Positions 1-64,000 of a stretch of DNA of 64,000 bases are shown here, piece after piece. A program made the translations under genes and the position numbers. Numbering within the stretch: the first letter of the stretch is position 1; each line of letters begins with the position of its first letter. Source of the DNA: Mycolicibacterium anyangense (GTDB lineage Bacteria > Actinomycetota > Actinomycetes > Mycobacteriales > Mycobacteriaceae); assembly GCF_010731855.1 (NCBI RefSeq), contig NZ_AP022620.1:3906001-3970000 (forward strand). Reading direction: 5' to 3'. Under the pieces are notes generated by a model. It was not told where the DNA came from. It saw only the letters and a program-made list of their open reading frames with translations, and did no database searches.

Positions 1-149
1 ATGTGCCTGCCCACGGGACCGCAGGCGTCGATGGTGACGATGTTCGCGCCGGCCTGCGCCAGCCGGATGCAGTGCGCGCGACCCTGGCCGCGGGCCCCAC
101 CGGTGACATAGGCGACTCTGCCTGCCAGGGATTTGGTGGTGTCAGTCAC
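1..149 (-). CDS. SDR-family oxidoreductase, N-terminal part only
   Basis: The reverse strand reads from a GTG at 149-147 into about 49 residues and then leaves the window. The visible part has the short-chain dehydrogenase nucleotide-binding motif TGGARGQGR, followed by a second beta strand ending in an aspartate (NIVTID), which suggests NAD(H) preference. This form of the motif is common in mycobacterial, often mycofactocin-associated, SDRs. The catalytic Ser-Tyr-Lys region lies outside the window, so the substrate cannot be judged. No in-frame upstream ATG was found. Confidence 0.8.
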   Translation of the reverse strand, partial: MTDTTKSLAGRVAYVTGGARGQGRAHCIRLAQAGANIVTIDACGPVGRH

Positions 150-244
150 GGCCACACCATACGTTCGAGTCCGGGCCGGATGGTCGGGAATGTGGGACAA
201 CCTCATCGCGGGAACAAACCGGCGCCGTTGTGGTTGGGGAGCGT

Positions 245-901
245 ATGCGCACTACCCAGGCCGCCCTGCTGATCCTGACCGTGGGAACCGGACTCGTCGA
301 TGCCGTCTCGTATCTGGGACTCGGGCACGTGTTCGTCGCCAACATGACCGGCAACGTGGTGTTCCTGGGTTTCGCCGCCAACCGCGGTTCGGGTCTGTCC
401 GCCACGTTGGCGCTGATTGCGCTGGGGGCGTTCTTGTTAGGGGCGTTGGCCGGCGGTGCGGTGGGCCACCGCCTGGCCGCCACCCGGGCGTGGCCGTCCT
501 CGATCCTCGGTGTCCAGGCTCTGCTGCTCGCAGGCAGTTCGGTCGCCTTGGCCGTCCTGGGCACCGCGGCGGTCGGTCGCGCACCGATCGTGGCGGTGCT
601 GGCGTTCGCATTCGGCCTACAGAACAGCACCGCGCGGCGGATGGCCGTGCCCGACCTCACCACCACCGTGCTGACGCTGACGGTGACCGGTCTGGCCGCC
701 GACAGCCGGATCGCCGGTGGCCCCGGCGCCCGCCCGGGCCGGCGGATCGCCTCCATCAGCGCCATGCTTGCCGGGGCCGCTGCCGGGGCGCTGCTGGTCG
801 CGGTGTCGGTGCCCGCGACCATCGGCGCTGTCGCGGTGTGTGTCCTGGTCGCTGCCATCCTGCTCCGGATCGCGCCGAAGGCGTCGGTGGCCACGCCGTA
901 A
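245..901 (+). CDS. DUF1275 (YoaK-like) integral membrane protein
   Basis: About 218 residues of hydrophobic helices with the family signature at the N-terminus (GLVDAVSYLGLGHVFVANMTG) and a central FGLQNSTARR segment. DUF1275 proteins are small polytopic membrane proteins of unknown transport or sensing role. I chose ATG 245 because GGGGAG lies just upstream at suitable spacing; a GTG at 230 is an in-frame alternative. It follows a divergent SDR gene and is co-directional with the adenylate cyclase downstream, 63 bp away. Confidence 0.85.
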   Translation: MRTTQAALLILTVGTGLVDAVSYLGLGHVFVANMTGNVVFLGFAANRGSGLSATLALIALGAFLLGALAGGAVGHRLAATRAWPSSILGVQALLLAGSSVALAVLGTAAVGRAPIVAVLAFAFGLQNSTARRMAVPDLTTTVLTLTVTGLAADSRIAGGPGARPGRRIASISAMLAGAAAGALLVAVSVPATIGAVAVCVLVAAILLRIAPKASVATP

Positions 902-964
902 TGCACCCGTCCGGCGGCTTGGAATGCATGACTCCGCGGCCGGCCCGCAGTAGCGTCTACGGCC

Positions 965-2437
965 ATGACCGCGAGCAGACTGCGGCTCCGCTACGCCAGA
1001 GCCTTGGCGCTCGGTCAGCTGCTCGCCACCGTCGAGCTGATCATCCTGATCATGCCGCTGCGCCACCAGGTGGTGCCGGAAGCTCAGGCCGTCTTCAACC
1101 CCGGCACCTTGATCACCGGGTCGGTTTTGGGGGTGCTCGGCATCGCGGCTGTCATCGCCTGTGCCATCTACGTAGTGGACGTCAAACTCCGCTGGTTCAC
1201 AGCCGGACAACCGCCCGGTGCCGCCGACCGCGCCTTCGTGCGGCGCCTTCTGCGCACCCAGTGGGAAGTGCTGGCGGGCATCTGGGCCTTGAGCGGCGTG
1301 GTGCTGGTGATCGTCAGTCGCGACGCCGGTGCGGCCGCGGCCTGGTTGGTCGCGATAGCCATGTTCTTCGGCGCCACCACCTCGGCCGGGGCCGCACTGC
1401 TGCTCATCCAGCGAACACTGCGCCCCATCATCGCCGCTATCTACACACCGTCGGAGCGGGAACGCACCCCGGGGGTGCTGGCCCGGCTGCTGTTGATGTG
1501 GCTAGTCTCCAGCGCACTTCCCACGCTTGGCATCGCGATCGTGGTGGTGATGCACTCGCACGGCTGGATCATCGAGAAGACGGCCTCCATCGAGGTGACC
1601 GTCGTGGTCTTGGCGGTCGTCTCCGGACTGGTCGGCCTTCGTGCGATGACGATCGCCGCCCTGTCAATCTCCGACCCGGTACGCGACGTGGTCGATGCCA
1701 TGGCCAAGGTCGAACACGGGGAGATCGCTACCCGGGTGCCGGTGTATGAGCACTCCGAGGTCGGCCGGCTGCAGAGCGGATTCAACCGGATGCTTGCCGG
1801 GCTGGCCGAACGCGACCGGCTACGCGATCTGTTCGGCCGCCACGTCGGGACCGATGTGGCGCTGCGCGCAGTCGCTGACGCCGACACGCTGACCGGTGAG
1901 GTGCGCCATGCGGCGATCCTGTTCGTCGACCTCGTCGGCTCTACCCAGCTCGCCCAATCCCGGTCACCGGCCGAAGTCGCCGAGGTGCTCAATCACTTCT
2001 TCGCGATCGTGGTGGCAGCAGTGGACCAACGCCGCGGCCTGATCAACAAGTTCCAGGGTGACGCGGTGCTGGCGGTGTTCGGGGCCCCGCTGGCCAACGC
2101 CGATGCGGCCTCCGACGCCTTGGCGACAGCCCGCGAGCTCACTAGTACCCTGCGCCGACTTCCTTTGGTGGACTTCGGAATCGGTGTTTCCGCCGGCCCG
2201 GTGTTCGCCGGGAACGTCGGCGCCGAGCATCGCTACGAATACACCGTCATCGGCGACGCCGTGAACGAGGCGGCCAGGCTGGCCGACCGGGCCAAGCTCA
2301 CCCCGGCCCGGGCACTGTGCTCGGCGGTGGCGCTCCTGGAGACCGCGCCGGCCGAACGCGCTCGATGGACCGAGTGCGGCGCCGAAGTGCTCCGGGGGCG
2401 ACTGGAGCCGACGGTCATGTCGGCGCCGGTGAGCTGA
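965..2437 (+). CDS. Membrane-bound class III adenylate cyclase with HAMP domain
   Basis: A 490-residue protein: about six transmembrane helices in the first ~235 residues, a HAMP linker (~235-290), and a C-terminal class III cyclase domain (~315-480). Metal-binding aspartates are D322 (FVDLVGST) and D366 (KFQGDAVLAVFG). Substrate-selecting K362 and D431 and transition-state N434 and R438 (VIGDAVNEAARL) are all present, so it should make cAMP from ATP. The architecture matches the mycobacterial Rv1318c-Rv1320c/Rv3645 group. The input signal is unknown. The tetR gene follows after a short gap holding a palindrome. Confidence 0.93.
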   Translation: MTASRLRLRYARALALGQLLATVELIILIMPLRHQVVPEAQAVFNPGTLITGSVLGVLGIAAVIACAIYVVDVKLRWFTAGQPPGAADRAFVRRLLRTQWEVLAGIWALSGVVLVIVSRDAGAAAAWLVAIAMFFGATTSAGAALLLIQRTLRPIIAAIYTPSERERTPGVLARLLLMWLVSSALPTLGIAIVVVMHSHGWIIEKTASIEVTVVVLAVVSGLVGLRAMTIAALSISDPVRDVVDAMAKVEHGEIATRVPVYEHSEVGRLQSGFNRMLAGLAERDRLRDLFGRHVGTDVALRAVADADTLTGEVRHAAILFVDLVGSTQLAQSRSPAEVAEVLNHFFAIVVAAVDQRRGLINKFQGDAVLAVFGAPLANADAASDALATARELTSTLRRLPLVDFGIGVSAGPVFAGNVGAEHRYEYTVIGDAVNEAARLADRAKLTPARALCSAVALLETAPAERARWTECGAEVLRGRLEPTVMSAPVS

Positions 2438-2478
2438 GCCTTCGGTTCACCTTCGCCGGGCCCCTGGCGCCCAGCCGT

Positions 2479-2498
2479 TATGTATGGTTACATACATA
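2479..2498. promoter_or_regulatory. Palindromic operator upstream of tetR gene
   Basis: TATGTATGGTTACATACATA is a perfect inverted repeat: 8-bp arms around GTTA. It sits directly before the TetR reading frame and is typical of an autoregulatory TetR operator. An ATG lies inside the left arm at 2480, which argues that the true start is the GTG at 2501. Confidence 0.7.
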
Positions 2499-2500
2499 GG

Positions 2501-3058
2501 GTGGCAGGTCCCCGTGAGCGCATGGTCAGCTCGGCCGTTCTGCTGATCCGGGAGCGTGGCGCCCATCCGACGGCGATCGCCGACGTGCTGGCGCACAGCG
2601 GGGCGCCGCGCGGTTCTGCCTACCACTATTTCCCCGGCGGCCGTACCCAACTGCTCTGCGAGGCAGTCGATTACGCCGCGGACTACGTGGCCGCCAAGAT
2701 GGAGCGCGCAACCAGCGGAGCCGACATGCTCGACACCCTGGTCCGCTTCTACCGCAAGCACCTGCTGGAGACGGACTATCGGGCGGGCTGCCCGGTACTC
2801 GCGGTGGCGGTGGAAGCCGGTGATCCCGACGCCGGCTCGCCGATGATCGAGCGTGCCGCGGCGGCATTCGACCGCTGGAACGCCCTGATCGCACAGCGCC
2901 TCATCGCCGACGGTATGGCCACCACGCGCGCCGCTGACCTCGCGGTGCTGATGATCTCGGCTCTGGAAGGCGCGATCGTGCTGGCCCGCGCCGCCCGCGA
3001 CAGCACTCCTCTCGATACCGTCCACCGCCAACTACGCAGTCTGCTCGAGGCCTGCTGA
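2501..3058 (+). CDS. TetR/AcrR-family transcriptional regulator (LmrA/YxaF-like)
   Basis: About 185 residues. The N-terminal helix-turn-helix is clear (ADVLAHSGAPRGSAYHYFPGG) and the C-terminal half resembles the LmrA/YxaF ligand-binding domain (GCPVLAVAVEAGD). GTG 2501 is preferred over ATG 2480 because the latter lies inside the operator palindrome. The oxidoreductase gene starts 18 bp downstream on the same strand, so this regulator probably controls itself together with the oxidoreductase and acyl-CoA ligase genes. Confidence 0.88.
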   Translation: MAGPRERMVSSAVLLIRERGAHPTAIADVLAHSGAPRGSAYHYFPGGRTQLLCEAVDYAADYVAAKMERATSGADMLDTLVRFYRKHLLETDYRAGCPVLAVAVEAGDPDAGSPMIERAAAAFDRWNALIAQRLIADGMATTRAADLAVLMISALEGAIVLARAARDSTPLDTVHRQLRSLLEAC

Positions 3059-3076
3059 GAACAGGGAGTACCGCGA

Positions 3077-5341
3077 ATGTCCGCTGACTGGCAGCCCACC
3101 GCCTGCATCCTCTGCGAGTGCAACTGCGGCATCGTCGTGCAGACCGAAGGTGGCCGGTTGGCCAAGATCCGGGGCGACAAGGACCACCCCGGATCGCAGG
3201 GGTACACCTGCAACAAGGCGCTGCGCCTGGACCACTACCAGAACAACCCGTCACGGCTGACCTCCCCGCAGCGGCGCCGGCCGGACGGAAGCTACGAGCA
3301 GATCGACTGGGACACCGCGATCACCGAGATCGCCGCCGGCTTCCAGCAGATCGCCGAAACCTACGGCGGCAACAAGATCTTCTACTACGGCGGCGGCGGG
3401 CAGGGCAATCATCTCGGTGGTGCCTATAGCAGTGCGTTCCTCAAGCCGCTGGGTTCGCGGTACCGCTCCAACGCGCTGGCACAGGAGAAGACCGGCGAGT
3501 ACTGGGTGGACGCCCACTTGTACGGCGGGCACACCCGCGGTGAGTTCCGCAATGCCGAAGTCTCGGTGTTCGTCGGGAAGAACCCCTGGATGTCACAGGG
3601 CTTCCCACAGGCCCGCACCGTGCTCAATGAGATCGCCAAGGACCCCGCGCGATCGATGATCGTGATCGACCCGGTGCTCACCGACACCGCGAAGATGGCC
3701 GACTTCCACCTGCGCGTCAAGCCCGGCGCCGACGCCTGGTGCCTGGCCGCGCTCGCGGCCGTGCTGGTGCAGGAGAATCTCTGTGCTGAAAGCTTTCTCG
3801 CCGAGCATGTGCACGGTGCCGACGCCGTCCGTGACGTACTACGCACCGTGCCGATCGACGACTACGCCGAGCGCAGCGGGGTCGACGAGGAGCTTCTGCG
3901 CGCGGCCGCCCGGCGCATCGCCGCGGCCGACAGCGTCGCGGTGTTCGAGGACCTCGGCGTGCAACAGGCACCGAACAGCACGCTGTGCTCCTACCTGAAC
4001 AAACTGCTGTGGATCCTGACCGGTAGTTTCGCCAAACGCGGTGGACAGCACCTTCATTCGACGTTCGCCCCGCTCTTCAGCCCCAGCGGGGTCGGCCGCT
4101 CCCCCGTGACCGGTGCGCCCATCATCGCCGGACTGATGCCGTCCAATGTGGTGCCAGAAGAGATCCTGACCGATCACCCCGACCGGTTCCGGGCGATGAT
4201 CGTCGAGAGCGCCAACCCCGCCCATTCGATCGCCGACTCCGAGCTATGTCGCACTGCGTTCCAGTCGCTGGAGTTCCTCGTGGTGATCGACGTGGCCATG
4301 ACCGAGACCGCGCGCCTGGCCCACTACGTGCTGCCCGCGGCCAGCCAATTCGAGAAGCCCGAGGCCACGTTCTTCAATTTCGAGTTCCCGCACAACGAGG
4401 TTCATCTGCGCCACCCGCTGTTCGAGCCGCTGCCCGGCACCCTGCCCGAACCGGAGATCTGGGCCCGGCTGGTCCGCGCCCTCGACATCGTCAGCGACGA
4501 GGACCTGCGCCCACTGCGCGAGGCGGCCGCACAGGGGCGCGACGCCTACACCGCGGCATTCTTCACCGCGATGGCCGCCAACCCCGCACTGGGCAAAGTG
4601 CTGCCCTACGTGCTCTACGAGACGCTCGGCCCCACCCTGCCCGACGGGCTCAAAGGCGCTGCTGCACTATGGGGTTTGGCCCAGAAGGCGGTGCTCACCT
4701 ACCCTGACGCGGTGCACCGGGCCGGTCATGCCGACGGCAACGCGTTGTTCGACGCCATCCTGGCTGGCAAGTCGGGGGTGACGTTCAGCGCGCACGAGTA
4801 CGCCGACGATTTCGCGCTGATCAGCCATCCCGACCACAAGATCCGGCTGGAGATGCCGGAGATGCTCGACGAGATCCGCGCGCTGCACACCGCTCGTCCG
4901 GGGTACGCCACCGACGAGTTCCCCATCGTGCTATCGGCCGGTGAGCGGCGGGCGTTCACCGCAAACGACATCTTCCGCGATCCGTCCTGGCGTAAACGCG
5001 ACGCCGACGGCGCGCTGCGGGTCAGCGTCGAAGACGCCGAGGCGCTCGGCCTGGTCGACGGCGGCCTGGCCCGGATCACCACCGCCGCCGGCAGCGCCGA
5101 GGCCCGCGTCGAGATCAGCGAGACCATGTTGCCCGGCCATGCCGCACTGCCCAACGGTTACGGACTCGACTTCGTCGCCGCGGACGGCGCCACCGAGGTC
5201 CCCGGTGTCGCACCCAACGAGTTGACCTCAGCGGACTGGCGGGACGCCTACGCCGGGACACCCTGGCACAAGCATGTGCCGGCGCGTATCGAGGCGGTCC
5301 GCGCCGACCTCGCCACCGCGGGCAGCGAGGGCGCCTTCTAG
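3077..5341 (+). CDS. Molybdopterin-dependent oxidoreductase, [4Fe-4S]-containing
   Basis: A 754-residue member of the DMSO reductase/formate dehydrogenase superfamily. The N-terminal iron-sulfur motif is complete: C10-x2-C13-x3-C17 and C45. A bis-MGD-binding core follows, with a molydop-binding C-terminal domain (about 620-740, ending PNELTSADWRDAYAGTPWHK). No twin-arginine signal is visible, so it is probably cytoplasmic. It has a good ribosome site (CAGGGAG) and is followed 11 bp later by an acyl-CoA ligase, suggesting a catabolic operon under the upstream TetR. The substrate cannot be inferred. Confidence 0.9.
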   Translation: MSADWQPTACILCECNCGIVVQTEGGRLAKIRGDKDHPGSQGYTCNKALRLDHYQNNPSRLTSPQRRRPDGSYEQIDWDTAITEIAAGFQQIAETYGGNKIFYYGGGGQGNHLGGAYSSAFLKPLGSRYRSNALAQEKTGEYWVDAHLYGGHTRGEFRNAEVSVFVGKNPWMSQGFPQARTVLNEIAKDPARSMIVIDPVLTDTAKMADFHLRVKPGADAWCLAALAAVLVQENLCAESFLAEHVHGADAVRDVLRTVPIDDYAERSGVDEELLRAAARRIAAADSVAVFEDLGVQQAPNSTLCSYLNKLLWILTGSFAKRGGQHLHSTFAPLFSPSGVGRSPVTGAPIIAGLMPSNVVPEEILTDHPDRFRAMIVESANPAHSIADSELCRTAFQSLEFLVVIDVAMTETARLAHYVLPAASQFEKPEATFFNFEFPHNEVHLRHPLFEPLPGTLPEPEIWARLVRALDIVSDEDLRPLREAAAQGRDAYTAAFFTAMAANPALGKVLPYVLYETLGPTLPDGLKGAAALWGLAQKAVLTYPDAVHRAGHADGNALFDAILAGKSGVTFSAHEYADDFALISHPDHKIRLEMPEMLDEIRALHTARPGYATDEFPIVLSAGERRAFTANDIFRDPSWRKRDADGALRVSVEDAEALGLVDGGLARITTAAGSAEARVEISETMLPGHAALPNGYGLDFVAADGATEVPGVAPNELTSADWRDAYAGTPWHKHVPARIEAVRADLATAGSEGAF

Positions 5342-5352
5342 GATCGCGTCTT

Positions 5353-6915
5353 GTGCAGTCGCCGTGGGGTGAAGATGTCGAGGCCGGTCACTACGCCGGC
5401 CACCCCGGCCTGATCTACCCGCAGCGGCCCCGCACATTCGCCGACCTGTTCTTCGGGTGCCAGCGATGGGCTGATCGCAGCTTCCTGGTGCAGGGCGAGC
5501 GCCGCATCAGCTTCGGGGAGTTCTTCGCCGCGGTCGGTGCTGCCCGCGACACGCTTGGCGCCCTGGGCGTGACGCCGGGCCGTCGGGTGGTGCTGGTGGG
5601 CTACAACAGCCCGGACTGGGTGCTGGCGCTGTGGGGAATCTGGGCACTGGGCGCGGTGCCCGTGCTGGGCAACCGGTGGTGGAGCCCCCGAGAGGCCGAA
5701 CACTCGATCACGCTGGTGGACCCCGTCGCCGTTATCACCGACGATGTGAGCGTGCCGACCACACTGCCGGTGCTCGATATCGCTGAATTGCGTTCGTGCT
5801 TCGGCGGTTTCAACGACTCGCCGCCGGTGCTGCCCGGTCCCGCCGACGAGGACGATCCCGCCGCGGTCCTGTTCACCTCCGGCAGTTCAGGACTGCCGAA
5901 GGGCGTCGAGCTGTCGTTCCGGAGTATCGCAGGCAATCAGCAGAACGTGCTGGTGCGCTCGCGACAGCTACCACAGTTGCTGAATGTGCAAGCGCCACAA
6001 CAAGTCAACCTGGTGTGCACACCGTTGTTCCATGTCGGCGCATTGGCCACCCTGCTCGGTCAGGTGATCACCGGCGGGCGCATCGTGCTCAACTCCGGTC
6101 GATTCGACCCGGGCCAGGTGCTCGCCCTGATCGAGGCCGAGGGTGTGCAGCGCTGGGGCGGTGTGCCCACAATGGCGGTGCGGCTGCTCGAGCATCCCGA
6201 TTTCGATTCCTACGACCTGTCGAGCCTGCGAGCCTTTCCCCTCGGGGGCGCTGCCGTCTCCCCCGTTCTGTTGGAGCGGATGGCCCGCAAGCTGCCGCAG
6301 CTGCAGGCCCGCGGTCTGGCCAATACCTGGGGGATGACCGAGGGCGCCGGATTCTTCACCGTGGCCGGCGGATCCGATCTGGCCAAGTACCCCGGGTCGG
6401 TGGGGCCGCCGTACCCGACGGTCGAACTGGCGATCGCCGATCCCGACGACGACGGGGTGGGTGAGGTACTGGTGCGCTCGCCCACCGTGATGCTCGGCTA
6501 TGTCGGAATGGACAGCAGCCCAGTCGATTCCGATGGCTGGCTGCACACCGGCGATCTCGGGCATCTCAACGACGAGGGCTACCTGTTCATCGACGGCCGC
6601 AGCAAGGACATGGTGATCCGCGGCGGCGAGAACATCTCCTGCCCGCTGGTCGAAGAGGCCCTGCTGTCGCATCCGGATGTCGTGGAGGCCGCGGCGATCG
6701 GGCTGCCGCACCCCGACCTCGGCGAGGAACTCGCCGCCGTCGTCGTGCACCGCCGGGGCGACCGGGCTCCGTCCGAACACGAACTGGCCGAGCACCTGCG
6801 CGGCATCGTGGCCTACTTCGCCGTGCCCAGCCGCTGGGTGATCCGTGACGCACCGCTGCCCACCGTCGCGGGCGAGAAGGTCGACAAGAAGAAGCTCGCC
6901 GCAGACTTCTGCTGA
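5353..6915 (+). CDS. Acyl-CoA synthetase / AMP-dependent ligase
   Basis: A 520-residue adenylate-forming enzyme starting at GTG 5353. The phosphate-binding loop is LFTSGSSGLPKG, the central adenylate motif is NTWGMTEG, the hinge aspartate is in YLFIDGRSKDMVIRGGEN, and the catalytic lysine lies near the C-terminus (GEKVDKKKL). It should activate a carboxylic acid to an acyl-CoA through an acyl-AMP. It lies 11 bp after the molybdenum enzyme, so it probably processes the same catabolic substrate. The 3' end abuts a truncated GH15 gene. Confidence 0.92.
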   Translation: MQSPWGEDVEAGHYAGHPGLIYPQRPRTFADLFFGCQRWADRSFLVQGERRISFGEFFAAVGAARDTLGALGVTPGRRVVLVGYNSPDWVLALWGIWALGAVPVLGNRWWSPREAEHSITLVDPVAVITDDVSVPTTLPVLDIAELRSCFGGFNDSPPVLPGPADEDDPAAVLFTSGSSGLPKGVELSFRSIAGNQQNVLVRSRQLPQLLNVQAPQQVNLVCTPLFHVGALATLLGQVITGGRIVLNSGRFDPGQVLALIEAEGVQRWGGVPTMAVRLLEHPDFDSYDLSSLRAFPLGGAAVSPVLLERMARKLPQLQARGLANTWGMTEGAGFFTVAGGSDLAKYPGSVGPPYPTVELAIADPDDDGVGEVLVRSPTVMLGYVGMDSSPVDSDGWLHTGDLGHLNDEGYLFIDGRSKDMVIRGGENISCPLVEEALLSHPDVVEAAAIGLPHPDLGEELAAVVVHRRGDRAPSEHELAEHLRGIVAYFAVPSRWVIRDAPLPTVAGEKVDKKKLAADFC

Positions 6916-6916
6916 T

Positions 6917-7585
6917 TCTGCCGGACATTGGCAGCTGCCGGACAACAGCCTGTGGGAGGTGCGCGGCCCGCAGCGGCAGTTCGTACATTCCAAGGTGATG
7001 GCCTGGGCCGGAGCGGACCGGGCGGTGCGCACCGTGCAGAACCACGGGCTGCCCGGCCCGCTGGATACCTGGCGAGCCCTTCGCGACACGATTCACCGCG
7101 AGGTCTGTGAGCGCGGATTTGACCGCGCCCGAAACACTTTCACCCAGTCCTACGGGTCCCACGAGTTGGATGCGGCACTGCTGCTGCCCAGGGTTGGCTT
7201 CCTGCCGTGGGACGACCCACGGATCGTCGGCACTGTCGACGCGGTGCAGGAGCAGCTGTGCCGAGACGGTTTCGTACTGCGCTACCGCCCGCAGCACAGT
7301 GACGACGGTCTGCCCGGCACTGAAGGCGCGTTCCTGGCGTGCAGTTTCTGGCTCGCCGATGCGCTCAGCGGCACCGGCCGCGACGCGGCCGCCACCGAGT
7401 TGTTCGAGCGGCTGCTGAGCCTGCGCAACGACGTGGGCATGCTCAGCGAGGAGTACGACACCGAGAGCGGCCAGCAGGTCGGCAATACCCCGCAGGCATT
7501 CAGCCTGGTCGGGCTGATCAACACCGCCCGGCAACTCAGCGGACACTCGACGCGCACCTCCGCACGCCGGCACGAACGATCCTGA
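6917..7585 (+). pseudogene. GH15 glucoamylase/trehalase-like protein, C-terminal remnant
   Basis: About 220 residues in an open frame match the C-terminal third of glycoside hydrolase family 15 proteins: DNSLWEVRGPQRQFVHSK near the front and GMLSEEYDTESGQQVGN near the end. These two glutamate segments normally carry the catalytic acid and base. The usual ~400 N-terminal residues are absent: homology starts directly after the ligase stop codon, with no convincing start codon. An upstream ATG at 6845 would overlap the ligase gene. Most likely a deletion removed the 5' part, so I call it a non-functional remnant. Confidence 0.72.
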
Positions 7586-7622
7586 GCCGGTCACCGACGA
7601 CGTTGACTAGCATCACCCAACG

Positions 7623-8015
7623 ATGAGAGCCATCGTGCTGCTGGCCCACAGCGGTCATCTCGACCAGAACGGAACGGTCCACGCGCTGGGGCTGGGCTGG
7701 ACCACCAGTCCGACGCCCACCGCGCAGCACGTCCTGATCGTGTTCGTCGAGGTGCAGTGGTCGGAGTTGGGCCGGTCGTTCCCGATCCGTGCCGAACTCG
7801 TCGACAGCGACGGGGCGCGGGTAGCCCACACCGAGGAGAACACCATCAAGGCGCGCCGCCACCCGGTACACCCGGCGGGCACCCCGGTCACCATTCCGTT
7901 CATCGCGACCATCCCGCCGCTGAACCTCACGGTGGGCGAACGCTACCAGTGGCGGGTCTCGATCGCCGACGAGATGCACGAGGACTGGCTGGCCGGGTTC
8001 ACGGTCACCCAGTGA
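7623..8015 (+). CDS. Conserved hypothetical protein (DUF6941-like)
   Basis: A 130-residue soluble protein with the look of an all-beta domain (HALGLGWTTSPTP, IVFVEVQWSELGRSFPI, INPF-type strands). It resembles small actinobacterial DUF6941-type proteins of unknown function. No signal peptide or catalytic motif is seen. Its stop overlaps the stop of the convergent molybdopterin oxidoreductase by 11 bp. The family name is from recollection and not verified. Confidence 0.75.
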   Translation: MRAIVLLAHSGHLDQNGTVHALGLGWTTSPTPTAQHVLIVFVEVQWSELGRSFPIRAELVDSDGARVAHTEENTIKARRHPVHPAGTPVTIPFIATIPPLNLTVGERYQWRVSIADEMHEDWLAGFTVTQ

Positions 8016-10182
8016 CCGCTTCGATGCGTACCGCGACACCGTTGAGCACCGACATCCCGGCCAGGGTCTCCAGGTCCTCGGGGCGGCTGGAGGTCAGCTC
8101 GTTGACGTTGGCTCCGGGCATGCTGTTGGCCAGCTGCCAGCCGCCGCGGTGGCCCCAGCCGTGCGGAACGGCGATGGTTCCGCTGCCCACCTCGTCGGTG
8201 ACCACGACGTCGGTCTCGATCTGACCCTGCCGGGACGTGATCCGCACCCGTCCCCCGTCGACGATCCCGGCGGCCACTGCGTCGTCGGGATTGATCCGGG
8301 TGCGGTGCTTGCGGTCGCCTTTCATCAGGGTGGGGCTGTTGTGCATCCACGAGTTCTGCGACCGCACTTCGCGAATACCGATGGCCAGCAGCGGGAAATC
8401 GGGATCATCGTTGACGCGGGTGCCCAGCCGGCCGATCTCGGCGACGATCTCCGGCGGGTCGAGACACACCTTCCCACCGGGATGCCGGACAACCTTCTCC
8501 AGCACGCCGGTCGGGGCATGCTCGGCCAGCACCATACCGTGCGGATGCTCGCGCAGCTTCGACAGGTTGAGCCCACCCCGACGCAGACCGAACCGGTCCC
8601 CGTAGGGCCCGGTGCGCAGTAGCAGCGACATCAGGTTCCGCGGGGTCACGTTCATCAGGCCCTTGCGCTCCAGCAGTGCCAGAACGGGATTGAGCCGCTG
8701 CAGCGGTCCGGTGGCGAACAGTGACAGGCCCATCCGCCTGGCGATGTCGGCGTACACCTCCCATTCCGCGCGGGCCTGCCCGTAGGGCTCGAGCACGGCC
8801 TCGGTGGTCTGGACGAACACCGACGGACAGCACGCCGCGAAGGTGGTCGGTAGGTCGTCGCGTTCCAGCATGGTGGTGGCCGGCAGGACGTAGTGCGCGT
8901 ACTTGTTGGTCTCGGTGACGTAGAAGTCAAGGGAGACAAGCAGTTCGAGCTTCTGGATCGCGGCTTCCAGCGCATCGCTGTTGGGCACCGTGAGCACCGG
9001 GTTGCCGGCCTGGACGAACAGCGCCCGTAACTGGCCGGCACCCGGGGTGGTGATCTCCTCGGCCATGACGGCGGCCGGGAAGGTGCCGTTGACGTCGGGT
9101 AGGTTGCCGATCCGCGATCGCGACTTGCCGTAGCTCAGGTTCCCTGAGCGTTCGCCCATGTCCTCCAACGGAATCACCGCATGCGACATCAAGGTTCCGC
9201 CGGGCCGGTCGAGGTTGCCGGTCACCAGGGTGAGCGCATCGAGCAGGAAGCTGACCAGGGTGCCGTGATGGCCGAGGCAGGCGCCGGTGCGGCCGTAGGC
9301 GGTGGCGGTGGGGGCGGTGGCGAAGTCACGGGCCAGCGTGCGGACCAGGTCGGGAGTCAAGCCGGTGCGCTGCGCGGTGGCCTCGGGCGGGAACGGTGCA
9401 CACAGCGCCCGCAGCGCCGCTGCGCCCGTGGACTGGCGGGCGATGGCCGCCGCGTCCTCGAGACCCTCGGCGAAGATCACGTTCAGCATCGACACCAGTA
9501 GCCAGGCATCGGAGTCCGGGCGCACGGCGACGTGCTCGTACACCCGCGCGGTTTCGGTGCGGCGCGGGTCGATCACCACCACCCGGCCACCACGGCGGAC
9601 GATGGCGCTCAGGTCGTCCTTGATCCGCGGCGCGCGTACCGCACTGCCGCGCGACACCAGCGGGTTGGCCCCGAGCATGAGCAGGAAGTCGGTGCGCGGC
9701 AGATCCGGGAACGGCAGCTGGCTGATGGCGCCGTAGAGCAACTTGCTGGCCACGAAGCGGCTGTTGATGTCCTGGGACCCAGCGGAATACAGGTGTTTGG
9801 TGCCCAGTCGCGCCATCAGCAGGCCGCCCCACAATCCGGCTGCATAGCCGAATGCGGTCGGGTTGCCGATGTACTGGCCGACGGCGGAACCGCCATGGCG
9901 GGCGATGATGGCGGTGAGCCGTCCGGCGATGTCGTCGAGCGCGGTATCCCAGCTGACTTCCTCGAACTGCCCGTCGGCGCGCCTGCGCAGCGGCGTCAGC
10001 ACCCGGTCCGGATCGTTCTGCACGTCGGTGAACGCGATGCCCTTCGGGCAGGCTCGGCCCTGGGACAGCGGGTGGTCCGGATCGGGGCGCAGCGAGATCA
10101 GCCGTTCGTTCTCGACGGTGGCGATCAGCCCGCACATCGGCTCGCAGATCCGGCAGTACGTGACGCGATTCTCGACCGGCAT
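8005..10182 (-). CDS. Second molybdopterin-dependent oxidoreductase
   Basis: A 725-residue protein. I chose ATG 10182 because MPVENRVTYCRICEPMCG is the usual family N-terminus; the frame is open further upstream but without homology. Iron-sulfur ligands are C10, C13, C17 and C45. The C-terminal molydop-binding domain ends with HGWGHRGGWQ and NELTS motifs. It differs clearly from the 3077-5341 protein and is not a recent duplicate. It is transcribed alone, convergent with the DUF6941-like gene. Likely a cytoplasmic formate-dehydrogenase- or BisC-like enzyme; substrate unknown. Confidence 0.9.
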   Translation of the reverse strand: MPVENRVTYCRICEPMCGLIATVENERLISLRPDPDHPLSQGRACPKGIAFTDVQNDPDRVLTPLRRRADGQFEEVSWDTALDDIAGRLTAIIARHGGSAVGQYIGNPTAFGYAAGLWGGLLMARLGTKHLYSAGSQDINSRFVASKLLYGAISQLPFPDLPRTDFLLMLGANPLVSRGSAVRAPRIKDDLSAIVRRGGRVVVIDPRRTETARVYEHVAVRPDSDAWLLVSMLNVIFAEGLEDAAAIARQSTGAAALRALCAPFPPEATAQRTGLTPDLVRTLARDFATAPTATAYGRTGACLGHHGTLVSFLLDALTLVTGNLDRPGGTLMSHAVIPLEDMGERSGNLSYGKSRSRIGNLPDVNGTFPAAVMAEEITTPGAGQLRALFVQAGNPVLTVPNSDALEAAIQKLELLVSLDFYVTETNKYAHYVLPATTMLERDDLPTTFAACCPSVFVQTTEAVLEPYGQARAEWEVYADIARRMGLSLFATGPLQRLNPVLALLERKGLMNVTPRNLMSLLLRTGPYGDRFGLRRGGLNLSKLREHPHGMVLAEHAPTGVLEKVVRHPGGKVCLDPPEIVAEIGRLGTRVNDDPDFPLLAIGIREVRSQNSWMHNSPTLMKGDRKHRTRINPDDAVAAGIVDGGRVRITSRQGQIETDVVVTDEVGSGTIAVPHGWGHRGGWQLANSMPGANVNELTSSRPEDLETLAGMSVLNGVAVRIEAVTG

Positions 10183-10309
10183 CGCGCGATTCTTGCACTT
10201 CGGCGGGAAATGAGTTCCAGACAACGGGACTAAGCCAATAGCCAAGTCCCACCGGCACATTCGGCGAGCCGCGCAATGTGAGCGCGCGACTGTGCACGCT
10301 CGAGCACGA

Positions 10310-11518
10310 TCAGCGTCGCGCGAAGGCCGGTGCCCGTTCCGGACGCACACCGACGCCGACGATGTACGCCGGGATCACCGACAACCACGGCAGCCGCGAC
10401 ATCAGCGTCGTCATGACCACGGGCGGATTGGCGCTGCGCCCCCGCAGGATCGGCTCCACGAGTTGGCGGTGCATCACCTTTTGGACGGCCTGTGTCACCA
10501 CCGCCGCGGGCAGCCGGCGGCGGCGCACGGCGGCCAGGTCGGCGTCGGTGACATCGCGGCGGCGCAGCGGATCGGCGAGCAGCGTCGCCGCACCGACCGC
10601 GTCCTGCACCGCCACATTGATCCCGACCCCGCCCACCGGCGACATGGCGTGTGCGGCATCGCCAAGACACAGCAGCCCATCGGTGTGCCACCTCTTGAGC
10701 CGGTTGAGCCGCACGTCGAGCACCTTCACGTCGTCCAACGAGGTCAGGCTGTCCACGTTGGCCTCCGGCACGAGTTCGTCGAGCTCGGCCTTGAACGCGT
10801 CCAGGCCGGCGGCCCGCAGCGCGGCGTCGCTGCCCTTCGGAATCAGGTAGGCAATCTGGAAGTAACCCTCGCGCGGGATCATGATCAGCACGCGACCCGG
10901 TGCGGTCCGGGGGACCAGCGAGTAGACGGCGTCGCTGTCACGCGGCAGCCGGAACCACCACACGTCGAAACCGACCGGGAACTCGTGGGTCACCAGACCC
11001 GCCGCCTGCCGCACGACCGACCCGCGGCCGTCGCAGGCAACGGTCAGGTCGGCACTGAGCTCACCGTCTCCGTCCGGTGAGGTGTAGCGAACCCCGGTAG
11101 TGCGACCACCGGTACGCACCAGCCCGGTGACCTCGTGCCGCAGCCGTAGCGTGAACGTCGGTTCGGCCTCGGCCGCTTCGGCGAGCAGGTTGAGCAGATC
11201 CCACTGCGGCACCAGGGCCACGTAGCGGTGGGGTTGGCGCAACCGGCGGAAATCCACCATCGTCAGGGCTTTGCCGTCCACCGTCATGGTGGCCGCTTCG
11301 ACCTTGCTCTGCGGCAGGGCGTTGAACCTGTCCCACAGGCCCAGCTCGTCGAGGAGCCGCAGGGTGCTGGGATGGACTGTGTCACCGCGGAAGTCGCGCA
11401 GGAAATCGGCGTGCTTCTCCAGCACGGTCACGTCGATACCGGCGCGGGCCAGCAGCAGCCCGAGCACCATGCCTGCGGGACCCCCGCCGACGATGGCGCA
11501 GGTGGTGGAGTCGGTCAT
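10310..11518 (-). CDS. FAD-dependent monooxygenase (PHBH type)
   Basis: A 402-residue class A flavoprotein hydroxylase. It has the N-terminal ADP-binding GGGPAG motif (about 11-16), the DG motif (ACDGRGSVVRQ, about 165) and the FAD-ribityl GD motif (CLGDAAHAMSPVGGVGIN, about 280). Enzymes of this type hydroxylate aromatic or polycyclic substrates using NAD(P)H and oxygen. It lies 9 bp downstream of the kup stop codon on the same strand, so it may be cotranscribed with kup, although no functional link is evident. Confidence 0.9.
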   Translation of the reverse strand: MTDSTTCAIVGGGPAGMVLGLLLARAGIDVTVLEKHADFLRDFRGDTVHPSTLRLLDELGLWDRFNALPQSKVEAATMTVDGKALTMVDFRRLRQPHRYVALVPQWDLLNLLAEAAEAEPTFTLRLRHEVTGLVRTGGRTTGVRYTSPDGDGELSADLTVACDGRGSVVRQAAGLVTHEFPVGFDVWWFRLPRDSDAVYSLVPRTAPGRVLIMIPREGYFQIAYLIPKGSDAALRAAGLDAFKAELDELVPEANVDSLTSLDDVKVLDVRLNRLKRWHTDGLLCLGDAAHAMSPVGGVGINVAVQDAVGAATLLADPLRRRDVTDADLAAVRRRRLPAAVVTQAVQKVMHRQLVEPILRGRSANPPVVMTTLMSRLPWLSVIPAYIVGVGVRPERAPAFARR

Positions 11519-11527
11519 GACTTCACG

Positions 11528-13456
11528 TTAGACCTCGATGCGCGCGCCGATGATCACGGTCTGATCCAACGGCAGTCCGAAGTAGCCGGCCGCGTCGGCG
11601 GTCATGTGCGAGGTCGCGATGAACAGTCGCTTGCGCCACGGCGCCATGGTGGGTTGGTCGCCGGCACACAGGTCGATCCGGGACAGGAAGAACGACGCGT
11701 TGTCGACGTCGACGACGCCCTCAGTGTCGGCGGGATTGACCAGGCGCAGTGCGGCCGGCACGTTCGGGCGTTCCATGTAGCCGAATCGTGCTGAGACGAA
11801 GAAGATTCCGTCGTAGTGGCTACCGAGGTCGTCGACGGTGATCCGTTCGCTGTCCGGCACTCGCGGCACCGGCGGGGTGTCGATCGACATGATGATGATG
11901 TGCTGGTGCAGCACGTGGTTGTGTTCGACATTGGCGCGCAACGACAGCGGAGCGGTCTCGCCGCCACGGTTGAGGAAGATCGCGGTGCCGGGAACCCGGG
12001 TCAGGGGTGGATTGCGGTGGGTGATGTCGGTGACGAATTCGCGCAGCGGCCCCTCGGCGATATCGCGGGCTTTGGTGACGATGACCCGGCCGCGCTGCCA
12101 GGTGATCAGCACGGTGAAGGCGACCAGCCCGATCAGCAGCGGCAGCCACGCGCCGTGCACGATCTTGGTCAGGTTGGCGGCCAGGAACATCAGGTCCACC
12201 AGCAGCAGCGCACCGCCCCCGGTGACCACCAGCCACAGCGGCCACCGCCAGCGCTTGTGGGCGATGTAGAGGAACAGCACCGTGGTGATGGTGATCGTGC
12301 CGGTGACCGCCATACCGTAGGCGTACCCCAGCGCCGCCGAGCTGCGGAACGCGAACACCAGGATGAGCACGGCAACCATCAGCATCCCGTTGATCCACGG
12401 CACGTAGATCTGTCCGATGGATGACTCGGAGGTGTGGGAGACCCGCAGCCGCGGCAGGTAGCCCAGTTGAGCGGCCTGCGAGGCCACCGAATAGGCGCCG
12501 GTGATCACCGCCTGCGAGGCGATCACCGTGGCCGCGGTGGCCAGCACCATCATCGGCAGCTCCCAACCGGCGGGCACCAGCAGGAAAAACGGTGCGTTGA
12601 CCACGCTCTGGTTGCCCAGCAGCAGCGCACCCTGCCCGAGGTAGTTGAGCACCAGCGCCGGCAACACCAGCCCGGCCCACGCCCAGGTGATCGAGGCGCG
12701 GCCGAAGTGGCCCATGTCGGCGTAGAGCGCCTCGGCTCCGGTCACCGCCAGCACCACCGCGGCCAGCGCGAAGAAGGCGATATGGAAATGGCTGAACATG
12801 AAGTCCAGCGCATAGGTGGGCGACAACGCCCGCAGGATCTGCGGATGGCGCAGGATGCCGCGCACACCACAGGCGCCGATGACGACGAACCAGACGATCA
12901 TCACCGGGCCGAAGAACCGGCCCACCACCGCGGTGCCGTGCCGCTGCACCAGGAAGAGTCCGATGATGATCACCGCGGTGATGGGGACCACCAACTCGGC
13001 GAGCCCGGGGTCGACCACCTTGATGCCCTCGACCGCGGATAGCACGGAGATGGCGGGGGTGATCATGCTGTCCCCGAAAAACAGTGCGGCACCGAGGATT
13101 CCGAGCCCGGAGAGCAGGGTGATCACGCGCTTGCTCGACCTGCTGCCCAACCTGCGCACCAGCGTGATCAGTGCCATCACGCCGCCCTCACCATCGTTGT
13201 CGGCGCGCATGACCAGCGTGACGTAGGTGAGGCTGACGATGATCATCACCGACCAGAAGACCAGTGAGACCACCCCGTAGACATTGTCTCGGGTGATCGG
13301 CACCGGATGGGGATCGTCCGGATTGAACAGTGTCTGCAAGGTGTAGATGGGGCTGGTGCCGATGTCGCCGAACACCACACCGAGGGCGCCGACGATCATG
13401 CCGGTCCGGGCTTTGTGAGCAGGCGCGCGCACCGCCATCGCAAAGTCAGTTGCCAC
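11528..13456 (-). CDS. kup: Low-affinity potassium transporter Kup
   Basis: A 642-residue protein with about 12 transmembrane helices and a C-terminal cytoplasmic domain. The family signature GVVFGDIGTSPIYTLQTLF follows the short N-terminus. Internal features include GDSMITPAISVLSAVEG and an H-rich intracellular region (VEHNHVLHQH). Kup/HAK/KUP proteins take up potassium, probably by proton symport. M. tuberculosis has no Kup, so this points to an environmental mycobacterium. A divergent secreted-protein gene starts 182 bp away. Confidence 0.96.
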   Translation of the reverse strand: MATDFAMAVRAPAHKARTGMIVGALGVVFGDIGTSPIYTLQTLFNPDDPHPVPITRDNVYGVVSLVFWSVMIIVSLTYVTLVMRADNDGEGGVMALITLVRRLGSRSSKRVITLLSGLGILGAALFFGDSMITPAISVLSAVEGIKVVDPGLAELVVPITAVIIIGLFLVQRHGTAVVGRFFGPVMIVWFVVIGACGVRGILRHPQILRALSPTYALDFMFSHFHIAFFALAAVVLAVTGAEALYADMGHFGRASITWAWAGLVLPALVLNYLGQGALLLGNQSVVNAPFFLLVPAGWELPMMVLATAATVIASQAVITGAYSVASQAAQLGYLPRLRVSHTSESSIGQIYVPWINGMLMVAVLILVFAFRSSAALGYAYGMAVTGTITITTVLFLYIAHKRWRWPLWLVVTGGGALLLVDLMFLAANLTKIVHGAWLPLLIGLVAFTVLITWQRGRVIVTKARDIAEGPLREFVTDITHRNPPLTRVPGTAIFLNRGGETAPLSLRANVEHNHVLHQHIIIMSIDTPPVPRVPDSERITVDDLGSHYDGIFFVSARFGYMERPNVPAALRLVNPADTEGVVDVDNASFFLSRIDLCAGDQPTMAPWRKRLFIATSHMTADAAGYFGLPLDQTVIIGARIEV

Positions 13457-13638
13457 AGGTCAGTCCCTCATGCTCGGTCCGCCCGGCGTCGTTTCCCCGG
13501 CGACGTGCTGAGAATCGTAGCCACTGGGCCAGGTCGACGTGGGTTGGGACCGGACATTGGGATTTCCCTCGATCTGGGCGGCTGCACAGCATAGATTCGA
13601 TACGGCCCGCAGTACGGCCCGAGGAAGGGAGTCCGCTC

Positions 13639-14094
13639 GTGCGGAGGTTCGCGGTCAGCGTGGTGCTGATGTTCCTGGCGGCGTTGGGTTTTGCCCCGTC
13701 GGCGTCGGCCGCCTTGATGTCGGGCAACTACAACGTCAACATCCCCGACCGGCGCGACTTCCACACCTGGATCTGGAGCATCAGCTCCTGCAACCCGCCG
13801 AACACGATCGTTCCGGAGTGCACCCTGGTATCGGCGATCGCGCAGCCCATCGCCAAGGCCTACCCCTGGTACGGCCATGCCGTGCTGGCCAACGGCCAGT
13901 ACACCCTGACCGTCGACGTCCCCGACGGCTTACGCTGCGGCGACATCTATTACGGGCCGGTCATCCCGACCCACGACGTCTACACCTTCGACGCCAACAC
14001 GCTGTCCGGAACGTTGCAGTCGTCCTTCGACGCCGGCTGCGACGGTGCTCCCGGCGGAACGTTCAGCTATCCGTTCTGGCTGACCCGGCTCTAA
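13639..14094 (+). CDS. Small secreted mycobacterial protein of unknown function
   Basis: A 151-residue protein starting at GTG 13639, placed after the purine-rich ribosome site GAGGAAGGGAG. The first ~27 residues form a Sec signal peptide with an AFAPSASA-like cleavage region. The mature part has several cysteines (SSCNPPN, VPECTL, LRCGDIYYG, DAGCDGAPGG) able to form disulfides, and strand-rich sequence. Similar small exported proteins are common in mycobacteria, but I cannot name a function. It converges with the rhomboid gene, the two stops lying 1 bp apart. Confidence 0.82.
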   Translation: MRRFAVSVVLMFLAALGFAPSASAALMSGNYNVNIPDRRDFHTWIWSISSCNPPNTIVPECTLVSAIAQPIAKAYPWYGHAVLANGQYTLTVDVPDGLRCGDIYYGPVIPTHDVYTFDANTLSGTLQSSFDAGCDGAPGGTFSYPFWLTRL

Positions 14095-14095
14095 C

Positions 14096-14959
14096 TCAAC
14101 GGGCGACCAGCGCACCGAAATGATCGAGTAGATCCGCGGTGCGCCAGACCGTCAGACCCGCCAGGACGACCAGCATCGTGACGGTGACGGCAGCTTGGAC
14201 CAGAGCGCGATTGTCCTTGGGCGCGTAGACATATGCCGCCGCGACCACGGCGCCGGTGATCAGCCCGCCCAGGTGCCCCTGCCAGCTGATGCCGGGCACC
14301 GTGAACGTGATCACCAGGTTGGCGACGATCAGGATCACCAGCCAGCGGATGTCGAGGTTGAGCCGGCGGGCCACCACGAACGTGGCCCCGAACAGACCGA
14401 ACACCGCGCCCGAAGCCCCCGCGGTCGCCGCTCCGATCGGTGCGACCAGGTACACCAAGACCGAACCGCCCAACGCGCTCAGGCCGTAGAGCGCGCCGAA
14501 CCGCAACCGGCCCAGATGCTGCTCGAGCGGTGGCCCCAGGACGTAGAGCGCCCACATGTTGAACAGGATGTGGGCAATGCCGAAGTGCACGAACGCCGAG
14601 GTGATCAGCCGGTAGTACTCGCCGGCAGCGACCGCGGGTGCCCACAGCACCAAGTGCTGTCGCAGCGCCCGCGAGGTCATGTCCAGCACGAACAAGACGA
14701 CGTTGACCGCGATCAGCGCGTAGGTCACCACCGGTGCGCCGGTGCGCTGCACCCCGCCGAACGTGGTCCGCACTGGACGCACATTCTGCGCGCCGGCCGC
14801 AACACAGTCGACGCACTGGTGCCCCACCGCCGCACTGCGCATGCATTCGGGGCAGATCGGCCGCTGGCAGCGGGCGCACCGCACGTAGGTAGGTCGGTCG
14901 GGGTGGCGGTAGCAGGTCGGCGTCTCGGCCGGTGTCTGCGGTGTGAAGGGGATGCTCAT
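14096..14959 (-). CDS. Rhomboid-family intramembrane serine protease with N-terminal zinc finger
   Basis: A 287-residue protein. The first ~55 residues hold a B-box-like zinc finger (C16, H19, C28, C31, C36, C39, H47, C49, C52). Six or so transmembrane helices follow, with the catalytic serine S183 in GASGAVFG, the partner histidine H229 in GHLGG and the HxxxN motif (HILFNMW). It should cleave membrane proteins within the bilayer. The zinc finger may bind a partner or substrate; this is inference. Confidence 0.93.
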   Translation of the reverse strand: MSIPFTPQTPAETPTCYRHPDRPTYVRCARCQRPICPECMRSAAVGHQCVDCVAAGAQNVRPVRTTFGGVQRTGAPVVTYALIAVNVVLFVLDMTSRALRQHLVLWAPAVAAGEYYRLITSAFVHFGIAHILFNMWALYVLGPPLEQHLGRLRFGALYGLSALGGSVLVYLVAPIGAATAGASGAVFGLFGATFVVARRLNLDIRWLVILIVANLVITFTVPGISWQGHLGGLITGAVVAAAYVYAPKDNRALVQAAVTVTMLVVLAGLTVWRTADLLDHFGALVAR

Positions 14960-15003
14960 GGTCCTGACACCGAAGATACTGGGTCGCCCGGCGGGCAGAC
15001 CGG

Positions 15004-16764
15004 TCAGCGCACCCCGCGCAACAGGGCTCCCGGGCGCGCGCCGGTGTCCCTGCCGTGCCGGCGGGTGACGACGCCGCTGACGACGGTGGCCTCGTACCCG
15101 CGGGCGCCCTGCATCAGCCGGTTGCCACCGGCGGGCAGGTCATAGGCCATCAGTGGCACCTCGAGGGTCAGCGCGTCGAGGTCGATGACGTTCACATCGG
15201 CCTTCTTCCCGACCTTGAGGACACCGCGGTCGGACAGCCCGAACAGCGTCGCGGTATCCAGGGTCTGCTTGCGCACCACGTACTCGATCGGGAAGCGCGG
15301 CCCGCGCTTGCGGTCTCGGGCCCAGTGCGTGAGCATGAATGTCGGGTAGGACGCGTCGCAGATCAGGCCGCAATGCGCACCGCCGTCGGACAGTCCCGAG
15401 ATGGCGGCGCGATGCGACATCATCTCGTGGATGGCATCGTGGTTGCCGTCGACATAGTTGAAGAACGGCAGCATCAGCATCGCGGTGCCGCTGGACTCCA
15501 GCATCAGGTCGTACATGGTGGCCAATGGATCCTGGCCGCGGGCCTTGGCGATGGCGCCGACGGTCTGGTCCGGGGTCGGCTCGTAATCCGGCGGGTCACC
15601 GATGGCATAGATCGAGTCCACACTGTGCTGGATCAAGGCGAACAGCGAGTCGAACAGCGGCAGCGGCTGCGGCGGCAGGTCGGACTCGGCCAGGATCGCG
15701 GCGCGCACCGCCGGGTCGGCGAGCCGGGCACCGAGTTCGGCCGGGGCCAGCTCGGCCTTCAGCTTGCGGAACGTCGGCCGGTGGGTGAAGGCGTGGTAGC
15801 CGGCGAAACCGAACAGCATCCCGAACGGGCGGGCGGCAAACTGCGGGTGCACCCGGATCCCGTCGTCGAGCGCGCGGCCGGCGATCTCGAGCTGCTTACG
15901 CCACAAGTCGGGGGCGGACTGGGTTTGGATGACCGGGAACGACAGCGGCCGGTCGATCTCGGCAGCCAGCCGGACCATCCAGTCCAGCTCCTTCATCGGG
16001 CCGTCCAGACTCTCACCGGCGGTTCCGGCCGGGGCCACCTCGAACACGGCCTGCCCACCGGCGGCCATCGCGCGGCCGAGTGCGAATAGTTCGTCTTCGG
16101 CGGCGTAGGTGCCGGGCACCGGCTCACCGTCGATCGCGCGGTGCGCCTCGGTGCGCGAGGTCGAGAAGCCGAGGGCGCCGGCCTCGATTCCCTCCTGCAC
16201 GATGCGCGCCATGACGGCGATGTCCTGCGCGGTGGCCGGTTCGTTGCGCGCACCACGCTCCCCCATGGCATAGCCGCGCACCGCACCGTGGGCGATCTGG
16301 GTTCCGAAATCGACTGCCAGTGCTTGCTTTTCGATGACGTCCAGGTACTCCGGGAAACTTTCCCAGCCCCAGCTGATCCCTTCGGTCAGCGCGGTGCCGG
16401 GGATGTCCTCGACACCTTCCATCAGTTCGATCAGCCACTGCTCGCGGCCGGGTTGTACCGGGGCGAACCCGACACCGCAGTTGCCGCTGACGACCGTGGT
16501 GACGCCATGCATGCTGGACGGTTCGAGCAGACCGTCCCAGCTGACCTGCCCGTCGTAGTGGGTGTGGATGTCGACGAACCCAGGGGTGACGATGCGCCCG
16601 GTAGCGTCGATGGTCTGCGCCGCCTCGCCCTGCAGGCCGGGGTCATCACCCTCGCGGTGACGGATCTCGACGATCGTGCCGCCCTTGATACCGATATCCG
16701 CGCGGAAGGGCTTGTCGCCGGTGCCGTCGACGACGGTGCCGCCGGTGATGGTCAGGTCATACAT
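15004..16764 (-). CDS. D-aminoacylase / N-acyl-D-amino-acid amidohydrolase-like protein
   Basis: A 586-residue metal-dependent hydrolase of the amidohydrolase superfamily. It has the N-terminal composite beta domain (MYDLTITGGTVVDGTGDKP), the metal motif HTHYDGQ and the C-terminal DVNVID domain. Long members of this group cleave N-acyl-D-amino acids or related amides, but the exact substrate is uncertain. ATG 16764 is preferred over ATG 16806 because GAGGAGG lies just before it and homology starts there. The upstream region is AT-rich. Confidence 0.88.
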   Translation of the reverse strand: MYDLTITGGTVVDGTGDKPFRADIGIKGGTIVEIRHREGDDPGLQGEAAQTIDATGRIVTPGFVDIHTHYDGQVSWDGLLEPSSMHGVTTVVSGNCGVGFAPVQPGREQWLIELMEGVEDIPGTALTEGISWGWESFPEYLDVIEKQALAVDFGTQIAHGAVRGYAMGERGARNEPATAQDIAVMARIVQEGIEAGALGFSTSRTEAHRAIDGEPVPGTYAAEDELFALGRAMAAGGQAVFEVAPAGTAGESLDGPMKELDWMVRLAAEIDRPLSFPVIQTQSAPDLWRKQLEIAGRALDDGIRVHPQFAARPFGMLFGFAGYHAFTHRPTFRKLKAELAPAELGARLADPAVRAAILAESDLPPQPLPLFDSLFALIQHSVDSIYAIGDPPDYEPTPDQTVGAIAKARGQDPLATMYDLMLESSGTAMLMLPFFNYVDGNHDAIHEMMSHRAAISGLSDGGAHCGLICDASYPTFMLTHWARDRKRGPRFPIEYVVRKQTLDTATLFGLSDRGVLKVGKKADVNVIDLDALTLEVPLMAYDLPAGGNRLMQGARGYEATVVSGVVTRRHGRDTGARPGALLRGVR

Positions 16765-17148
16765 CCATGCCTCCTCGGTGCCGGTCGCCAGCGTAATCGG
16801 GATCACATCGCAGGGGTAGACACAATCTCAAATCTGTCTTCACCGGTGCCGCGCGACACAAATGCGGAATCAATTGTGAAGCGCGTAAATATTTGCCAGA
16901 AATGACGGCTCGGGAATTCTAAGAAGTCGATGAAAGTACATCTGATCTGGGAATATAGGTATTCGCAATGAATTGTGGATTCGCCACGAAATCCGTAGTA
17001 GATTTCATGCAGGTTGAATTCACAGCCAGCCGGAGACGCCATTGAGCGGGGCGACGTTGTCTACGAACCTCGCGGCAGGGTCTTGAGTCCAAGGGCTCCA
17101 GCCATGGCGTCGTGCCGGCAACCACGGATTACGACTGACGGAGGCGTC
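16765..17148. other. AT-rich intergenic region, no supported gene
   Basis: This 384-bp gap separates the divergent amidohydrolase and STAS genes. From about 16850 to 17020 it is markedly richer in A+T than its surroundings and contains short inverted repeats (for example GAAATC with GATTTC at about 16998-17018). It probably holds both promoters. A 79-codon reverse frame spans 16803-17042, but its composition and lack of homology argue against a gene. Confidence 0.5.
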
Positions 17149-17586
17149 ATGTCTGCTGCCATTTCTTCAGAACCGGTGGCCGCCCCCCGCCCCGGTGTCC
17201 GCCACGCCCAGCGCGGACAGTTCCGCTCTCGGGAACTGAGCCAGACGACTGTCCTGGTCGCCGCCGTCGGCGAGGTCGACGCGGCCAATTCAGCCGACCT
17301 CTTCAGCTTCATCGAGGATCACGTCGCGGGCTACCAGCAGTTGGTCCTGGACCTGTCCCCCTTGGATTTCTTCGGAACCGACGGGTTCTCCGCCCTGCAC
17401 ACCGTCAACGTGCGCTGCGCGCGCCGCGGGGTGGACTGGGTGCTGGTTCCCGGCCCGGCAGTGTCCCGCGTACTGCGGGTATGCGACCCCGAAGGCACGC
17501 TGGCCACAGCAGGCAACATCGTCTCGGCAGTGGCGGTCCTGGCCCGCGGGCCGCACCGGCATCTGCGGTTGACGCCGCTGCCCTGA
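17149..17586 (+). CDS. STAS-domain anti-sigma factor antagonist
   Basis: A 145-residue protein starting at ATG 17149 after a GGAGG site. Residues ~25-125 form a STAS domain (TVLVAAVGEVDAANSADL, LVLDLSPLDFFGTDGFSAL). The FFGTDGFSAL loop is where SpoIIAA-type antagonists are phosphorylated on Ser or Thr. Mycobacterial relatives (RsfA/RsfB type) bind anti-sigma factors and free SigF-like factors. No cognate kinase or sigma gene is nearby. Confidence 0.88.
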   Translation: MSAAISSEPVAAPRPGVRHAQRGQFRSRELSQTTVLVAAVGEVDAANSADLFSFIEDHVAGYQQLVLDLSPLDFFGTDGFSALHTVNVRCARRGVDWVLVPGPAVSRVLRVCDPEGTLATAGNIVSAVAVLARGPHRHLRLTPLP

Positions 17587-17632
17587 CCGCGCTGTCCTGA
17601 CACCGGGCTGGCGGCGTTCCTACACTGGCGGC

Positions 17633-18268
17633 ATGCCCGCTCGTGGACGCAATCTCAACGACGTCGTCACCGGTTTCTGGACGTTGGCCGCCCCGCTCTA
17701 CGACCTGCCCGTGCTGCAACAGTGGGTCTATCAGCCGGCCCAGGACGAGGTCATCGCGGAGTTGCGCGCCCACGGAGCCCGCACAGTAGCCGATATTGCT
17801 TGCGGCACAGGCATTCTCGCTGACCGAATCCAACGCGAACTGCGACCCGAGGCGGTGTACGGGGTCGACATGTCCGACGGGATGCTCCGCGAGGCGCAGG
17901 CCCGCTCCACTGAGGTGACCTGGCTCAAGGGCCCGGCCGAAGAGCTGCCGTTCGACGATGAGGCGCTCGACGCCGTCGTCACCACCTCGGCCTTCCACTT
18001 CTTCGACCAGCCGGCCGCGCTGCGCGAATTCCACCGGGTGCTGCGCCCCGGCGGTCTGGTCGCGGTGGCCACCATCAGCCCGCCGGCCCCAGCGGTGCTG
18101 CGCAAACTGTCGGTGAGCCTGTCGAATCCGGCGCACAACCCCTCGCCGGACGAGCTGAAGGCGCTGTTCACCGACGCGGGTTTCGCGCTGACCGACCAGC
18201 ATCGCGTCCACCGTCCGCTGTGGACCAAAGCAGTCTGGGACCTCATCACGATCGGCACCAAGACTTGA
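17633..18268 (+). CDS. Class I SAM-dependent methyltransferase
   Basis: A 211-residue protein of the Methyltransf_11 type. Motif I is VADIACGTGILA, the acidic residue after strand 2 is in YGVDMSDGML, and the post-II/III region is LDAVVTTSAFHFFDQP followed by VLRPGGLVAVATIS. It should transfer a methyl group from S-adenosylmethionine to a small molecule; the substrate is unknown. It is the first of a run of small co-directional enzyme genes ending near 20.5 kb. Confidence 0.9.
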   Translation: MPARGRNLNDVVTGFWTLAAPLYDLPVLQQWVYQPAQDEVIAELRAHGARTVADIACGTGILADRIQRELRPEAVYGVDMSDGMLREAQARSTEVTWLKGPAEELPFDDEALDAVVTTSAFHFFDQPAALREFHRVLRPGGLVAVATISPPAPAVLRKLSVSLSNPAHNPSPDELKALFTDAGFALTDQHRVHRPLWTKAVWDLITIGTKT

Positions 18269-18334
18269 GCTTTGCTGCGGCGCCCCGGCCGCTATCCTCA
18301 CCGACGTCCGCCCTTCTCAACGCAGAGGAACACG

Positions 18335-18745
18335 ATGGCCATCGAGCTGCTCGCCCCCAACGTCGAAATCGGTCTGGTGACCACCAACCTGAAGCCGATG
18401 GTCGAGTTCTACGAGAACTTCCTCGGCCTGCCCTTCCAGGGCGATCTCGACTTTCCCGGCGGAACGATGAGGCGTTACGGCCTGGGTAGCAACGTGCTCA
18501 AGCTGGTCACCCTGGACGAACCGCCGGCCGCTGGGGCCGTCGCAGGCGGCGGACCGGCCGCGGCCGGCATCCGCTATTTCACGATCGTGGTGGCCAACGT
18601 GACGGCCACAGCCGAGCAGGTCAAGGCCGCCGGCTACGACGTCGCCCAGGAACTCGCCGAGTTCGCGCCGGTACCCGGCATGGGCTGGATGTTCGTGGCA
18701 GACCCGGACGGTAACTGGGTGGAGCTCGTCGGTCCGCTGGGCTGA
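18335..18745 (+). CDS. VOC-family (glyoxalase/bleomycin resistance fold) protein
   Basis: A 136-residue protein starting at ATG 18335 after CAGAGGAAC. The vicinal-oxygen-chelate fold is recognisable: MVEFYENFLGLPF in the first beta-alpha unit and GWMFVADPDGNWVELVGP at the end, where the final Glu is a usual metal ligand. It may be a lyase, isomerase or dioxygenase, and the sequence does not decide. It sits between the methyltransferase and nitrobindin genes. Confidence 0.88.
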   Translation: MAIELLAPNVEIGLVTTNLKPMVEFYENFLGLPFQGDLDFPGGTMRRYGLGSNVLKLVTLDEPPAAGAVAGGGPAAAGIRYFTIVVANVTATAEQVKAAGYDVAQELAEFAPVPGMGWMFVADPDGNWVELVGPLG

Positions 18746-18768
18746 TCCCAGGCCGTACGCTGGCCTAC

Positions 18769-19251
18769 GTGGCCGATCTGCATCCCGGTGTCGCCGTACT
18801 CGCTCCGCTACTGGGCACCTGGTCCGGTACGGGGCACGGGCAGTACCCGACGATCGAACCGTTCGACTACGGCGAGGACGTCACCTTCGGCCACACCGGC
18901 AAGCCGTTCCTGACCTACACGCAGCGCACCAAGGCCAGTGCCGACGGCCGTCCGCTGCACGCCGAGACCGGCTATCTCCGGGTGCCGTCGCCGGGCCGGA
19001 TCGAGTTCGTGATCGTGCAGCCGACCGGGGTCACCGAGGTCGACGAAGGTGTGCTCTCCGTCGACGGGTCGGGCCTGGGTATCGACGCGGAGTCCACCTC
19101 GATCGGGCTGACCGGATCGGCGAAAGAGGTTACCGCCGTGACGCGTTCAATCCGCGTCGCCGGCGACGAACTGTCCTACACGCTGCTGATGGGTGCGGTT
19201 GGTGTGCCGCTGGTCAAGCATCTGAGCGCCACGCTGCACAGGCAGCCGTGA
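18769..19251 (+). CDS. Nitrobindin-like heme-binding beta-barrel protein
   Basis: A 160-residue protein starting at GTG 18769. The family signature LLGTWSGTGHGQYPTIEPF is close to that of mycobacterial Rv2717c, as is KPFLTYTQRT. The heme proximal histidine is expected near the C-terminus (VKHLSATLHRQ). Nitrobindins bind ferric heme in a 10-stranded barrel and interact with NO or peroxynitrite. Its TGA overlaps the ATG of the next gene (GTGATG), so the two are probably translationally coupled. Confidence 0.9.
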   Translation: MADLHPGVAVLAPLLGTWSGTGHGQYPTIEPFDYGEDVTFGHTGKPFLTYTQRTKASADGRPLHAETGYLRVPSPGRIEFVIVQPTGVTEVDEGVLSVDGSGLGIDAESTSIGLTGSAKEVTAVTRSIRVAGDELSYTLLMGAVGVPLVKHLSATLHRQP

Positions 19252-20504
19252 TGGCGGCGGTCGCCCCCGAGGCCGACGGCCGGATCGCGGTCCCCGCCGA
19301 CCTCGACGCCGTCACCGACATCGGTGCCGAGGAGGACGGCGGCCTCTCCCCCGCCGCGATCGAGCGAATCTGGCAGGCGACCCGGCACTGGTATGCCGCC
19401 GGAATGCACCCGGCGATCCAGGTCTGTGTGCGCTACGACGGCGCGGTGGTACTCAACCGGGCAATCGGGCACGGCTGGGGCAACGGCCCAGCCGATCCGC
19501 CGTCTGCACAGAAGGTCCCCGTCACCGTCTCGACCCCGTTCTGCGTGTACTCGGCGGCCAAAGCCATCACCACCACCGTGGTGCACATGCTGGTCGAGCG
19601 GGGCGAGTTCTCCCTCGACGATCGGGTGGCCGACTACCTGCCCGAATACGGCCGGCACGGCAAGGACAGCACCACCATCCGGCACGTGATCACCCACAGC
19701 GCAGGAATCCCATTCGCCACCGGACCGCGGCCCAGCCTCAAGCGGATGAACGACAGCGAGTACACCCGCGCAAAGCTGGCCGAGTTCAAGCCGATCCACA
19801 AACCCGGTTTGATGCACATCTATCACGGGCTGACCTGGGGACCGCTGGTGCGCGAAATCGTCTCGGCGGCGACCGGACGCGGAATTCGCGAGATCCTGGC
19901 CACCGAGATTCTGGACCCGCTGGGCTTCCGGTGGACCAATTACGGCGTCGCGGAAGGCGATGTTCCCCTAGTAGCGCCGAGCCACGTGACCGGCAAGCCG
20001 CTGCCGGCACCGATGGCGGCAGCGTTTCGCAAAGCCGTCGGCGGCACCATGGCGCAGATCATCCCGTTCTCGAACACGCCGCTGTTCCTCACCGGGGTGA
20101 TCCCGTCGTCGAGCACCGTGTCGACCGCCGACGAGCTGTCCCGGTTCGCCGAAATACTGCGCCGCGGCGGCGAACTCGACGGCGTGCGCGTCCTGTCACC
20201 GGAGACGCTGCGCGGTGCGGTCACCGAGGCGCGGCGGCTGCGGCCGGATGTAGCGACGGGCTTGACTCCGCTGCGCTGGGGCACCGGCTACATGCTGGGG
20301 TCGAAGCGGTTCGGGCCGTTCGGCCGGGACGCGCCGGCCGCCTTCGGCCACACCGGCCTGACCAACGTGGCCATCTGGGCGGACCCCGAGCGCCGGATCT
20401 CGGTCGGGGTGATCAGCAGTGGCAAGCCCGGTTGGCATCGCGAGGCCGGACGCTACACCGCACTGCTGGACCGGATCGCCGCCGAGATTCCCGGCGGCAG
20501 GTGA
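19251..20504 (+). CDS. Serine hydrolase of the class C beta-lactamase/esterase family
   Basis: A 417-residue protein. The nucleophile motif SxxK is in VYSAAKAITT, the second motif is likely IYHGLTWG (in place of the lactamase YxN), and an HTG-like motif (GHTGLTNVAIW) lies near the C-terminus. No signal peptide is seen, so an intracellular esterase or D-aminopeptidase-like role is more likely than antibiotic resistance. A GTG directly precedes the ATG and either could initiate. It overlaps the nitrobindin-like gene. Confidence 0.9.
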   Translation: MAAVAPEADGRIAVPADLDAVTDIGAEEDGGLSPAAIERIWQATRHWYAAGMHPAIQVCVRYDGAVVLNRAIGHGWGNGPADPPSAQKVPVTVSTPFCVYSAAKAITTTVVHMLVERGEFSLDDRVADYLPEYGRHGKDSTTIRHVITHSAGIPFATGPRPSLKRMNDSEYTRAKLAEFKPIHKPGLMHIYHGLTWGPLVREIVSAATGRGIREILATEILDPLGFRWTNYGVAEGDVPLVAPSHVTGKPLPAPMAAAFRKAVGGTMAQIIPFSNTPLFLTGVIPSSSTVSTADELSRFAEILRRGGELDGVRVLSPETLRGAVTEARRLRPDVATGLTPLRWGTGYMLGSKRFGPFGRDAPAAFGHTGLTNVAIWADPERRISVGVISSGKPGWHREAGRYTALLDRIAAEIPGGR

Positions 20505-20541
20505 ATTGTGGGCTTACGTTCCCCGGACTACCGTTGCGGCC

Positions 20542-20673
20542 ATGGGTGATTCGCTGCTGCAACAGCAACTCGACGAGGTGCGCGCCCTGCTGCTGCGTAC
20601 CCGGGAGTTGTTCGGTGCGCACCCGGTTGCCCCGCCGGAGATCATCCCGCCCGATCCGGAGACTCCGAACTAG
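20542..20673 (+). CDS. Small hypothetical protein, 43 residues
   Basis: A short ORF starting at ATG 20542 with a heptad-like N-terminus (MGDSLLQQQLDEVRALLLR) and a proline-rich tail. It lies 37 bp after the beta-lactamase-like gene, and its 3' end overlaps the end of the convergent marR gene by 32 bp. The amphipathic start and strong GC3 bias favour a real gene, but it is short and no family was recognised. Confidence 0.45.
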   Translation: MGDSLLQQQLDEVRALLLRTRELFGAHPVAPPEIIPPDPETPN

Positions 20674-21103
20674 TCCCAGCCTTGTAGAGCAGCCGCTTGA
20701 GTTCGCCCACTTCCGCCGGGCTGAGGGCGTCCAGCAGGTGGCGGTCGGCCACCGCGGCCGCGTCCAGACCTTTCTTCAGCAGCGTCTTGCCCTGCCGTGT
20801 GAGCTGAGCGGGCAGGGTTCGGCGGGCCTCGACGGTCGGCCGCGACACCGCTCCGAGCTCCTCGAGCCGGTTGAGTACCTGATTCATCGCCTGCGCCGAG
20901 ACGTTGGTCGCCCGAGCCAGATCGGCACTGGTGAGCCCGGGGTTCGCCGCGAGTAGGCGTAGACAGACCAGTTCGGGCAGGCTGATCCCGAGTTCCCGCA
21001 GTCCGGCGTTCACGCCGGGACGCATGACCGCCACCACCCGGTGCAGCAGATAGCCGATCGGCGCGTCTGCACCGTCGAATTCGGTCTGGCTCATGTCACC
21101 CAT
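20642..21103 (-). CDS. MarR-family transcriptional regulator
   Basis: A 153-residue winged-helix protein. The recognition region is TSADLARATNVSAQAMNQVLNRLEELGAV, followed by a wing (PTVEARRTLPAQLTRQG). MSQTE, three codons in, is an alternative start. It is divergent from the 21264 gene, and two identical palindromic sites lie between them, so it most likely represses both genes. Confidence 0.92.
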   Translation of the reverse strand: MGDMSQTEFDGADAPIGYLLHRVVAVMRPGVNAGLRELGISLPELVCLRLLAANPGLTSADLARATNVSAQAMNQVLNRLEELGAVSRPTVEARRTLPAQLTRQGKTLLKKGLDAAAVADRHLLDALSPAEVGELKRLLYKAGTSSESPDRAG

Positions 21104-21162
21104 GCTGACATCGCCTCCCTCCGATACGGACGCCGACCAGCCGATCTGGTTCGCACACCCGA

Positions 21163-21214
21163 ATGTATCAAGTTACTTGACACTATCCGCGCCCCGCATG
21201 TATCAAGTTACTTG
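21163..21214. promoter_or_regulatory. Twin MarR operator sites
   Basis: The 17-bp unit ATGTATCAAGTTACTTG occurs twice, at 21163-21179 and 21198-21214, exactly 35 bp apart. The core CAAGTTACTTG is a palindrome around a central T. Both copies lie in the divergent promoter region of marR and the 21264 gene, the expected position for a MarR dimer target. Confidence 0.78.
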
Positions 21215-21263
21215 TCACTCAAAGTCGCTGGCTCGCAACGACGTCACCCCGAGGAGATCGCAC

Positions 21264-21866
21264 ATGTTCCCTGGACCCTTCCGGCAAGACTTCGGCCCAT
21301 CGGAGGCGATCGCCTCGCCGTCGTGGCCACTCCCGCTGGGCGAACCCGGCTGGGCCGGGCCCCTGGTCGGGTCAGCCGGGCCGGGCTTCGGCGCCTCCGT
21401 AGCGCCCGCACCACAGCAGGCGATCGTTCGGCGCGCCACCGTGGTGGCCGCACTCCTGCTCGAAGCGCCTGCGACGGCGGCCGAGATCGTCGCGCGGGTC
21501 ACCGCTGCCACCGGCGGCGCGATGTCACCACCGGTGGCGAATGCCGAACTGACCTTGGGATTCATGGCCGGGCGGGGACTGGTCACCATCGTCGACGGGA
21601 CGGCGAGCGTGACCGAGCTTGGCCGAAACATCCTGGCCTGGCACGGCGTCAACGCCGACACCGCGCGCGCGATCCTGGGCAGGTTCGCCCAACTGGGCGA
21701 CGTGATCCAGATCCGCAAGGAACTACTGCAGACGGCCAGCCTGGGCAAGACCATCACCACGTCGGGAACGGCGGAACAGAAGGCCGTGCTGGCCGAAGCG
21801 AAGGCCGCCATCCTGGCTTCCGTCGTCGAGGCCAAGAAGTCGCTGCACGCGGCGCTGAGTACCTAG
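21264..21866 (+). CDS. PadR-like winged-helix protein, function unknown
   Basis: A 200-residue protein starting at ATG 21264 after GAGGAGAT. The first ~55 residues are rich in Gly and Pro (GEPGWAGPLVGSAGPGFG), and the remainder looks like a winged helix (ATVVAALLLEAPATAAEIVARV, ELGRNILAW) with a helical tail. PadR-type proteins with Gly/Pro-rich N-termini are common in actinobacteria. It is divergent from marR and shares the twin operators. Whether it binds DNA or acts with the MarR protein is unknown. Confidence 0.65.
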   Translation: MFPGPFRQDFGPSEAIASPSWPLPLGEPGWAGPLVGSAGPGFGASVAPAPQQAIVRRATVVAALLLEAPATAAEIVARVTAATGGAMSPPVANAELTLGFMAGRGLVTIVDGTASVTELGRNILAWHGVNADTARAILGRFAQLGDVIQIRKELLQTASLGKTITTSGTAEQKAVLAEAKAAILASVVEAKKSLHAALST

Positions 21867-21880
21867 CTCGCGTATGCGCG

Positions 21881-22183
21881 CTATTCGGAAGCCGACAGCC
21901 GGTGTTCCTGCAACACCGCGACTGCTTCCCGGAGATCGCGTTCGCCGGGCACATCAGCGGACGGGGTGTGCCCGGCGGCGACGATCTCGGCCCGCACCTC
22001 CATCAGCGCCTTCAGGTACGACACATCGGCGGTCAGCAGGATTGCCTCGGCCAGCGACGTCGCGTCGGCGTCCAGCGCGGCTTCGGCCAACGTCACGCTG
22101 TGCAAGTAGCCACCCCGGCACGAGCGGAACAGCACGTGCCCGCTGGGATGCACGGCGTCGAACGCCGGATCGGGTTCGGTCAT
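21881..22183 (-). CDS. Rv0028-like conserved hypothetical protein
   Basis: A 100-residue protein, the last gene of the Rv0023-Rv0028-like operon. Size and position match M. tuberculosis Rv0028. The sequence is acidic and helical after a short beta segment (GHVLFRSCRGGYLHSV). It resembles small mycobacterial proteins found next to type VII secretion substrates. Its ATG overlaps the TGA of the upstream EspC-like gene by 4 bp (ATGA), indicating translational coupling and possibly a partner or chaperone role. Confidence 0.75.
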   Translation of the reverse strand: MTEPDPAFDAVHPSGHVLFRSCRGGYLHSVTLAEAALDADATSLAEAILLTADVSYLKALMEVRAEIVAAGHTPSADVPGERDLREAVAVLQEHRLSASE

Positions 22184-22497
22184 GGACTGCCATCGACGAT
22201 GCGGTTGAGCTCTGCGGCACCCGCGCTGTCCTGCAACTCCCAGGTGTCAGCGGCGTAGCGCAGGTTGTCGGCCAGCTCCGCGTGGGCCTGCGACTGCTGC
22301 TCATAGCAGGTGCGCCGGTGGTCGAGCAGCTCCCGGCCGACGTCGCGGAGGTCGGCGAAGATCGGCCCGAGAGACTCCAGGCTGGCCAGGATGTCGGCAT
22401 GGCTGGCCGGCGCCTGGCTGAGCTGTTCGGCGGTCTCCTGATGGTGACGGGCCGCCCGGCGCAGCTCGTCGGGCACCACGTGGATGCGCTCTGCCAT
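22180..22497 (-). CDS. EspC/DUF2580-like type VII secretion-associated protein (Rv0027-like)
   Basis: A 105-residue helical protein, the same length as M. tuberculosis Rv0027. It has the DUF2580/EspC layout: MAERIHVVPDELRRAARHHQ at the start, a WELQDSAG-like segment near the end, and long amphipathic helices between. Proteins of this kind are ESX-linked secreted factors. A strong AGGAG site precedes the ATG. It follows the Rv0026-like gene by 13 bp. Confidence 0.82.
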   Translation of the reverse strand: MAERIHVVPDELRRAARHHQETAEQLSQAPASHADILASLESLGPIFADLRDVGRELLDHRRTCYEQQSQAHAELADNLRYAADTWELQDSAGAAELNRIVDGSP

Positions 22498-22510
22498 GAG
22501 ATTTCTCCTA

Positions 22511-23917
22511 TCAGGACGGGCCGGCCGTCACCGCGGGCCGGGTCGGCGTCGGACGGTCCGGCGTCGTGGGTGGGGCGGCTGGGCCCGGCTCCGGCGGATG
22601 CTCCCACCCTAGAAAGCTCGGGCCGGTCACGCTCGCAATGGGTTCGATTCTGTTGTTGAAGACGGCCTTGCCGTTGCCCAGTGCAATGGCGTGCCGGTCG
22701 GTCAACATGCCGATGTCGCCGGGCTGCAGGCGGGTGGCATCGACCGGGTTGGCCACCGCGGTGCCCGCCGGTGGGATCGTGATGCCCTGGGCCTTGAACG
22801 CCTCAGGGATCGGGGTGCCGGCCACCGCGGCGGTGATGACGGCGGCCAGCCGCGGCGTGGGCGCGGTGATGGTCTGCCCATCGGGCAGCTGCACGAGCGT
22901 GGTGCCCTCGTCGGCCGCCGCGGGTGGGGTGTCGGCGTCATCGGCGGCCTCGTCGGCGGCGGGGTCATCGACGGATTCGGGATCGGTCTCGAGGTCGGCC
23001 GGCTCCTCCGGCTGCAGATCGTGTGTCGTGGGGCTGTCCTGCGGGCTGCGCAGCCCAGCGGTGAGGGCTTCCGGCAACGACAGCGGGCCCGCGGGAGACG
23101 CAGGCGGAAGGCCGCCGCCCCCGAAGGCCGGCATGGCCGGTATCGACGGCGGCATCGGAGCCGCCACCGGCGCGGGTGCCGGCGGCGCAGTCTGATCTGC
23201 CGGGCCGGGATCGGTGCCCAGTAGCGGATCGAGGAGCGGGTCGCCGAGCGGATCGGCCGGGGCCGGTCCGGGCGCGGGTGGATCAGCAGGCCTGGGCTCC
23301 GCACTTACTGGCGCCGCGGGTTTTTCGGGCGGTTGGGACTCGGGATCGGAATCCGGGCCGGATTCGGTGGCCGGGGTGGCAGCCGAGTACAGCGACGCCA
23401 ACGCAGCCGCCAGCGCTGCCTTGGAGGTGGCGTCGAGTCCTGCGGTTTCGACGACCGTTCTGATGTCGCGGAGTTTGTCGATGAGGTAGCGCTGGAACGC
23501 CCGCGCTCCGGCCGGGGTGTCGAGATCGGTGCGGGTGGTGACGGCGGCCTCGATCTGGTCCTGCAGGGCGTCGAGCGTCTCCCGGCTGGCAGCATGCGTG
23601 GAGTGCGCATTGAGCACCGCGGTGATGACCTGCAGGTCAACTTTCGCACTCAGCGAATTCTGTTGGGCCAGTGATGTTTCCGCAGTACGGATCGCCTCCG
23701 CGGCGCTGCCTTCCTGAGGCTGGGCGACCGCGCCGAACACCTCGGTATGCGCGGCGCGGATCTTGGCCAGGACGGCGTCGACGGCAGCCGTCCCGCTGAG
23801 CGGATTGGTGGCAACCGCGAGGTCATCGCCGGAAAGACCGGCCATCCAGGCGTCGGGATTGCCGGCGGCCGCTCGGACCCGCGCTATTGCGTCGAGCAGA
23901 TCGTGGTAGCTCGCCAC
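22511..23917 (-). CDS. Rv0026-like DUF4226 protein with Pro-rich linker
   Basis: A 468-residue protein starting at GTG 23917. Residues ~1-170 are helical and DUF4226-like (MASYHDLLDAIARVRAAAG). A long Pro/Ala/Asp-rich linker follows (~175-350). The C-terminal ~110 residues form a compact domain (LVQLPDGQTITAPTPRLAAV, TRLQPGDIGMLTDRHAIALG). Order and length match M. tuberculosis Rv0026. The low-complexity linker suggests a surface or secretion-associated protein, but no signal peptide is present. Confidence 0.8.
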   Translation of the reverse strand: MASYHDLLDAIARVRAAAGNPDAWMAGLSGDDLAVATNPLSGTAAVDAVLAKIRAAHTEVFGAVAQPQEGSAAEAIRTAETSLAQQNSLSAKVDLQVITAVLNAHSTHAASRETLDALQDQIEAAVTTRTDLDTPAGARAFQRYLIDKLRDIRTVVETAGLDATSKAALAAALASLYSAATPATESGPDSDPESQPPEKPAAPVSAEPRPADPPAPGPAPADPLGDPLLDPLLGTDPGPADQTAPPAPAPVAAPMPPSIPAMPAFGGGGLPPASPAGPLSLPEALTAGLRSPQDSPTTHDLQPEEPADLETDPESVDDPAADEAADDADTPPAAADEGTTLVQLPDGQTITAPTPRLAAVITAAVAGTPIPEAFKAQGITIPPAGTAVANPVDATRLQPGDIGMLTDRHAIALGNGKAVFNNRIEPIASVTGPSFLGWEHPPEPGPAAPPTTPDRPTPTRPAVTAGPS

Positions 23918-23968
23918 CGGTCACCTTTCATGCCGGCGACTGTATCCAGGGCCGGATGGGGTGACAAT

Positions 23969-24313
23969 TCACCCTTGGTAGTGGTGCCGAAGTCCTTGTA
24001 GCGCAGCGGTCTTGGCCTGTGCATCGGCCTTCACGGCCGTCACCAGATCCACCAGTTCGCGATTCTTGTCCAGCAGCAGACGGGCCACCTCACGGCCCTG
24101 CGCGGGGGTATCCCCGGCGTACTGGGCGACGGCCGCGTCGATCTCGGATTGGATCGCCTCGATGCGGCGGATGGCGTCGGTGGCTGAGGTGTAGGCGGCC
24201 GAGATCATTCCGGCGAGTTGGGCGTCGGCCTCGGCGAGCTCGCGGTCGCGGGCGGCGAGCGCCGCGCGGGCAGAATCGAGGGCCTCCCCGGACTGTCCGC
24301 TGTTGCCTGCCAT
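23969..24313 (-). CDS. Rv0025-like DUF4226 helical protein
   Basis: A 114-residue, almost entirely helical protein (ARAALAARDRELAEADAQL, RRIEAIQSEIDAAVAQY) with likely coiled-coil character. Position and size match M. tuberculosis Rv0025. It lies between the NlpC/P60-like and Rv0026-like genes of the same operon and shares the DUF4226-type helical pattern with the latter. No catalytic motif was seen. Confidence 0.78.
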   Translation of the reverse strand: MAGNSGQSGEALDSARAALAARDRELAEADAQLAGMISAAYTSATDAIRRIEAIQSEIDAAVAQYAGDTPAQGREVARLLLDKNRELVDLVTAVKADAQAKTAALQGLRHHYQG

Positions 24314-24349
24314 GGCTCGACGGTACTCAGGCGGTTTTCGCCGGACAAC

Positions 24350-25132
24350 TCACCAGACCGGCCGGCGGATCGCCACGTACTGACCCAGCGGGCTGATCCG
24401 TACTGTCGCCCCGGCGTGCGGCGCCTCGACGACGAGGTTGTTGCCGATGGCCAGCTGGACATGGCCGGTGTGCGGGAACACCAGATCACCGGGCCGGACC
24501 TGGGAGCGGGCCACCGGCAGACCGTCGTTGATCTGGTCATAGGTGGTGCGGTCCAGGTGCACCCCGGCCTGGGCGTACGCCCACTTGACCAATCCCGAGC
24601 AGTCGAAGCTGTCCGGGCCCGTCGCACCCCACACGTAGGGGCAGCCGAGGCGGGAGAGGGCGGCGCGCACCGCCTGCCCGGCCCGCGAGTTGGGCAACGG
24701 CAACCGGCGGCGCCGCATGCGGTAGCGCAGAGCGCGCAGGAGCGCGAGCCGCCTGCGCGCGCGACGCCGGGCGCCGAGTACGTGGTCATGTTGCGCTCGA
24801 AGTCGGGCTGCCCTGCGGCGCAGTAGTTCTCGCTGTGCGACCGGATTATCCGGGGCCGTGTCGGCATCTGCGCGCGCCGCCTCGACGACGGCCCTGGTCT
24901 GGTGGTGCGCGTCCCGGTGGTCGCGGGCCGCGCCGGCCAGGACCGCCGCCAGCTCCGCGTCCACGGTGCGGGTCCGCACCAACTCGGCGCGATGCCCATC
25001 GGCCGCGGCCCGGTAGGCGCTCGGCACCGCATCGAACGCGGGAGACGCCGGTGGTTCGGACGGCAGCGAGACCGCCGCGGGAGTCCCGGCGAACAGGCCG
25101 TGGGCACGAACGAGGAGGTCGACGTCGGTCAC
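24350..25132 (-). CDS. NlpC/P60-domain protein (Rv0024-like)
   Basis: A 260-residue protein. The N-terminal ~140 residues are helical. The C-terminal domain is a peptidoglycan endopeptidase of the NlpC/P60 type: catalytic Cys in DSFDCSGLVKWAYAQAG and His in HTGHVQLAIGNN. GTG 25132 is chosen because it overlaps the upstream regulator stop by 4 bp (GTGA) and follows GAGGGACA. No Sec signal is present, so export would need another route, possibly the ESX pathway implied by its neighbours. Confidence 0.86.
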   Translation of the reverse strand: MTDVDLLVRAHGLFAGTPAAVSLPSEPPASPAFDAVPSAYRAAADGHRAELVRTRTVDAELAAVLAGAARDHRDAHHQTRAVVEAARADADTAPDNPVAQRELLRRRAARLRAQHDHVLGARRRARRRLALLRALRYRMRRRRLPLPNSRAGQAVRAALSRLGCPYVWGATGPDSFDCSGLVKWAYAQAGVHLDRTTYDQINDGLPVARSQVRPGDLVFPHTGHVQLAIGNNLVVEAPHAGATVRISPLGQYVAIRRPVW

Positions 25133-25869
25133 CACTGTCCCTCCGCGAATGCCCGCACCCGAGGCAACGCCCCCGGTGGGATGGCACCTCGATTGCGGAT
25201 GTCCCACAGTTGTTCGGTGCTGACACCCAGCAGCGCGGCGATGACGGACTCGGGCAGACCGGACCGGGCGCAGGCCTGGTCGAAGCGGGTCGCGATGGCG
25301 CCCGGCATGCGTTGCAGCAATCCGGTGCGGATCTTCTCGAGGGCCTTGAGGTGGGTCATCAGCCGGTCGGCGGATTCAGCGCCGGCGTTGACCGCGACCC
25401 GCCAGGAGTTGGCCGCCAGCATCTCCGCCTTCACGCATTGAGCGATCACGGACAGAATATACGTCTCGTATTCGTTTGACGTCTCCGCTGGCAGTCTGGC
25501 TATCAACGAGTGCAGCGATTCGAGGTGCGCTTCGGCGTGGGCTTCGAGGACTTCAGTGTCGCTGTGGCGGTTCACCACGATCTCCGGAGCCGTCCGCGGC
25601 TGGACGGTCGGGGCCGCTGGGGCCGCCAACAGTTGGCTGAGTTCGGCCTCGGCATCGTCGGCCATGACGAGCCGTGAGTAGGTGCCGGCGGGCAGTCCCA
25701 GCCCGTTTTCCACCTTCTGAACTGTGCCTTTGTGAGGCTTGCGGGCGCCGCGCTCGAGGAAGCTTAGCCCCATGATGCTCACTCCGGTTTCACCGGCCAG
25801 GTCGGCCAGCGACCACCCGCGGGACTCTCTGAGCGCTCGAATGGCCGCACCCGCTGCCTCTCGGCTCAC
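25129..25869 (-). CDS. XRE-family regulator (Rv0023-like)
   Basis: A 246-residue protein starting at GTG 25869 (VSREAAGAAIRALRESRGWS), the start used by the M. tuberculosis Rv0023 homologue. The helix-turn-helix is SLADLAGETGVSIMGLSFLERG. The long C-terminal region contains the conserved block ETSNEYETYILSVIAQCVKA. It is the first gene of the operon and is divergent from whiB5 across a region with repeated TATACG motifs, which it may bind. Confidence 0.88.
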   Translation of the reverse strand: MSREAAGAAIRALRESRGWSLADLAGETGVSIMGLSFLERGARKPHKGTVQKVENGLGLPAGTYSRLVMADDAEAELSQLLAAPAAPTVQPRTAPEIVVNRHSDTEVLEAHAEAHLESLHSLIARLPAETSNEYETYILSVIAQCVKAEMLAANSWRVAVNAGAESADRLMTHLKALEKIRTGLLQRMPGAIATRFDQACARSGLPESVIAALLGVSTEQLWDIRNRGAIPPGALPRVRAFAEGQW

Positions 25870-25885
25870 CGACGGGCTCCAGCCA

Positions 25886-25965
25886 TATACGGATCGTACA
25901 CAGCCATCATCGGATATACGTTTTGATCGACGTTTTTGTTGCGTTGCCACGCCAGGTCGTATACG
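25886..25965. promoter_or_regulatory. Divergent whiB5 / Rv0023-like promoter with repeated TATACG motifs
   Basis: TATACG occurs at 25886, 25915 and 25960. The third is part of the perfect palindrome CGTATACG (25958-25965), and the first continues into the palindrome TACGGATCGTA. The motifs resemble -10 boxes but their palindromic form also suits a binding site for the adjacent XRE protein or WhiB5. No binding data can be inferred from sequence alone. Confidence 0.5.
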
Positions 25966-25998
25966 GTTCCGTCATCGAATCTCGACAAGGAGGCCGCA

Positions 25999-26412
25999 AT
26001 GAACTTCCGCCCGTGCTCGGCAGACCCCGACCTGTGGTTCGGCTACTCCGACGATGACGCCAGCGATGGGGCCGCCAAGGCTCGCGTCTACGAACAGTCC
26101 GCCACCCGCGCGCGCACGATCTGCCTGCGCCGCTGCCCACTGGCGCAGCAGCGGGCCTGCGCGCGACGAGCCATCGAGGCCGGTGAGGAATACGGGGTGT
26201 GGGCCGGGATCAAACTTCCCGGCGGCCAGTACCGCAAGCGCGCCCAGCTCGCGCACGCCCACGACATGCTGCGGCGGATCGCCGACGGTCAGATCAATCC
26301 GCGCGAACTGCCCGAGAGTGCCGAGCTACTCGCGCGCAACGAGGCGTTGCCGGTGCCGGCGGCCACCGTCGTCCACCTGCCGCTGGGGCGGATGCCCCGC
26401 ACCGCGGCCTAG
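25999..26412 (+). CDS. whiB5: WhiB-family redox-sensing transcription factor WhiB5
   Basis: A 137-residue protein after an AAGGAGG site. It opens MNFRPCSADPDLWFGYSDDD and has the cluster cysteines C6, CLRRC and a final Cys in QQRACARR. The central pair is spaced C-x3-C instead of the usual C-x2-C, a feature known for WhiB5. The GVWAGIKLPGGQYRKR block matches the WhiB turn and basic tail. Gene order relative to the Rv0023-Rv0028-like operon is the same as in M. tuberculosis. Its stop overlaps the convergent Rieske gene by 4 bp. Confidence 0.93.
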   Translation: MNFRPCSADPDLWFGYSDDDASDGAAKARVYEQSATRARTICLRRCPLAQQRACARRAIEAGEEYGVWAGIKLPGGQYRKRAQLAHAHDMLRRIADGQINPRELPESAELLARNEALPVPAATVVHLPLGRMPRTAA

Positions 26413-27548
26413 CTTGAAACCGTTACTGCGTCGCGCTTTTCGAGATTCTCCTCGACCTCACGCTGCCACACCCCGTACGCATGGGTGGTGTCGACTTCGA
26501 GTTCGAAACGGTCCGTCATGTCCGTGGTGACCTCGGCGGCGTCGACGTAGAACTGTTCGTACCACCGGCGGTACTGGTACAGCGCGCCGTCTTCCTCGCA
26601 CAACAGGGGATTTTCGATGCGGGTCTTGTGCTTCCAGATCTCGACATCCTGCAGGAAGCCGACCTCGTAGACCTTGGAGTAGGACTCGGCGAGCTTGTCG
26701 GCCTTCTCCTTGGTCATTCCTTCCGGAACCTCGACCGAGACGCCGAACTGCAGCATGAAGGAGTTCTGCGAAATCGGATAGTGGCAGTTGATCAGGATCG
26801 AATTGACCGTGAACTCCGGTGCCAGGTCGTTGTGCAGCCAGTTGATCATGTACGCCGGCCCGAAGTAGGTGGCCTCCGAGCGCAGCTTGGTGCCCTCCCA
26901 CATCCGCTCGGGATGTTCGGTGAAGTCCTGGCGCCCTTTGGATTCCATGAACTGGCTAGCGGTGTGGCCTTCGAAGACGTTCTTGAAGTACGTGGGGTAG
27001 GCGTAGTGGATGTAGAAGAAGTGCGCCATGTCGACGTTGTTGTCGACGATCTCACGGCAGTGCGCGCCCTCGATGAGGATCGAGTTCCACGTCCACTTCG
27101 ACCACTTGTCGGTGCCCATGCCCTCGATCTGCGGCGGAGTCAGCTCCGGGCCGGGGGTTGAGCCTTCGGGATCGTGCCACACCAGCAGTTGGCCGTTGAC
27201 CTCCAGGGTCTGCCACTTGCGGGTGCGCGCCAGCTTGGGAACGCGGCGGGCGTAGGGGATCTCGGCGCACCGTCCGGTTGCACCGTTCCACCGCCAGTCG
27301 TGGAACGGGCAGGCGATGTTGTCACCCTTGACCGATCCCTTGGCGAGGTCGGCGCCCAGGTGCCGGCAGTAACCGTCGAGCACGTGGATGTCGCCCTTGC
27401 TGTCGGCGTAGACCACCAGCTTGCCGCCGAACGCCTGAATGCCGTGCGGCTTGCCGTCGCGGAAGTTCTCGGCCAGGCCCAGGCAGTGCCACCCACGGGC
27501 GAACCGCGTCATGGGCGTGCCGGGGTCGATCTCCCGGATCTCAGTCAT
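26409..27548 (-). CDS. kshA: KshA-type Rieske oxygenase (3-ketosteroid 9-alpha-hydroxylase-like)
   Basis: A 379-residue protein starting at ATG 27548 with AGGA at good spacing. The Rieske ligands are C61-x-H63 and C80-x2-H83 (GYCRHLGADL, CPFHDWRW). The mononuclear iron site is D173/H176/H181 in NNVDMAHFFYIHY. Similarity to KshA runs the whole length, including TYFKNVFEGH and QDVEIWKHKTRI. KshA hydroxylates 3-ketosteroids with the reductase KshB. Mycobacteria often carry several paralogues, so the steroid substrate is inferred. It is divergent from a TetR gene and not within a cholesterol cluster here. Confidence 0.85.
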   Translation of the reverse strand: MTEIREIDPGTPMTRFARGWHCLGLAENFRDGKPHGIQAFGGKLVVYADSKGDIHVLDGYCRHLGADLAKGSVKGDNIACPFHDWRWNGATGRCAEIPYARRVPKLARTRKWQTLEVNGQLLVWHDPEGSTPGPELTPPQIEGMGTDKWSKWTWNSILIEGAHCREIVDNNVDMAHFFYIHYAYPTYFKNVFEGHTASQFMESKGRQDFTEHPERMWEGTKLRSEATYFGPAYMINWLHNDLAPEFTVNSILINCHYPISQNSFMLQFGVSVEVPEGMTKEKADKLAESYSKVYEVGFLQDVEIWKHKTRIENPLLCEEDGALYQYRRWYEQFYVDAAEVTTDMTDRFELEVDTTHAYGVWQREVEENLEKRDAVTVSS

Positions 27549-27580
27549 CTGGCGCATCCTTTTCGCTCTGGTGTGAACAG

Positions 27581-27615
27581 TAAGCACCCGTGCTTAATTT
27601 AAGCACGGGTGCTTA
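27581..27615. promoter_or_regulatory. Nested palindromic operator between kshA-like and tetR genes
   Basis: Two perfect 17-bp arms, TAAGCACCCGTGCTTAA (27581-27597) and its reverse complement (27599-27615), flank a single T. Each arm is itself a palindrome, AAGCAC-N2-GTGCTT. The 35-bp structure therefore offers two tandem dimer sites between divergent start codons, the expected layout for control by the adjacent TetR protein. Confidence 0.82.
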
Positions 27616-27646
27616 AACATCCTCAACGTTTCGTACACTTCCTGAC

Positions 27647-28264
27647 GTGGACCGTGGTGCCCGAGCCCGGGAAGAGTTGCTCGACGCAGCAGAACGCCTG
27701 ATCGCCGAGCACGGCTTCGAGGTGCCCCTGCGCGATATCGCCAAGGCCGCCGGCCAGCGCAACAACTCCGCGGTGAACTACTACTTCCGCAGCCGGCAGG
27801 ACCTGATCGACGCGGTGGTGGCCCGGCGCCTGGTCCCCATGGAGGCACAGCGTCAGGCCATGCTCGACGGTATGTCGGAGCAGGAGCTGCGCGACGCGCA
27901 CGCGTTGTTGCGGGTACTGGTCGAGCCGTTCGGCAACCTCGAAGCCACCCACTACGCCCGTTTCCTGGAAGTGGTGCGGATCCGGCTGAACCGCGAACCC
28001 CAGAGCCCGGCCGAGTCGGCCTGGCCCCGCGTCACCGGTGCCATGCACGAGTTGGTTCCCGCCGCCGACCGCGGCGACCGCATCCGCCGGGTATCCGCGG
28101 TCGCGACGACGATGTGGGCGCTGCTGGCCGACCGCGAACGTCGGGCCGAGAGCGGGGGAGCGGGTCCGGACAGCCTCGAGGAGATCGTCTCCATGCTGGC
28201 CGCGATGCTGACCGCGCCGCAACGTCAGCCGGCCACCGCGGGGAGACGCGCCGAGCGCGGGTGA
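27647..28264 (+). CDS. TetR/AcrR-family transcriptional regulator
   Basis: A 205-residue protein starting at GTG 27647. The helix-turn-helix region is PLRDIAKAAGQRNNSAVNYYFRSRQDLIDAV. The C-terminal half is helical with a QPATAGRRAERG tail. It is divergent from the KshA-type oxygenase gene and shares its palindromic operator, so it probably represses the oxygenase and itself. The co-ligand would be the oxygenase substrate or a CoA ester; this is inference. Confidence 0.92.
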   Translation: MDRGARAREELLDAAERLIAEHGFEVPLRDIAKAAGQRNNSAVNYYFRSRQDLIDAVVARRLVPMEAQRQAMLDGMSEQELRDAHALLRVLVEPFGNLEATHYARFLEVVRIRLNREPQSPAESAWPRVTGAMHELVPAADRGDRIRRVSAVATTMWALLADRERRAESGGAGPDSLEEIVSMLAAMLTAPQRQPATAGRRAERG

Positions 28265-28327
28265 TACGCCGCCCGAAAGCGGGTAGGCGTTGGAGACTGT
28301 GACGGCAACGTCGACGGAGGACAGTCA

Positions 28328-28624
28328 ATGAGACTTGTGGTGGTGGTGGCCCTGGCGGGTCTGGCGGCGTTGTTGATCGCCATCCTCACCGACAGTTCGC
28401 TGGTGGCTATCGCTGCTATCGCGCTGGCCGTCATCGGCATCGTGCTGCTGCTGCGGGACTGGCGCACCGAGCGGCGCGGCAACGACACCGCCGGGCAAGA
28501 CCCATCCGCCGCCGACGATGACGCTACGGCGGTGACGGTGCCGGCCCGGATGAGCGCCGACATGTTCGCCCCGGACATCTCCGCCGAACGGGACGGCCCG
28601 TCGCCGGATGCCCGCACCGACTGA
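28328..28624 (+). CDS. Small two-helix membrane protein
   Basis: A 98-residue protein after a GGAGGACAG site. Residues ~3-22 and ~27-45 form two hydrophobic helices (VVVVALAGLAALLIAIL, AIAAIALAVIGIVLLL) with a short SDSS-like turn. A hydrophilic Asp/Pro-rich tail of ~50 residues follows. No family recognised. It lies between tetR and the pirin gene on the same strand. Confidence 0.72.
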   Translation: MRLVVVVALAGLAALLIAILTDSSLVAIAAIALAVIGIVLLLRDWRTERRGNDTAGQDPSAADDDATAVTVPARMSADMFAPDISAERDGPSPDARTD

Positions 28625-28650
28625 ATCTGTCGGCGGGTAGGCTCCGGCAG

Positions 28651-29619
28651 GTGAGCAACCTCGAGAGCGCTCCACGTGAAGTTCCTTGTAGTGCAAGGGG
28701 CTTGGATGGCGCCGAGGTGCTGGAGCCGCGGGAGGTGCCGCTCGGGGGTCCGCGGGCGCTGACCGTGCGCCGCACGCTCCCGCAGCGGGACCGTTCACTG
28801 ATCGGCGCGTGGTGCTTCGCCGACCACTACGGCCCCCAGGACCTCCGCAACGGTCCGGGTATGGACGTGCCACCGCACCCGCACACCGGCCTGCAGACCG
28901 TCAGCTGGTTGTTCCACGGGGAGATCGAGCACCGCGACAGCGCGGGCGTACACCAACTGGTCCGGGCGGGGGAGTTGAACCTGATGACCGCCGGTGCGGG
29001 CATCTGCCACTCCGAAGTGTCGACACCCGCCACGGCCATCCTGCACGGCGCCCAGCTGTGGGTCGCGCTACCGGACGCAGATCGCCATACCAGCCGCGAC
29101 TTCGAACACTATGTGCCCGAGCCGGTTTCGACGTCCGGCGCCACCATCCGGGTCTTCCTGGGCGCACTGGCCGGCCAGCGCTCACCGGTGCACACCTTCA
29201 CCCCGCTGCTGGGTGCGCAGCTCGATCTGCCGGCCGGCACCGTCATCGAGCTCGACGTCGACCGAGCCTACGAACACGGTGTGCTGCTCGATCTCGGCAC
29301 TGTCGAGGTCGCCGGGCGCCGGCTGGTCGCCGGGCAGCTGGCGTACCGCGGGCCGGGCGCCGGCACGCTGCGACTGCACAACCCCGCCGGGCAGAGCGCG
29401 CGGATGCTGCTGCTCGGCGGGCCGCCGTTTGGTGAGGATCTGCTGATGTGGTGGAACTTCGTGGCCCGCAGCCACGATGAGATCGCCGAGTACCGGCAAC
29501 TCTGGCAGGACGGTGATGCGCGATTCGGCACCGTCAGTGGGTACTCCGGAGCTGTCGACCGGTTGCCCGCCCCGACGCTTCCGGCCATCCGCCTGCGGCC
29601 ACGTCGCAGCCAACCGTAG
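28651..29619 (+). CDS. Pirin-family bicupin protein
   Basis: A 322-residue protein starting at GTG 28651. The N-terminal cupin has the pirin metal site: HPHTGLQTVSWLFHGEIEHRDS and GAGICHSE, giving His-x-His, His and Glu ligands. The C-terminal cupin ends with GGPPFGEDLLMWWNFVARS, a typical pirin motif. Pirins bind iron; some oxidise flavonoids such as quercetin, others act as redox-linked regulators. The GNAT gene follows by 7 bp, so the pair is probably cotranscribed. Confidence 0.93.
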   Translation: MSNLESAPREVPCSARGLDGAEVLEPREVPLGGPRALTVRRTLPQRDRSLIGAWCFADHYGPQDLRNGPGMDVPPHPHTGLQTVSWLFHGEIEHRDSAGVHQLVRAGELNLMTAGAGICHSEVSTPATAILHGAQLWVALPDADRHTSRDFEHYVPEPVSTSGATIRVFLGALAGQRSPVHTFTPLLGAQLDLPAGTVIELDVDRAYEHGVLLDLGTVEVAGRRLVAGQLAYRGPGAGTLRLHNPAGQSARMLLLGGPPFGEDLLMWWNFVARSHDEIAEYRQLWQDGDARFGTVSGYSGAVDRLPAPTLPAIRLRPRRSQP

Positions 29620-29626
29620 GAGTCCG

Positions 29627-29974
29627 ATGACCCCCACCGACAAGACCGGTGCACCCACCACAGTCCGCACCGACCGCAACAAGTTCACCATCGCCGTGGA
29701 CGGACAGCAGGTCGGTCTGGCCGCCTTCGTCGACCATGGTGAGCAGCGCATCTTCCACCACACCGAAATCGCCGAAGCCTACGAGGGCCGGGGTCTGGCC
29801 ACCATCCTGGTCGCCGAAGCCCTGGCCCAGACCCGCGACGCCGGGCGCCGCATGGTCGCGGTGTGCCCGCTGGTCGCCAGCTTTCTGGACAAGCACCCGG
29901 AGTTCGCCAGCGCGGTCGACCCCGTGACCGACGACATCGAGCAGTACCTGCGGAAGGCCGTCCAAGCCGGGTAA
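29627..29974 (+). CDS. GNAT-like N-acetyltransferase (YjdJ type)
   Basis: A 115-residue protein starting at ATG 29627 after GTAGGAG. It belongs to the short GCN5-related group: VGLAAFVDHGEQRIFHHTEI, then the acetyl-CoA loop YEGRGLATILVAEAL and VCPLVASFLDKHPEF at the end. These small proteins bind acetyl-CoA; their acceptors are mostly unknown. It is closely linked to the pirin gene. Confidence 0.9.
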   Translation: MTPTDKTGAPTTVRTDRNKFTIAVDGQQVGLAAFVDHGEQRIFHHTEIAEAYEGRGLATILVAEALAQTRDAGRRMVAVCPLVASFLDKHPEFASAVDPVTDDIEQYLRKAVQAG

Positions 29975-29999
29975 GCCGGCGCCGCTATCGTGAGACCTC

Positions 30000-30836
30000 G
30001 TGGCAAATTCCGGCAGCACCAGCACTGCACCACCGGCCTACTTCGCACTCGACGGCGACATCCTGCTGCCGGACCCCAGTTGTCAGGGGCCGTGGGGACC
30101 CACGATCAGCGGCCACGTCGTCGGCGGAGTACTGGCCCGGGCCCTGGAGAACGCCGGCCAACGCGACGACTTCCAGCCGGCCCGCATCACGGTCGACCTG
30201 CTCAAGCCCACCGCTATCGCGCCGCTGCAGATACGGACCTCCGTACAGCGCGAAGGCCGCCGGATCCGGCTCGTCGATGCCGAGGTCGTGCAGAACGATG
30301 TCGTGGTGTCCCGGGCCAGCGGGGTGTTCGTACGCCCCGGTGACCAGCACGTCGGTGACATCTGGTCGTCGGACATCCAGATGCCGCCGATGCCGCCCGA
30401 CCCCGGTCCATTGCCCGACGACTTGCCGATGTTCGTCTGGGGGTACGGGGGAGAGGGCTCCAGCGGCGGGGAGTTCGGCTTCGCCCAATGGCATTGCGGT
30501 GGACCGAAATACATCTGGATTCGGCAACGCCGGCCGCTGGTCACCGGCGAGGCACTCAGCCCTTTCGTCGAGGCGACGATGGCCGCGGACGCGACGAGCG
30601 CGTTGACCCATTGGGGCACACAGGGTTTGCAGTACATCAACCTCGACTACACCCTGAGCCTGACCCGGCTGCCCAAAGGCCCGAACATCGGCATGGCCGC
30701 CGTGGTGCACACCAGCCATGACGGGATCGCCTCCGGCACCGCCGCGGTGTTCGACGAATACGGACCCATCGGCAATGCGATGGCGGTGGCGTTGGTGAAT
30801 CCGGTGGAGGCCTTCCGGCCCGGCACCATGCGCTAG
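30000..30836 (+). CDS. Acyl-CoA thioesterase-like double-hotdog protein
   Basis: A 278-residue protein starting at GTG 30000. The first hotdog repeat includes GPWGPTISGHVVGGVLARAL and ITVDLLKPT, the second YINLDYTLSLTRLPKGPNIG and SGTAAVFDEYGPIGNAMAVAL. The layout matches TesB-like thioesterase-superfamily proteins frequent in mycobacteria. It may hydrolyse acyl-CoA esters, but no single catalytic residue is decisive here. It begins 25 bp after the GNAT gene. Confidence 0.85.
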   Translation: MANSGSTSTAPPAYFALDGDILLPDPSCQGPWGPTISGHVVGGVLARALENAGQRDDFQPARITVDLLKPTAIAPLQIRTSVQREGRRIRLVDAEVVQNDVVVSRASGVFVRPGDQHVGDIWSSDIQMPPMPPDPGPLPDDLPMFVWGYGGEGSSGGEFGFAQWHCGGPKYIWIRQRRPLVTGEALSPFVEATMAADATSALTHWGTQGLQYINLDYTLSLTRLPKGPNIGMAAVVHTSHDGIASGTAAVFDEYGPIGNAMAVALVNPVEAFRPGTMR

Positions 30837-30849
30837 GAGAAGCAAGCAG

Positions 30850-31128
30850 CTACGGCCAGAATCCGCCGACGGGCGGACCGCCACCGGGTGGTGACTGGTT
30901 CTGCAGGATTCCCAGGCAGGTGCCCAGCGACTTGCCGGGGATGCACGGGATCCCGCCGACCGTCGGAACACCACTGTTGGCCACGAAGCACTGGCCGGTG
31001 ATCGGGTCAGCCAGATGGCCGATCGGGCAGGCGCCGGCCGGAGCCGCGGCCACCATCGGGACACCGACGAAGAACCCCGCGCAGACGGCGGCCATCAGCA
31101 GCCTGCCGAGCCGCCGCCGCAGTGCCAT
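30850..31128 (-). CDS. Small secreted Cys-containing protein
   Basis: A 92-residue protein with a clear Sec signal peptide (MALRRRLGRLLMAAVCAGFF ... MVAAAPAGA). The mature part has four cysteines (CPIGH, GQCFVAN, IPCIPG, GTCLGIL) likely paired in disulfides, and a Gly/Pro-rich tail (SPPGGGPPVGGFWP). Small proteins of this design are typical of the mycobacterial exported proteome; the function is unknown. Confidence 0.8.
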   Translation of the reverse strand: MALRRRLGRLLMAAVCAGFFVGVPMVAAAPAGACPIGHLADPITGQCFVANSGVPTVGGIPCIPGKSLGTCLGILQNQSPPGGGPPVGGFWP

Positions 31129-31193
31129 GACTCACAGCCTACGCCCAGGAAGTGCCTGCCGGGTAGCCCGCCAGCGGGCCGGAACCCACCGGC

Positions 31194-32537
31194 TCACTCG
31201 TAGTCCAGGTCCAATACCGGCGTGGGCCGGCGGAAGCCCTGGGTGACCACGAGCAGCCAGACGAATCCGATTGCCAGCCAGATCAATCCGATGGTCAGGG
31301 CCGTTCCCGACAGGCTGGTCCACAGCCATGCGGTGAGCAGGAAGCCAATCACCGGGGCAACCACGTTGAGCAGGACGTTGCGCTCGTGCATGTCGACGAA
31401 GTAGTGCTTGATCACCGACAGGTTGACCACCGAGAAGGCCACCAGCGCACCGAAACTGACGACCGAGGCCAGGATGGCCAGATCGATCCAGATGGCGAGC
31501 AGCGAGATGGCGCTGACGGTCAGGATCGCATAGACCGGTGTGCTGTACTTCGCCGACACGTGCCCGAACACCTTGCGGGGCAGGATGCCGTCGCGGCCCA
31601 TCGCGTACAGGATGCGGGCCACCGACGCCTGTGAGGTCAGCGCCGAACCGAGCGCACCTGCCACATAGGCCGCGGTGAAGAACGTGTTCACGAACGCCCC
31701 ACCGGTGGCCAGCATCACGTCGGTCGAGCCGGTGTCCACGCTGGCGAACTTATTGGACGGGAACACCAGCTGCGACACATAGGACAGCACGATGAAGATG
31801 ATCCCCGAGACGATGGTCGCGATCATGATCGCTTGCGGCACTGTGCGCTTGGCGTCGCGGGCCTCCTCGGACAGCGTGGAGACCGCGTCGAAGCCGAGGA
31901 ACGACAGACACAGGATGGCCGCGCCGGCCAGGATGGGGCTCATGCCGCCGGCGGTGCCGTCACCGGTGAATGGCGCCAGCAGATCGACCGATCCGTAGCC
32001 GGTGGTCTTGGCGACGGCGAGGACCACGAACACCACGATGAAGATGGCCTGGATCGCGATGATCAGGAAGTTGGCCCGGGCGACAGAGACGATACCGACG
32101 ATGTTGAGCACCGTGACAATCGCGATCGACACCAAGACGATGACCCAGGCCGGCAGCGAGGGCACCGCTGCGTTCAGGTAGAGCCCGATCACCAGGTAGT
32201 TCAGCATCGGCAGGAAGAGGTAGTCGAGCAGCAGCGACCAGCCCGCCAGGAAGCCGACGGGTGCTCCGAAGGTCCGCTGCGTGTAGGTGTATGCCGAGCC
32301 GGCCACCGGGATCGCCGCAGCCATCCGCGCGTAGGACAGCGCGGTGAACACCATCGTGACGAGCGTGACGATGTAGGCCAGTGGCAGTCGGCCGCCCGAG
32401 GTCTCGGTGACGATGCCGTAGGTGGTGAAGACGGTCAACGGCACCATGTACACCAGGCCGAACAGCACCAGTGACGGCAGGCCCAATGCCCGTTTCAGGT
32501 GGCCCTCGTGCGGGCCGGCGATGAATTCCGCTGTCAT
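31194..32537 (-). CDS. APC-family amino acid permease
   Basis: A 447-residue protein with about 12 transmembrane helices. Features of the APC superfamily include GLVYMVPLTVFTTYGIV, the substrate-loop region IPVAGSAYTYTQRTFG, and FDAVSTLSEEARDAKRTVPQA in helix 6 and the following loop. ATG 32537 lies 1 bp after the amidohydrolase stop, so the two genes form an operon: import of an amino acid or amine, then hydrolysis. Exact substrate unknown. Confidence 0.92.
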   Translation of the reverse strand: MTAEFIAGPHEGHLKRALGLPSLVLFGLVYMVPLTVFTTYGIVTETSGGRLPLAYIVTLVTMVFTALSYARMAAAIPVAGSAYTYTQRTFGAPVGFLAGWSLLLDYLFLPMLNYLVIGLYLNAAVPSLPAWVIVLVSIAIVTVLNIVGIVSVARANFLIIAIQAIFIVVFVVLAVAKTTGYGSVDLLAPFTGDGTAGGMSPILAGAAILCLSFLGFDAVSTLSEEARDAKRTVPQAIMIATIVSGIIFIVLSYVSQLVFPSNKFASVDTGSTDVMLATGGAFVNTFFTAAYVAGALGSALTSQASVARILYAMGRDGILPRKVFGHVSAKYSTPVYAILTVSAISLLAIWIDLAILASVVSFGALVAFSVVNLSVIKHYFVDMHERNVLLNVVAPVIGFLLTAWLWTSLSGTALTIGLIWLAIGFVWLLVVTQGFRRPTPVLDLDYE

Positions 32538-32538
32538 G

Positions 32539-34200
32539 TCAGACCTTTCCATTGTCAGCGCGGTAGGCCTGGGCCCCGTGCAAGTAGGTGGCGCGAATGT
32601 TCACGCCCGGTAGCTGCAGCGCGGGAGCGCTGCGCGGGTCGGCGCCGAGCCACACCAGGTCGGCGCTGGCTCCGGGCACGATGCGTCCCCAATTGCCTTC
32701 GGCGAACGCCTGATACGCCACCGCCCCGGTGTAGGACGACAGGGCGAGGTCGATCGGGACGATTTCGTGCGGTGTCCAGCCACCTTCGGGCTCGCCTTCG
32801 GCGGTGCGACGGGATACCGCGATGGCGATACCGTCCAACGGCGCGCCCGAGGACACCGGCCAGTCCGAGCCGAACGCCAGCGCGGCACCGGTGTCGTGCA
32901 GCGTGCGCATCTGATACTGCCGGTCGGCGCGTTCCACCCCGAGCCGCGGGATGGTCAGCACCGTCATCAGCGCGTCCATCTGGGCCCACAGCGGTTGCAT
33001 GTTGGGGATCACACCGAGAGTGGCGAAACGCTCGAGGTCGGCCTCGTCCACCAACTGGACGTGGGCGATGACGGGACGGCGGTCCCGAGACCCGTTGCGC
33101 TCCTGGACATATTCGATGGCATCGAGGGCTTGCCGTACGGCGGCGTCGCCGATGGCGTGGATGTGGATCTGGAATCCCAGTTCGTCGACCCGTTGGGCAG
33201 CCTGCGCCAGCGAGTCACCCTCCCAGGTCCGCATGCCCAGGTTCTCCCCCGAGTCGCTGCGCTCCTGCCCGCCGTGAGAATGCAGCCCAGAGCAGTACGG
33301 CGCCAGCAGCGCGCCGGTCTCGTTCTCCACCACACCGTCGGCGAAGAACTTCACCGTGTTCGCGGTGAGGAACGGCGATCCCACCTCGTCGACGGCGCGC
33401 CGTGATTCGGCATACTGCGCCAACTGGGTGTCGAAATGCCGCGGGTCGGCGTACAGGGCGAGGTTGAACCTCATCCGCAAGGCACCCTGCCGCGCCGCCT
33501 CGACGTAGGTGGCGACGTCCTGCGGCTCGACCCAGGCGTCCTGTACCCACGTCACGCCGAAGGGCAGGTAGTAGTCGGCGGCGGTGCCGAGCGCGGCGAT
33601 GCGCTGGGCCTCGTCGCGAGGTGGCATGACCGCGGTCACCAGATCGGTTGCGCCCCATTCCCGTAACGTCCCCAGCACGGAGCCGTCGGGCCGATGCGGG
33701 ATTTCACCCAGGACCGGGTCGGGAGTATCGGGGGCGATGCCCGCGCGGTTGAGGGCCTCGGTGTTGACCCACATGGTGTGGTAATCCCAGGCGCGCAGCA
33801 CGACGGGGCGGTCGGGAACCACCGAGTCCAGCCAGCGGGCGTCGAACAGACCGCCGGGGGCCAGGCTGCCGTCATAGGACGCGCCGGTGATCCATTCCTC
33901 GTCGGGATGTTCGTCCGCGTACTTCTTGACCGCGGCCAAGATCTCGTCGACCGACGTGCAGGGCCGGACCGCCGGACCGGCGGCCTCCAGCCCGCCGTAC
34001 AGCGGGTGGGCGTGGCCGTCACCGAAGGACGGCATCAGGAAGCCGCCTTCGAGATCGACGATCTGGCAATCGAACTCAGCGGCCTGCTGGCGTGCTGCAT
34101 CACCGAGGGCGCGCACCACGCCGTCGACGACCAGCAGGGCGTCGGACTCCGTGCCGGTGCCGGTCCAGACCACGCCACTGGTGAACAGGGTCGCGCTCAC
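32539..34200 (-). CDS. YtcJ-like metal-dependent amidohydrolase
   Basis: A 553-residue amidohydrolase-3 family protein starting at GTG 34200. Metal ligands are in GDGHAHPLY. Other family blocks are YFADGVVENETGALLAPY, IHAIGDAAVRQALDAIE and FGSDWPVSSGAPLDG. It should hydrolyse an amide or N-acyl bond. It is the second cistron of an operon: its GTG overlaps the stop of a 36-codon leader ORF (GTGA), and the APC permease follows. A TetR gene is divergent. Confidence 0.92.
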   Translation of the reverse strand: MSATLFTSGVVWTGTGTESDALLVVDGVVRALGDAARQQAAEFDCQIVDLEGGFLMPSFGDGHAHPLYGGLEAAGPAVRPCTSVDEILAAVKKYADEHPDEEWITGASYDGSLAPGGLFDARWLDSVVPDRPVVLRAWDYHTMWVNTEALNRAGIAPDTPDPVLGEIPHRPDGSVLGTLREWGATDLVTAVMPPRDEAQRIAALGTAADYYLPFGVTWVQDAWVEPQDVATYVEAARQGALRMRFNLALYADPRHFDTQLAQYAESRRAVDEVGSPFLTANTVKFFADGVVENETGALLAPYCSGLHSHGGQERSDSGENLGMRTWEGDSLAQAAQRVDELGFQIHIHAIGDAAVRQALDAIEYVQERNGSRDRRPVIAHVQLVDEADLERFATLGVIPNMQPLWAQMDALMTVLTIPRLGVERADRQYQMRTLHDTGAALAFGSDWPVSSGAPLDGIAIAVSRRTAEGEPEGGWTPHEIVPIDLALSSYTGAVAYQAFAEGNWGRIVPGASADLVWLGADPRSAPALQLPGVNIRATYLHGAQAYRADNGKV

Positions 34201-34307
34201 TTGACCACCGCCGTCGCGGCGTGGCCAAAGCCGGAAGACAGCGGGGTCCGATGCGGGGGCGCCGACCGGGACGGCGGCTCCGGGGCAGGGGAGGTGAGCG
34301 TGGTCAT
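34197..34307 (-). CDS. 36-residue leader ORF of the amidohydrolase/permease operon
   Basis: An ORF of 37 codons from ATG 34307 to TGA 34199-34197. A strong AGGAG ribosome site lies 4 bp before the ATG. Its stop overlaps the GTG start of the amidohydrolase in the string GTGA, so the two should be translationally coupled. The peptide begins MTTLTSPAPEPPSRSAPP and ends FGHAATAVVK. No family recognised. It may be a regulatory leader or a small protein in its own right. Confidence 0.6.
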   Translation of the reverse strand: MTTLTSPAPEPPSRSAPPHRTPLSSGFGHAATAVVK

Positions 34308-34317
34308 CAAACTCCTA

Positions 34318-34336
34318 AAACGAATGAAGTTCGTTT
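34318..34336. promoter_or_regulatory. TetR operator upstream of amidohydrolase operon
   Basis: AAACGAA and TTCGTTT form perfect 7-bp inverted arms around TGAAG. The site lies just before the ribosome site of the leader ORF and 48 bp from the divergent tetR start, suggesting repression of both directions. Confidence 0.72.
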
Positions 34337-34383
34337 AGTGTGAACTGACTCATACTTCTCCGCAATAGGAAGGCGGAAAATTC

Positions 34384-34986
34384 ATGGGCCGACCACCCGT
34401 ACCGCTGCTGTCGACCGACCGGATCGCGGCAGCTGCCATGGACCTCGTCAGCGCCACCGGCGGCTTCACCATCCCCGAACTGGCACGAAAACTGCAGGTC
34501 AGCCCATCCTCGTTGTACAACCACGTGACGGGCCGAGGGCAGATCGTCGAGCTCCTGCGCGAGCGCGCGATGTCGGAGGTGCAGCTGCCGCAGGACTCAC
34601 CGGATCAGCCCTGGGCCGACGTGGTGGCCGAGATCCTGCGCTCCTACCGCCGCAGTTTTGCCCGCTACCCGCGGTTGATCCCGCTGCTGACGGCCTACCA
34701 GGTGAACAGCAGTCACGCGATGCGGATGTACAACGTGCTGGCGGCGACGCTCAAGCGGGCTGGCTTCGACCCCGCCGACACGCTGCGGGTGATCACGTTG
34801 ATGGACTCCTTCGTGCTGGGATCCGCCCTGGATGTGGCCGCACCGGAAGAACCGTGGCACCCCGGCGAGGACGTCAGTGCCGAGTTCGCCGCGGCCCTGG
34901 CCACCGGATCCGGCAAGGAAGACCGGGCCGATGACGCGTTCGAGTTCGGCCTGGCGGTGTTGTTGCGGGGGTTGGCGCGCGACTAG
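34384..34986 (+). CDS. TetR-family regulator with TetR_C domain
   Basis: A 200-residue protein preceded by AGGAAGGCGG. The helix-turn-helix is FTIPELARKLQVSPSSLYNHVTGRGQIVELL, the typical TetR (tetracycline-type) form. The C-terminal part resembles the TetR_C effector domain (LIPLLTAYQVNSSHAMRMYN). It is divergent from the amidohydrolase/permease operon and should control it. Its end overlaps the convergent GGDEF gene by 4 bp. Confidence 0.92.
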   Translation: MGRPPVPLLSTDRIAAAAMDLVSATGGFTIPELARKLQVSPSSLYNHVTGRGQIVELLRERAMSEVQLPQDSPDQPWADVVAEILRSYRRSFARYPRLIPLLTAYQVNSSHAMRMYNVLAATLKRAGFDPADTLRVITLMDSFVLGSALDVAAPEEPWHPGEDVSAEFAAALATGSGKEDRADDAFEFGLAVLLRGLARD

Positions 34987-35957
34987 CCCGTGCGGCGCTC
35001 TTCGGACGTCGGCGACTTCCGCTCCCGCTTGCGGCGGTAGAGATCGGCGTCGGCGGCGGCCAGCAGCGCGGTGAGATCGTCGGGTCCGTCGAACGGCCCG
35101 CAGGCAAGACCCACGGTGACCCGAACCGTCCCCTCGGAGAAGGTCGTCGCGACCTCTTCGGCGCTGGACTGGTCGTATCCGCCCAAGAGAACCACGAATT
35201 CGTCGCCGCCCAGACGTCCGATGACCGCGTCCCGGGGAAGCTGCTCGTGCCAGCGGCGGCTCAGGTCGACGAGGACGCGGTCGCCGGCCTCGTGGCCCTG
35301 GTTGTCGTTGATGGACTTGAAGTCATCGACGTCCAGCACGAGCACGGCTACCCCACGTCCTCGGCCGCGCGATGCCAGCGCATCGGCCTGCCAGAGGACA
35401 CCCGCACGGTTCCACACCCCGGTCAGCGGATCGCGGTCGGCCGCATCGCGCAGGGCCGCATGACTGAGCCCGAAGACAACCACCGCGGCCGCAATCGATG
35501 CCACGAACAGCACCGGCCACAGCAGTGGCGCCGGTTCCGGAGCAAGCAGAAGTCCCGCCGTCGCGGCGGCGCCGACGGCGACGACATAGGCCCGGGTCGT
35601 GGTCTTCCCGTGCCAGGTCCGCACGAAGATACCGAGGAACATCAGTGGGATCAGCGACCACACCTGCGCGGCGAGATTGCGGTGAAAGAACAGCGCCGCC
35701 ACCGGAGCCGAGGTGAGGCACACCACGGCCAGGGCGTACCGCCAGCCCATCAGCGGCGGGCGCAGACAGAGCAGCAGACCGAGGACACTCAGGCTTGCCG
35801 CCGAGAGCTCACCGCGAAAGTCAGTCTGGTGGGTATCTCGAAGCCACGAGACGAGCCCGAGGCAGTACACCCCCACAAAGAACAGGCAGTAGGTGAGAAG
35901 AAGTCGGCGACGCAGGACCAGCGGGGGTTCTCGCCCGACGATGGGACCCCCGGTCAT
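34983..35957 (-). CDS. Membrane-bound GGDEF diguanylate cyclase
   Basis: A 324-residue protein. About six transmembrane helices occupy residues ~15-165 and a GGDEF domain follows (~175-310). The active-site motif is intact (RLGGDEFVVLLGG) and is preceded by DRDPLTGVWNR and VLVLDVDDFKSINDNQGH. It should make cyclic di-GMP. No EAL domain is present. The ATG overlaps the stop of the upstream YdeI-like gene (TGATG). Confidence 0.92.
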   Translation of the reverse strand: MTGGPIVGREPPLVLRRRLLLTYCLFFVGVYCLGLVSWLRDTHQTDFRGELSAASLSVLGLLLCLRPPLMGWRYALAVVCLTSAPVAALFFHRNLAAQVWSLIPLMFLGIFVRTWHGKTTTRAYVVAVGAAATAGLLLAPEPAPLLWPVLFVASIAAAVVVFGLSHAALRDAADRDPLTGVWNRAGVLWQADALASRGRGRGVAVLVLDVDDFKSINDNQGHEAGDRVLVDLSRRWHEQLPRDAVIGRLGGDEFVVLLGGYDQSSAEEVATTFSEGTVRVTVGLACGPFDGPDDLTALLAAADADLYRRKRERKSPTSEERRTG

Positions 35958-36223
35958 CAGGGCTTGCCGGTGCGTTCGCGGTGCTTGCACCCCGGCCAGC
36001 AGCAGGGGCGGCGCTTGCCTTCCTCGAGTTCTTCCTGGGTGCGACGGATGCGACGCTCCCGCGTCTTCTCCTGCTTGGCGTCCTCGACCCAGCAGATGAA
36101 TTCATTGCGGCCCAAGGGCGTGCAGTCTTTCCAGAGTTCCAGCGCGGTCGCGTTGGCGAGCAAGGCCGCCCGCAGGTCCGACGGCAGTGCATGGACGACG
36201 CCTCCCGGCACCTGACTGCTCAT
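35957..36223 (-). CDS. YdeI/OmpD-associated (OmdA) family protein
   Basis: An 88-residue protein matching the C-terminal block of the family: LPSDLRAALLANATALELW, TPLGRNEFICWVEDAKQ and the tail RRPCCWPGCKHRERTG. Members were linked to bacteriocin resistance and porin association in enterobacteria, but the role in mycobacteria is unknown. The stop overlaps the ATG of the GGDEF gene by 1 bp, so the two are coupled. Confidence 0.88.
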   Translation of the reverse strand: MSSQVPGGVVHALPSDLRAALLANATALELWKDCTPLGRNEFICWVEDAKQEKTRERRIRRTQEELEEGKRRPCCWPGCKHRERTGKP

Positions 36224-36264
36224 GGAGTCAGATTAGCCGCGTAGCGCCCCCGGCCGGCAACGCC

Positions 36265-36485
36265 TCACGAAGGTACCTGTCCGGAAGTCACGCGCCCGGG
36301 CGGGCGCGGCATTGACCGTGGCGTCAGTAGTTCTGGCTTCTCACCCGGGCGCGACGTGGTGATCCACATCCGGACGGCGACCCGGTCGGCGGTCTCCACC
36401 CACGACCCGTCGGAGTACATCACGAATTCAGGGTGGTAGTAGCGCTCGATCAGCTCGGCGTTCTTCGGAATCAGTCCGGGACGCT
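36265..36485 (-). pseudogene. NTF2/SnoaL-like fold remnant with internal deletion
   Basis: A reverse-strand open segment reads [20 protein letters not shown] and then [20 protein letters not shown]. Both pieces resemble parts of nuclear-transport-factor-2-like (SnoaL) proteins, which normally have ~40 residues between them. Here they are fused directly after SDG. There is no start codon of its own and the frame then runs into unrelated sequence. I read it as the decayed end of a small isomerase/cyclase-fold gene beside the cyclase-family gene. Confidence 0.5.
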
Positions 36486-37133
36486 CGCATAGGCGCGCAC
36501 GGGGAAGGTGCCGAATCCCTCGATACGGGGCGGCGCTGCGGTGAATCGCGCTCCTCGCTCGGGCAGCTGTGCCAGGTTGGTGAGATGCTCGACGACGTGA
36601 ATACCGTTGTCCAGCAACACAGTATGAACTGGACGGCAGCCACCGGAATCCGCACTGATGTCGTCGATGTTGACGGAGTCGATGCCGACCAGAACCACGC
36701 CAGCATCCGCCAGGCGGCGGGCCGCAGCCTCGGTGAGATACGGGGCATCCGCAGCATAGACCTCGGTGCCGAAATGCCGGTCCCAACCGGTGTCGATCAG
36801 CACGGCCGAGCCAGCCGCGATGTCCTCGGGCATGTCCTTGACTCCGACGACCCGGGTCGGCTTGCGGTGGTGGATGACGACGGCCGGGAGATCGACCAGG
36901 GTGTTGAGGTCCAGGCTCGCCAAGTCACCTCCATGTTCGAAGCGGTGGAACGGCGAATCCAGGTAGGTTCCGGTGTTGCCGATCATGGTGATCACGTCCA
37001 TCGCGAATTCGGTTCCCGGCCCATAGATTTCACGGGAGGCCTCGCGGGTGAGGTGCGGCATGATCGACGGGCCGGGTAATCCCGGATAGGTGATGAGTCC
37101 GGCACGAATGGTGTGCGACAGATCGACGATCAA
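36471..37133 (-). CDS. Cyclase-family (kynurenine formamidase-like) hydrolase
   Basis: A 220-residue protein of the PF04199 family. The N-terminal [19 protein letters not shown] is typical. The metal motif, usually HGTHxDxPxH, appears as [14 protein letters not shown], so the first histidine is replaced by Asn while D and the final H remain. Members hydrolyse formamides or cyclic substrates. The altered motif may change the metal or activity. It is transcribed alone next to an NTF2-like remnant. Confidence 0.85.
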
Positions 37134-37247
37134 CCACTTCTCCTTCCGGCGCCGACGGATGGGTCCGCCGAATTCGACGTCGGAAGCCTAGGGTTGCGCG
37201 GGTGCGGTGACAACCAATTTCCTGTCCGCCAAGCTCGGATTCGGGCG

Positions 37248-37586
37248 TCAAGCCGCGTGGTCCAGCACCGCACGCTTGTCGGGACAGTAATAGTCGACAG
37301 CCAATCCCACGAACTGCCAGACCTGCTCGGTGCTGCTGTTGGAGTCGAGCTGGTTGCGCACAAAAGTCGCCGTCTGCGTGGCGGTGGCGTCCAGGTTCTT
37401 ATACATCCGCTCGCACATGATCTTGCCGATCCAGGCGTTGTAGTCACGCGCACCATAGATGCCGACCGTGTGCAGTTGCGCGGCGAAATTGGTGTCCGGG
37501 TCACCGCCGGCCGGCGGATCTGCGCGCGCCACAGCTGCGAATCCCACTGCAGCGCATAGCATCAGAATCAGTAACGCACGCTTCAC
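37248..37586 (-). CDS. Secreted DUF732 protein
   Basis: A 112-residue protein starting at GTG 37586 with a Sec signal peptide (VKRALLILMLCAAVGFAAVA, cleavage after ARA). The mature part is the mycobacterial DUF732 domain: DTNFAAQLHTVGIYG, a Cys pair (KIMCERMY, DYYCPDKR) and an SSTEQVWQFVGLAV helix. Its GTG overlaps the mmpL stop codon by 4 bp (GTGA), placing it as third gene of the mmpS-mmpL operon. It may be a periplasmic accessory to the transporter; this is inference. Confidence 0.85.
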   Translation of the reverse strand: MKRALLILMLCAAVGFAAVARADPPAGGDPDTNFAAQLHTVGIYGARDYNAWIGKIMCERMYKNLDATATQTATFVRNQLDSNSSTEQVWQFVGLAVDYYCPDKRAVLDHAA

Positions 37587-40450
37587 GCCAGCACCTCGTC
37601 CGGTGACTTCTGAACGGGCGTCGGCCACGGCGTCGGGACAGGACGTTGACGCACATTCACCGGCCACCAGAACCATTTGCCGAGCAGGGCGGCGATCGAC
37701 GGTGTCATGAACGAGCGCACGATGAGCGTGTCGAACAACAGACCCAGGCCGATCGTGGTTCCGATCTGTCCTAGGACCACCAGGTCGCTGAAGATGAACG
37801 AGGCCATGGTGGCGGAGAACACCAGGCCGGCGGCGGTGACCACTCGGCCGGTTCCAGCCATCGACCGGATGATGCCGGTGTTCAACCCGGCGTGGATCTC
37901 CTCTTTGAACCGCGAGACCAGCAGCAGGTTGTAGTCGGCGCCCACCGCGAGCAGTAGAACGATCGCGAGCGGCACCACAATCCAGAACAAATGGATTCCC
38001 AAGATGTACTGCCACAACAACACTGACAGCCCCACTGATGCGCCCAGCGAGATCGCGACAGTACCGACGATCACCAGAGCGGCGACGATACTGCGAGTCA
38101 CGAACATCATGATCAGCAGGATCAGCGCCAACGCGGCCAGCGCGGAGATCAGCAGGTCGTACTTCATACCCTCCTGAATGTCCTTGTTGGTCGAGCCAAT
38201 TCCGGCCACGTAAATCTTGGCGTCCGACATCGGAGTCGCCTTGAGTGCGTCGAACACCGCATTCTTCATGGCATCGATGTGCGGGATGGCCTGAGGGTCG
38301 GCCGGGTTGCCCTGGTGGGTGACGATGAACCTGGCAGCCTTGCCATCTGGCGAGAGGAACAGCTTGAGGCCGCGCTTGAAGTCGGCGTTGTCGAACGCCT
38401 CCGGGGGTAGGTAGAACGTGTCGTCGTTCTTGGCGTCGTCGAACGCCTGCCCCATGGCGGTGGCATTCTGCAGTGCCTCTTCGCTCTGCGCGTTGGTGCC
38501 ACCGGTGGTGGCGTAATTCGACAGTGTCAGTTCACGATTGCGTTCCTGGATGGCGATCTGCGGCGGGATCAGCGCGACCAGCTGGGGTTGGAGCGCATCG
38601 AGCTTGTCCAGGCTGGCCGTGATGTTGGTGAACTTGTCGGACAACTCGGAGATGCCGTCCAACGAATCGAAGACGTCACGCAGCGCCGAACACATCGGGA
38701 TGTCGAAGCAGTGCGGCTCCCAATAGAAGTAGTTGCGCAGCGGACGGAACTGGTCGTCGAAGTTGGCCAGCTTGTCACGCAGTTCGTTCATGGTCGCAAC
38801 GGTGTCGTGGAACGCCTCGGTCTGCTCGTGGGTGACAGCCGCGCTCTGCTGCTGCAGCGCGAGCTGCTGCTTGAGCACGTTGATGGTGTTGTCGATGTCG
38901 TCGGCCTGCTTGAGCAGATCCTGGGCTCGGTCCTTCTGGTAACCGAGGTTCATGATCTGGCTCGCGCTGGACGCACTGATCTGAAACGGAATGGAACTGT
39001 GCGTGATTGGCGTACCAAGCGGCCGGGTGATCGACTGCACCAGCGCGACACCGGGGGTATGCAGCACTGCCTTGGCGGCGCGCTCCAGGATCAGCATGTC
39101 GGCAGGGTTGCGCATGTCGTGATCGGTCTCGATCATCAGCAACTCGGGGTTGATCCGCGCCTGGGTGAAGTGCCGTTCGGCGGCCTCCATGCCGACGACG
39201 CCGGGGGCACTGGTCGGGATGTAGGGCCGGTTGTCATAGCTCGTCTGATAGCTGGGCAGGACGAACACCCCGATGAGTGCCAGGCCGCACGTCACCACCA
39301 GGATGGGTCCGGGCCAGCGCACGATCGCGGTGCCGATCCGGCGCCAGCCCCGAGCGCGCAACTGTCCCTTGGGTTCCATCAACCCGAAGCGGGTTGCGAT
39401 CAGCAGGACCGCAGGGCCCAACGTCAGCGCGGCGACCAAGGTCACCACCACTCCGAGGGCCGCGGGGATGCCGAGGGTTTGGAAGTACGGCAGCCGGGCG
39501 AACGACATACACGCCACCGCGCCGGCGATCGTGAGACCTGAACCCACGATGACGTGGACCGTGCCGCGCCACATGTCGTAGTAGGCCGATATGCGGTCCA
39601 TTCCGTTGCTGCGAGCCTCTTGATAGCGGCCGACGACGAAGATCGCGTAGTCGGTGCCGGCGGCAATGGCAAGCAGGGTAAGGAGATTCGTGGAGTAAGT
39701 GGACAGTCCGATGACCCCGGAGTGGGCCAGGAGCGCGACCACGCCGCGGGCCGCGGACAGCTCGACGGCGACGGTCACCAACACGATGAGCATGGTGACC
39801 AGCGAGCGGTAGACGAACAGCAGCATGATCGCGATGACCAGGAAGGTGATTGCGGTGACCTCATGAGTGCCGGCGCTACCCACTTCGAAGTTGTCGGTCA
39901 CCAGGGGTGAGGCGCCGGTGACGTAAGCCTTCAGGCCGGGCGGGGGAGGTGTGTCGGCGACGATCTTGCGTACCGCGTCGACGGATTCGTTGGACAGTGC
40001 CTCACCCTGGTTTCCGCGGAGGTAGATCTGGGTGAGGGCCGCCTTACCGTCCTTGCTCTGCGAGCCGCCCGCAGTGAGCGGATCGCCCCAGAAGTCCTGG
40101 ACGTGTTCGACGTGTGCGGTGTCGGCCTGGAGCTTCTTCACCAGGCCGTCGTAGTAGGTGTGGGCTTCCGGGCCCAGCGGCTGCTGACCTTCGAGCACCA
40201 GCATTGCCGCACTGTCGGAATCGAATTCGCGGAAGACCTGGCCGATGTGCCGCATGGCCAGGATGCCGGGGGCGTCTGGGGCGTTCAGGCCCACTGACCG
40301 TTCCCAACCGACGACCTCCAGCTGGGGCACCGCGGCGTTGGTGATCGCCGCGATGGCGACCCACGCCAGCACGATGGGCAACGCCAGCCGCCGGATCCAC
40401 CGTGCGACCAGCGGTCCGTCGACCGCGGTCTCGGTGCTGTGTTGACTCAT
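37583..40450 (-). CDS. MmpL-family RND transporter
   Basis: A 955-residue protein starting at ATG 40450. It has the RND plan: one N-terminal helix, a large periplasmic loop, six helices, a second long loop (~400-730, with coiled-coil region LLKQADDIDNTINVLKQQLA) and six more helices. The proton-relay-type blocks GTDYAIFVVGRYQEARSNG and GADYNLLLVSRFKEEIH are intact. MmpL proteins export lipids or siderophores. It overlaps mmpS by 4 bp (ATGA), and a divergent TetR gene probably controls the operon. The substrate is not predictable. Confidence 0.95.
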   Translation of the reverse strand: MSQHSTETAVDGPLVARWIRRLALPIVLAWVAIAAITNAAVPQLEVVGWERSVGLNAPDAPGILAMRHIGQVFREFDSDSAAMLVLEGQQPLGPEAHTYYDGLVKKLQADTAHVEHVQDFWGDPLTAGGSQSKDGKAALTQIYLRGNQGEALSNESVDAVRKIVADTPPPPGLKAYVTGASPLVTDNFEVGSAGTHEVTAITFLVIAIMLLFVYRSLVTMLIVLVTVAVELSAARGVVALLAHSGVIGLSTYSTNLLTLLAIAAGTDYAIFVVGRYQEARSNGMDRISAYYDMWRGTVHVIVGSGLTIAGAVACMSFARLPYFQTLGIPAALGVVVTLVAALTLGPAVLLIATRFGLMEPKGQLRARGWRRIGTAIVRWPGPILVVTCGLALIGVFVLPSYQTSYDNRPYIPTSAPGVVGMEAAERHFTQARINPELLMIETDHDMRNPADMLILERAAKAVLHTPGVALVQSITRPLGTPITHSSIPFQISASSASQIMNLGYQKDRAQDLLKQADDIDNTINVLKQQLALQQQSAAVTHEQTEAFHDTVATMNELRDKLANFDDQFRPLRNYFYWEPHCFDIPMCSALRDVFDSLDGISELSDKFTNITASLDKLDALQPQLVALIPPQIAIQERNRELTLSNYATTGGTNAQSEEALQNATAMGQAFDDAKNDDTFYLPPEAFDNADFKRGLKLFLSPDGKAARFIVTHQGNPADPQAIPHIDAMKNAVFDALKATPMSDAKIYVAGIGSTNKDIQEGMKYDLLISALAALALILLIMMFVTRSIVAALVIVGTVAISLGASVGLSVLLWQYILGIHLFWIVVPLAIVLLLAVGADYNLLLVSRFKEEIHAGLNTGIIRSMAGTGRVVTAAGLVFSATMASFIFSDLVVLGQIGTTIGLGLLFDTLIVRSFMTPSIAALLGKWFWWPVNVRQRPVPTPWPTPVQKSPDEVLA

Positions 40451-40893
40451 GCCGTCTTGTCCAGGCAGGCGATGTATCCGTTCACGTTGTCCGACGACCT
40501 TTCGTCCTTGACGATCCCGTTGACGGTGATCCGGCATCCGATGGTGTCGCCGTCACCTTGTGCTCGCAGGTCGGCGTACATGGTCGGATCATCAGTCGTC
40601 AGATTCACCGACCACGGCAGCGTCACGTCGGTCACGCGTTGGGGCTGTGCGTGGATATCGAGGTAGTTGATGGTGGCCACCGAACCGGGTGTTCCGTAGA
40701 CCTCGAACAGCACGTGCTTGGGGTTGTATCCGGTGTTTTCCAGGGCCTCGGATCCGGCCCGGGAGATCTCGTTGTTGGAGCCGAAGATGCCGTGCAGACG
40801 ATCTACCGAGAAGGCGACGAGCGCGGCCACGAGGACTGCCACGATGGGTATCCACTGCTGGCGCGCAAACTTGCCCACCGAGATTCTCTTCAA
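40447..40893 (-). CDS. MmpS-family membrane accessory protein
   Basis: A 148-residue protein: a cytoplasmic start (MKRISVGKFARQQWIP), one transmembrane helix (~15-32) and a periplasmic beta domain with the family pattern HVLFEVYGTPGSVATINYLD and GCRITVNGIVKDERSS. MmpS proteins work with MmpL transporters in lipid or siderophore export. First gene of the operon; ATGA overlap with mmpL. The promoter region toward the TetR gene contains a perfect 14-bp palindrome. Confidence 0.94.
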   Translation of the reverse strand: MKRISVGKFARQQWIPIVAVLVAALVAFSVDRLHGIFGSNNEISRAGSEALENTGYNPKHVLFEVYGTPGSVATINYLDIHAQPQRVTDVTLPWSVNLTTDDPTMYADLRAQGDGDTIGCRITVNGIVKDERSSDNVNGYIACLDKTA

Positions 40894-40968
40894 GCCACAG
40901 CCTTTCGACTACCCCCGGCGGCGAAACCGCCTCGATCTCCGCGCTGAGATCGCCACACCAGGAGAACG

Positions 40969-40982
40969 GTACGGTACCGTAC
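40969..40982. promoter_or_regulatory. Palindromic operator between mmpS and tetR
   Basis: GTACGGTACCGTAC is a perfect 14-bp palindrome in the divergent region. A related half-site, GCCGTACCGTTACC, lies at about 41045-41058 nearer to the tetR start. Together they suggest TetR binding sites controlling mmpS-mmpL-DUF732 and the regulator itself. Confidence 0.68.
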
Positions 40983-41098
40983 GCATGGTTGCAACTGGTT
41001 GACGGCGGACGAAAAGCCTGCTCTTGCCGTTGATGAGGGGCAACGCCGTACCGTTACCCGGGTATTCCCGGAGCGGCAGATCGGAAAGGAGCGCGGTG

Positions 41099-41731
41099 GT
41101 GACCGAGCACTGCGACGACTCGGCGGGCTGTCCGTGGAGCGAACGCGAGGCGCAACTGCTGGCGATCACGTTGGAACTGCTGCAGGAACACGGATATGAC
41201 CGCCTGACCGTCGACGCGGTGGCCGCCAAGGCGAAGGCCAGCAAGGCCACCGTCTACCGGCGCTGGCCGTCCAAGGCCGACCTGGTGCTGGCGGCCCTCG
41301 TCGAAGGAACCCGCGCCGACGCAACCGCGCCTCGCACCGGGTCACTGCGAGGTGATCTGCTGGAGATCGGGCGCACCTGTTGTAAGCACACCCAGGAGCA
41401 CATGCGCACCTTGCGGGCGGTGCTCAACGAGATGTCGCACAACCCGGCCCTGCAAGACGTGATGCAGGAGAAATTCGTGCTGCAACGAAAGATGGTGCTC
41501 AATGGCGCCTTTGCCGAGGCCGTCAGGCGCGGCGAGATTAAGGAGTCGGCGCTCACCGAAGAGATCCACGATCTGCTACCGGGATATCTGGTGTTCCGGT
41601 CCCTGGTGTCGGACCGGCCACCGACCGACGCCACGGTCGAGGCCGTCGTCGATCGGGTGTTGTTGCCGCTGCTGAAAGGTGGGGAGTCGGGGGGCGACAA
41701 CGAATCGGGAGTCGGATCGATCAGCGAGTAG
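41099..41731 (+). CDS. TetR-family regulator of the mmpS-mmpL operon (predicted)
   Basis: A 210-residue protein starting at GTG 41099 (a second GTG is 3 bp upstream) with AAAGGAG before it. The helix-turn-helix is LTVDAVAAKAKASKATVYRRWPSKADLVLAAL. The C-terminal part matches the TetR_C_33-like group (LNEMSHNPALQDVMQEKF). It is divergent from mmpS and sits beside the palindromic sites, so it most likely represses the transporter operon. Confidence 0.92.
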   Translation: MTEHCDDSAGCPWSEREAQLLAITLELLQEHGYDRLTVDAVAAKAKASKATVYRRWPSKADLVLAALVEGTRADATAPRTGSLRGDLLEIGRTCCKHTQEHMRTLRAVLNEMSHNPALQDVMQEKFVLQRKMVLNGAFAEAVRRGEIKESALTEEIHDLLPGYLVFRSLVSDRPPTDATVEAVVDRVLLPLLKGGESGGDNESGVGSISE

Positions 41732-41758
41732 TGCTGTGGTGCGGACCGCCCGGCAACC

Positions 41759-42559
41759 TCACCCCGGGATCGGTCGCCACGCGCCCAGCACCGCGGTGCG
41801 ATACCAGCCGGTGCGGTCACGAACCTGGACGCCGGCCAGTCCCTGCGCGTCGAGCCGGCTGTCGATCACATGCTGGTCGTCGAGGAAGACCACCACGTGC
41901 GAGGCCTTATCGGGGTTGCCGTTCGGGTGCAGGAACACCAAATCGCCCGGCTCGAACGGTCCCTGCGCCGGAATCGATTCGCCCATCGGGCCGGCCGTGC
42001 CCGCATACTGCTTGCCCACATCGCCACCGAACTTGATGCCCAGGCCGTAGTTGTAGATCCAGGCAGTGAAGTTCGAGCAGTCCAGCCCGCGGCCGGGCCC
42101 CCAGGTCTCCAGCGACTGCCCGTCGGCATCATCGGCATTCTGCACCGCGGGCGGCGCGGTGGACGCCGGCGGATCCCACGCGGGAATGTGGTGGTGCCGG
42201 TACTGCAACCCCAGCGGGTTACCTGGCACGTTGAGGTAGCGCAACGCCGTCGCCACGATGCGCTCACGCTTCCAGGTGGCGTCATCGCACCCGGCATCGA
42301 CGGGCACATTCACCGCGGGGAACACCGCCGCCGCAGGTCCCCAGCCACCGTTCGGGTAGCGACCATTGCGCTCGACATACCAGCCCGCCGGATCGGCATC
42401 GGTTTGCGGTAACCCGTCCCGCTGCGCGAAGTCGGCCGTCAGAGAGGTGCGGTTGCACGTGAAGGCGTAGTCATACGCAGCGGGTTCCGCCTCGGCGGTC
42501 GCCGATAGCGATCCCAAGACCAACGCAGCCACGACGGCTGACACGGCGAAGCGAATCAC
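41759..42559 (-). CDS. Secreted NlpC/P60-like cysteine hydrolase
   Basis: A 266-residue protein starting at GTG 42559 with a Sec signal peptide (VIRFAVSAVVAALVLGSLSA ... AEAEP). The C-terminal domain has the Cys in GRGLDCSNFTAWIYNYGLG and the His in KASHVVVFLDDQHVI, the order expected of NlpC/P60 or CHAP-like hydrolases. A middle segment with several aromatic residues precedes it. It probably acts on peptidoglycan, but the motif variant leaves room for other amide substrates. Confidence 0.8.
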   Translation of the reverse strand: MIRFAVSAVVAALVLGSLSATAEAEPAAYDYAFTCNRTSLTADFAQRDGLPQTDADPAGWYVERNGRYPNGGWGPAAAVFPAVNVPVDAGCDDATWKRERIVATALRYLNVPGNPLGLQYRHHHIPAWDPPASTAPPAVQNADDADGQSLETWGPGRGLDCSNFTAWIYNYGLGIKFGGDVGKQYAGTAGPMGESIPAQGPFEPGDLVFLHPNGNPDKASHVVVFLDDQHVIDSRLDAQGLAGVQVRDRTGWYRTAVLGAWRPIPG

Positions 42560-42623
42560 CAGAGCAGTACAACAGAAGGCCCCGGCCGAAGGCTGCACAT
42601 CCGTCCCCGAGATTTGTCGGTGG

Positions 42624-42639
42624 TCGAATGTATGTTCGA
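42624..42639 (+). promoter_or_regulatory. LexA-like SOS box
   Basis: TCGAATGTATGTTCGA matches the mycobacterial LexA consensus TCGAAC-N4-GTTCGA with one mismatch. It lies 4 bp before the ATG of the interrupted 13E12/DUF222 gene. Such genes are among the known DNA-damage-induced genes of M. tuberculosis. Confidence 0.7.
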
Positions 42640-42652
42640 AGGATGAATCTGG

Positions 42653-42667
42653 GGTGCACCGCCGACG
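42653..42667 (+). repeat. Target site duplication, left copy
   Basis: GGTGCACCGCCGACG directly precedes the IS481-family left end and is repeated perfectly at 44126-44140. A 15-bp duplication indicates a fairly recent insertion. Confidence 0.88.
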
Positions 42668-42676
42668 TGTCATCTC

Positions 42677-42716
42677 TCAGGACATCGGTGACAGTTCTGT
42701 ATCAGGACATCGGTGA
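42677..42716 (+). repeat. IS481 left-end iterons (2 copies)
   Basis: TCAGGACATCGGTGA occurs at 42677-42691 and 42702-42716, 25 bp apart. The reverse complement recurs four times at the right end. These are probably transposase-binding sites. Confidence 0.75.
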
Positions 42717-42764
42717 CGGTTTGGGTGGTCTTGGTGGTGACACTTGTGCCCCGAGGCTCGGGCG

Positions 42765-44021
42765 GTGGCTGTCAATGAACCCATCGATCCTCGTGTCCGT
42801 CTGGCGATCTCGCAGTGGCCCGATGACGCACCTCGCGGGGCGGTCTCGACGTTCTGCGCCGAGCATGGCATTTCCCGCAAGTCGTTCTACGAGTTGCGCA
42901 AACGCGCGAAGGCCGACGGACCAGCCGCGGTGCTCGAGCCTAGGTCCCGACGGCCGAGGTCGAGCCCGTCGACGTTGACCGGCGAGGTCAAGGAGCAGGC
43001 CATTTCGGTGCGTGCTGCGCTGCAGGCCTCCGGTTTGGACCACGGACCGATTAGCGTGCACGACAAGATGCGGGCTCTGGGCCTGGACCCCGTGCCCTCG
43101 GTCGCCTCGTTGGCCCGGATCTTCCGCCAAGCCGGTGTGGCCAAGGCCGAGCCGAAGAAGAAGCCGCGCTCGGCGTGGCGCCGGTTCGTCTATCCGGCCC
43201 CGAATGCGTGCTGGCAGCTCGACGCCACCGGATACGTCCTGACCCGCGGACGCCAGTGCGTGATCTTCCAACTCATCGACGACCACTCCCGCTACGCGGT
43301 GGCCTCCCACGTGGCCTGGAGCGAGACTGCCGACGCGGCGATCACGGTGTTCGACAAAGCTGTCGCCACCCACGGTGTGCCCCAAAAGCTGCTGTCGGAC
43401 AACGGAATAGCGCTCAACCCCTCGCGGCGCGGATACCTGGGCAAGCTCGTTGAACACATCGGGCGCCTCGGTGTGGAGGCGATCACCGGCAAGCCCTATA
43501 AGCCGACCACCCAGGGCAAGAACGAACGCTTCCACCAGACCCTGTTCCGCTACCTGGACAAACAGCCGCTGGCGGTGACGCTGGCCGAATTGCAGGCCCA
43601 CGTCGATGCCTTCGACGACATCTACAACAACCAGCGCCCTCATCAGGGTCTACCCGGGCGCGTCACGCCCCGTACGGCATGGGAGGCCACCGCCAAGGCC
43701 CAACCCCCACGCCCCAAGCCCGACAAGCCGTTGTTCACCGCACCGGCACCGAAGCGAAAACGGCCCGCGCCGCCTCCACAGGACCTCCCCGCCGGGACGC
43801 GGGTGATGACGCTGAACACCTCCGGCACATTCATGCTCGCCGGGGTCTACTACAAGGTCGACGGACGGCTCGCCTATGAACACGTCCTGGTCGTCACCGA
43901 CGGTGACCACATCACCGTGGCCGACCTCGACGGCGAAGTCCTCATCGAGCACACCCGTCCGGCACCCGGCGTGCGATACGTCGGCAATGGAAAACCCCGC
44001 GGCCCACGACAAGACCGATGA
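42765..44021 (+). CDS. IS481-family transposase
   Basis: About 418 residues from GTG 42765, which has GAGG upstream; a TTG at 42744 is an in-frame alternative. An N-terminal helix-turn-helix (VSTFCAEHGISRKSFYELRK) is followed by an rve integrase core. The DDE residues are in WQLDATGYV, LLSDNGIAL and GKNERFHQT. A C-terminal ~100-residue extension follows (RVMTLNTSGTFMLAGVYYKV). The frame is intact, so the element may be active. Confidence 0.93.
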   Translation: MAVNEPIDPRVRLAISQWPDDAPRGAVSTFCAEHGISRKSFYELRKRAKADGPAAVLEPRSRRPRSSPSTLTGEVKEQAISVRAALQASGLDHGPISVHDKMRALGLDPVPSVASLARIFRQAGVAKAEPKKKPRSAWRRFVYPAPNACWQLDATGYVLTRGRQCVIFQLIDDHSRYAVASHVAWSETADAAITVFDKAVATHGVPQKLLSDNGIALNPSRRGYLGKLVEHIGRLGVEAITGKPYKPTTQGKNERFHQTLFRYLDKQPLAVTLAELQAHVDAFDDIYNNQRPHQGLPGRVTPRTAWEATAKAQPPRPKPDKPLFTAPAPKRKRPAPPPQDLPAGTRVMTLNTSGTFMLAGVYYKVDGRLAYEHVLVVTDGDHITVADLDGEVLIEHTRPAPGVRYVGNGKPRGPRQDR

Positions 44022-44024
44022 ACA

Positions 44025-44116
44025 TCACCGATCTCCTGACACACCAACCGTCACCGATGTCCTGACACACCAACCGTCACCGATGTCCTGAGGCAGAACT
44101 GTCACCAATGTCCTGA
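44025..44116 (-). repeat. IS481 right-end iterons (4 copies)
   Basis: The 15-bp core TCACCGATGTCCTGA or close variants start at 44025, 44051, 44077 and 44102, with periods of 26, 26 and 25 bp. They are inverted relative to the two left-end copies. The right end is thus more repeat-rich than the left. Confidence 0.75.
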
Positions 44117-44125
44117 GACATCACA

Positions 44126-44140
44126 GGTGCACCGCCGACG
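44126..44140 (+). repeat. Target site duplication, right copy
   Basis: Second copy of GGTGCACCGCCGACG, immediately after the IS481 right end and before the continuing DUF222 reading frame. Confidence 0.88.
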
Positions 44141-45535
44141 CGGGTGTGCCGGGTGCGTGTGGTGACCTGCTCGACGCGTTGTCCGGGTTGACGGCCTGTG
44201 ATGTGGAGGCTCTGAGCCCGCGCGAGATGGTGGCGGCGCTGGAGTCACTGCAGCGGGTGCGTAATGCGCTGCCCGCTATCGAGCATCGGCTGCTGGCCGC
44301 GCTGCAGCGCCAGAGCACCCCTGCTGAGCTCGGCGACGCGCCGACCTGGGCGGTGTGGTTGCGCGATCTGCTGCTGCTGTCCTCGGCGGAGGCGCGCCGC
44401 CGGGTGGATCACGCCAGAGCACTCGGTACACGGACGTCGCTGACGGGCCAACCACTCGGACCCGAACTGCCGGCCACGGCCGCCGCCCAGGCTGACGGGC
44501 TGATCACCGAAGCGCATGTCGCGGTGATGGCTGACTTCGCCGCCCGGATCCCCGCCGGTGTCGACCCGCACGAGATCGCCGAGGCCGAAGCCAACCTCGC
44601 CGAGCTGGCCGCGGCGTTCACGCCCGAAGAACTACGCACCCTGGTCACCAAACAGCTCTACTGCTGGAACCAAGATGGTCAGTTCAGCGACGCCGACCGT
44701 GCCAAGAAGCGCGGCATTGTCATCGGCAGGCAAGGCGCGGACGGCATGAGCCGGCTCGCGGGCTGGCTGACCCCGGCAATGCGGGCCACCTGGGAAGCGG
44801 CCCTGAAGAAAGAAGCCGCCCCGGGGCACAACCTTCCCGAGAACCCCACCACCGTGGGCTCGGAGACCACCGAAGACCAGATCACCGCCGACAAGCGCAC
44901 GCCCGCGCAGCGCCACCATGACGGGCTGCAGGCCTTACTCACCGCGTTCCTGGCCTCTGACGTCCTCGGCACCCACCGCGGGCTACCGGTCAAACTCATC
45001 ATCCGCGCCGACTTGGCTGACCTCGAAGCCCGCGCCGGCCACGCGTTGACCTCCAGCGGGTCGATGCTGCCCATCTCCGATGTCGTCGCCCTGCTCGACG
45101 CCAAGCAGGCCCACCCCTATCTGGCCATCTTCCACGGTGCAAAGTCGTTGCAGCTCAACGAAGGCCGGTCCAAGCGCATCGCGACTGCCGCCCAGCGTCT
45201 GATGCTGTTCGCCCGCGACGGCGGGAGCACGCGGCCGGGATCGATCACCCCGTTCGACCATTGCGAGGTCAACCACAACATCAAGTGGGCCGCACCGCAC
45301 AACGGGCCCACGGACATCGACAAGCTGTCACTGATGTCCGGGCCTGACAACCGCATCCTGGAAAAGGGCGGATACACGGTCACCCTCAGCAACAGAGGAA
45401 TCGAATGGCGGCCGAGCCGACGAAACACCCGCCGCCGACCACCCCGCAACTACTACTTCAACCCCCACCACATCCTCAAGCGAACCGACGCCGCAGACGA
45501 CACCGACCCGCCGTGATCGCCGGAGCCTTCAACAG

Positions 45536-45558
45536 AAAAACCCCGGCCGAAGCCGGGG
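45536..45558 (-). terminator. Rho-independent-like hairpin after the DUF222/HNH gene
   Basis: CCCCGGC and GCCGGGG form a 7-bp stem around CGAA. On the minus strand the hairpin is followed by five T residues; on the plus strand only two T residues remain before the IS256 end. It could end transcription in both directions, better on the minus strand. Confidence 0.6.
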
Positions 45559-45565
45559 TTCATCC

Positions 45566-46951
45566 GGGACTATCTCGCTAACGGTGTTTCCGGCGGTTTT
45601 CATCAGTAGGTTTCGGCTGCCGGGAATCGGTCGCTGAAGGTAATTGCGAACGCATTCAGGGCAGGTTTCCACCGCATCGTCCATCGTGCCCTGCCGGCAC
45701 CGGTCGGGTCCAGCGATCGGGTGACCAGATACAGGCATTTGAGTGCGGCCTGCTCGGACGGGAAGTGCCCGCGGGCCTTGATCGCGCGGCGTAGCGGGCG
45801 TTGAGCGACTCGATCGCGTTCGTCGAGCAGATCACCCGCCGGATCTCTACGTCGTAGTCCAGAAAGGGGATGAACTCGTCCCAGGCGTTGTCCCACAACC
45901 GGATCACCGCCGGGTAGCGCTGTCCCCATTTCTCGGTCAGCTCGTCGAACGCCGCGCGGGCCGCGGCCGCGTTGACTGCGGTGTAGATCGGTTTCACATC
46001 ACGCTTGATCTCATCCCAGTATTTACGGGAGGCGAGCCGAAATGTGTTGCGCAGCAGGTGGATGATGCAGGTCTGCACGATCGCCTGCGGCCACACGTTG
46101 CCCACCACCTCCGGCAGCCCCTTCAGCCCGTCGCAGACGACGAAGAAGGTGTCCTTGATGCCCCGGTTGCGTAGATCGGTCAGTACGCTCATCCAGAACT
46201 TCGCGCCTTCTCCGCCGGTCCCGGCCCACAATCCGAGGATGTCGCGTTCCCCGGCCAAGGTGACCCCGATAGCTGCGTAGAACGGCCGGTTGGCGACCTG
46301 GCCGTCGCGGACCTTGACCACGATCGCGTCGATGAAGATCGCGGCGTAGGTTTCATCCAGTGGCCGCACCGCCCAGTCGTTCATCTCCTCCAGTACTTTG
46401 TCCGTGATCCGGCTGATCGTCTCCTTGGAGACCGACGCCCCGTAAATCTCTGCGAAGTGTGCTGAAATCTCGCCTGTGGTAAGCCCTTTGGCATACAAGG
46501 ACAAGACCACCTCGTCGACACCGGATAGTCGGCGTTGGCGCTTCTTGACGATCTGGGGCTCGAACGTGGATGCCCGATCGCGGGGCACGTCGAGTTCGAC
46601 CGGGCCGGTGGTGTCGGTCAGCACCGTCTTGGTGCGGGTGCCGTTGCGGACATTGCCCGACCCCGCCTCGGGCGGGTCGTGCTTCTCATAACCGAGGTGC
46701 TCGGTCATCTCCTCATTGAGAGCGGTCTCCAGGACCGTCTTGGTCAACTGCTTGAGCAACCCGTCGGGCCCGGTCAGCGACAGGCCCTGTTCCTGGGCCA
46801 GCCGAACCAACTCGACCGCAGCCTTCTGCTCCGCGGACTGCTCAGCCGCCTTCTCCTTCGCCACATCTTCCAGTGTCGTCATCACGGCACCTTTCTCGCC
46901 GAGCAACGCTCAGCGTGTCAGTGCCGGAAACACCGTTATTTCCACAGTCCC
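45566..46951 (-). mobile_element. IS256-family insertion sequence, about 1386 bp
   Basis: Imperfect 29-bp terminal inverted repeats start GGGACT on both sides and share TAACGGTGTTTCCGGC (left 45566-45594, right 46923-46951). It contains one frameshifted Mutator-type transposase. No convincing target duplication flanks it (GGTTCATCC against CGAGGATCC), so one side may have been rearranged. Confidence 0.85.
45603..46882 (-). pseudogene. IS256-family transposase with frameshift
   Basis: From ATG 46882 (MTTLEDVAKEKAAEQ) the frame encodes a Mutator-type transposase with DDE residues in IFIDAIVVKVRDG, FFVVCDGLKGLPEVV and STNAIESLNARY. At about 45790 one C is missing: after NARY the frame changes, while the expected continuation RRAIKARGHFPSEQAALKCL is found in the next frame down to the stop at 45603. 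The last ~60 residues are therefore lost from the main product. Either a real inactivating mutation or a sequencing error. Confidence 0.85.
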
Positions 46952-47088
46952 CGAGGATCCAGAAGGCACTGTCGTCGTCCTGCAAGACCCGGTGCGCAAG
47001 GAATTGTGTATCGCTGGTTACCTGTCGTCGAGTGACACAGAGAAGTGAATCGCGATGGTGCGTGCGGGGGTAATGCGGAGGTGTTGCT

Positions 47089-47129
47089 GTTTCGGATAGG
47101 GAGAAGGTGGGGGGTGCGGTTTCTGTCTC
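47089..47129 (+). repeat. 41-bp interspersed repeat, copy 1 (weak)
   Basis: Aligned without gaps it shares about 25 of 41 positions with the 49511 copy, including the CTGTCTC end. The minus-strand gene 47128-47541 stops exactly at its end (TCA = last two repeat bases plus A). Confidence 0.5.
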
Positions 47130-47541
47130 ACGTCGTCACCGTCGTGTAGAGCCAGGTCGAGGTGGGACGGTCAAACGTCATGTGCAGCACGGTGCCGGTG
47201 GGGTGTTGGGATGCGGTTTGAACCATGGTGTCGATGAGGTCGGCGGCTAGGAGCTCCAGTTCGGCCGGGTCCTCGACGACGGCGGCCCATTGACTGAAGT
47301 CGAGGTGGAACCTGCAGGCCGAGACTAGGGCCTCTGATGTCGTGTCGACGTCTCGTACTTCAGCCTTGGTGGAGTAGCCGTGCGACACGATGCCCTGGTG
47401 TACACGGGTGCAGATGCAGTCGTGGTCGGGGCACACGAATGGTGCCACGACGATTTCTTCGCGTATGGCTGACCATGCGTCGTGGTGTTGGCGTGGCGGC
47501 GTGGGCCGCTTGGCGACAAGGACTTTCATCGTGGATGTCAT
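47128..47541 (-). CDS. Uncharacterised protein with Cys/His cluster
   Basis: A 137-residue protein with a possible metal site, CPDHDCICTRVHQG. The N-terminus MTSTMKVLVAKRPTPP and the C-terminal helix AADLIDTMVQTASQ look like a small alpha/beta fold. I recall similar actinobacterial proteins but cannot name a function. It overlaps the isomerase-like gene upstream by 4 bp (ATGA), so the two form an operon. Its stop codon lies on the end of a 41-bp repeat. Confidence 0.7.
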   Translation of the reverse strand: MTSTMKVLVAKRPTPPRQHHDAWSAIREEIVVAPFVCPDHDCICTRVHQGIVSHGYSTKAEVRDVDTTSEALVSACRFHLDFSQWAAVVEDPAELELLAADLIDTMVQTASQHPTGTVLHMTFDRPTSTWLYTTVTT

Positions 47542-48326
47542 TCGAAGAGGTCGCGGGATGGGGGGCGCACACCGTCGTTGGTGAAGGCCGGAAGTAGCTT
47601 GGTGAAAGCCGGGAGCACAGGGGCGGGATCGCCGCGCCAGGGCAGCGCCAACAGTTGGCGGACACTACGCCGGCCACCAAAGGATCGGAGGGCTTCGAAA
47701 TCGGAGAGTTGAAGGGCGAGTTGACCGCGTCCACTGTCCGGTGGGCCGAGCTGGACGGTTCCGATCGTGGGAGTGGTCAGTTCAAGGGTCGGCAATCGTC
47801 CTTGGCGGATGAATTGATCTCCCATGGTGGTGACGAAACCGAGGGCGACCTGGAAGGTGAGATCGCCTGTACGCGAACCTGATTCACTGAGTACGGCTCG
47901 GATGTCGTGCTCATGGGTGAGAGCGTCGAAGACCAGTTGGCCCGCCGAAAGCTCTGGCGCCATGGCCAAGGTCGAGGCCACTGAATCAATCGTGTGTCCC
48001 CACTGGTCGAGCAGGTCGTCGAGGCTGTGCCCGGCTAGGCGTTCGACCTGCGCTTGGGTCCAAGAGTCGGCGGCTTTGTCTTCCACGTTGAGCGACACAA
48101 CATCCTGCGCAACGCCAACAAGGTGCGCGACCGTCTCGCGGATGCTCCAGCCCGGACACGCCGGTACCGGTAGCGATTCCACGTCGCCACGCCCGCGGAG
48201 CAGAGCGTCAAGACGCTCGTAAACGATGCGGTACGCGGTTGTGGCATCGGGGGTGGGTAACAGCCGGGATTTATGGCTGTGTTGCGCGCACGTGCCGTCG
48301 CCCCGCTGTTCCTCGCGGAAGTTCAT
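47538..48326 (-). CDS. Maleylpyruvate isomerase-like, mycothiol-dependent (DinB fold) protein
   Basis: A 262-residue protein of the TIGR03083/MDMPI_N type. The four-helix DinB-like bundle carries the metal-binding histidines: PACPGWSIRETVAHLVG and ALTHEHDIRAVL. Proteins of this family use mycothiol as a cofactor or leaving group in isomerase or transferase reactions; the substrate here is unknown. An AT-rich promoter region (48327-48380) lies upstream. Confidence 0.85.
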   Translation of the reverse strand: MNFREEQRGDGTCAQHSHKSRLLPTPDATTAYRIVYERLDALLRGRGDVESLPVPACPGWSIRETVAHLVGVAQDVVSLNVEDKAADSWTQAQVERLAGHSLDDLLDQWGHTIDSVASTLAMAPELSAGQLVFDALTHEHDIRAVLSESGSRTGDLTFQVALGFVTTMGDQFIRQGRLPTLELTTPTIGTVQLGPPDSGRGQLALQLSDFEALRSFGGRRSVRQLLALPWRGDPAPVLPAFTKLLPAFTNDGVRPPSRDLFE

Positions 48327-48633
48327 GGGAGGACCCTACACAGAAAGTAAGGAAATTAAGAGATAATTAAGTAAATCCTAAGGGGTGCTGCGTTGGCGCG
48401 CTCGTCGGTCGGCAACGCCTTCGGGACGCTCGCGGCTATCTCGAATTACATAAACGAGGTGGGTCAGATCTTGTCTCACCAGTCCGCACCCGTGGGGCCG
48501 GAGCTGGTCGAGGGGTCGGACAACGTGATCGAAGCGAAGACTTTCCCAAGGATCAGCCTGGCCAGTCCGGCCCTGGCGCTGTCTAGGGGTCTGGCGTGAA
48601 TCCAGTTGACGGATAGTGCTTGTCCGCTGACGC
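48327..48633. other. Intergenic region with AT-rich promoter and a repeat copy
   Basis: Bases 48340-48380 are A/T-rich with repeated TTAA steps and probably hold the promoter of the minus-strand isomerase-like gene. A weak 41-bp repeat copy is at 48437-48477. A 68-codon plus-strand frame (48393-48599) starts at TTG after AAGGGG, but it crosses the repeat and has no recognised homology, so I do not call it. Confidence 0.5.
48437..48477 (+). repeat. 41-bp interspersed repeat, copy 2 (weak)
   Basis: Ungapped alignment to the 53674 copy gives about 22 of 41 matches, concentrated in CGAGG near the middle and TTGTCTC at the end. Position between genes fits the series, but alone it would not be convincing. 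Confidence 0.4.
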
Positions 48634-48918
48634 TTAGCGCGAATCCGCGCTCACGCGTCTCGCCAAGACCACGTGCACGAATGATAACCCGAAGAGGATT
48701 ACTGACCCCAGACCTGTCGTCAGAATCTTCATGGATGCTGACATTCCGGCACTGTCAGGAGTAAAGGGCGCATAGGGAGTGAGCACCCACACGGCAAGAC
48801 CAGCGAATACGAGTGCCGCTATCCAGTAGTACAGTCTTGCGGCCCTCCGACTGAGTCTGCGGTCATAGAAAAGACTGAACAACACTGTCGCCCAGCGCTT
48901 CTGACCTTGCTCTCCCAT
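48634..48918 (-). CDS. Small membrane protein, DUF4282-like
   Basis: A 94-residue protein starting at ATG 48918 after GGGAGGCG. Two hydrophobic helices (LYYWIAALVFAGLAVWVL and ILTTGLGSVILFGLSFVHVV) follow a WATVLFSLFYDRRLSRR segment, a layout like DUF4282 proteins. Function unknown. It lies between two copies of the 41-bp repeat. Confidence 0.7.
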   Translation of the reverse strand: MGEQGQKRWATVLFSLFYDRRLSRRAARLYYWIAALVFAGLAVWVLTPYAPFTPDSAGMSASMKILTTGLGSVILFGLSFVHVVLARRVSADSR

Positions 48919-49023
48919 ACCACTCGCCTCCCGGAGTTCTGTCGCCTTCTTGCTGGTGGCAACACCAGCAACAATAGTTGTGTCGCCCCTCCTTTTAGAG
49001 AACATGCTTGTTCAGCACCACGT

Positions 49024-49064
49024 AGCTCCTATCTAGAGATTGTGGGCCGCTCAGATGCTGTCCC
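49024..49064 (+). repeat. 41-bp interspersed repeat, copy 3
   Basis: A clear copy: TATCTAGAGATT in the left half and GCTCAGATGCTGTCCC at the right. The ATG of the following VOC gene lies inside it (repeat positions 32-34), and homology to the paralogous VOC protein begins just after the repeat ends. Confidence 0.75.
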
Positions 49065-49486
49065 ACTACGGCGGGGATACTCGTCCGATGCTGGGTCACC
49101 TCGGTGTCAACATGCCCGATCTCGCCGCGGCGAAGCGCTACTACACGGCGCTGATGCCCCTTGTCGGCTTCGAACTATTCCTTGATACCGACGATGAGTT
49201 CGCTTTCCGACCAGCCAACAGCAAACCCGGCACATACCTATTCTTCTACCCATCCGCTGTAGCTGGCGCCTACTCATCAGACCGAACAGGGCTGCAGCAC
49301 TTAGCTTTCATGGTCCGCAATCGATCGCTCGTCGATGCCGTACACGAGTTCGCGAGCGGCAGCGGGAACACCATCGTCTACCCTCCCCAGCACTTCCCGC
49401 AGTACCCCGGGCACTACTACGCCACCTTCTGGCTGGACCCGTTTGGACTGAAGTTAGAAGCGGTCTGCCACCACGATCGCGACTAG
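49055..49486 (+). CDS. VOC-family protein, paralogue of the 59531-59956 protein
   Basis: A 143-residue vicinal-oxygen-chelate protein: MLGHLGVNMPDLAAAKRYY at the start, RTGLQHLAFMV in the middle and FWLDPFGLKLEAVCHHDRD at the end. It is roughly 75% identical to the protein at 59531-59956, and the last 32 residues are the same in both. The ATG at 49055 sits inside a 41-bp repeat, and the first five residues (MLSHY) are encoded by repeat and junction sequence. Probable metal-dependent enzyme of unknown substrate. Confidence 0.87.
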   Translation: MLSHYGGDTRPMLGHLGVNMPDLAAAKRYYTALMPLVGFELFLDTDDEFAFRPANSKPGTYLFFYPSAVAGAYSSDRTGLQHLAFMVRNRSLVDAVHEFASGSGNTIVYPPQHFPQYPGHYYATFWLDPFGLKLEAVCHHDRD

Positions 49487-49510
49487 ATCCGATCCAACGA
49501 GCCCCGACAT

Positions 49511-49551
49511 GTCTCAGATCTAGAGATAGTGGACGTCTCATGTCCTGTCTC
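49511..49551 (+). repeat. 41-bp interspersed repeat, copy 4
   Basis: Clear copy, used as the reference: GTCTCAGATCTAGAGAT at the left, GGACGTCTCATG in the middle, TCCTGTCTC at the right. TCTC and GAGA can pair as a small stem around AGATCTA. It lies between the VOC stop (49486) and the mraY stop (49592). Confidence 0.78.
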
Positions 49552-49591
49552 GCATAGTGCCGGTGCGCCGATCGACGCTGACGTGGTGGGC

Positions 49592-50674
49592 TTAGATCCC
49601 GGCGGCTGCCAGCCATTCGCTGTAGAAGAGCGCGATTCCGAGTCCGCAGGAGATGGCAGCGATTAGCCAGAACCGGATGGTTAGCGCGGTTTCCGGCCAG
49701 TCCATGAGTTCGAAGTGGTGGTGCAGCGGTGAGTTCCGGAACACGCGTCGGCCAGTACTACGGAATGAGATGACCTGAATTACCACGGAGCTGACTTCGG
49801 CGACGAACAGCGCGCCCAGGATGATGGCCAGAATTTCGGTGCGGCTGGTCACCGACAGTCCGGCGATGATGCCGCCCAGGGTCAGAGAACCGGTGTCACC
49901 CATGATGATCTTGGCGGGTGCTGCGTTCCACCATAAAAAGCCGATGCAGGCTCCGGCGGTCGCGGCGGCGACGAGTGCCAGGTCGAGTGGGTCTCGGACG
50001 TGGTAGCACCCGGGTGTGGCGGCCTCAGCGCATTGGTTTCGGAACTGCCAGAATGTGATGATGACGTAGGCGGCGGTGACCATGGCCATGGCACCCGCGG
50101 CCAGCCCGTCGAGTCCGTCAGTGAGGTTCACCGCGTTCGACCAGGCAGAAACCACCATGATGCAGAACAGCACGAACACCACCGGCGGCAGTGCGAATGC
50201 TGCGATGTCGCGGACGTAGGACAGCGCGGGGCTGCCAGGGGTTAACCCGTCCGCGTTGCGGAACTGCAGTGCGAGAACGCCGAAGAGGATGGCCGCGGCG
50301 AGCTGGCCGGCGCTCTTGGCTCGCTTGGTCAAGCCGAGGTTCCGGCCTCGCCGCACTTTGAGGTAATCGTCGGTGAAACCGACAACACCTAGTGCGGTTG
50401 CTAGTCCGAGAACGAGTAGCCCTGATGCCGTCGGCCCCTCACCGCCGAGCGCGAGTTCGTCGAAAAGGGTGCTGGTCAGGTAGCTGACCCAGATCGCGGT
50501 GACGATCGCCAGCCCGCCCATCGTGGGCGTTCCCTGCTTGCGTTGGTGGCTCTTCGGGGCCTCGGCGCGAATGGGTTGTCCCAACCCAAGCCGGGAGAAT
50601 GTCCGGATCAACACCGGAGTCAGTAGAGCGGCGACCACCAGGGCTATACCGGCGGCGACAAGTATCGATTTCAT
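49592..50674 (-). CDS. mraY: MraY: phospho-N-acetylmuramoyl-pentapeptide transferase (accessory copy)
   Basis: A complete 360-residue MraY with ten predicted transmembrane helices. Conserved blocks are [34 protein letters not shown] (catalytic Asp pair), [28 protein letters not shown] and the C-terminal [13 protein letters not shown]. It transfers phospho-MurNAc-pentapeptide to undecaprenyl phosphate to make lipid I. It resembles the mycobacterial enzyme but is not in a division/cell-wall cluster, so it is presumably a second copy in the genome. It lies alone between two repeats. Confidence 0.95.
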
Positions 50675-50844
50675 CGGGCTATGAGGGTCTTTCGCCCGCA
50701 GATCTGTCGATCACAGCGCGACATCGAAACCCAAGCCCCCACCGCGCCAGTATCGCGCAGCATCTTCCGAGGCCCCACCCACAGCGCCCCGGCGCGGCGG
50801 TGCCTGTGCCCGAGTTGTTTAGTACCTAACAAAATCGTCCGGCC

Positions 50845-50885
50845 GTCTCGCATGTGGAGATTTGGGACGGCTCGCATCCTGTCTC
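50845..50885 (+). repeat. 41-bp interspersed repeat, copy 5
   Basis: Clear copy: GTCTCGCATGTGGAGAT at the left, GGGACGGCTCGCATCCTG to the right, ending GTCTC. The minus-strand XRE gene stops exactly at its end (TCA = last two repeat bases plus A), the same register as at copy 1. Confidence 0.78.
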
Positions 50886-51729
50886 ATTCAATGGCGCTGT
50901 CCGCGGGGCGTGCGTTGGCCAGTCGGCGACGGCTGTGTTCATCTAGCGGGGTGTAGACGATGAGCTGGAGTTCGGGTCTGTCGGTGGGACGCAGCTGGTG
51001 GTGTTCGAGCCGTACCCGTCCAGCGGTGGGGTGGTGAAATATCCGTTCTCTGGACTGGAACCCGGCGACGGGGTGCCCGTCCCAGGCCCGTCGGAACTCG
51101 GGGCTGATGGTGCGCAATCGGTCGACGAGGGAGGTAATGCGTGAATCACCAATTCGTGCGGCGGTTTCGGCGCGAAACTCGGCCAGAAAGCGGCTGCTGG
51201 TCAGATCCCAATCGTCGAGCAGCTCGCGGACGCTGGGGTCGGTAAACACCAGCCACAGCAGGTTGCGGTTCTCGGTGTCGGTGTGTGCGATGGTGGGGTA
51301 CAGCGCGGCGTAGGCGATGTTCCATGCCGCGATCGACCAGTCCGCAGCGAGCGCGTAGGCCGGGTGGCTGATGTCGTCGAGAAGGCGTTGCAGATGCTCC
51401 GGTACGGACTCGGCACGGTGTTCTGGACCGGGCCGCTGGGGGCTGTAGCCGCCCAGTTCGAGCAGGTAGCGGTGCTCAGGAACGCTGAGCTGCAGCGCGG
51501 AGGCGACGGCGTCGAGCACGTGGCGTGAGGGGGTGATTGGCCGGCCCTGCTCCAGCCAGGTGTACCAGGTGACGCTCACCCCGCACAGGTAGGACACCTC
51601 TTCGCGGCGCAGCCCGGTGGTGCGTCCCCGTGGGAGCACCGGCAGTCCATGTGCCTCACGCGGCATCTGCTCGCGGCGGGCTCGCAGGAACGCCCCCATC
51701 TCGGCGCGACGCTCGGCCCCATCAGCCAT
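50884..51729 (-). CDS. XRE regulator with MmyB-type ligand-binding domain
   Basis: A 281-residue protein. The N-terminal helix-turn-helix (GRTTGLRREEVSYLCGVSVT, YTWLEQGR) is the form found with the MmyB-like C-terminal domain, seen here as ALAADWSIAAWNIAYAALY and the LWLVFTDPSVRELLDDW block. Such regulators bind a small, often fatty-acid-like ligand. It is divergent from ilvD, with an inverted repeat between them. The stop codon is formed at the edge of a 41-bp repeat. Confidence 0.9.
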   Translation of the reverse strand: MADGAERRAEMGAFLRARREQMPREAHGLPVLPRGRTTGLRREEVSYLCGVSVTWYTWLEQGRPITPSRHVLDAVASALQLSVPEHRYLLELGGYSPQRPGPEHRAESVPEHLQRLLDDISHPAYALAADWSIAAWNIAYAALYPTIAHTDTENRNLLWLVFTDPSVRELLDDWDLTSSRFLAEFRAETAARIGDSRITSLVDRLRTISPEFRRAWDGHPVAGFQSRERIFHHPTAGRVRLEHHQLRPTDRPELQLIVYTPLDEHSRRRLANARPADSAIE

Positions 51730-51737
51730 AGCAAGAC

Positions 51738-51758
51738 ACTAGTACTGCCACTACTAGT
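51738..51758. promoter_or_regulatory. Inverted-repeat operator between XRE gene and ilvD
   Basis: ACTAGTA and TACTAGT form perfect 7-bp arms around CTGCCAC, placed 9 bp upstream of the regulator start and 48 bp before ilvD. Likely bound by the MmyB-type regulator. Confidence 0.68.
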
Positions 51759-51805
51759 AGTCCGCGCGTCTTCCCGGCACTGCAGCGTTCGACCAGGCTG
51801 GTGGG

Positions 51806-53686
51806 ATGCCTGAACTTCGCTCCCGCACCGTCACTCATGGCCGCAACGCTGCAGGTGCTCGTGCCCTGCTTCGCGCAACAGGGGTCGCCCGCGACGACTT
51901 CGGCAAACCGATCGTTGCGGTCGCCAACAGCTTCACCGAGTTCGTGCCCGGACACACCCACCTGCAGCCGGTCGGACGAATCGTGTCCGGGGCGATCCAT
52001 GCCGCCGGCGGGATCGCGCGAGAGTTCAACACCATTGCCGTGGACGACGGGATCGCGATGGGACACGCGGGCATGCTGTACTCGCTGCCCTCGCGTGAGC
52101 TGATAGCCGACTCGGTGGAGTACATGGTCCAAGCCCACTGCGCCGACGCGCTGGTGTGCATCTCCAACTGCGACAAGATCACGCCGGGGATGCTGATGGC
52201 CGCCTTGCGCCTCGATATCCCGACGGTGTTCGTCTCGGGCGGGCCGATGGAGGGCGGGTCGGCGACCCTGAGCGATGGAACTCGGCGCGATGGGTTGCAT
52301 CTGATCGATTCGATGGCTGGTGCCGCCGATGCCGGGGTCAGTGACGAGGACTTAACGCGCCTGGAGGAAGCGGCCTGCCCGACGTGCGGGTCGTGTTCGG
52401 GGATGTTTACGGCCAACTCGATGAATTGTCTGGTCGAGGCCCTTGGTTTGGCTCTGCCCGGTAACGGGTCGACATTGGCCACCCACGTCGCGCGACGCGG
52501 TCTGTATGAGCGCAGTGGAGCGCTGGTGGTGGAGCTGGCGCGGCGGTGGTACGACACCGACGACGATCGGGTGCTGCCGCGGCGGGTGGCCAGTCGGGCG
52601 GCGTTCGGCAACGCGATGGCCATGGACGTCGCGATGGGTGGGTCGACCAACACCGTCCTGCACCTACTGGCCGCTGCCCATGAGGCCGGCCTGGACTTCA
52701 CCCTGGACGACGTCGATGAGATCTCTCGGCGGGTCGGGTGCCTGTGCAAGGTCGCCCCCAACGGCCCCCACTTGATGCAGGACGTGCACCGCGCCGGTGG
52801 CATCCCGGCACTGCTGGGTGAGCTGCGTCGAGGTGGGCTGCTCGACGAGCGGGTGTGGGCGGTGCACGCGACTTCGCTATCGGAATGGTTGAACGACTGG
52901 GACATCCGCGGCGGCACCGCCACCGCGCATGCCGTGGAGTTGTTCGGTGCCGCACCCGGCCGACAGCGGTCGTCCGAGGCGTTCTCTCAAGCAGCACAGT
53001 GGGATTCACTGGATACCGATGCTCACGACGGGTGCATTCGAGACGTCGCTCATGCCTACACTGCAGACGGTGGACTCGCCGTGCTAAGGGGCAGTCTGGC
53101 CGAGGGCGGGTGTGTGGTGAAGACCGCCGGTGTTGCACCGACGATGCTGCGTTTCATCGGCCCAGCGGTCGTCGTCGATTCCCAAGAGGAAGCCGTCGAG
53201 GTCATCCTGGCCGGTGGGGTACGTCCAGGGGACGTGCTCGTGGTGCGTTATGAGGGGCCCCGCGGCGGACCCGGCATGCAAGAAATGCTCTACCCCACTG
53301 CGTTTCTCAAGGGCCGCGGGTTGGATCGAGAGTGTGCGCTGGTCACCGACGGCCGCTTCTCCGGGGGCAGCTCCGGCTTGTCGATCGGACACGTCTCTCC
53401 CGAGGCCGCCGCCGGCGGCAGCATTGCATTGATCCACGGCGGCGACCTCGTCGACATCGACGTCCTCAACCGGACCATCGATCTGCGGGTCGACCCAGCG
53501 GAGCTGGCAGCGCGCCGTCGAGCCCTCGCGGCCGGTGAAGGTCACAAACCCCGACACCGTGTCCGCACCGTCTCGACCGCCCTGCACGCCTACGCCGCCT
53601 TGGTCACCTCTGCTGACCGCGGCGCCATCCGCGACCCATCGCTCATCCACGTCGGCTCCGCGGCGGCTACACCGTCTCAAATCTAA
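51806..53686 (+). CDS. ilvD: Dihydroxy-acid dehydratase IlvD, long form
   Basis: A complete 626-residue enzyme of the ~616-residue (E. coli-like) form: [21 protein letters not shown] at the start, cluster cysteines in [10 protein letters not shown] and [18 protein letters not shown], and [20 protein letters not shown] near the end. It dehydrates dihydroxy acids in branched-chain amino acid synthesis. The usual mycobacterial IlvD is a ~575-residue form, so this one was probably acquired. No other ilv gene is near. Its stop codon lies inside a 41-bp repeat. Confidence 0.94.
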
Positions 53687-53714
53687 AGATTCGAGGCAGC
53701 TCAATTCCTGTCTC
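53674..53714 (+). repeat. 41-bp interspersed repeat, copy 6
   Basis: Clear copy: GTCTCAAATCTAAAGATT at the left and GGCAGCTCAATTCCTG to the right, ending GTCTC. It overlaps the last codons and stop of ilvD (TAA at 53684). Confidence 0.77.
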
Positions 53715-53798
53715 GTTCGTAGGGAGTTGGGTGCCGTTACGTGCTTTTCCGCCTGCGCGTGTTGTTTTGTTGACCCCGATCGCGGTGCCGGGTTCGAC

Positions 53799-54104
53799 AT
53801 GCTGGCCGAGAACACCGGCACCGGTACCCGCACGGTGGCCCGCATCAACAGCGCCGGTGGGGTGCGGATGGTCACCACGTTCGTACGCACTCCGGCCGAC
53901 ACGGTGATGCTGGCCCACACCAACGGCTACCTGACCATCAACCGCGCCACGCCGACCGCCGAGACCGTCGGCATGTTTAGTCCGGCCGAAACCCGCGACG
54001 CCACAGGAAGACTCGTCCCGTCGTCGTACGTGGTCAAAAAGGTTGCCCCGCAACTGTACGTATTGGCCGAAGTTATCGACCCACGCCCCGACACCAGGCG
54101 CTGA
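53799..54104 (+). CDS. Hypothetical protein, possibly a gene fragment
   Basis: A 101-residue frame from ATG 53799 (MLAENTGTGTRTVARINSAG) with strand-rich sequence and a VPSSYVVKKVAPQLYVLAEV end. The frame is open upstream past position 53700, and the sequence reads like part of a larger protein (GAGFDM precedes the ATG). No ribosome site is obvious. It may be the 3' remnant of a gene cut near the repeat at 53674-53714. Confidence 0.4.
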   Translation: MLAENTGTGTRTVARINSAGGVRMVTTFVRTPADTVMLAHTNGYLTINRATPTAETVGMFSPAETRDATGRLVPSSYVVKKVAPQLYVLAEVIDPRPDTRR

Positions 54105-54178
54105 GCTGGCCGCCAAACAACGTCGAGATCTCCCCGCGAGCCTTCGGGAGGGGCGAGTTCAGACCATTTGGGGCCGAA

Positions 54179-54610
54179 CTACTGGACGCCAGATAGATTC
54201 TTCGGGCAGTAGGCCATTGCCGCGGCGACCAAAAAAGGGGTCGCCTGATCAATGTTGAAACCAGCCTTGAGCATCCACTGCAAGGTGCCAACCTTGCCGA
54301 CGGTATCGAACTTGTTGCACGCCATGTGTGCCGAGTCGAACAGGCTGCCACGCTCGACGGTGGAAAAGAATGACCATTGTGACGACGACTGCAGCTGGGC
54401 TAGGAACACCCGGTCTTGGTCGGTTATGTCGCCGGGTCGTGTTGTGGACGTCGGCGCGGCGGTAGCCGACTCGGTGGCAGACGGACTGGTGGAGGTAACC
54501 GTGACCGTCGACACCGTCGCAGGATGTTGCTCGTTTGCCGGCCCGCAACCGACCAAGCTCACTGCCGTGACTCCGATACCGCACCATAACGCGCCTATAC
54601 GCATTCCCAT
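54179..54610 (-). CDS. DUF732 lipoprotein
   Basis: A 143-residue protein starting at ATG 54610 (MGMRIGALW; a second ATG is 6 bp downstream). A lipobox is present (AVSLVGCGP), so the mature protein should be anchored by its first Cys. A Ser/Thr-rich linker follows, then a DUF732 domain (DRVFLAQLQSSSQWSFF, HMACNKFDTVGKVG, AAAMAYCPKN) with two cysteines. Exported, mycobacteria-typical, function unknown. Confidence 0.8.
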   Translation of the reverse strand: MGMRIGALWCGIGVTAVSLVGCGPANEQHPATVSTVTVTSTSPSATESATAAPTSTTRPGDITDQDRVFLAQLQSSSQWSFFSTVERGSLFDSAHMACNKFDTVGKVGTLQWMLKAGFNIDQATPFLVAAAMAYCPKNLSGVQ

Positions 54611-54643
54611 ACCCCGTCCCAGACATGCCGCTGACAATTACCT

Positions 54644-54820
54644 GTGAGAGGCTACGACACCACATTCGACTGCAGCAATCGCTCCGGTCCGATCAGCTGC
54701 CGCGACTGTGCCCAACGCGACCTGCTCACCAGACAGCCACAACTGCGGCCCTCCAACCCGGCGCAGCAGCGAGCGATCCAGGCAGACCGGGCGGCTACCG
54801 TGACTAACCGTCACGCCTGA
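54644..54820 (+). CDS. Possible small Cys-containing protein, 58 residues
   Basis: A short ORF from GTG 54644, divergent from the DUF732 lipoprotein. It reads VRGYDTTFDCSNRSGPISCR and then DCAQRDLLTRQPQ, with cysteines at 10, 19 and 22 that could bind a metal. About three quarters of its third codon positions are G or C, higher than in the overlapping frame 54625-54807. No ribosome site is clear. Confidence 0.35.
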   Translation: MRGYDTTFDCSNRSGPISCRDCAQRDLLTRQPQLRPSNPAQQRAIQADRAATVTNRHA

Positions 54821-54995
54821 CCGCCGTTCAGAAAGCAGGGACGATATCCACTCGCGAGAACCGCACTCACGACGACCAAGGATCATCAGGGCACAAGAAC
54901 CGCGATCAGGACAAAAAGAAGAAGAAAAGCAGCCAGCACCACCCCAAACCTCACTGAACTGGAAAGGACGACGCTGATGGCAGGGATGATCGGGA

Positions 54996-55409
54996 ATGAA
55001 CTCCTCGCCCCAAGCCACCATGATCCCCGACTATCGCCAGATTTCTTTCGTTGCATTGGGCTGGAACGAGGTTCCAGAACTCGACGACTACCCCGTGGAG
55101 TTCATCGCGGATGAATCGAGCGTCAACGTCTTTACCTTCGCTGACGACCAGGACGAGCACGCTAATCGCACCGTCGACATCTACGTCTACCGAGGCGCCG
55201 ACATCACCGGGCTGGGGCGACTCATCTTTGACGCCCCGCTGAATTTTCCGCAGCCCGAACTGACCTTCGGCAGCATCCTGGAAGTCGCGGACTACCACCA
55301 TCACGTGCCACTCAGCCGAACAGGCGCCATACCTATCCGGGTCCTCACCCGAGAAAGCCAGCCGGGCAAAGGAACCGACATCATCAACGTCCTCATCGAC
55401 GACAGCTAG
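54996..55409 (+). CDS. Hypothetical protein, strand-rich
   Basis: A 137-residue acidic protein. The sequence (YRQISFVALGWNEVPELDDY, DIYVYRGADITGLGRLIFD) suggests a compact beta-rich fold. No motif or family was recognised. ATG 54996 or ATG 55020 (MIPDYRQISF) could be the start. A purine-rich stretch at about 54900-54935 lies upstream. The stop is 40 bp before a weak 41-bp repeat. Confidence 0.6.
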   Translation: MNSSPQATMIPDYRQISFVALGWNEVPELDDYPVEFIADESSVNVFTFADDQDEHANRTVDIYVYRGADITGLGRLIFDAPLNFPQPELTFGSILEVADYHHHVPLSRTGAIPIRVLTRESQPGKGTDIINVLIDDS

Positions 55410-55448
55410 CCAAGCCGCCGGCTGAAATGGCGACGAAGCTTGGAAGTC

Positions 55449-55489
55449 TTTCTGCACTTCTAGAAACGAGGCTGATCACTCGCTGTCTC
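55449..55489 (+). repeat. 41-bp interspersed repeat, copy 7 (weak)
   Basis: About 23 of 41 positions match the 53674 copy, notably CGAGGC in the middle and CGCTGTCTC at the end. TTTCT and AGAAA could pair as a stem in the left half. Confidence 0.45.
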
Positions 55490-55548
55490 AACCGAAACAG
55501 CCCAGCCGTGCCAGGTGCAGCGATTCGGTCGTGTCGTGGTGATGTCTG

Positions 55549-56169
55549 TCAGCGCGGGTCGAATACCGCGGCAAGGTCGTGTTTGTCACCGGTGAGGTGT
55601 CCGGCGGTGATCGCTTGTTGGGTGGTGAGCATTCCGGCGGCGAGGCCCAGTATGACCGTGGGTTCAGCGCGTAGCACGGTCTTGGATTGTTGGTCGGCAC
55701 AGGGGCTGATGTGGGTGCCGGTTTCGTCGATGTGGACGCTCAGGGTTGTGCCGTCGACCTCGATACCTACTGCGGCCGGGGTTTCGGATTGAATTGGGCC
55801 GCGGAGTGACTCGAGGGCTACGACAAGCCAGTGGGGTTGGAAGCTGTCGTTTTGGGGGCCGGTGGCCATGAGGGGCTTGCTCCAGTTCACCAGTGCTGCC
55901 ACGGTGCTGCGGAGTTCGTGTCCCCAGATTGTGAGTGCGTAAGCGACGCCGTTGCTGGTGTGGTCGAGCTGGCGTTGGACAACTCCAGCGTCTTCGAGTT
56001 CACGCAGGCGGTCGGTGAGCAGATTGGTGGAGATGCCGGGAAGCCCGGCGTGGAGTTGGTTGTAGCGTGCTGGGCCGGTGAGGAGTTCACGCACGATGAG
56101 CAGGCTCCACCGGTTTCCCACGACATCGAGTGCGCGCGCGAGGCCGCAGTACTGACCGTATGACCTCAT
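55549..56169 (-). CDS. HxlR-family regulator with C-terminal SCP2-like domain
   Basis: A 206-residue protein. Residues ~1-95 are an HxlR winged helix (YCGLARALDVVGNRWSLLIVR, LPGISTNLLTDRLRELEDAG). The C-terminal ~100 residues look like a sterol-carrier/SCP2-type domain often fused to these regulators in mycobacteria (VDGTTLSVHIDETGTHISPC). It may sense a lipid or redox signal. Its neighbour on the same strand starts 766 bp upstream. Confidence 0.88.
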   Translation of the reverse strand: MRSYGQYCGLARALDVVGNRWSLLIVRELLTGPARYNQLHAGLPGISTNLLTDRLRELEDAGVVQRQLDHTSNGVAYALTIWGHELRSTVAALVNWSKPLMATGPQNDSFQPHWLVVALESLRGPIQSETPAAVGIEVDGTTLSVHIDETGTHISPCADQQSKTVLRAEPTVILGLAAGMLTTQQAITAGHLTGDKHDLAAVFDPR

Positions 56170-56206
56170 CCAGTGACCAACCCTTCCTGCCCGTTCTTCG
56201 GCTTCG

Positions 56207-56935
56207 CTAGTGGACGTTTATCTCGTCGAAGTCGAGTGCCAATAGGGTCGGCAACGACATGACGCTGTGTCGCGGCCCGCGTGCGAGCACGCGCCGCTGG
56301 GTCGGAAACACCAGTCCATCGATGGTGCGGTACTGGCTGCACAACAGCGTGGCGTTGGCCCAGGTACCGACTGGTTCGGCGCGAAAGTCGTGGCGGCCGA
56401 TGAGGCCGTCGTCATCGACGTAGAAGGTCTGCTGGCGGCAGTGGGTGTGGATGGTGCCAGGAAACGTTGCCTGCAGCTCTCGCCACCGGCGGCCGGCTAT
56501 CTGACACGGGCGTCCCTCGGTGACGATGATGCCCGGGTAGGTCAGCAGCAGCGGTGAGGTGAGATAGTTCCAGAACGCATACCCGGCAAAGTAAGTGGTG
56601 TCCGAACGATCCCATCGAACGTTGCGGCGCAGCCCGCTGAGGCCAAAGAAGGCAGTGCGGGGATTGGTTCGGAAATCGATCACCTCTCCGTCTGCTGTTT
56701 CGATGCGCGCCTGGCCGCGGTCGAACACGCCAAGGCGGCCGGGCTGCGGGAAGTCGTGGAGAACGGTGCGCTGCTCGGCAGGGGAGACCTCGACGGTGAA
56801 GTTCGACAACTTGTTGCCGGGGAAACGTTGGGGCAGCAGCCCACCCACGCGGCCACGCGCGGTGATCGTGGTGAGGGCCCGCCAGCGGTCCACGCCGCCG
56901 TAGGCGTCGAGAACCTTGTTGAGTAGCTCGCTCAT
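56207..56935 (-). CDS. Conserved hypothetical protein
   Basis: A 242-residue protein starting at ATG 56935 (MSELLNKVLDAYGGVDRW). The sequence is strand-rich (FTVEVSPAEQRTVLHDFPQP, GLVFPTQRRVLARGP) and resembles uncharacterised actinobacterial proteins with a lipoprotein-carrier-like beta fold but without a signal peptide. I cannot assign a function. It precedes the HxlR gene on the same strand and may be cotranscribed with it. Confidence 0.7.
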   Translation of the reverse strand: MSELLNKVLDAYGGVDRWRALTTITARGRVGGLLPQRFPGNKLSNFTVEVSPAEQRTVLHDFPQPGRLGVFDRGQARIETADGEVIDFRTNPRTAFFGLSGLRRNVRWDRSDTTYFAGYAFWNYLTSPLLLTYPGIIVTEGRPCQIAGRRWRELQATFPGTIHTHCRQQTFYVDDDGLIGRHDFRAEPVGTWANATLLCSQYRTIDGLVFPTQRRVLARGPRHSVMSLPTLLALDFDEINVH

Positions 56936-57068
56936 GACCGCCCTCACATGCTAGCTTCATTTTTGATTGTGGACTTGTAGATTACACGTGATCATGTCGG
57001 CGTGGGCGGAGCGCAGCGGATGGAGCCGGGATCGGCGGCAGCAACATGGTCCTAGGAGGAGTGGTGGG

Positions 57069-57473
57069 ATGCAGATGAACTGGCTTGGTGTCGTGGTCGC
57101 ACTCGTTGCGGGGACGGCAGTCGCCGGGCTGTGGTACGGGAAGCTGTTTGCCGCCGCATGGTGGTCTCTGACCGGCATCACCCCGGAGCAGTCCAAGGCG
57201 TCCAGCACACGAAACATGGTCCAGTTGGTCCTGGCCAACGCGCTGACGGCGGTAGGGCTTGCACTGGCATTCGAGGTGGCGTCTATTGCCACCGGTGTTC
57301 ACTCTGCGTGGCTCGCGATCCTCGTCGGCGTCGTAGCCTGGTTGGCTTTCTCGGTGACAACCCTGCTCCAGCACAACGCATTTGAACTCAAGCCGCCCAG
57401 GCTGACCGTCATCAACTGCGCCTACCAACTCGCACTGTTCTTGACCATGACGCTGGCGATCGCACTTTTCTGA
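57069..57473 (+). CDS. DUF1761 membrane protein
   Basis: A 134-residue protein starting at ATG 57069 after AGGAGGAG; a second ATG is 6 bp downstream. Four hydrophobic helices match DUF1761: WLGVVVALVAGTAVAGLWYG, ANALTAVGLALAF, LVGVVAWLAFSVTTLL and CAYQLALFLTMTLAIALF. Function unknown. It is divergent from the 56207-56935 gene and convergent with the HAD gene. Confidence 0.87.
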   Translation: MQMNWLGVVVALVAGTAVAGLWYGKLFAAAWWSLTGITPEQSKASSTRNMVQLVLANALTAVGLALAFEVASIATGVHSAWLAILVGVVAWLAFSVTTLLQHNAFELKPPRLTVINCAYQLALFLTMTLAIALF

Positions 57474-57511
57474 TGACTCCCAATCGTGGGCGCACCGGAG
57501 ACGCATCCCGT

Positions 57512-58354
57512 TCAGGGGAACCATCTCGACAGTAGGGTGGCCACACCGTCGTCAGCGGCTGAGGGGCAGATCTCGTCGGCGATCGCCTGGACCGAAGCGG
57601 GCGAGTTGCCCATAGCTACACCGTGGGCCGCCCAGATGAGCATCTCGATGTCGTTGACGCCGTCGCCGACTGCCAACGTCTGCGACGCGCCGACGCCCAA
57701 TTTCACGCGGAGCCGTTCCAGCATCGCAGCCTTCGTAACCCCCACGGCAGTGACATCGGCCAACGGCTCATCGGTGTAGCAACAACACTGGACGTTTGGA
57801 ATCACATTGTTGGATAGAGCTTCAGCCAGCTCGGAGCCGCTGTGTCCGGGCCAGTGCACGGCCAGCCGGGTTGTCCAGGCGGCCGCCAACTGGTCGATCT
57901 CAACCAGTGTGACAGCGCCATAATGGGTATCGGCGTCGTCGACCAGACCAGTGGTCCACACCCCGACGCCGGGGTTCTCGGCTACGAACACTGCGCCAGG
58001 AAGCCGATCGTGTAGATGCGCGATCGGCGCGGCTAGTGGGAACACCACCTGTTCGATGAGGAGTCCGGTCGCGGTGTCGATAAGCACAGCGCCGTTGGAA
58101 CAGACCGCGAAGCCCACGGAGATCTCCAGTTCCTGCAGGAAAGGCAGGGTCGCGGTGGACAAACGGCCGGTGGACAGCACCACGTGAGCGCCACTCTCGA
58201 CGATGGTGCGCACGGCAGCGCGGACGGCCACGCTGATGCGCCGGTGTGCTCGACGTTGGGCATCCGATCCCGCGTGCAAGGTGCCGTCGATGTCCAGAAC
58301 TACCATCGTCGGGCGCCCTGAGGCGAAAAGCGCCGGCTCATCTTCTGATGCCAC
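57512..58354 (-). CDS. HAD-superfamily (Cof-type) phosphatase
   Basis: A 280-residue HAD hydrolase. Motif I is VVLDIDGTLH, motif II VVLSTGRLS, motif III Lys in GVTKAAMLE and motif IV AVGDGVNDIEML. The large C2B-type cap lies between residues ~90 and ~190. Cof-type enzymes dephosphorylate sugar phosphates or nucleotides. A repeat copy and then the nitronate monooxygenase-like gene lie upstream on the same strand. Confidence 0.92.
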   Translation of the reverse strand: MASEDEPALFASGRPTMVVLDIDGTLHAGSDAQRRAHRRISVAVRAAVRTIVESGAHVVLSTGRLSTATLPFLQELEISVGFAVCSNGAVLIDTATGLLIEQVVFPLAAPIAHLHDRLPGAVFVAENPGVGVWTTGLVDDADTHYGAVTLVEIDQLAAAWTTRLAVHWPGHSGSELAEALSNNVIPNVQCCCYTDEPLADVTAVGVTKAAMLERLRVKLGVGASQTLAVGDGVNDIEMLIWAAHGVAMGNSPASVQAIADEICPSAADDGVATLLSRWFP

Positions 58355-58394
58355 AACACAATGATCCTAGGTAGGCCGCCGATCGTACGCAGCT

Positions 58395-58435
58395 GAGACG
58401 GCATGCGAGCGGTCCCCGGTCTCACGAACCAACAA
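58395..58435 (-). repeat. 41-bp interspersed repeat, copy 8 (minus orientation)
   Basis: On the minus strand the right half matches the 50845 copy closely: GGGACCGCTCGCATGCCGTC against GGGACGGCTCGCATCCTGTC. The left half is diverged. It lies 13 bp beyond the stop of the minus-strand gene at 58448, so it again follows a gene end. Confidence 0.65.
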
Positions 58436-58447
58436 ACGCGGTGTGAG

Positions 58448-59464
58448 TCAGCTACGTAGTGAGGTCAGTGCGTCGGCCGCGCTGATCACGGAACGTATCC
58501 GCTGGGCGGAGTCGCCGCCGTAGAGTGCTGAGCGCTCAATCCAGTGATCGGGCACGTCTTTTGTCGGGGCCGCTGGGGTGAAGATGGGAAGTGAGGCTCG
58601 CTGGAGTCTCAAGATTGCTCGGTCGTCTGCGTCTTGCGGTCCGATGCGGGCGAGTGCAGAGCTCTTGGCGTTGAGCATCGACGGCAGCCGTCGCGCGGTT
58701 CCATCCGGACGACACCACCGTCGTGTTGCCTCATTCGGCACTACCCGATGACGTACGGGCCAGCTGAGGCCAAACAGTGTCGTAGCGATTGTCTTGTCGG
58801 AGTGCAGAAGTCGCTGCTGGTAGGCCGGATGTGCGCCGGACTCGTGGGTGAGCAGGAAGCGGGTCCCGGCAACGACTCCCGCTGCTCCAGCGTCCATAGC
58901 GGCCCGGGTATCTGAGCCATCCGCTATCCCTCCAGCCAGGAGCACCGGCCGGTCACCCGCTACGGCGAGCGCGGTCGGCAGGAGCGAGCGGGCCGGTGTG
59001 TGGCCTGTGAGATGTCCACCGGCTTCGTTGCCTTGGGCGATCACGCCGTCTGCACTCCACACATCCAACGCGGTGCGTGCCTGGGACTCGGTTCCGACCA
59101 ACACGATTACAGCGATGCCGGCGGCTTGTAAGTGAGCGACAAGGCTGGCGTCCCCACCAAAGGCGATGACGGCCACGTCGATGCGGTGCTTGATGCACAC
59201 GTCGACGTGAGTCGGTTTGGCAAAAGGCATCAGCAGGTTGACGGCGACGGCCCGGTCTGGAGCTTCTTGGCGAACCACGTCAATTGCAGCGGTCAACTTC
59301 GCGGGCGCGCACATACCGATGGTGCCCAATCCGCCGGCGCGGGCGACGGCAGCGGCAAGAGCCGGCGTTGCCATGTTGCTCATTCCCGCTTGTGCGACGG
59401 GCACGTCGACCTTCCAGCGATCCAGCAGATCCACTCGATCACCATAGGATGGCTGCCCTTGCAC
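58448..59464 (-). CDS. Nitronate monooxygenase / FMN-dependent NPD-family protein
   Basis: A 338-residue TIM-barrel flavoprotein starting at GTG 59464 (GTG 59434 is possible). Features are PVAQAGMSNMATPALAAAVARAGGLGTIG at the start, GNEAGGHLTGHTPARSLLP and the FMN-phosphate loop GGIADGSDTRAAMDAGAAGV. Family members oxidise nitronates or reduce enoyl groups; the choice is open. It follows the second VOC gene on the same strand. Confidence 0.88.
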   Translation of the reverse strand: MQGQPSYGDRVDLLDRWKVDVPVAQAGMSNMATPALAAAVARAGGLGTIGMCAPAKLTAAIDVVRQEAPDRAVAVNLLMPFAKPTHVDVCIKHRIDVAVIAFGGDASLVAHLQAAGIAVIVLVGTESQARTALDVWSADGVIAQGNEAGGHLTGHTPARSLLPTALAVAGDRPVLLAGGIADGSDTRAAMDAGAAGVVAGTRFLLTHESGAHPAYQQRLLHSDKTIATTLFGLSWPVRHRVVPNEATRRWCRPDGTARRLPSMLNAKSSALARIGPQDADDRAILRLQRASLPIFTPAAPTKDVPDHWIERSALYGGDSAQRIRSVISAADALTSLRS

Positions 59465-59530
59465 GGTGGGAACCTTCAGCGTTCGGCGCCGGGTGGCTGC
59501 TGTGAGTTGTCGCTCGACACGGTGTTGCCT

Positions 59531-59956
59531 CTAGTCGCGGTCGTGGTGGCAGACGGCTTCGAGCTTGAGGCCGAAGGGGTCTAACCAGAAGGTGGCGTAA
59601 TAGTGGCCGGGGTACTGGGGGAAGTGCTGAGGGGCGTAGAGGACGGTGTTGCTGTGGCTGACGGCGACGTCATGTACGGCCTCGACATGGGAGCGTCCTG
59701 GAACGACGAAGGCGAGATGTTGTAGCCCGGTTCGGTCTGGTGAGTAGTCGCCGTCCGTGGCGGAGGGATAGAAGAACAGATAGGTTCCGGGTTTGCCGTT
59801 GGCGGGTCTGAAGGCGAACTGGTCGTCGGCGGTGAGGAATGGTTCGAAACCAACAAGCGGCAGCAGCGCCGCGTAGTACTGCTGAGCGGCGGTGAGGTTG
59901 GGCACGTTGATACCGAGATGACCGAGCACCCGCCGAGTATCCCCGCCCGCACTCAT
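59531..59956 (-). CDS. VOC-family protein, paralogue of the 49055-49486 protein
   Basis: A 141-residue protein starting at ATG 59956 (MSAGGDTRRVLGHLGINVPN). It aligns end to end with the VOC protein 10 kb upstream, with about three quarters of residues identical. In both, the shared part begins at GGDTR. It appears to be the version with a natural start, the other taking its start from a repeat. Likely a metal-dependent lyase, isomerase or dioxygenase. Confidence 0.87.
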   Translation of the reverse strand: MSAGGDTRRVLGHLGINVPNLTAAQQYYAALLPLVGFEPFLTADDQFAFRPANGKPGTYLFFYPSATDGDYSPDRTGLQHLAFVVPGRSHVEAVHDVAVSHSNTVLYAPQHFPQYPGHYYATFWLDPFGLKLEAVCHHDRD

Positions 59957-60112
59957 CAGGAAGTGATTTCTAGCGCGCGTCGCGGCGGCGCCGTGCGGCG
60001 TCCGGTGTGGATCGACCCGCTTCCGGCCGCACGTCATCGATCTCGCGGCCTGGTGGGTGTCGCGATGAGGTCATCGCCGGTGGCGGACCGACCCTTGGTT
60101 ATCGTGGCTGCG

Positions 60113-60781
60113 GTGAGTCTGGGACCAAACCCGCAACCCGATGATCTCGATACGGTTCGTGAATCGTATGACCGTGCGGCTGACAACTACGTCGAGATGG
60201 TGAAGAGCACCGGTGTTGGGGACATCCACGCCCAGCCGTGGCTGAAAGCGGCTGTGGATGTTTTCGCCGACACCGTCGCGCCGGTCGGTCGTGTGCTGGA
60301 CGCTGGTTGCGGGCCAGGAACGGTCACGGCCTATCTCGCCGAGCGGGGCGTGGAGGTCACCGGTGTCGACCTGTCGCCCCGCATGATCGATCACGCTCGA
60401 CGGCTTTATCCGCACTGCACCTTCACCGTCGGCTCGGTGACCGACCTCGACCTTGCTTCGGGTTCGCTGGGCGGCATCCTGGGCTGGTGGTCCCTGTTCA
60501 ACCTGCCACGCCACATCCTGCCCACCGTCTTGGCCAGCTTCGCTGAAGCGTTACGCCCGAGCGGGCAGCTGATCATCGCGACCCACGTCGGTGATGAAGA
60601 CGTCGTGCGCACGCAGGCCTACAACGGAGTACCGGTCCAGTGGACGACGTACCAATGGCGACCAGAACAACTCATCTTCCTGCTGCAACAGGTGGGTTTG
60701 CGTCTCGTCGCTGACCTGCGCCTCCCCGCTGATCAGGTCAGCGGGGAGGCGGTAGTCGTTGTGGGACAACGAGACAACTGA
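60113..60781 (+). CDS. Class I SAM-dependent methyltransferase
   Basis: About 222 residues from GTG 60113 (VSLGPNPQPDDLDTVRESYD); ATG 60065 is an alternative start in the same frame. Motif I is VLDAGCGPGTVTAYLAERG, the acidic residue is in VTGVDLSPRM and a LRPSGQLIIATH strand follows. The VRESYDRAADNYVEM opening is common in small-molecule methyltransferases. It is divergent from the VOC gene and convergent with the tetR gene. Confidence 0.88.
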   Translation: MSLGPNPQPDDLDTVRESYDRAADNYVEMVKSTGVGDIHAQPWLKAAVDVFADTVAPVGRVLDAGCGPGTVTAYLAERGVEVTGVDLSPRMIDHARRLYPHCTFTVGSVTDLDLASGSLGGILGWWSLFNLPRHILPTVLASFAEALRPSGQLIIATHVGDEDVVRTQAYNGVPVQWTTYQWRPEQLIFLLQQVGLRLVADLRLPADQVSGEAVVVVGQRDN

Positions 60782-60847
60782 CTGTTCCGTCGGTCGATGG
60801 ACGCGCGACTGGCTCCGTCACCGCACGAGACGGGACTCCGCGCCCAG

Positions 60848-61444
60848 TCAACCCAATGAGTTGACGCGTGCTGCGAGGGTTTCGGTCCATTCCCGTAGGT
60901 ACGGTGCGTCGCTTGTGGCAGTGGGTGTGTGGTGGAAGAGGTGGGTGGCGGTGCGTTCGCCGAGGAGGCTGTTGATTCCGAGTCTGGCCAGCATGCGGGC
61001 CTGTTTCGGTGCGGCGGCCGGTGCCCACGTTCGGATCCATCCGGTCAGTTCGTCGCGTAGTCCGTCGATCAGGGCTGCGTAGGCGTTGTCGAGGCGCTCG
61101 CAGAGCCCGGTGGGGGTGCGCGCGGCGATCCGCAGCAGTTCGCTTTCTTGGTCGATGACGGTCAGCAGGTAGCGGCCGAGCACGGTCAGTTCGCTGTGCA
61201 GATCCCCGAGGCCACCGAAGAGTGCGCGGATGTCCTGCATCGCTGCGCGGCGGTCCAACTGTCGGTCGATGCCCGCCGCCAGCAGTGCATCCTTGGATTT
61301 GAAGTGCCGATACAGGGCGCCCGAGCCGGCGGACAGACCCGCGGCGGCTTCGATCTGCGAGACGCTGGTGGCTTCGAAACCCCGCTCGCTGAACAGCTTC
61401 ATCGCTTCGGTGACCAGCCGTTCACGGGTGGGGGTAGCCGCCAT
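60848..61444 (-). CDS. TetR-family transcriptional regulator
   Basis: A 198-residue protein starting at ATG 61444 after AGGAGG. The helix-turn-helix is TSVSQIEAAAGLSAGSGALYRHFKSKDALL. It is divergent from the ABC1-kinase gene, with a perfect 16-bp palindrome 13 bp upstream of its start. It most likely represses the kinase/P450 genes and itself. The C-terminal domain resembles TetR_C_11-like groups. Confidence 0.93.
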   Translation of the reverse strand: MAATPTRERLVTEAMKLFSERGFEATSVSQIEAAAGLSAGSGALYRHFKSKDALLAAGIDRQLDRRAAMQDIRALFGGLGDLHSELTVLGRYLLTVIDQESELLRIAARTPTGLCERLDNAYAALIDGLRDELTGWIRTWAPAAAPKQARMLARLGINSLLGERTATHLFHHTPTATSDAPYLREWTETLAARVNSLG

Positions 61445-61456
61445 GATTGACCTCCT

Positions 61457-61472
61457 GTAAGTGATCACTTAC
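61457..61472. promoter_or_regulatory. TetR operator, perfect 16-bp palindrome
   Basis: GTAAGTGATCACTTAC lies between the divergent tetR (start 61444) and ABC1-kinase (start 61527) genes. Confidence 0.82.
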
Positions 61473-61526
61473 TGTCCGTATGAATACACTTTACTACGCG
61501 CGAGTGAGTTTCCGGGGAGTGATTCG

Positions 61527-62936
61527 ATGCCACAGGACGACAGGCCGGTGCCGCGGGGCCGGGTGCGGCGGACCATGCCGTTGGCCGGGTTTACTGCTCG
61601 CGCTGCTGGCGGGCGCCTGGTCGCTGGCCTCCGCGAGCGCGCGGGTAACGATGGTGCGATCGAGCGGTTTCATGAACGGACCGCCGAGCGTTACGCCGAT
61701 CTGCTGGGACATTCCAAGGGCGCCTTGATGAAGGCGGGTCAGATCCTGTCGATGGTGGACGCCAGCGCACTGGGTAACGGGGGCTTCGCGCCCTATCAGA
61801 AGGCCCTCGCGCGGTTGCAGACCGATGCGCCGCCCATGCCGGCGGCCATGATGCGCGTTGTTCTTCGCGAGGAACTCGGTTCTGCGATGGAGCTTTTCGC
61901 CGATATCGAGGAGATCCCGATCGCGGCGGCCTCCGTGGGTCAGGTACATCGGGCGGTCCTGCGGGATGGGCGCAGGGTGGCGGTGAAGATCCAGTATCCC
62001 GGGGTCGCGCAGGCCATCCGCGATGACCTGGCCAACACCGAGCTGCTCGCGACGTTCCTGCGGTTCATGACCGCGGCCTCGGGCATGGTCCTCGACGTCC
62101 GGGAGATGGCCGCCGAAGTCGCCGCGCGGATCAGCGAGGAAGTCGACTACCGCCACGAAGCCGCGATGATCACCGCGTTCAGCGACCTCTACCGCGGCCA
62201 CCCCTTCATCCGCATCCCCGAGGTCATCACCACGGCATCGAGCGAGCGGGTACTGACCATGACCTACCTCGACGGACTGTCCTGGACTGAGGCCCAACAG
62301 GCAGACCAGGATCTGAAGAATGGGTGGGCGGAGGCGATCTTCCGATTCCTCAATGGCAATTCCCGCCACAGCAACCTCGCCCAGGCCGATCCGCACCCCG
62401 GCAACTTCCGATTCAACCCCGACGGCACCGTCGGGTTCCTGGACTTCGGCTGTGTGCAAACGTTCACCGAGCGGCGGCGCTGGCTGTTCTGGGCCGTCGT
62501 GCGAGCCGGCATCGAGGAACGCTACGACGACTGCCTCGACCTGATGACCCAGCTCGGCATGTTCTCCGCCAATTCGTCGATAAGCCGCGACGATGTGCGA
62601 CGCATCGTGGCCGACATGACCCGCGAGATCACCCAGCCCCAACCCGTCACCTACACCACGGAATTCATGGCGCAGAGTCTTCGCGGATTCTTCGGACACG
62701 ATGACTTCCTGCCCGCCGCGCATGTACAGGTGACGCCAGAATCGGTGTTCCTGCCTCGGATGGGGATCGCCTTCACCCACATCGCGGCGGGTCTGCACGC
62801 GACGCTACCCGTGCGGGCGATTACCGACGACCTCGACGGAATTGCTGGTCCCACAACCGAACTCGGCAGACAACACCACGCCTGGCTACGCGGGCGTGGA
62901 CTGCCCTGCGGGCTGGATCACCATGACCAACACTGA
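61527..62936 (+). CDS. ABC1/UbiB-family atypical kinase
   Basis: A 469-residue protein starting at ATG 61527 after GGGGAG. The family motif KxGQ is in GALMKAGQILSMVD, the nucleotide-binding region is AAASVGQVHRAVL with VAVKIQYPGV, and the catalytic and metal motifs are ADPHPGNF and FLDFGCV. UbiB/COQ8-type proteins are ATPases that support isoprenoid or quinone pathways. Its end overlaps the P450 start by 14 bp, so the two are translationally linked under the TetR palindrome. Confidence 0.92.
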   Translation: MPQDDRPVPRGRVRRTMPLAGFTARAAGGRLVAGLRERAGNDGAIERFHERTAERYADLLGHSKGALMKAGQILSMVDASALGNGGFAPYQKALARLQTDAPPMPAAMMRVVLREELGSAMELFADIEEIPIAAASVGQVHRAVLRDGRRVAVKIQYPGVAQAIRDDLANTELLATFLRFMTAASGMVLDVREMAAEVAARISEEVDYRHEAAMITAFSDLYRGHPFIRIPEVITTASSERVLTMTYLDGLSWTEAQQADQDLKNGWAEAIFRFLNGNSRHSNLAQADPHPGNFRFNPDGTVGFLDFGCVQTFTERRRWLFWAVVRAGIEERYDDCLDLMTQLGMFSANSSISRDDVRRIVADMTREITQPQPVTYTTEFMAQSLRGFFGHDDFLPAAHVQVTPESVFLPRMGIAFTHIAAGLHATLPVRAITDDLDGIAGPTTELGRQHHAWLRGRGLPCGLDHHDQH

Positions 62937-64000
62937 CAGGCCATCCCCGCGGCTGCCCTGGGATGCCGCCGACCCGTATCCGTTCTACAGCCGCCAGCGG
63001 GAGGCCGGTGACGTGGTCTGGGACGACACCGCCCAGGCGTGGCTGATCCTCGGCTACCACGCCGCCCGCGAGGCCCTCACCGGCGCGCAGTGGACCAGCG
63101 ACCCACGAGCCAACCCGAACGCAAGCGCGGGGCCGCTGCTCAACTCGACCATGATCGACGCCAACATGCTGTTCACCGACGGGCCCGACCACGACCGACT
63201 CCGCACAGCGGTACGCGAGGTGTTCAGTCGCTCGGCCGTCACCGGACTGCACGCCGGCATCGAATCACTCTGCCACGACACCGTTTCGGCGATCCCCGCC
63301 CACCAGACCTTCGATGCGATGACCCACATCGCCAGGCCGCTGCCGGCAGCCGTCATCGGGGCCTGGCTGGGCCTGGACAGCGACCAGGGCGCCGCCCTGC
63401 AGGAACACTCATCGACCATCATCAGTGTGCTCGGCGGCTTCGCCACCCACGAGCAACTCGAACACGGTGTCGCCGCGTCGGTCGCACTGCTCGCCGCCAT
63501 GCTGCCCGCTGCAGCCGACCGCCGAACCCACCCCCGCGACGACCTCCTCAGCTTCCTCGCCGCCGACCCCAACCTCACCCTTGACGAAGTCGTCATCACC
63601 GCGATCCTGATCGCCGTCGCCGGTCACGAAACCACCGCACACCTCATCGGAACCAGCCTTCTGCGACTACTCACCCCAGACAACAACGGTCACCACCTCG
63701 CCGAGCCCATCGACCCCACCGATCCGGCCGTGATCACCGAACTCCTACGCCTCGACAGCCCCGTACAAGCCATCGGCCGCACCGCCACCACCGACCACAC
63801 ACTCGCCGGCATCGACATCCGCTGCGGCCAAGCAGTACTCGTCTGCGTCGCGGCCGCCAACCGCGACCCCACCATCTACCCCGGCCCCGACGTATTCCAG
63901 CCCGGCAGGCCAGGACCGGCGCCGCTGACCTTCGGCTACGGCGTCCACTACTGCCTCGGCGCGACCTTGGCCAGAATGGAAACCACCGCAGCACTGCACA
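62923..64000 (+). CDS. Cytochrome P450, C-terminus outside window
   Basis: An open frame of 359 codons from ATG 62923 (MTNTDRPSPRLPWDAADPYP) to the window end. The I-helix oxygen motif is AVAGHETTAH, the K-helix ExxR is in ITELLRLDSP, and the heme ligand Cys lies in LTFGYGVHYCLGATLAR. It is a soluble bacterial-type P450 that would hydroxylate a small hydrophobic molecule, fed by ferredoxin. Only ~30-40 residues at the end should be missing. The start overlaps the end of the ABC1-kinase gene. Confidence 0.93.
   Translation, partial: MTNTDRPSPRLPWDAADPYPFYSRQREAGDVVWDDTAQAWLILGYHAAREALTGAQWTSDPRANPNASAGPLLNSTMIDANMLFTDGPDHDRLRTAVREVFSRSAVTGLHAGIESLCHDTVSAIPAHQTFDAMTHIARPLPAAVIGAWLGLDSDQGAALQEHSSTIISVLGGFATHEQLEHGVAASVALLAAMLPAAADRRTHPRDDLLSFLAADPNLTLDEVVITAILIAVAGHETTAHLIGTSLLRLLTPDNNGHHLAEPIDPTDPAVITELLRLDSPVQAIGRTATTDHTLAGIDIRCGQAVLVCVAAANRDPTIYPGPDVFQPGRPGPAPLTFGYGVHYCLGATLARMETTAALH

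Follow-up and report, generated by a model that had tools for sequence, protein, structure and literature searches.

A degenerate 41-bp repeat in mycobacteria as a probable serine-resolvase recombination site at the joints of gene-cassette arrays

An accessory segment of the Mycolicibacterium anyangense chromosome raises the question of what the degenerate 41-bp repeat recurring between its genes is. The window is the whole stretch of 64,000 nucleotides that was analyzed (contig NZ_AP022620.1, positions 3,906,001 to 3,970,000); five-digit positions are counted from its first letter, and seven-digit ones along the contig. A sequence-only reading had named five copies and three weaker candidates (47089, 48437, and 55449) of a fixed-length element between genes, without giving a mechanism. 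Profile searches placed all eight among its members, and the description as a fixed-length element was correct. The genome contains 13 copies, all inside 3953089-3980847 (27.8 kb) and 12 of them in the same orientation, the array continuing beyond the window end with five further copies at 3972819, 3973406, 3976793, 3977766, and 3980806. An iterative search over 142 kb of the host chromosome, with a profile trained on the same 13 copies that it scores, gave these 30.8-53.8 bits, above a reversed-sequence control (maximum 10.3 bits in any round, 9.3 bits in the last). Across the entire 5.70-Mb genome, with a model trained on these 13, the copies had E values from 5.6e-8 to 3.0e-4, and the next-best matches outside the 27.8-kb region had E 0.037 and 0.051. 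The end motifs proposed as shared, GTCTC at the left and CTGTCTC at the right, are absent from the copy at 49024, which has AGCTC and CTGTCCC. The sites and genes of this part of the window are as follows:

47089..47129, plus strand: array site 1, weak and degenerate; PWM 34.5 bits (21 bits with the later profile), E 1.1e-4
47128..48326, minus strand: cassette 1 genes, a DUF7715 protein and an MDMPI_N (mycothiol-dependent type) protein, from ORFs and domain matches
48437..48477, plus strand: array site 2; PWM 42.1 bits; duplicate at 3972819
48634..49005, minus strand: cassette 2 gene, a small protein with a weak DUF4383 match below cut-off
49024..49064, plus strand: array site 3; PWM 48.8 bits; columns 1-30 identical to 3973406, divergent beyond
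49040..49486, plus strand: cassette 3 gene, glyoxalase/VOC
49511..49551, plus strand: array site 4; PWM 51.8 bits; centre AG at 49522-49523
49592..50674, minus strand: cassette 4 gene, a second mraY with 70 percent identity to the one at 1865889
50845..50885, plus strand: array site 5; PWM 46.1 bits; centre GG
50884..53686, mixed strands: cassette 5 genes, an MmyB-like regulator (minus) and an IlvD-type dehydratase (plus)
53674..53714, plus strand: array site 6; PWM 50.4 bits; centre AA
53715..55448, mixed strands: cassette 6, an unknown ORF (plus), a DUF732 protein (minus), and an unknown ORF (plus)
55449..55489, plus strand: array site 7, weak; PWM 36.7 bits (21 bits with the later profile), E 2.1e-4
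55549..58354, mixed strands: segment 7, an HxlR regulator (minus), an unknown ORF (minus), DUF1761 (plus), and a HAD hydrolase (minus)
58395..58435, minus strand: inverted array site; PWM 30.8 bits; adjoins the inverted HAD-hydrolase gene

The HAD region of segment 7 is inverted relative to the cassette at 3976793-3977766, with 82.5 percent identity over 812 bp, and columns 11-13 of site 6 are the ilvD stop codon TAA (ORF end 53686). A duplicated block in this genome contains a counterpart match to site 1 at 3971470 (E 0.26). Site 5 shares its left flank, at 93.6 percent, with a site in another locus (L102:10162), the right flank being unshared. One other genome (L081) has, in an array segment, an mraY relative of 89 percent protein identity, the only recurrence found; the locus L089, also checked, has no mraY.

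The search of other mycobacterial chromosomes and plasmids found sites in 61 of the 248 genomes of the genus (E<=1e-3), on chromosomes as well as small plasmids; two samples that covered other genera gave none outside it. In 17 of the 61 genomes only one match occurs. Among 86 loci examined, 42 have at least two strong sites, 30 have one, and 14 have none, with up to 10 in one locus. The sites delimit 134 segments with a median of 1.36 kb (some segments are counted twice), adjacent sites agree in orientation in 89/91 cases, and the same cassettes were found next to unrelated neighbours in different species. Metal-resistance genes are among the accessory genes on the plasmids. The sequence-only reading knew of no described mycobacterial repeat of this form, and the top-ranked papers in searches of the open-licence literature describe neither the 41-bp repeat nor arrays of this kind.

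The left 24 bp of the repeat form the dyad GTCTCRNWTCT-AR-AGAWWCGRGRY, two degenerate inverted 11-bp arms (columns 1-24) flanking a central AG or AA; among 143 sites, the centre is AG in 96, AA in 29, and other in 18. The ORF family shared by the most genomes among the fetched array loci (7/18) is a resolvase with PF00239 and PF02796 (HTH_7), a small serine recombinase with a resolvase N domain and HTH, whose PDB relatives are invertase, Tn3, gamma-delta, and Sin. Of the 50 resolvase matches with full upstream sequence, 43 are preceded at -140 to -153 by a core of at least 26.9 bits, and the other 7 lack a good one; once loci fetched twice are removed, 38 of the 45 distinct genes for close resolvases have the core. 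It is placed as site I of a Tn3/Sin-type res would be. The right 17 bp of the repeat (columns 26-42) find their best match in the tandem box of res in 24/24 regions tested (27 were available), at +71 to +73 in 22 and at +81/+82 in 2, with a score exceeding the best of 300 shuffles in 21 of the 24. The spacing of 24 and 12 bp between the three CTC motifs, correctly noted from the sequence alone, is thus explained, because a 24-bp resolvase dyad is followed by a tandem box with 12-bp repeat spacing, as in res. All 51 sites compared point the same way as the resolvase and 49 of them lie upstream of it. By genome, the site co-occurs with the close resolvase (28/48 vs 33/200, odds ratio 7.1, p 1.6e-8); the resolvase was not seen in 33/61 site-bearing genomes, nor the site in 20/48 resolvase genomes (E<=1e-3).

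It is proposed here, with a probability of about 0.8, that the 41-bp repeat is a site for site-specific recombination, that it marks where the cassettes of a gene array are joined, and that a plasmid-borne serine resolvase recombines it. Judged by sequence, the cassettes are bounded at the core, and the sites have sequence and orientation in common with the res belonging to a mycobacterial plasmid resolvase. Columns 1-24 would be a degenerate core for the small serine resolvase, and columns 26-42 an abutting copy of its tandem accessory box. The enzyme would cleave both strands at the central dinucleotide, and rejoining between two 41-bp sites, or between a 41-bp site and res site I, would allow cassettes to be excised, captured beside res, and shuffled. 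Serine recombinases normally require matching centres, and the variable centres (AG, AA, or other) therefore count against the resolvase reading; related cassettes may begin with either AG or AA. Also against it are the topological selectivity of Tn3-type resolvases, which join separate molecules poorly, the genomes with only the site or only the close resolvase, the genomes and loci with a single site or no strong one, and the 7 resolvase matches lacking a good upstream core.

The alternative that survives best, although improbable, is passive accumulation, in which the resolvase serves only to resolve plasmid multimers and rare cointegration and deletion at res-like sites leave degenerate joints, with no evolved cassette system. 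The plasmids do have a standard res beside the resolvase, whose accessory sites II/III stand at a fixed distance from site I, several of them have no strong 41-bp site (e.g., L066, L071, and L072), and 30 of the 86 loci have one strong site only. The array sites have the abutting box alone. This conserved right box, placed unlike res site II, argues against passive origin, as do the uniform orientation, the number and size of the segments, and the number of strong sites per locus.

Somewhat less probable still is the action of another serine recombinase, such as that of a sister clade at ~54-60 percent identity, the plasmid resolvase sharing ancestry only. This would fit the site-bearing genomes without a close resolvase copy, and sister-clade genes may be preceded by a related core whose outer ends are likewise GTCTC/GAGAC, 2 of the 12 examined (L156 and L161) having an AR-type core like the array sites. 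Of the other genes, however, 7 have a core with a TT centre, one has AA with a different inner arm, and two have no core, whereas the array sites read TCT-AR-AGA and show physical linkage to the close clade.

The position of the breakpoints bears on the proposed resolvase and on a third alternative, that the repeats are incidental patches of homology between which cassettes move by homologous recombination. Among sites with just one flank in common, the changeover lies on average between columns 8 and 17, which surround the central dinucleotide. For 12 distinct pairs sharing the right flank, identity is 0.33 at columns 6-8 (baseline 0.41) and 0.90 at columns 17-21 (baseline 0.48); for 7 pairs sharing the left flank, the values are 0.90 and 0.63. 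Nine of 14 right-sharing pairs differ solely at columns <=10, four are mismatched on both sides, and one has no mismatch. Two of the 8 pairs with a common left flank break elsewhere than at the core: 49024 and 67406 (= 3973406) are identical through column 30, and L081:18025 and L059:12514 agree from column 14 to 31. The former belongs to the duplication in the M. anyangense genome (95.8 percent over ~2.1 kb), which terminates within a site at column 30; together with the second pair, it favours homologous recombination. Exchange at column 30 was considered as a general rule and dropped after the multi-genome junction test. The sites are short and degenerate, yet show the average switch given above, and there are two exactly bounded modules, one of 6074 bp (L078/L104, 98.3 percent) ending at column 13 of its second site and one of 4012 bp (L065/L069, 100 percent) with its ends at columns 9 and 16, making homologous recombination very unlikely. 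The inverted arms and the 2-bp centre, with the average switch around it, are those of a crossover site, to a resolution of columns 8 to 17 and with two deviating pairs. All junctions are fossils, from which recombination is inferred.

The TCTC/GAGA stem with a 7-nt loop suggested earlier as a hairpin did not find support, with 0/4 pairs covarying, and integron attC-type covarying stem arms were not found in the 41-bp sites: 11-bp dyad pairing within sites is 78.7 percent vs 77.6 percent in shuffles (58/500 as high), the covariation score was equalled by 28/500 shuffles, and the arms match at 6.52/11 positions within sites vs 6.45/11 between sites. An IS or MITE end, or an RNA element (a terminator, for instance, or an attC-like hairpin), is the least probable of all. 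The repeat is mostly intergenic with a palindromic left half, which would fit, but adjacent copies are direct and not paired terminal inverted repeats (89/91), bound different genes, and have no clear arm covariation.

The array of the window is an orphan, keeping a res-type terminal core (3981300) with no resolvase or plasmid backbone found. The M. anyangense genome has no PF00239 match, and an integrated-plasmid origin was rejected, as 142 kb around the array gave no match (E<=1e-3) to relaxase, rep, ParA, or resolvase queries, each of these four kinds having matched a control plasmid. A tRNA scan of the flanking pieces L009, L010, and L012 gave one tRNA-Leu, in L010. Suspicion fell first on the tyrosine-recombinase-like and DDE-like ORFs that follow the array (L009:13730-16663), which have no Pfam/NCBIfam match; the former, so named by eye (L009:15512-16663), is present in 3/61 genomes, its own included, and both were dropped on these grounds.

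As in integrons, the arrays have direct repeated sites, one per cassette and in one orientation, a recombinase gene and simpler primary site at one end, and orphan arrays without recombinase (CALIN). Unlike the IntI, attI, and attC of integrons, they have a serine resolvase in place of the tyrosine recombinase and no sign of a folded attC, the cassette genes lie on either strand, often accompanied by regulators of their own, and the recombinase reads away from the array. IntI (TIGR02249) had no match over cut-off in the M. anyangense genome, the weak ones listed falling outside the array, nor in any of 14 control genomes, leaving this search with no positive control. The best reading is that the cassette joints are integron-like but not those of an integron. 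A dif site would be at odds with the 2-bp centre and with the likeness to res. In Acinetobacter pdif modules (XerC/XerD), accessory plasmid genes are likewise modules between multimer-resolution sites (PMC6449649 and PMC12907356); the recombinase class and sites differ, the 41-bp sites sharing one orientation and carrying an accessory box. Res-hunter transposons insert by transposition with their own ends, whereas exchange here would occur at the core centre; like the arrays, the Tn5053 family is associated with res sites (PMC7765201). Shared with Tn3/gamma-delta and Sin-type systems are a small serine resolvase, a site I dyad whose centre is the point of exchange, and accessory sites that include a head-to-tail box resembling Sin site II (PMC2428073); compact 41-bp sites between cassettes find no mention in the available portion of that source. 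The earlier interpretation is partly supported, and the evidence now points to a serine-resolvase crossover site joining mobile cassettes, with joints apparently cleaved and rejoined by the resolvase, which resembles integron-style shuffling on a different enzyme.

To our knowledge, how mycobacteria assemble accessory genes, such as plasmid metal-resistance genes or second copies of core enzymes (e.g., MraY), is poorly understood. There is about an even chance that these arrays are a serine integron, an active capture platform, of an origin independent of IntI integrons, in which the plasmid resolvase captures, shuffles, and excises cassettes via the compact 41-bp site against its own res site I, leaving orphan arrays in mycobacterial chromosomes. 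How an enzyme with the topological selectivity of Tn3-type resolvases would join separate molecules is a testable question that a cassette system with a small serine resolvase would raise. Such a system would add a second chemistry to modular gene capture, and its sites would be a signature by which mobile genes in the genus could be searched for.

In the host genome, G000 (5.70 Mb in a single contig, with the window at G000:C1:3906001-3970000), an iterative profile run over 142 kb recovered 13 copies of the 41-bp repeat at 30.8-53.8 bits, against a maximum of 10.3 in the reversed sequence. The sequence-only covariance model built from these 13 copies recovered all of them genome-wide at E<=3.0e-4, the next best match being at 0.037. 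The array proposed in the sequence-only reading is therefore real, and it runs ~11 kb past the window end. The right-half pattern, with at most one mismatch, occurs in 8 places in the genome, all within 3955044-3977806, and its backwards reading, the control, in 1.

With the 13-copy model, matches at E<=0.1 were found in 79 of 248 genomes of the genus; because ~25 genomes are expected there by chance, a best E<=1e-3 was used as the cut-off, which gave 61 genomes, G000 included (counted from the result rows), 44 having at least two matches at E<=0.1 and 17 having one. Wider samples of the order (397 genomes, 85 genera) and the class (394 genomes, 137 genera), searched with a 53-site model scoring 16 candidates per genome, so that weak matches may be missed, gave matches in this genus alone (8 and 7 genomes, respectively). 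A strict pattern found 15 contigs in the named genome collection, 12 of them bearing the name Mycobacterium or Mycolicibacterium; of the other three, two belong to a single Microbacterium metagenome-assembled genome (MAG) and one to an Actinomycetota MAG. Loci L119, L123 and L128, whose contigs were assigned to Microbacterium and to another actinomycete MAG, carry strong sites; MAG contigs with sites could be binning errors.

The anatomy of the site was taken from 1.40 Mb of sequence (60 fetched regions, the host region and eight named plasmids), which contains 166 matches above 18 bits and 143 distinct sites above 25 bits; the reversed control reached 11.5 bits in the first round and gave none above 10 bits in the last. 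The consensus is GTCTCRNWTCT-AR-AGAWWCGRGRYSGMTCAGWTCYTGTCTCR, with inverted arms at columns 1-11 and 14-24 of the aligned site and a central dinucleotide that is AG in 96 distinct sites, AA in 29 and other in 18. The hairpin suggested earlier from TCTC/GAGA pairing does not fit, since the arms match equally well between sites as within them (6.45 vs 6.52 of 11; in a separate 53-site test, arm pairing was 78.7 percent against 77.6 after shuffling), which is what a protein-binding dyad would show if its halves came from different cassettes. At 53684-53686 of the window, columns 11-13 make the stop codon of an ilvD-type gene, in whose frame the common TAR at the site centre reads as a stop.

Neighbouring sites delimit 134 segments, measured centre to centre, with a median of 1360 bp (10-90 percent, 600-3488), falling into 99 families, of which 20 have at least two members. 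This set leaves out eight duplicate or re-fetched loci along with the pMM23-type pair L066/L129, and it counts some segments more than once, as L069, L070 and L130 are related plasmids. Contig G174:C4 (45160 bp) contains its own sequence again at an offset of 37.5 kb, which adds to the repeated counting; it is probably a circular plasmid whose ends overlap in the assembly. A 76-bp segment, identical in three genomes (L049:13933-14009, L050:13243-13319, L051:372-448) and too short for a usual gene, is perhaps an empty cassette.

Adjacent sites have the same orientation in 89 of 91 pairs. Among ORFs of at least 120 codons in the fetched loci, the family found in most genomes (7/18) is a small serine resolvase, with visible RVST and DRLGRS motifs, which hold catalytic residues and align with solved invertase relatives. 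In 20 loci with a close resolvase (L070 and L130 omitted), all 51 sites share the gene's orientation, and 49 are located upstream of it. Close resolvases (at least 71 percent identity) are present in 48 genomes, six by partial matches only; 28 of these 48 have sites at E<=1e-3 and 20 do not, against 33 of the other 200 (p 1.6e-8, related species not being independent). Relatives of the resolvase are carried by mycobacterial plasmids: of the 5000 best-scoring plasmid records, 82 reach at least 60 percent identity; the 40 listed are all from Mycobacteriaceae, on plasmids of 15-44 kb, and a mobF relaxase is annotated on 15 of 18 fetched plasmids carrying such relatives.

Upstream of the resolvase, 43 of 50 matches (identity at least 70 percent, complete upstream sequence) have a core of at least 26.9 bits starting 140-153 bp before the matched start, or 38 of 45, some being related plasmids, once five twice-fetched loci are removed. 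A good core is lacking in L062, L079, the second copy in L089, L094, L132, L168 and L170. In L168 and L170, ~145 bp upstream of the resolvase, only the right arm of the core, AGAAACGAGAC, is preserved, next to an unrelated left half, as would result if DNA from outside a site had become attached at the centre. A tandem box has its best match at -70 to -78 in all 50 (weak in L136 and the second L089 copy), with an inverted pair downstream, and the whole reads as a resolvase recombination region (res) comprising sites I to III. In all 24 res regions tested, a profile made from array columns 26-42 scored best on the tandem box (at +71 to +73 in 22, at +81/+82 in two); in 21 it was above all 300 shuffles, the exceptions being L066, L080 and L136. 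The shuffle test left out three of 27 regions: L133, at a record end; L063, which nearly duplicates L064; and the remnant in G000. Columns 26-42 may serve as an accessory binding site. Site II of Sin is likewise head-to-tail (PMC2428073). In 7 of 12 sister resolvases at 54-60 percent identity (L153-L164), the upstream core is of the same outer GTCTC/GAGAC type but is centred on TT, which points to a parallel specificity group.

The putative exchange point was sought in site pairs that share one flank and not the other, as the position where identity switches. After L067 and L070 were dropped, with flank identity of at least 85 percent, 14 right-sharers and 8 left-sharers were kept (12 and 7 distinct), partly dependent, as the L063-L065-L069 and L049-L050-L051 groups supply several each. 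The identity of right-sharers is 0.33 at columns 6-8 (baseline 0.41) and 0.90 at columns 17-21 (0.48); that of left-sharers is 0.90 and 0.63, respectively. All differences lie at column 10 or lower in 9 of 14 right-sharers; one pair (L078/L104) has a site without any difference, and in the other four, whose flanks are less alike (86-92 percent), differences fall on either side. Four of 8 left-sharers differ only at column 11 or beyond, mostly from column 17, and two differ on both sides, densely from 17-18. These boundaries are consistent with a resolvase that would cut and rejoin at the central dinucleotide. However, the other two left-sharers sit outside an exchange at the core centre: identity between window 49024 and 3973406 continues to column 30, and L081:18025 and L059:12514 mismatch at 10, 11 and 13 and agree from 14 to 31. 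The first of these pairs lies at the right end of a ~2.1-kb duplication in G000 (window 46958-49053 and G000:C1:3971340-3973435, 95.8 percent), which stops at column 30 of the site, not at the core centre.

Two shared modules are the cleanest. L078 and L104 have in common 6074 bp at 98.3 percent, with the second boundary at column 13; homology does not continue next to either end, and a patch of 196 bp (73 percent) is situated further off. L065 and L069 are 100 percent identical over 4012 bp that begin at column 9 and stop at column 16. This block comprises two cassettes and, in L069, carries chromate-resistance genes; its first cassette is found in six loci (98.6-100 percent) and its second in five, and L063 and L064 have this region in common at 99.0 percent over 4385 bp. 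The res follows the block directly in L069 and after an extra 1.3-kb segment in L065.

The array of the window is an orphan array, comparable to integrase-less attC clusters. No resolvase domain was found in G000 (10 of 14 control genomes were positive), and the 142 kb around the array gave no match to a relaxase, rep or ParA. Beyond the last site, the chromosome carries GTCTCACATCCAGAGAAACGAGACAGCC at 3981300, in which the right arm is a perfect res-type one; an accessory box is lacking from the following 157 bp (best score -2.8 bits). This core is apparently the fossil end of a res. The cassette genes, in both orientations, include DUF7715, MDMPI_N, a VOC protein, a regulator with the ilvD-type gene, an HxlR regulator, HAD hydrolases and the following:

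Window 49592-50674, (-) strand: second mraY, sharing 70 percent identity with the copy at 1865889.

In another genome (L081), a relative with 89 percent identity at the protein level sits within an array segment. Just past the end of the window's array, neighbouring ORFs at L009:13730-16663 (-) look DDE-like and tyrosine-recombinase-like by eye and match nothing in Pfam or NCBIfam.

The evidence does not support membership of the integrons, because no IntI above the cut-off was found in G000 (a test without a positive control) and attC-like covariation is absent from the 41-bp sites, though the system would work like one. Among the papers listed in searches of the open-licence literature, none described such arrays; priority is unproven. 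The arrays may reflect either a capture system dedicated to the purpose or by-products that multimer resolution slowly leaves behind. What is evident at the sequence level is a shared site, a boundary at its core, near-identical modules across species, and resolvase linkage and orientation; on this basis, cassettes would be excised as circles and captured at site I of the res.
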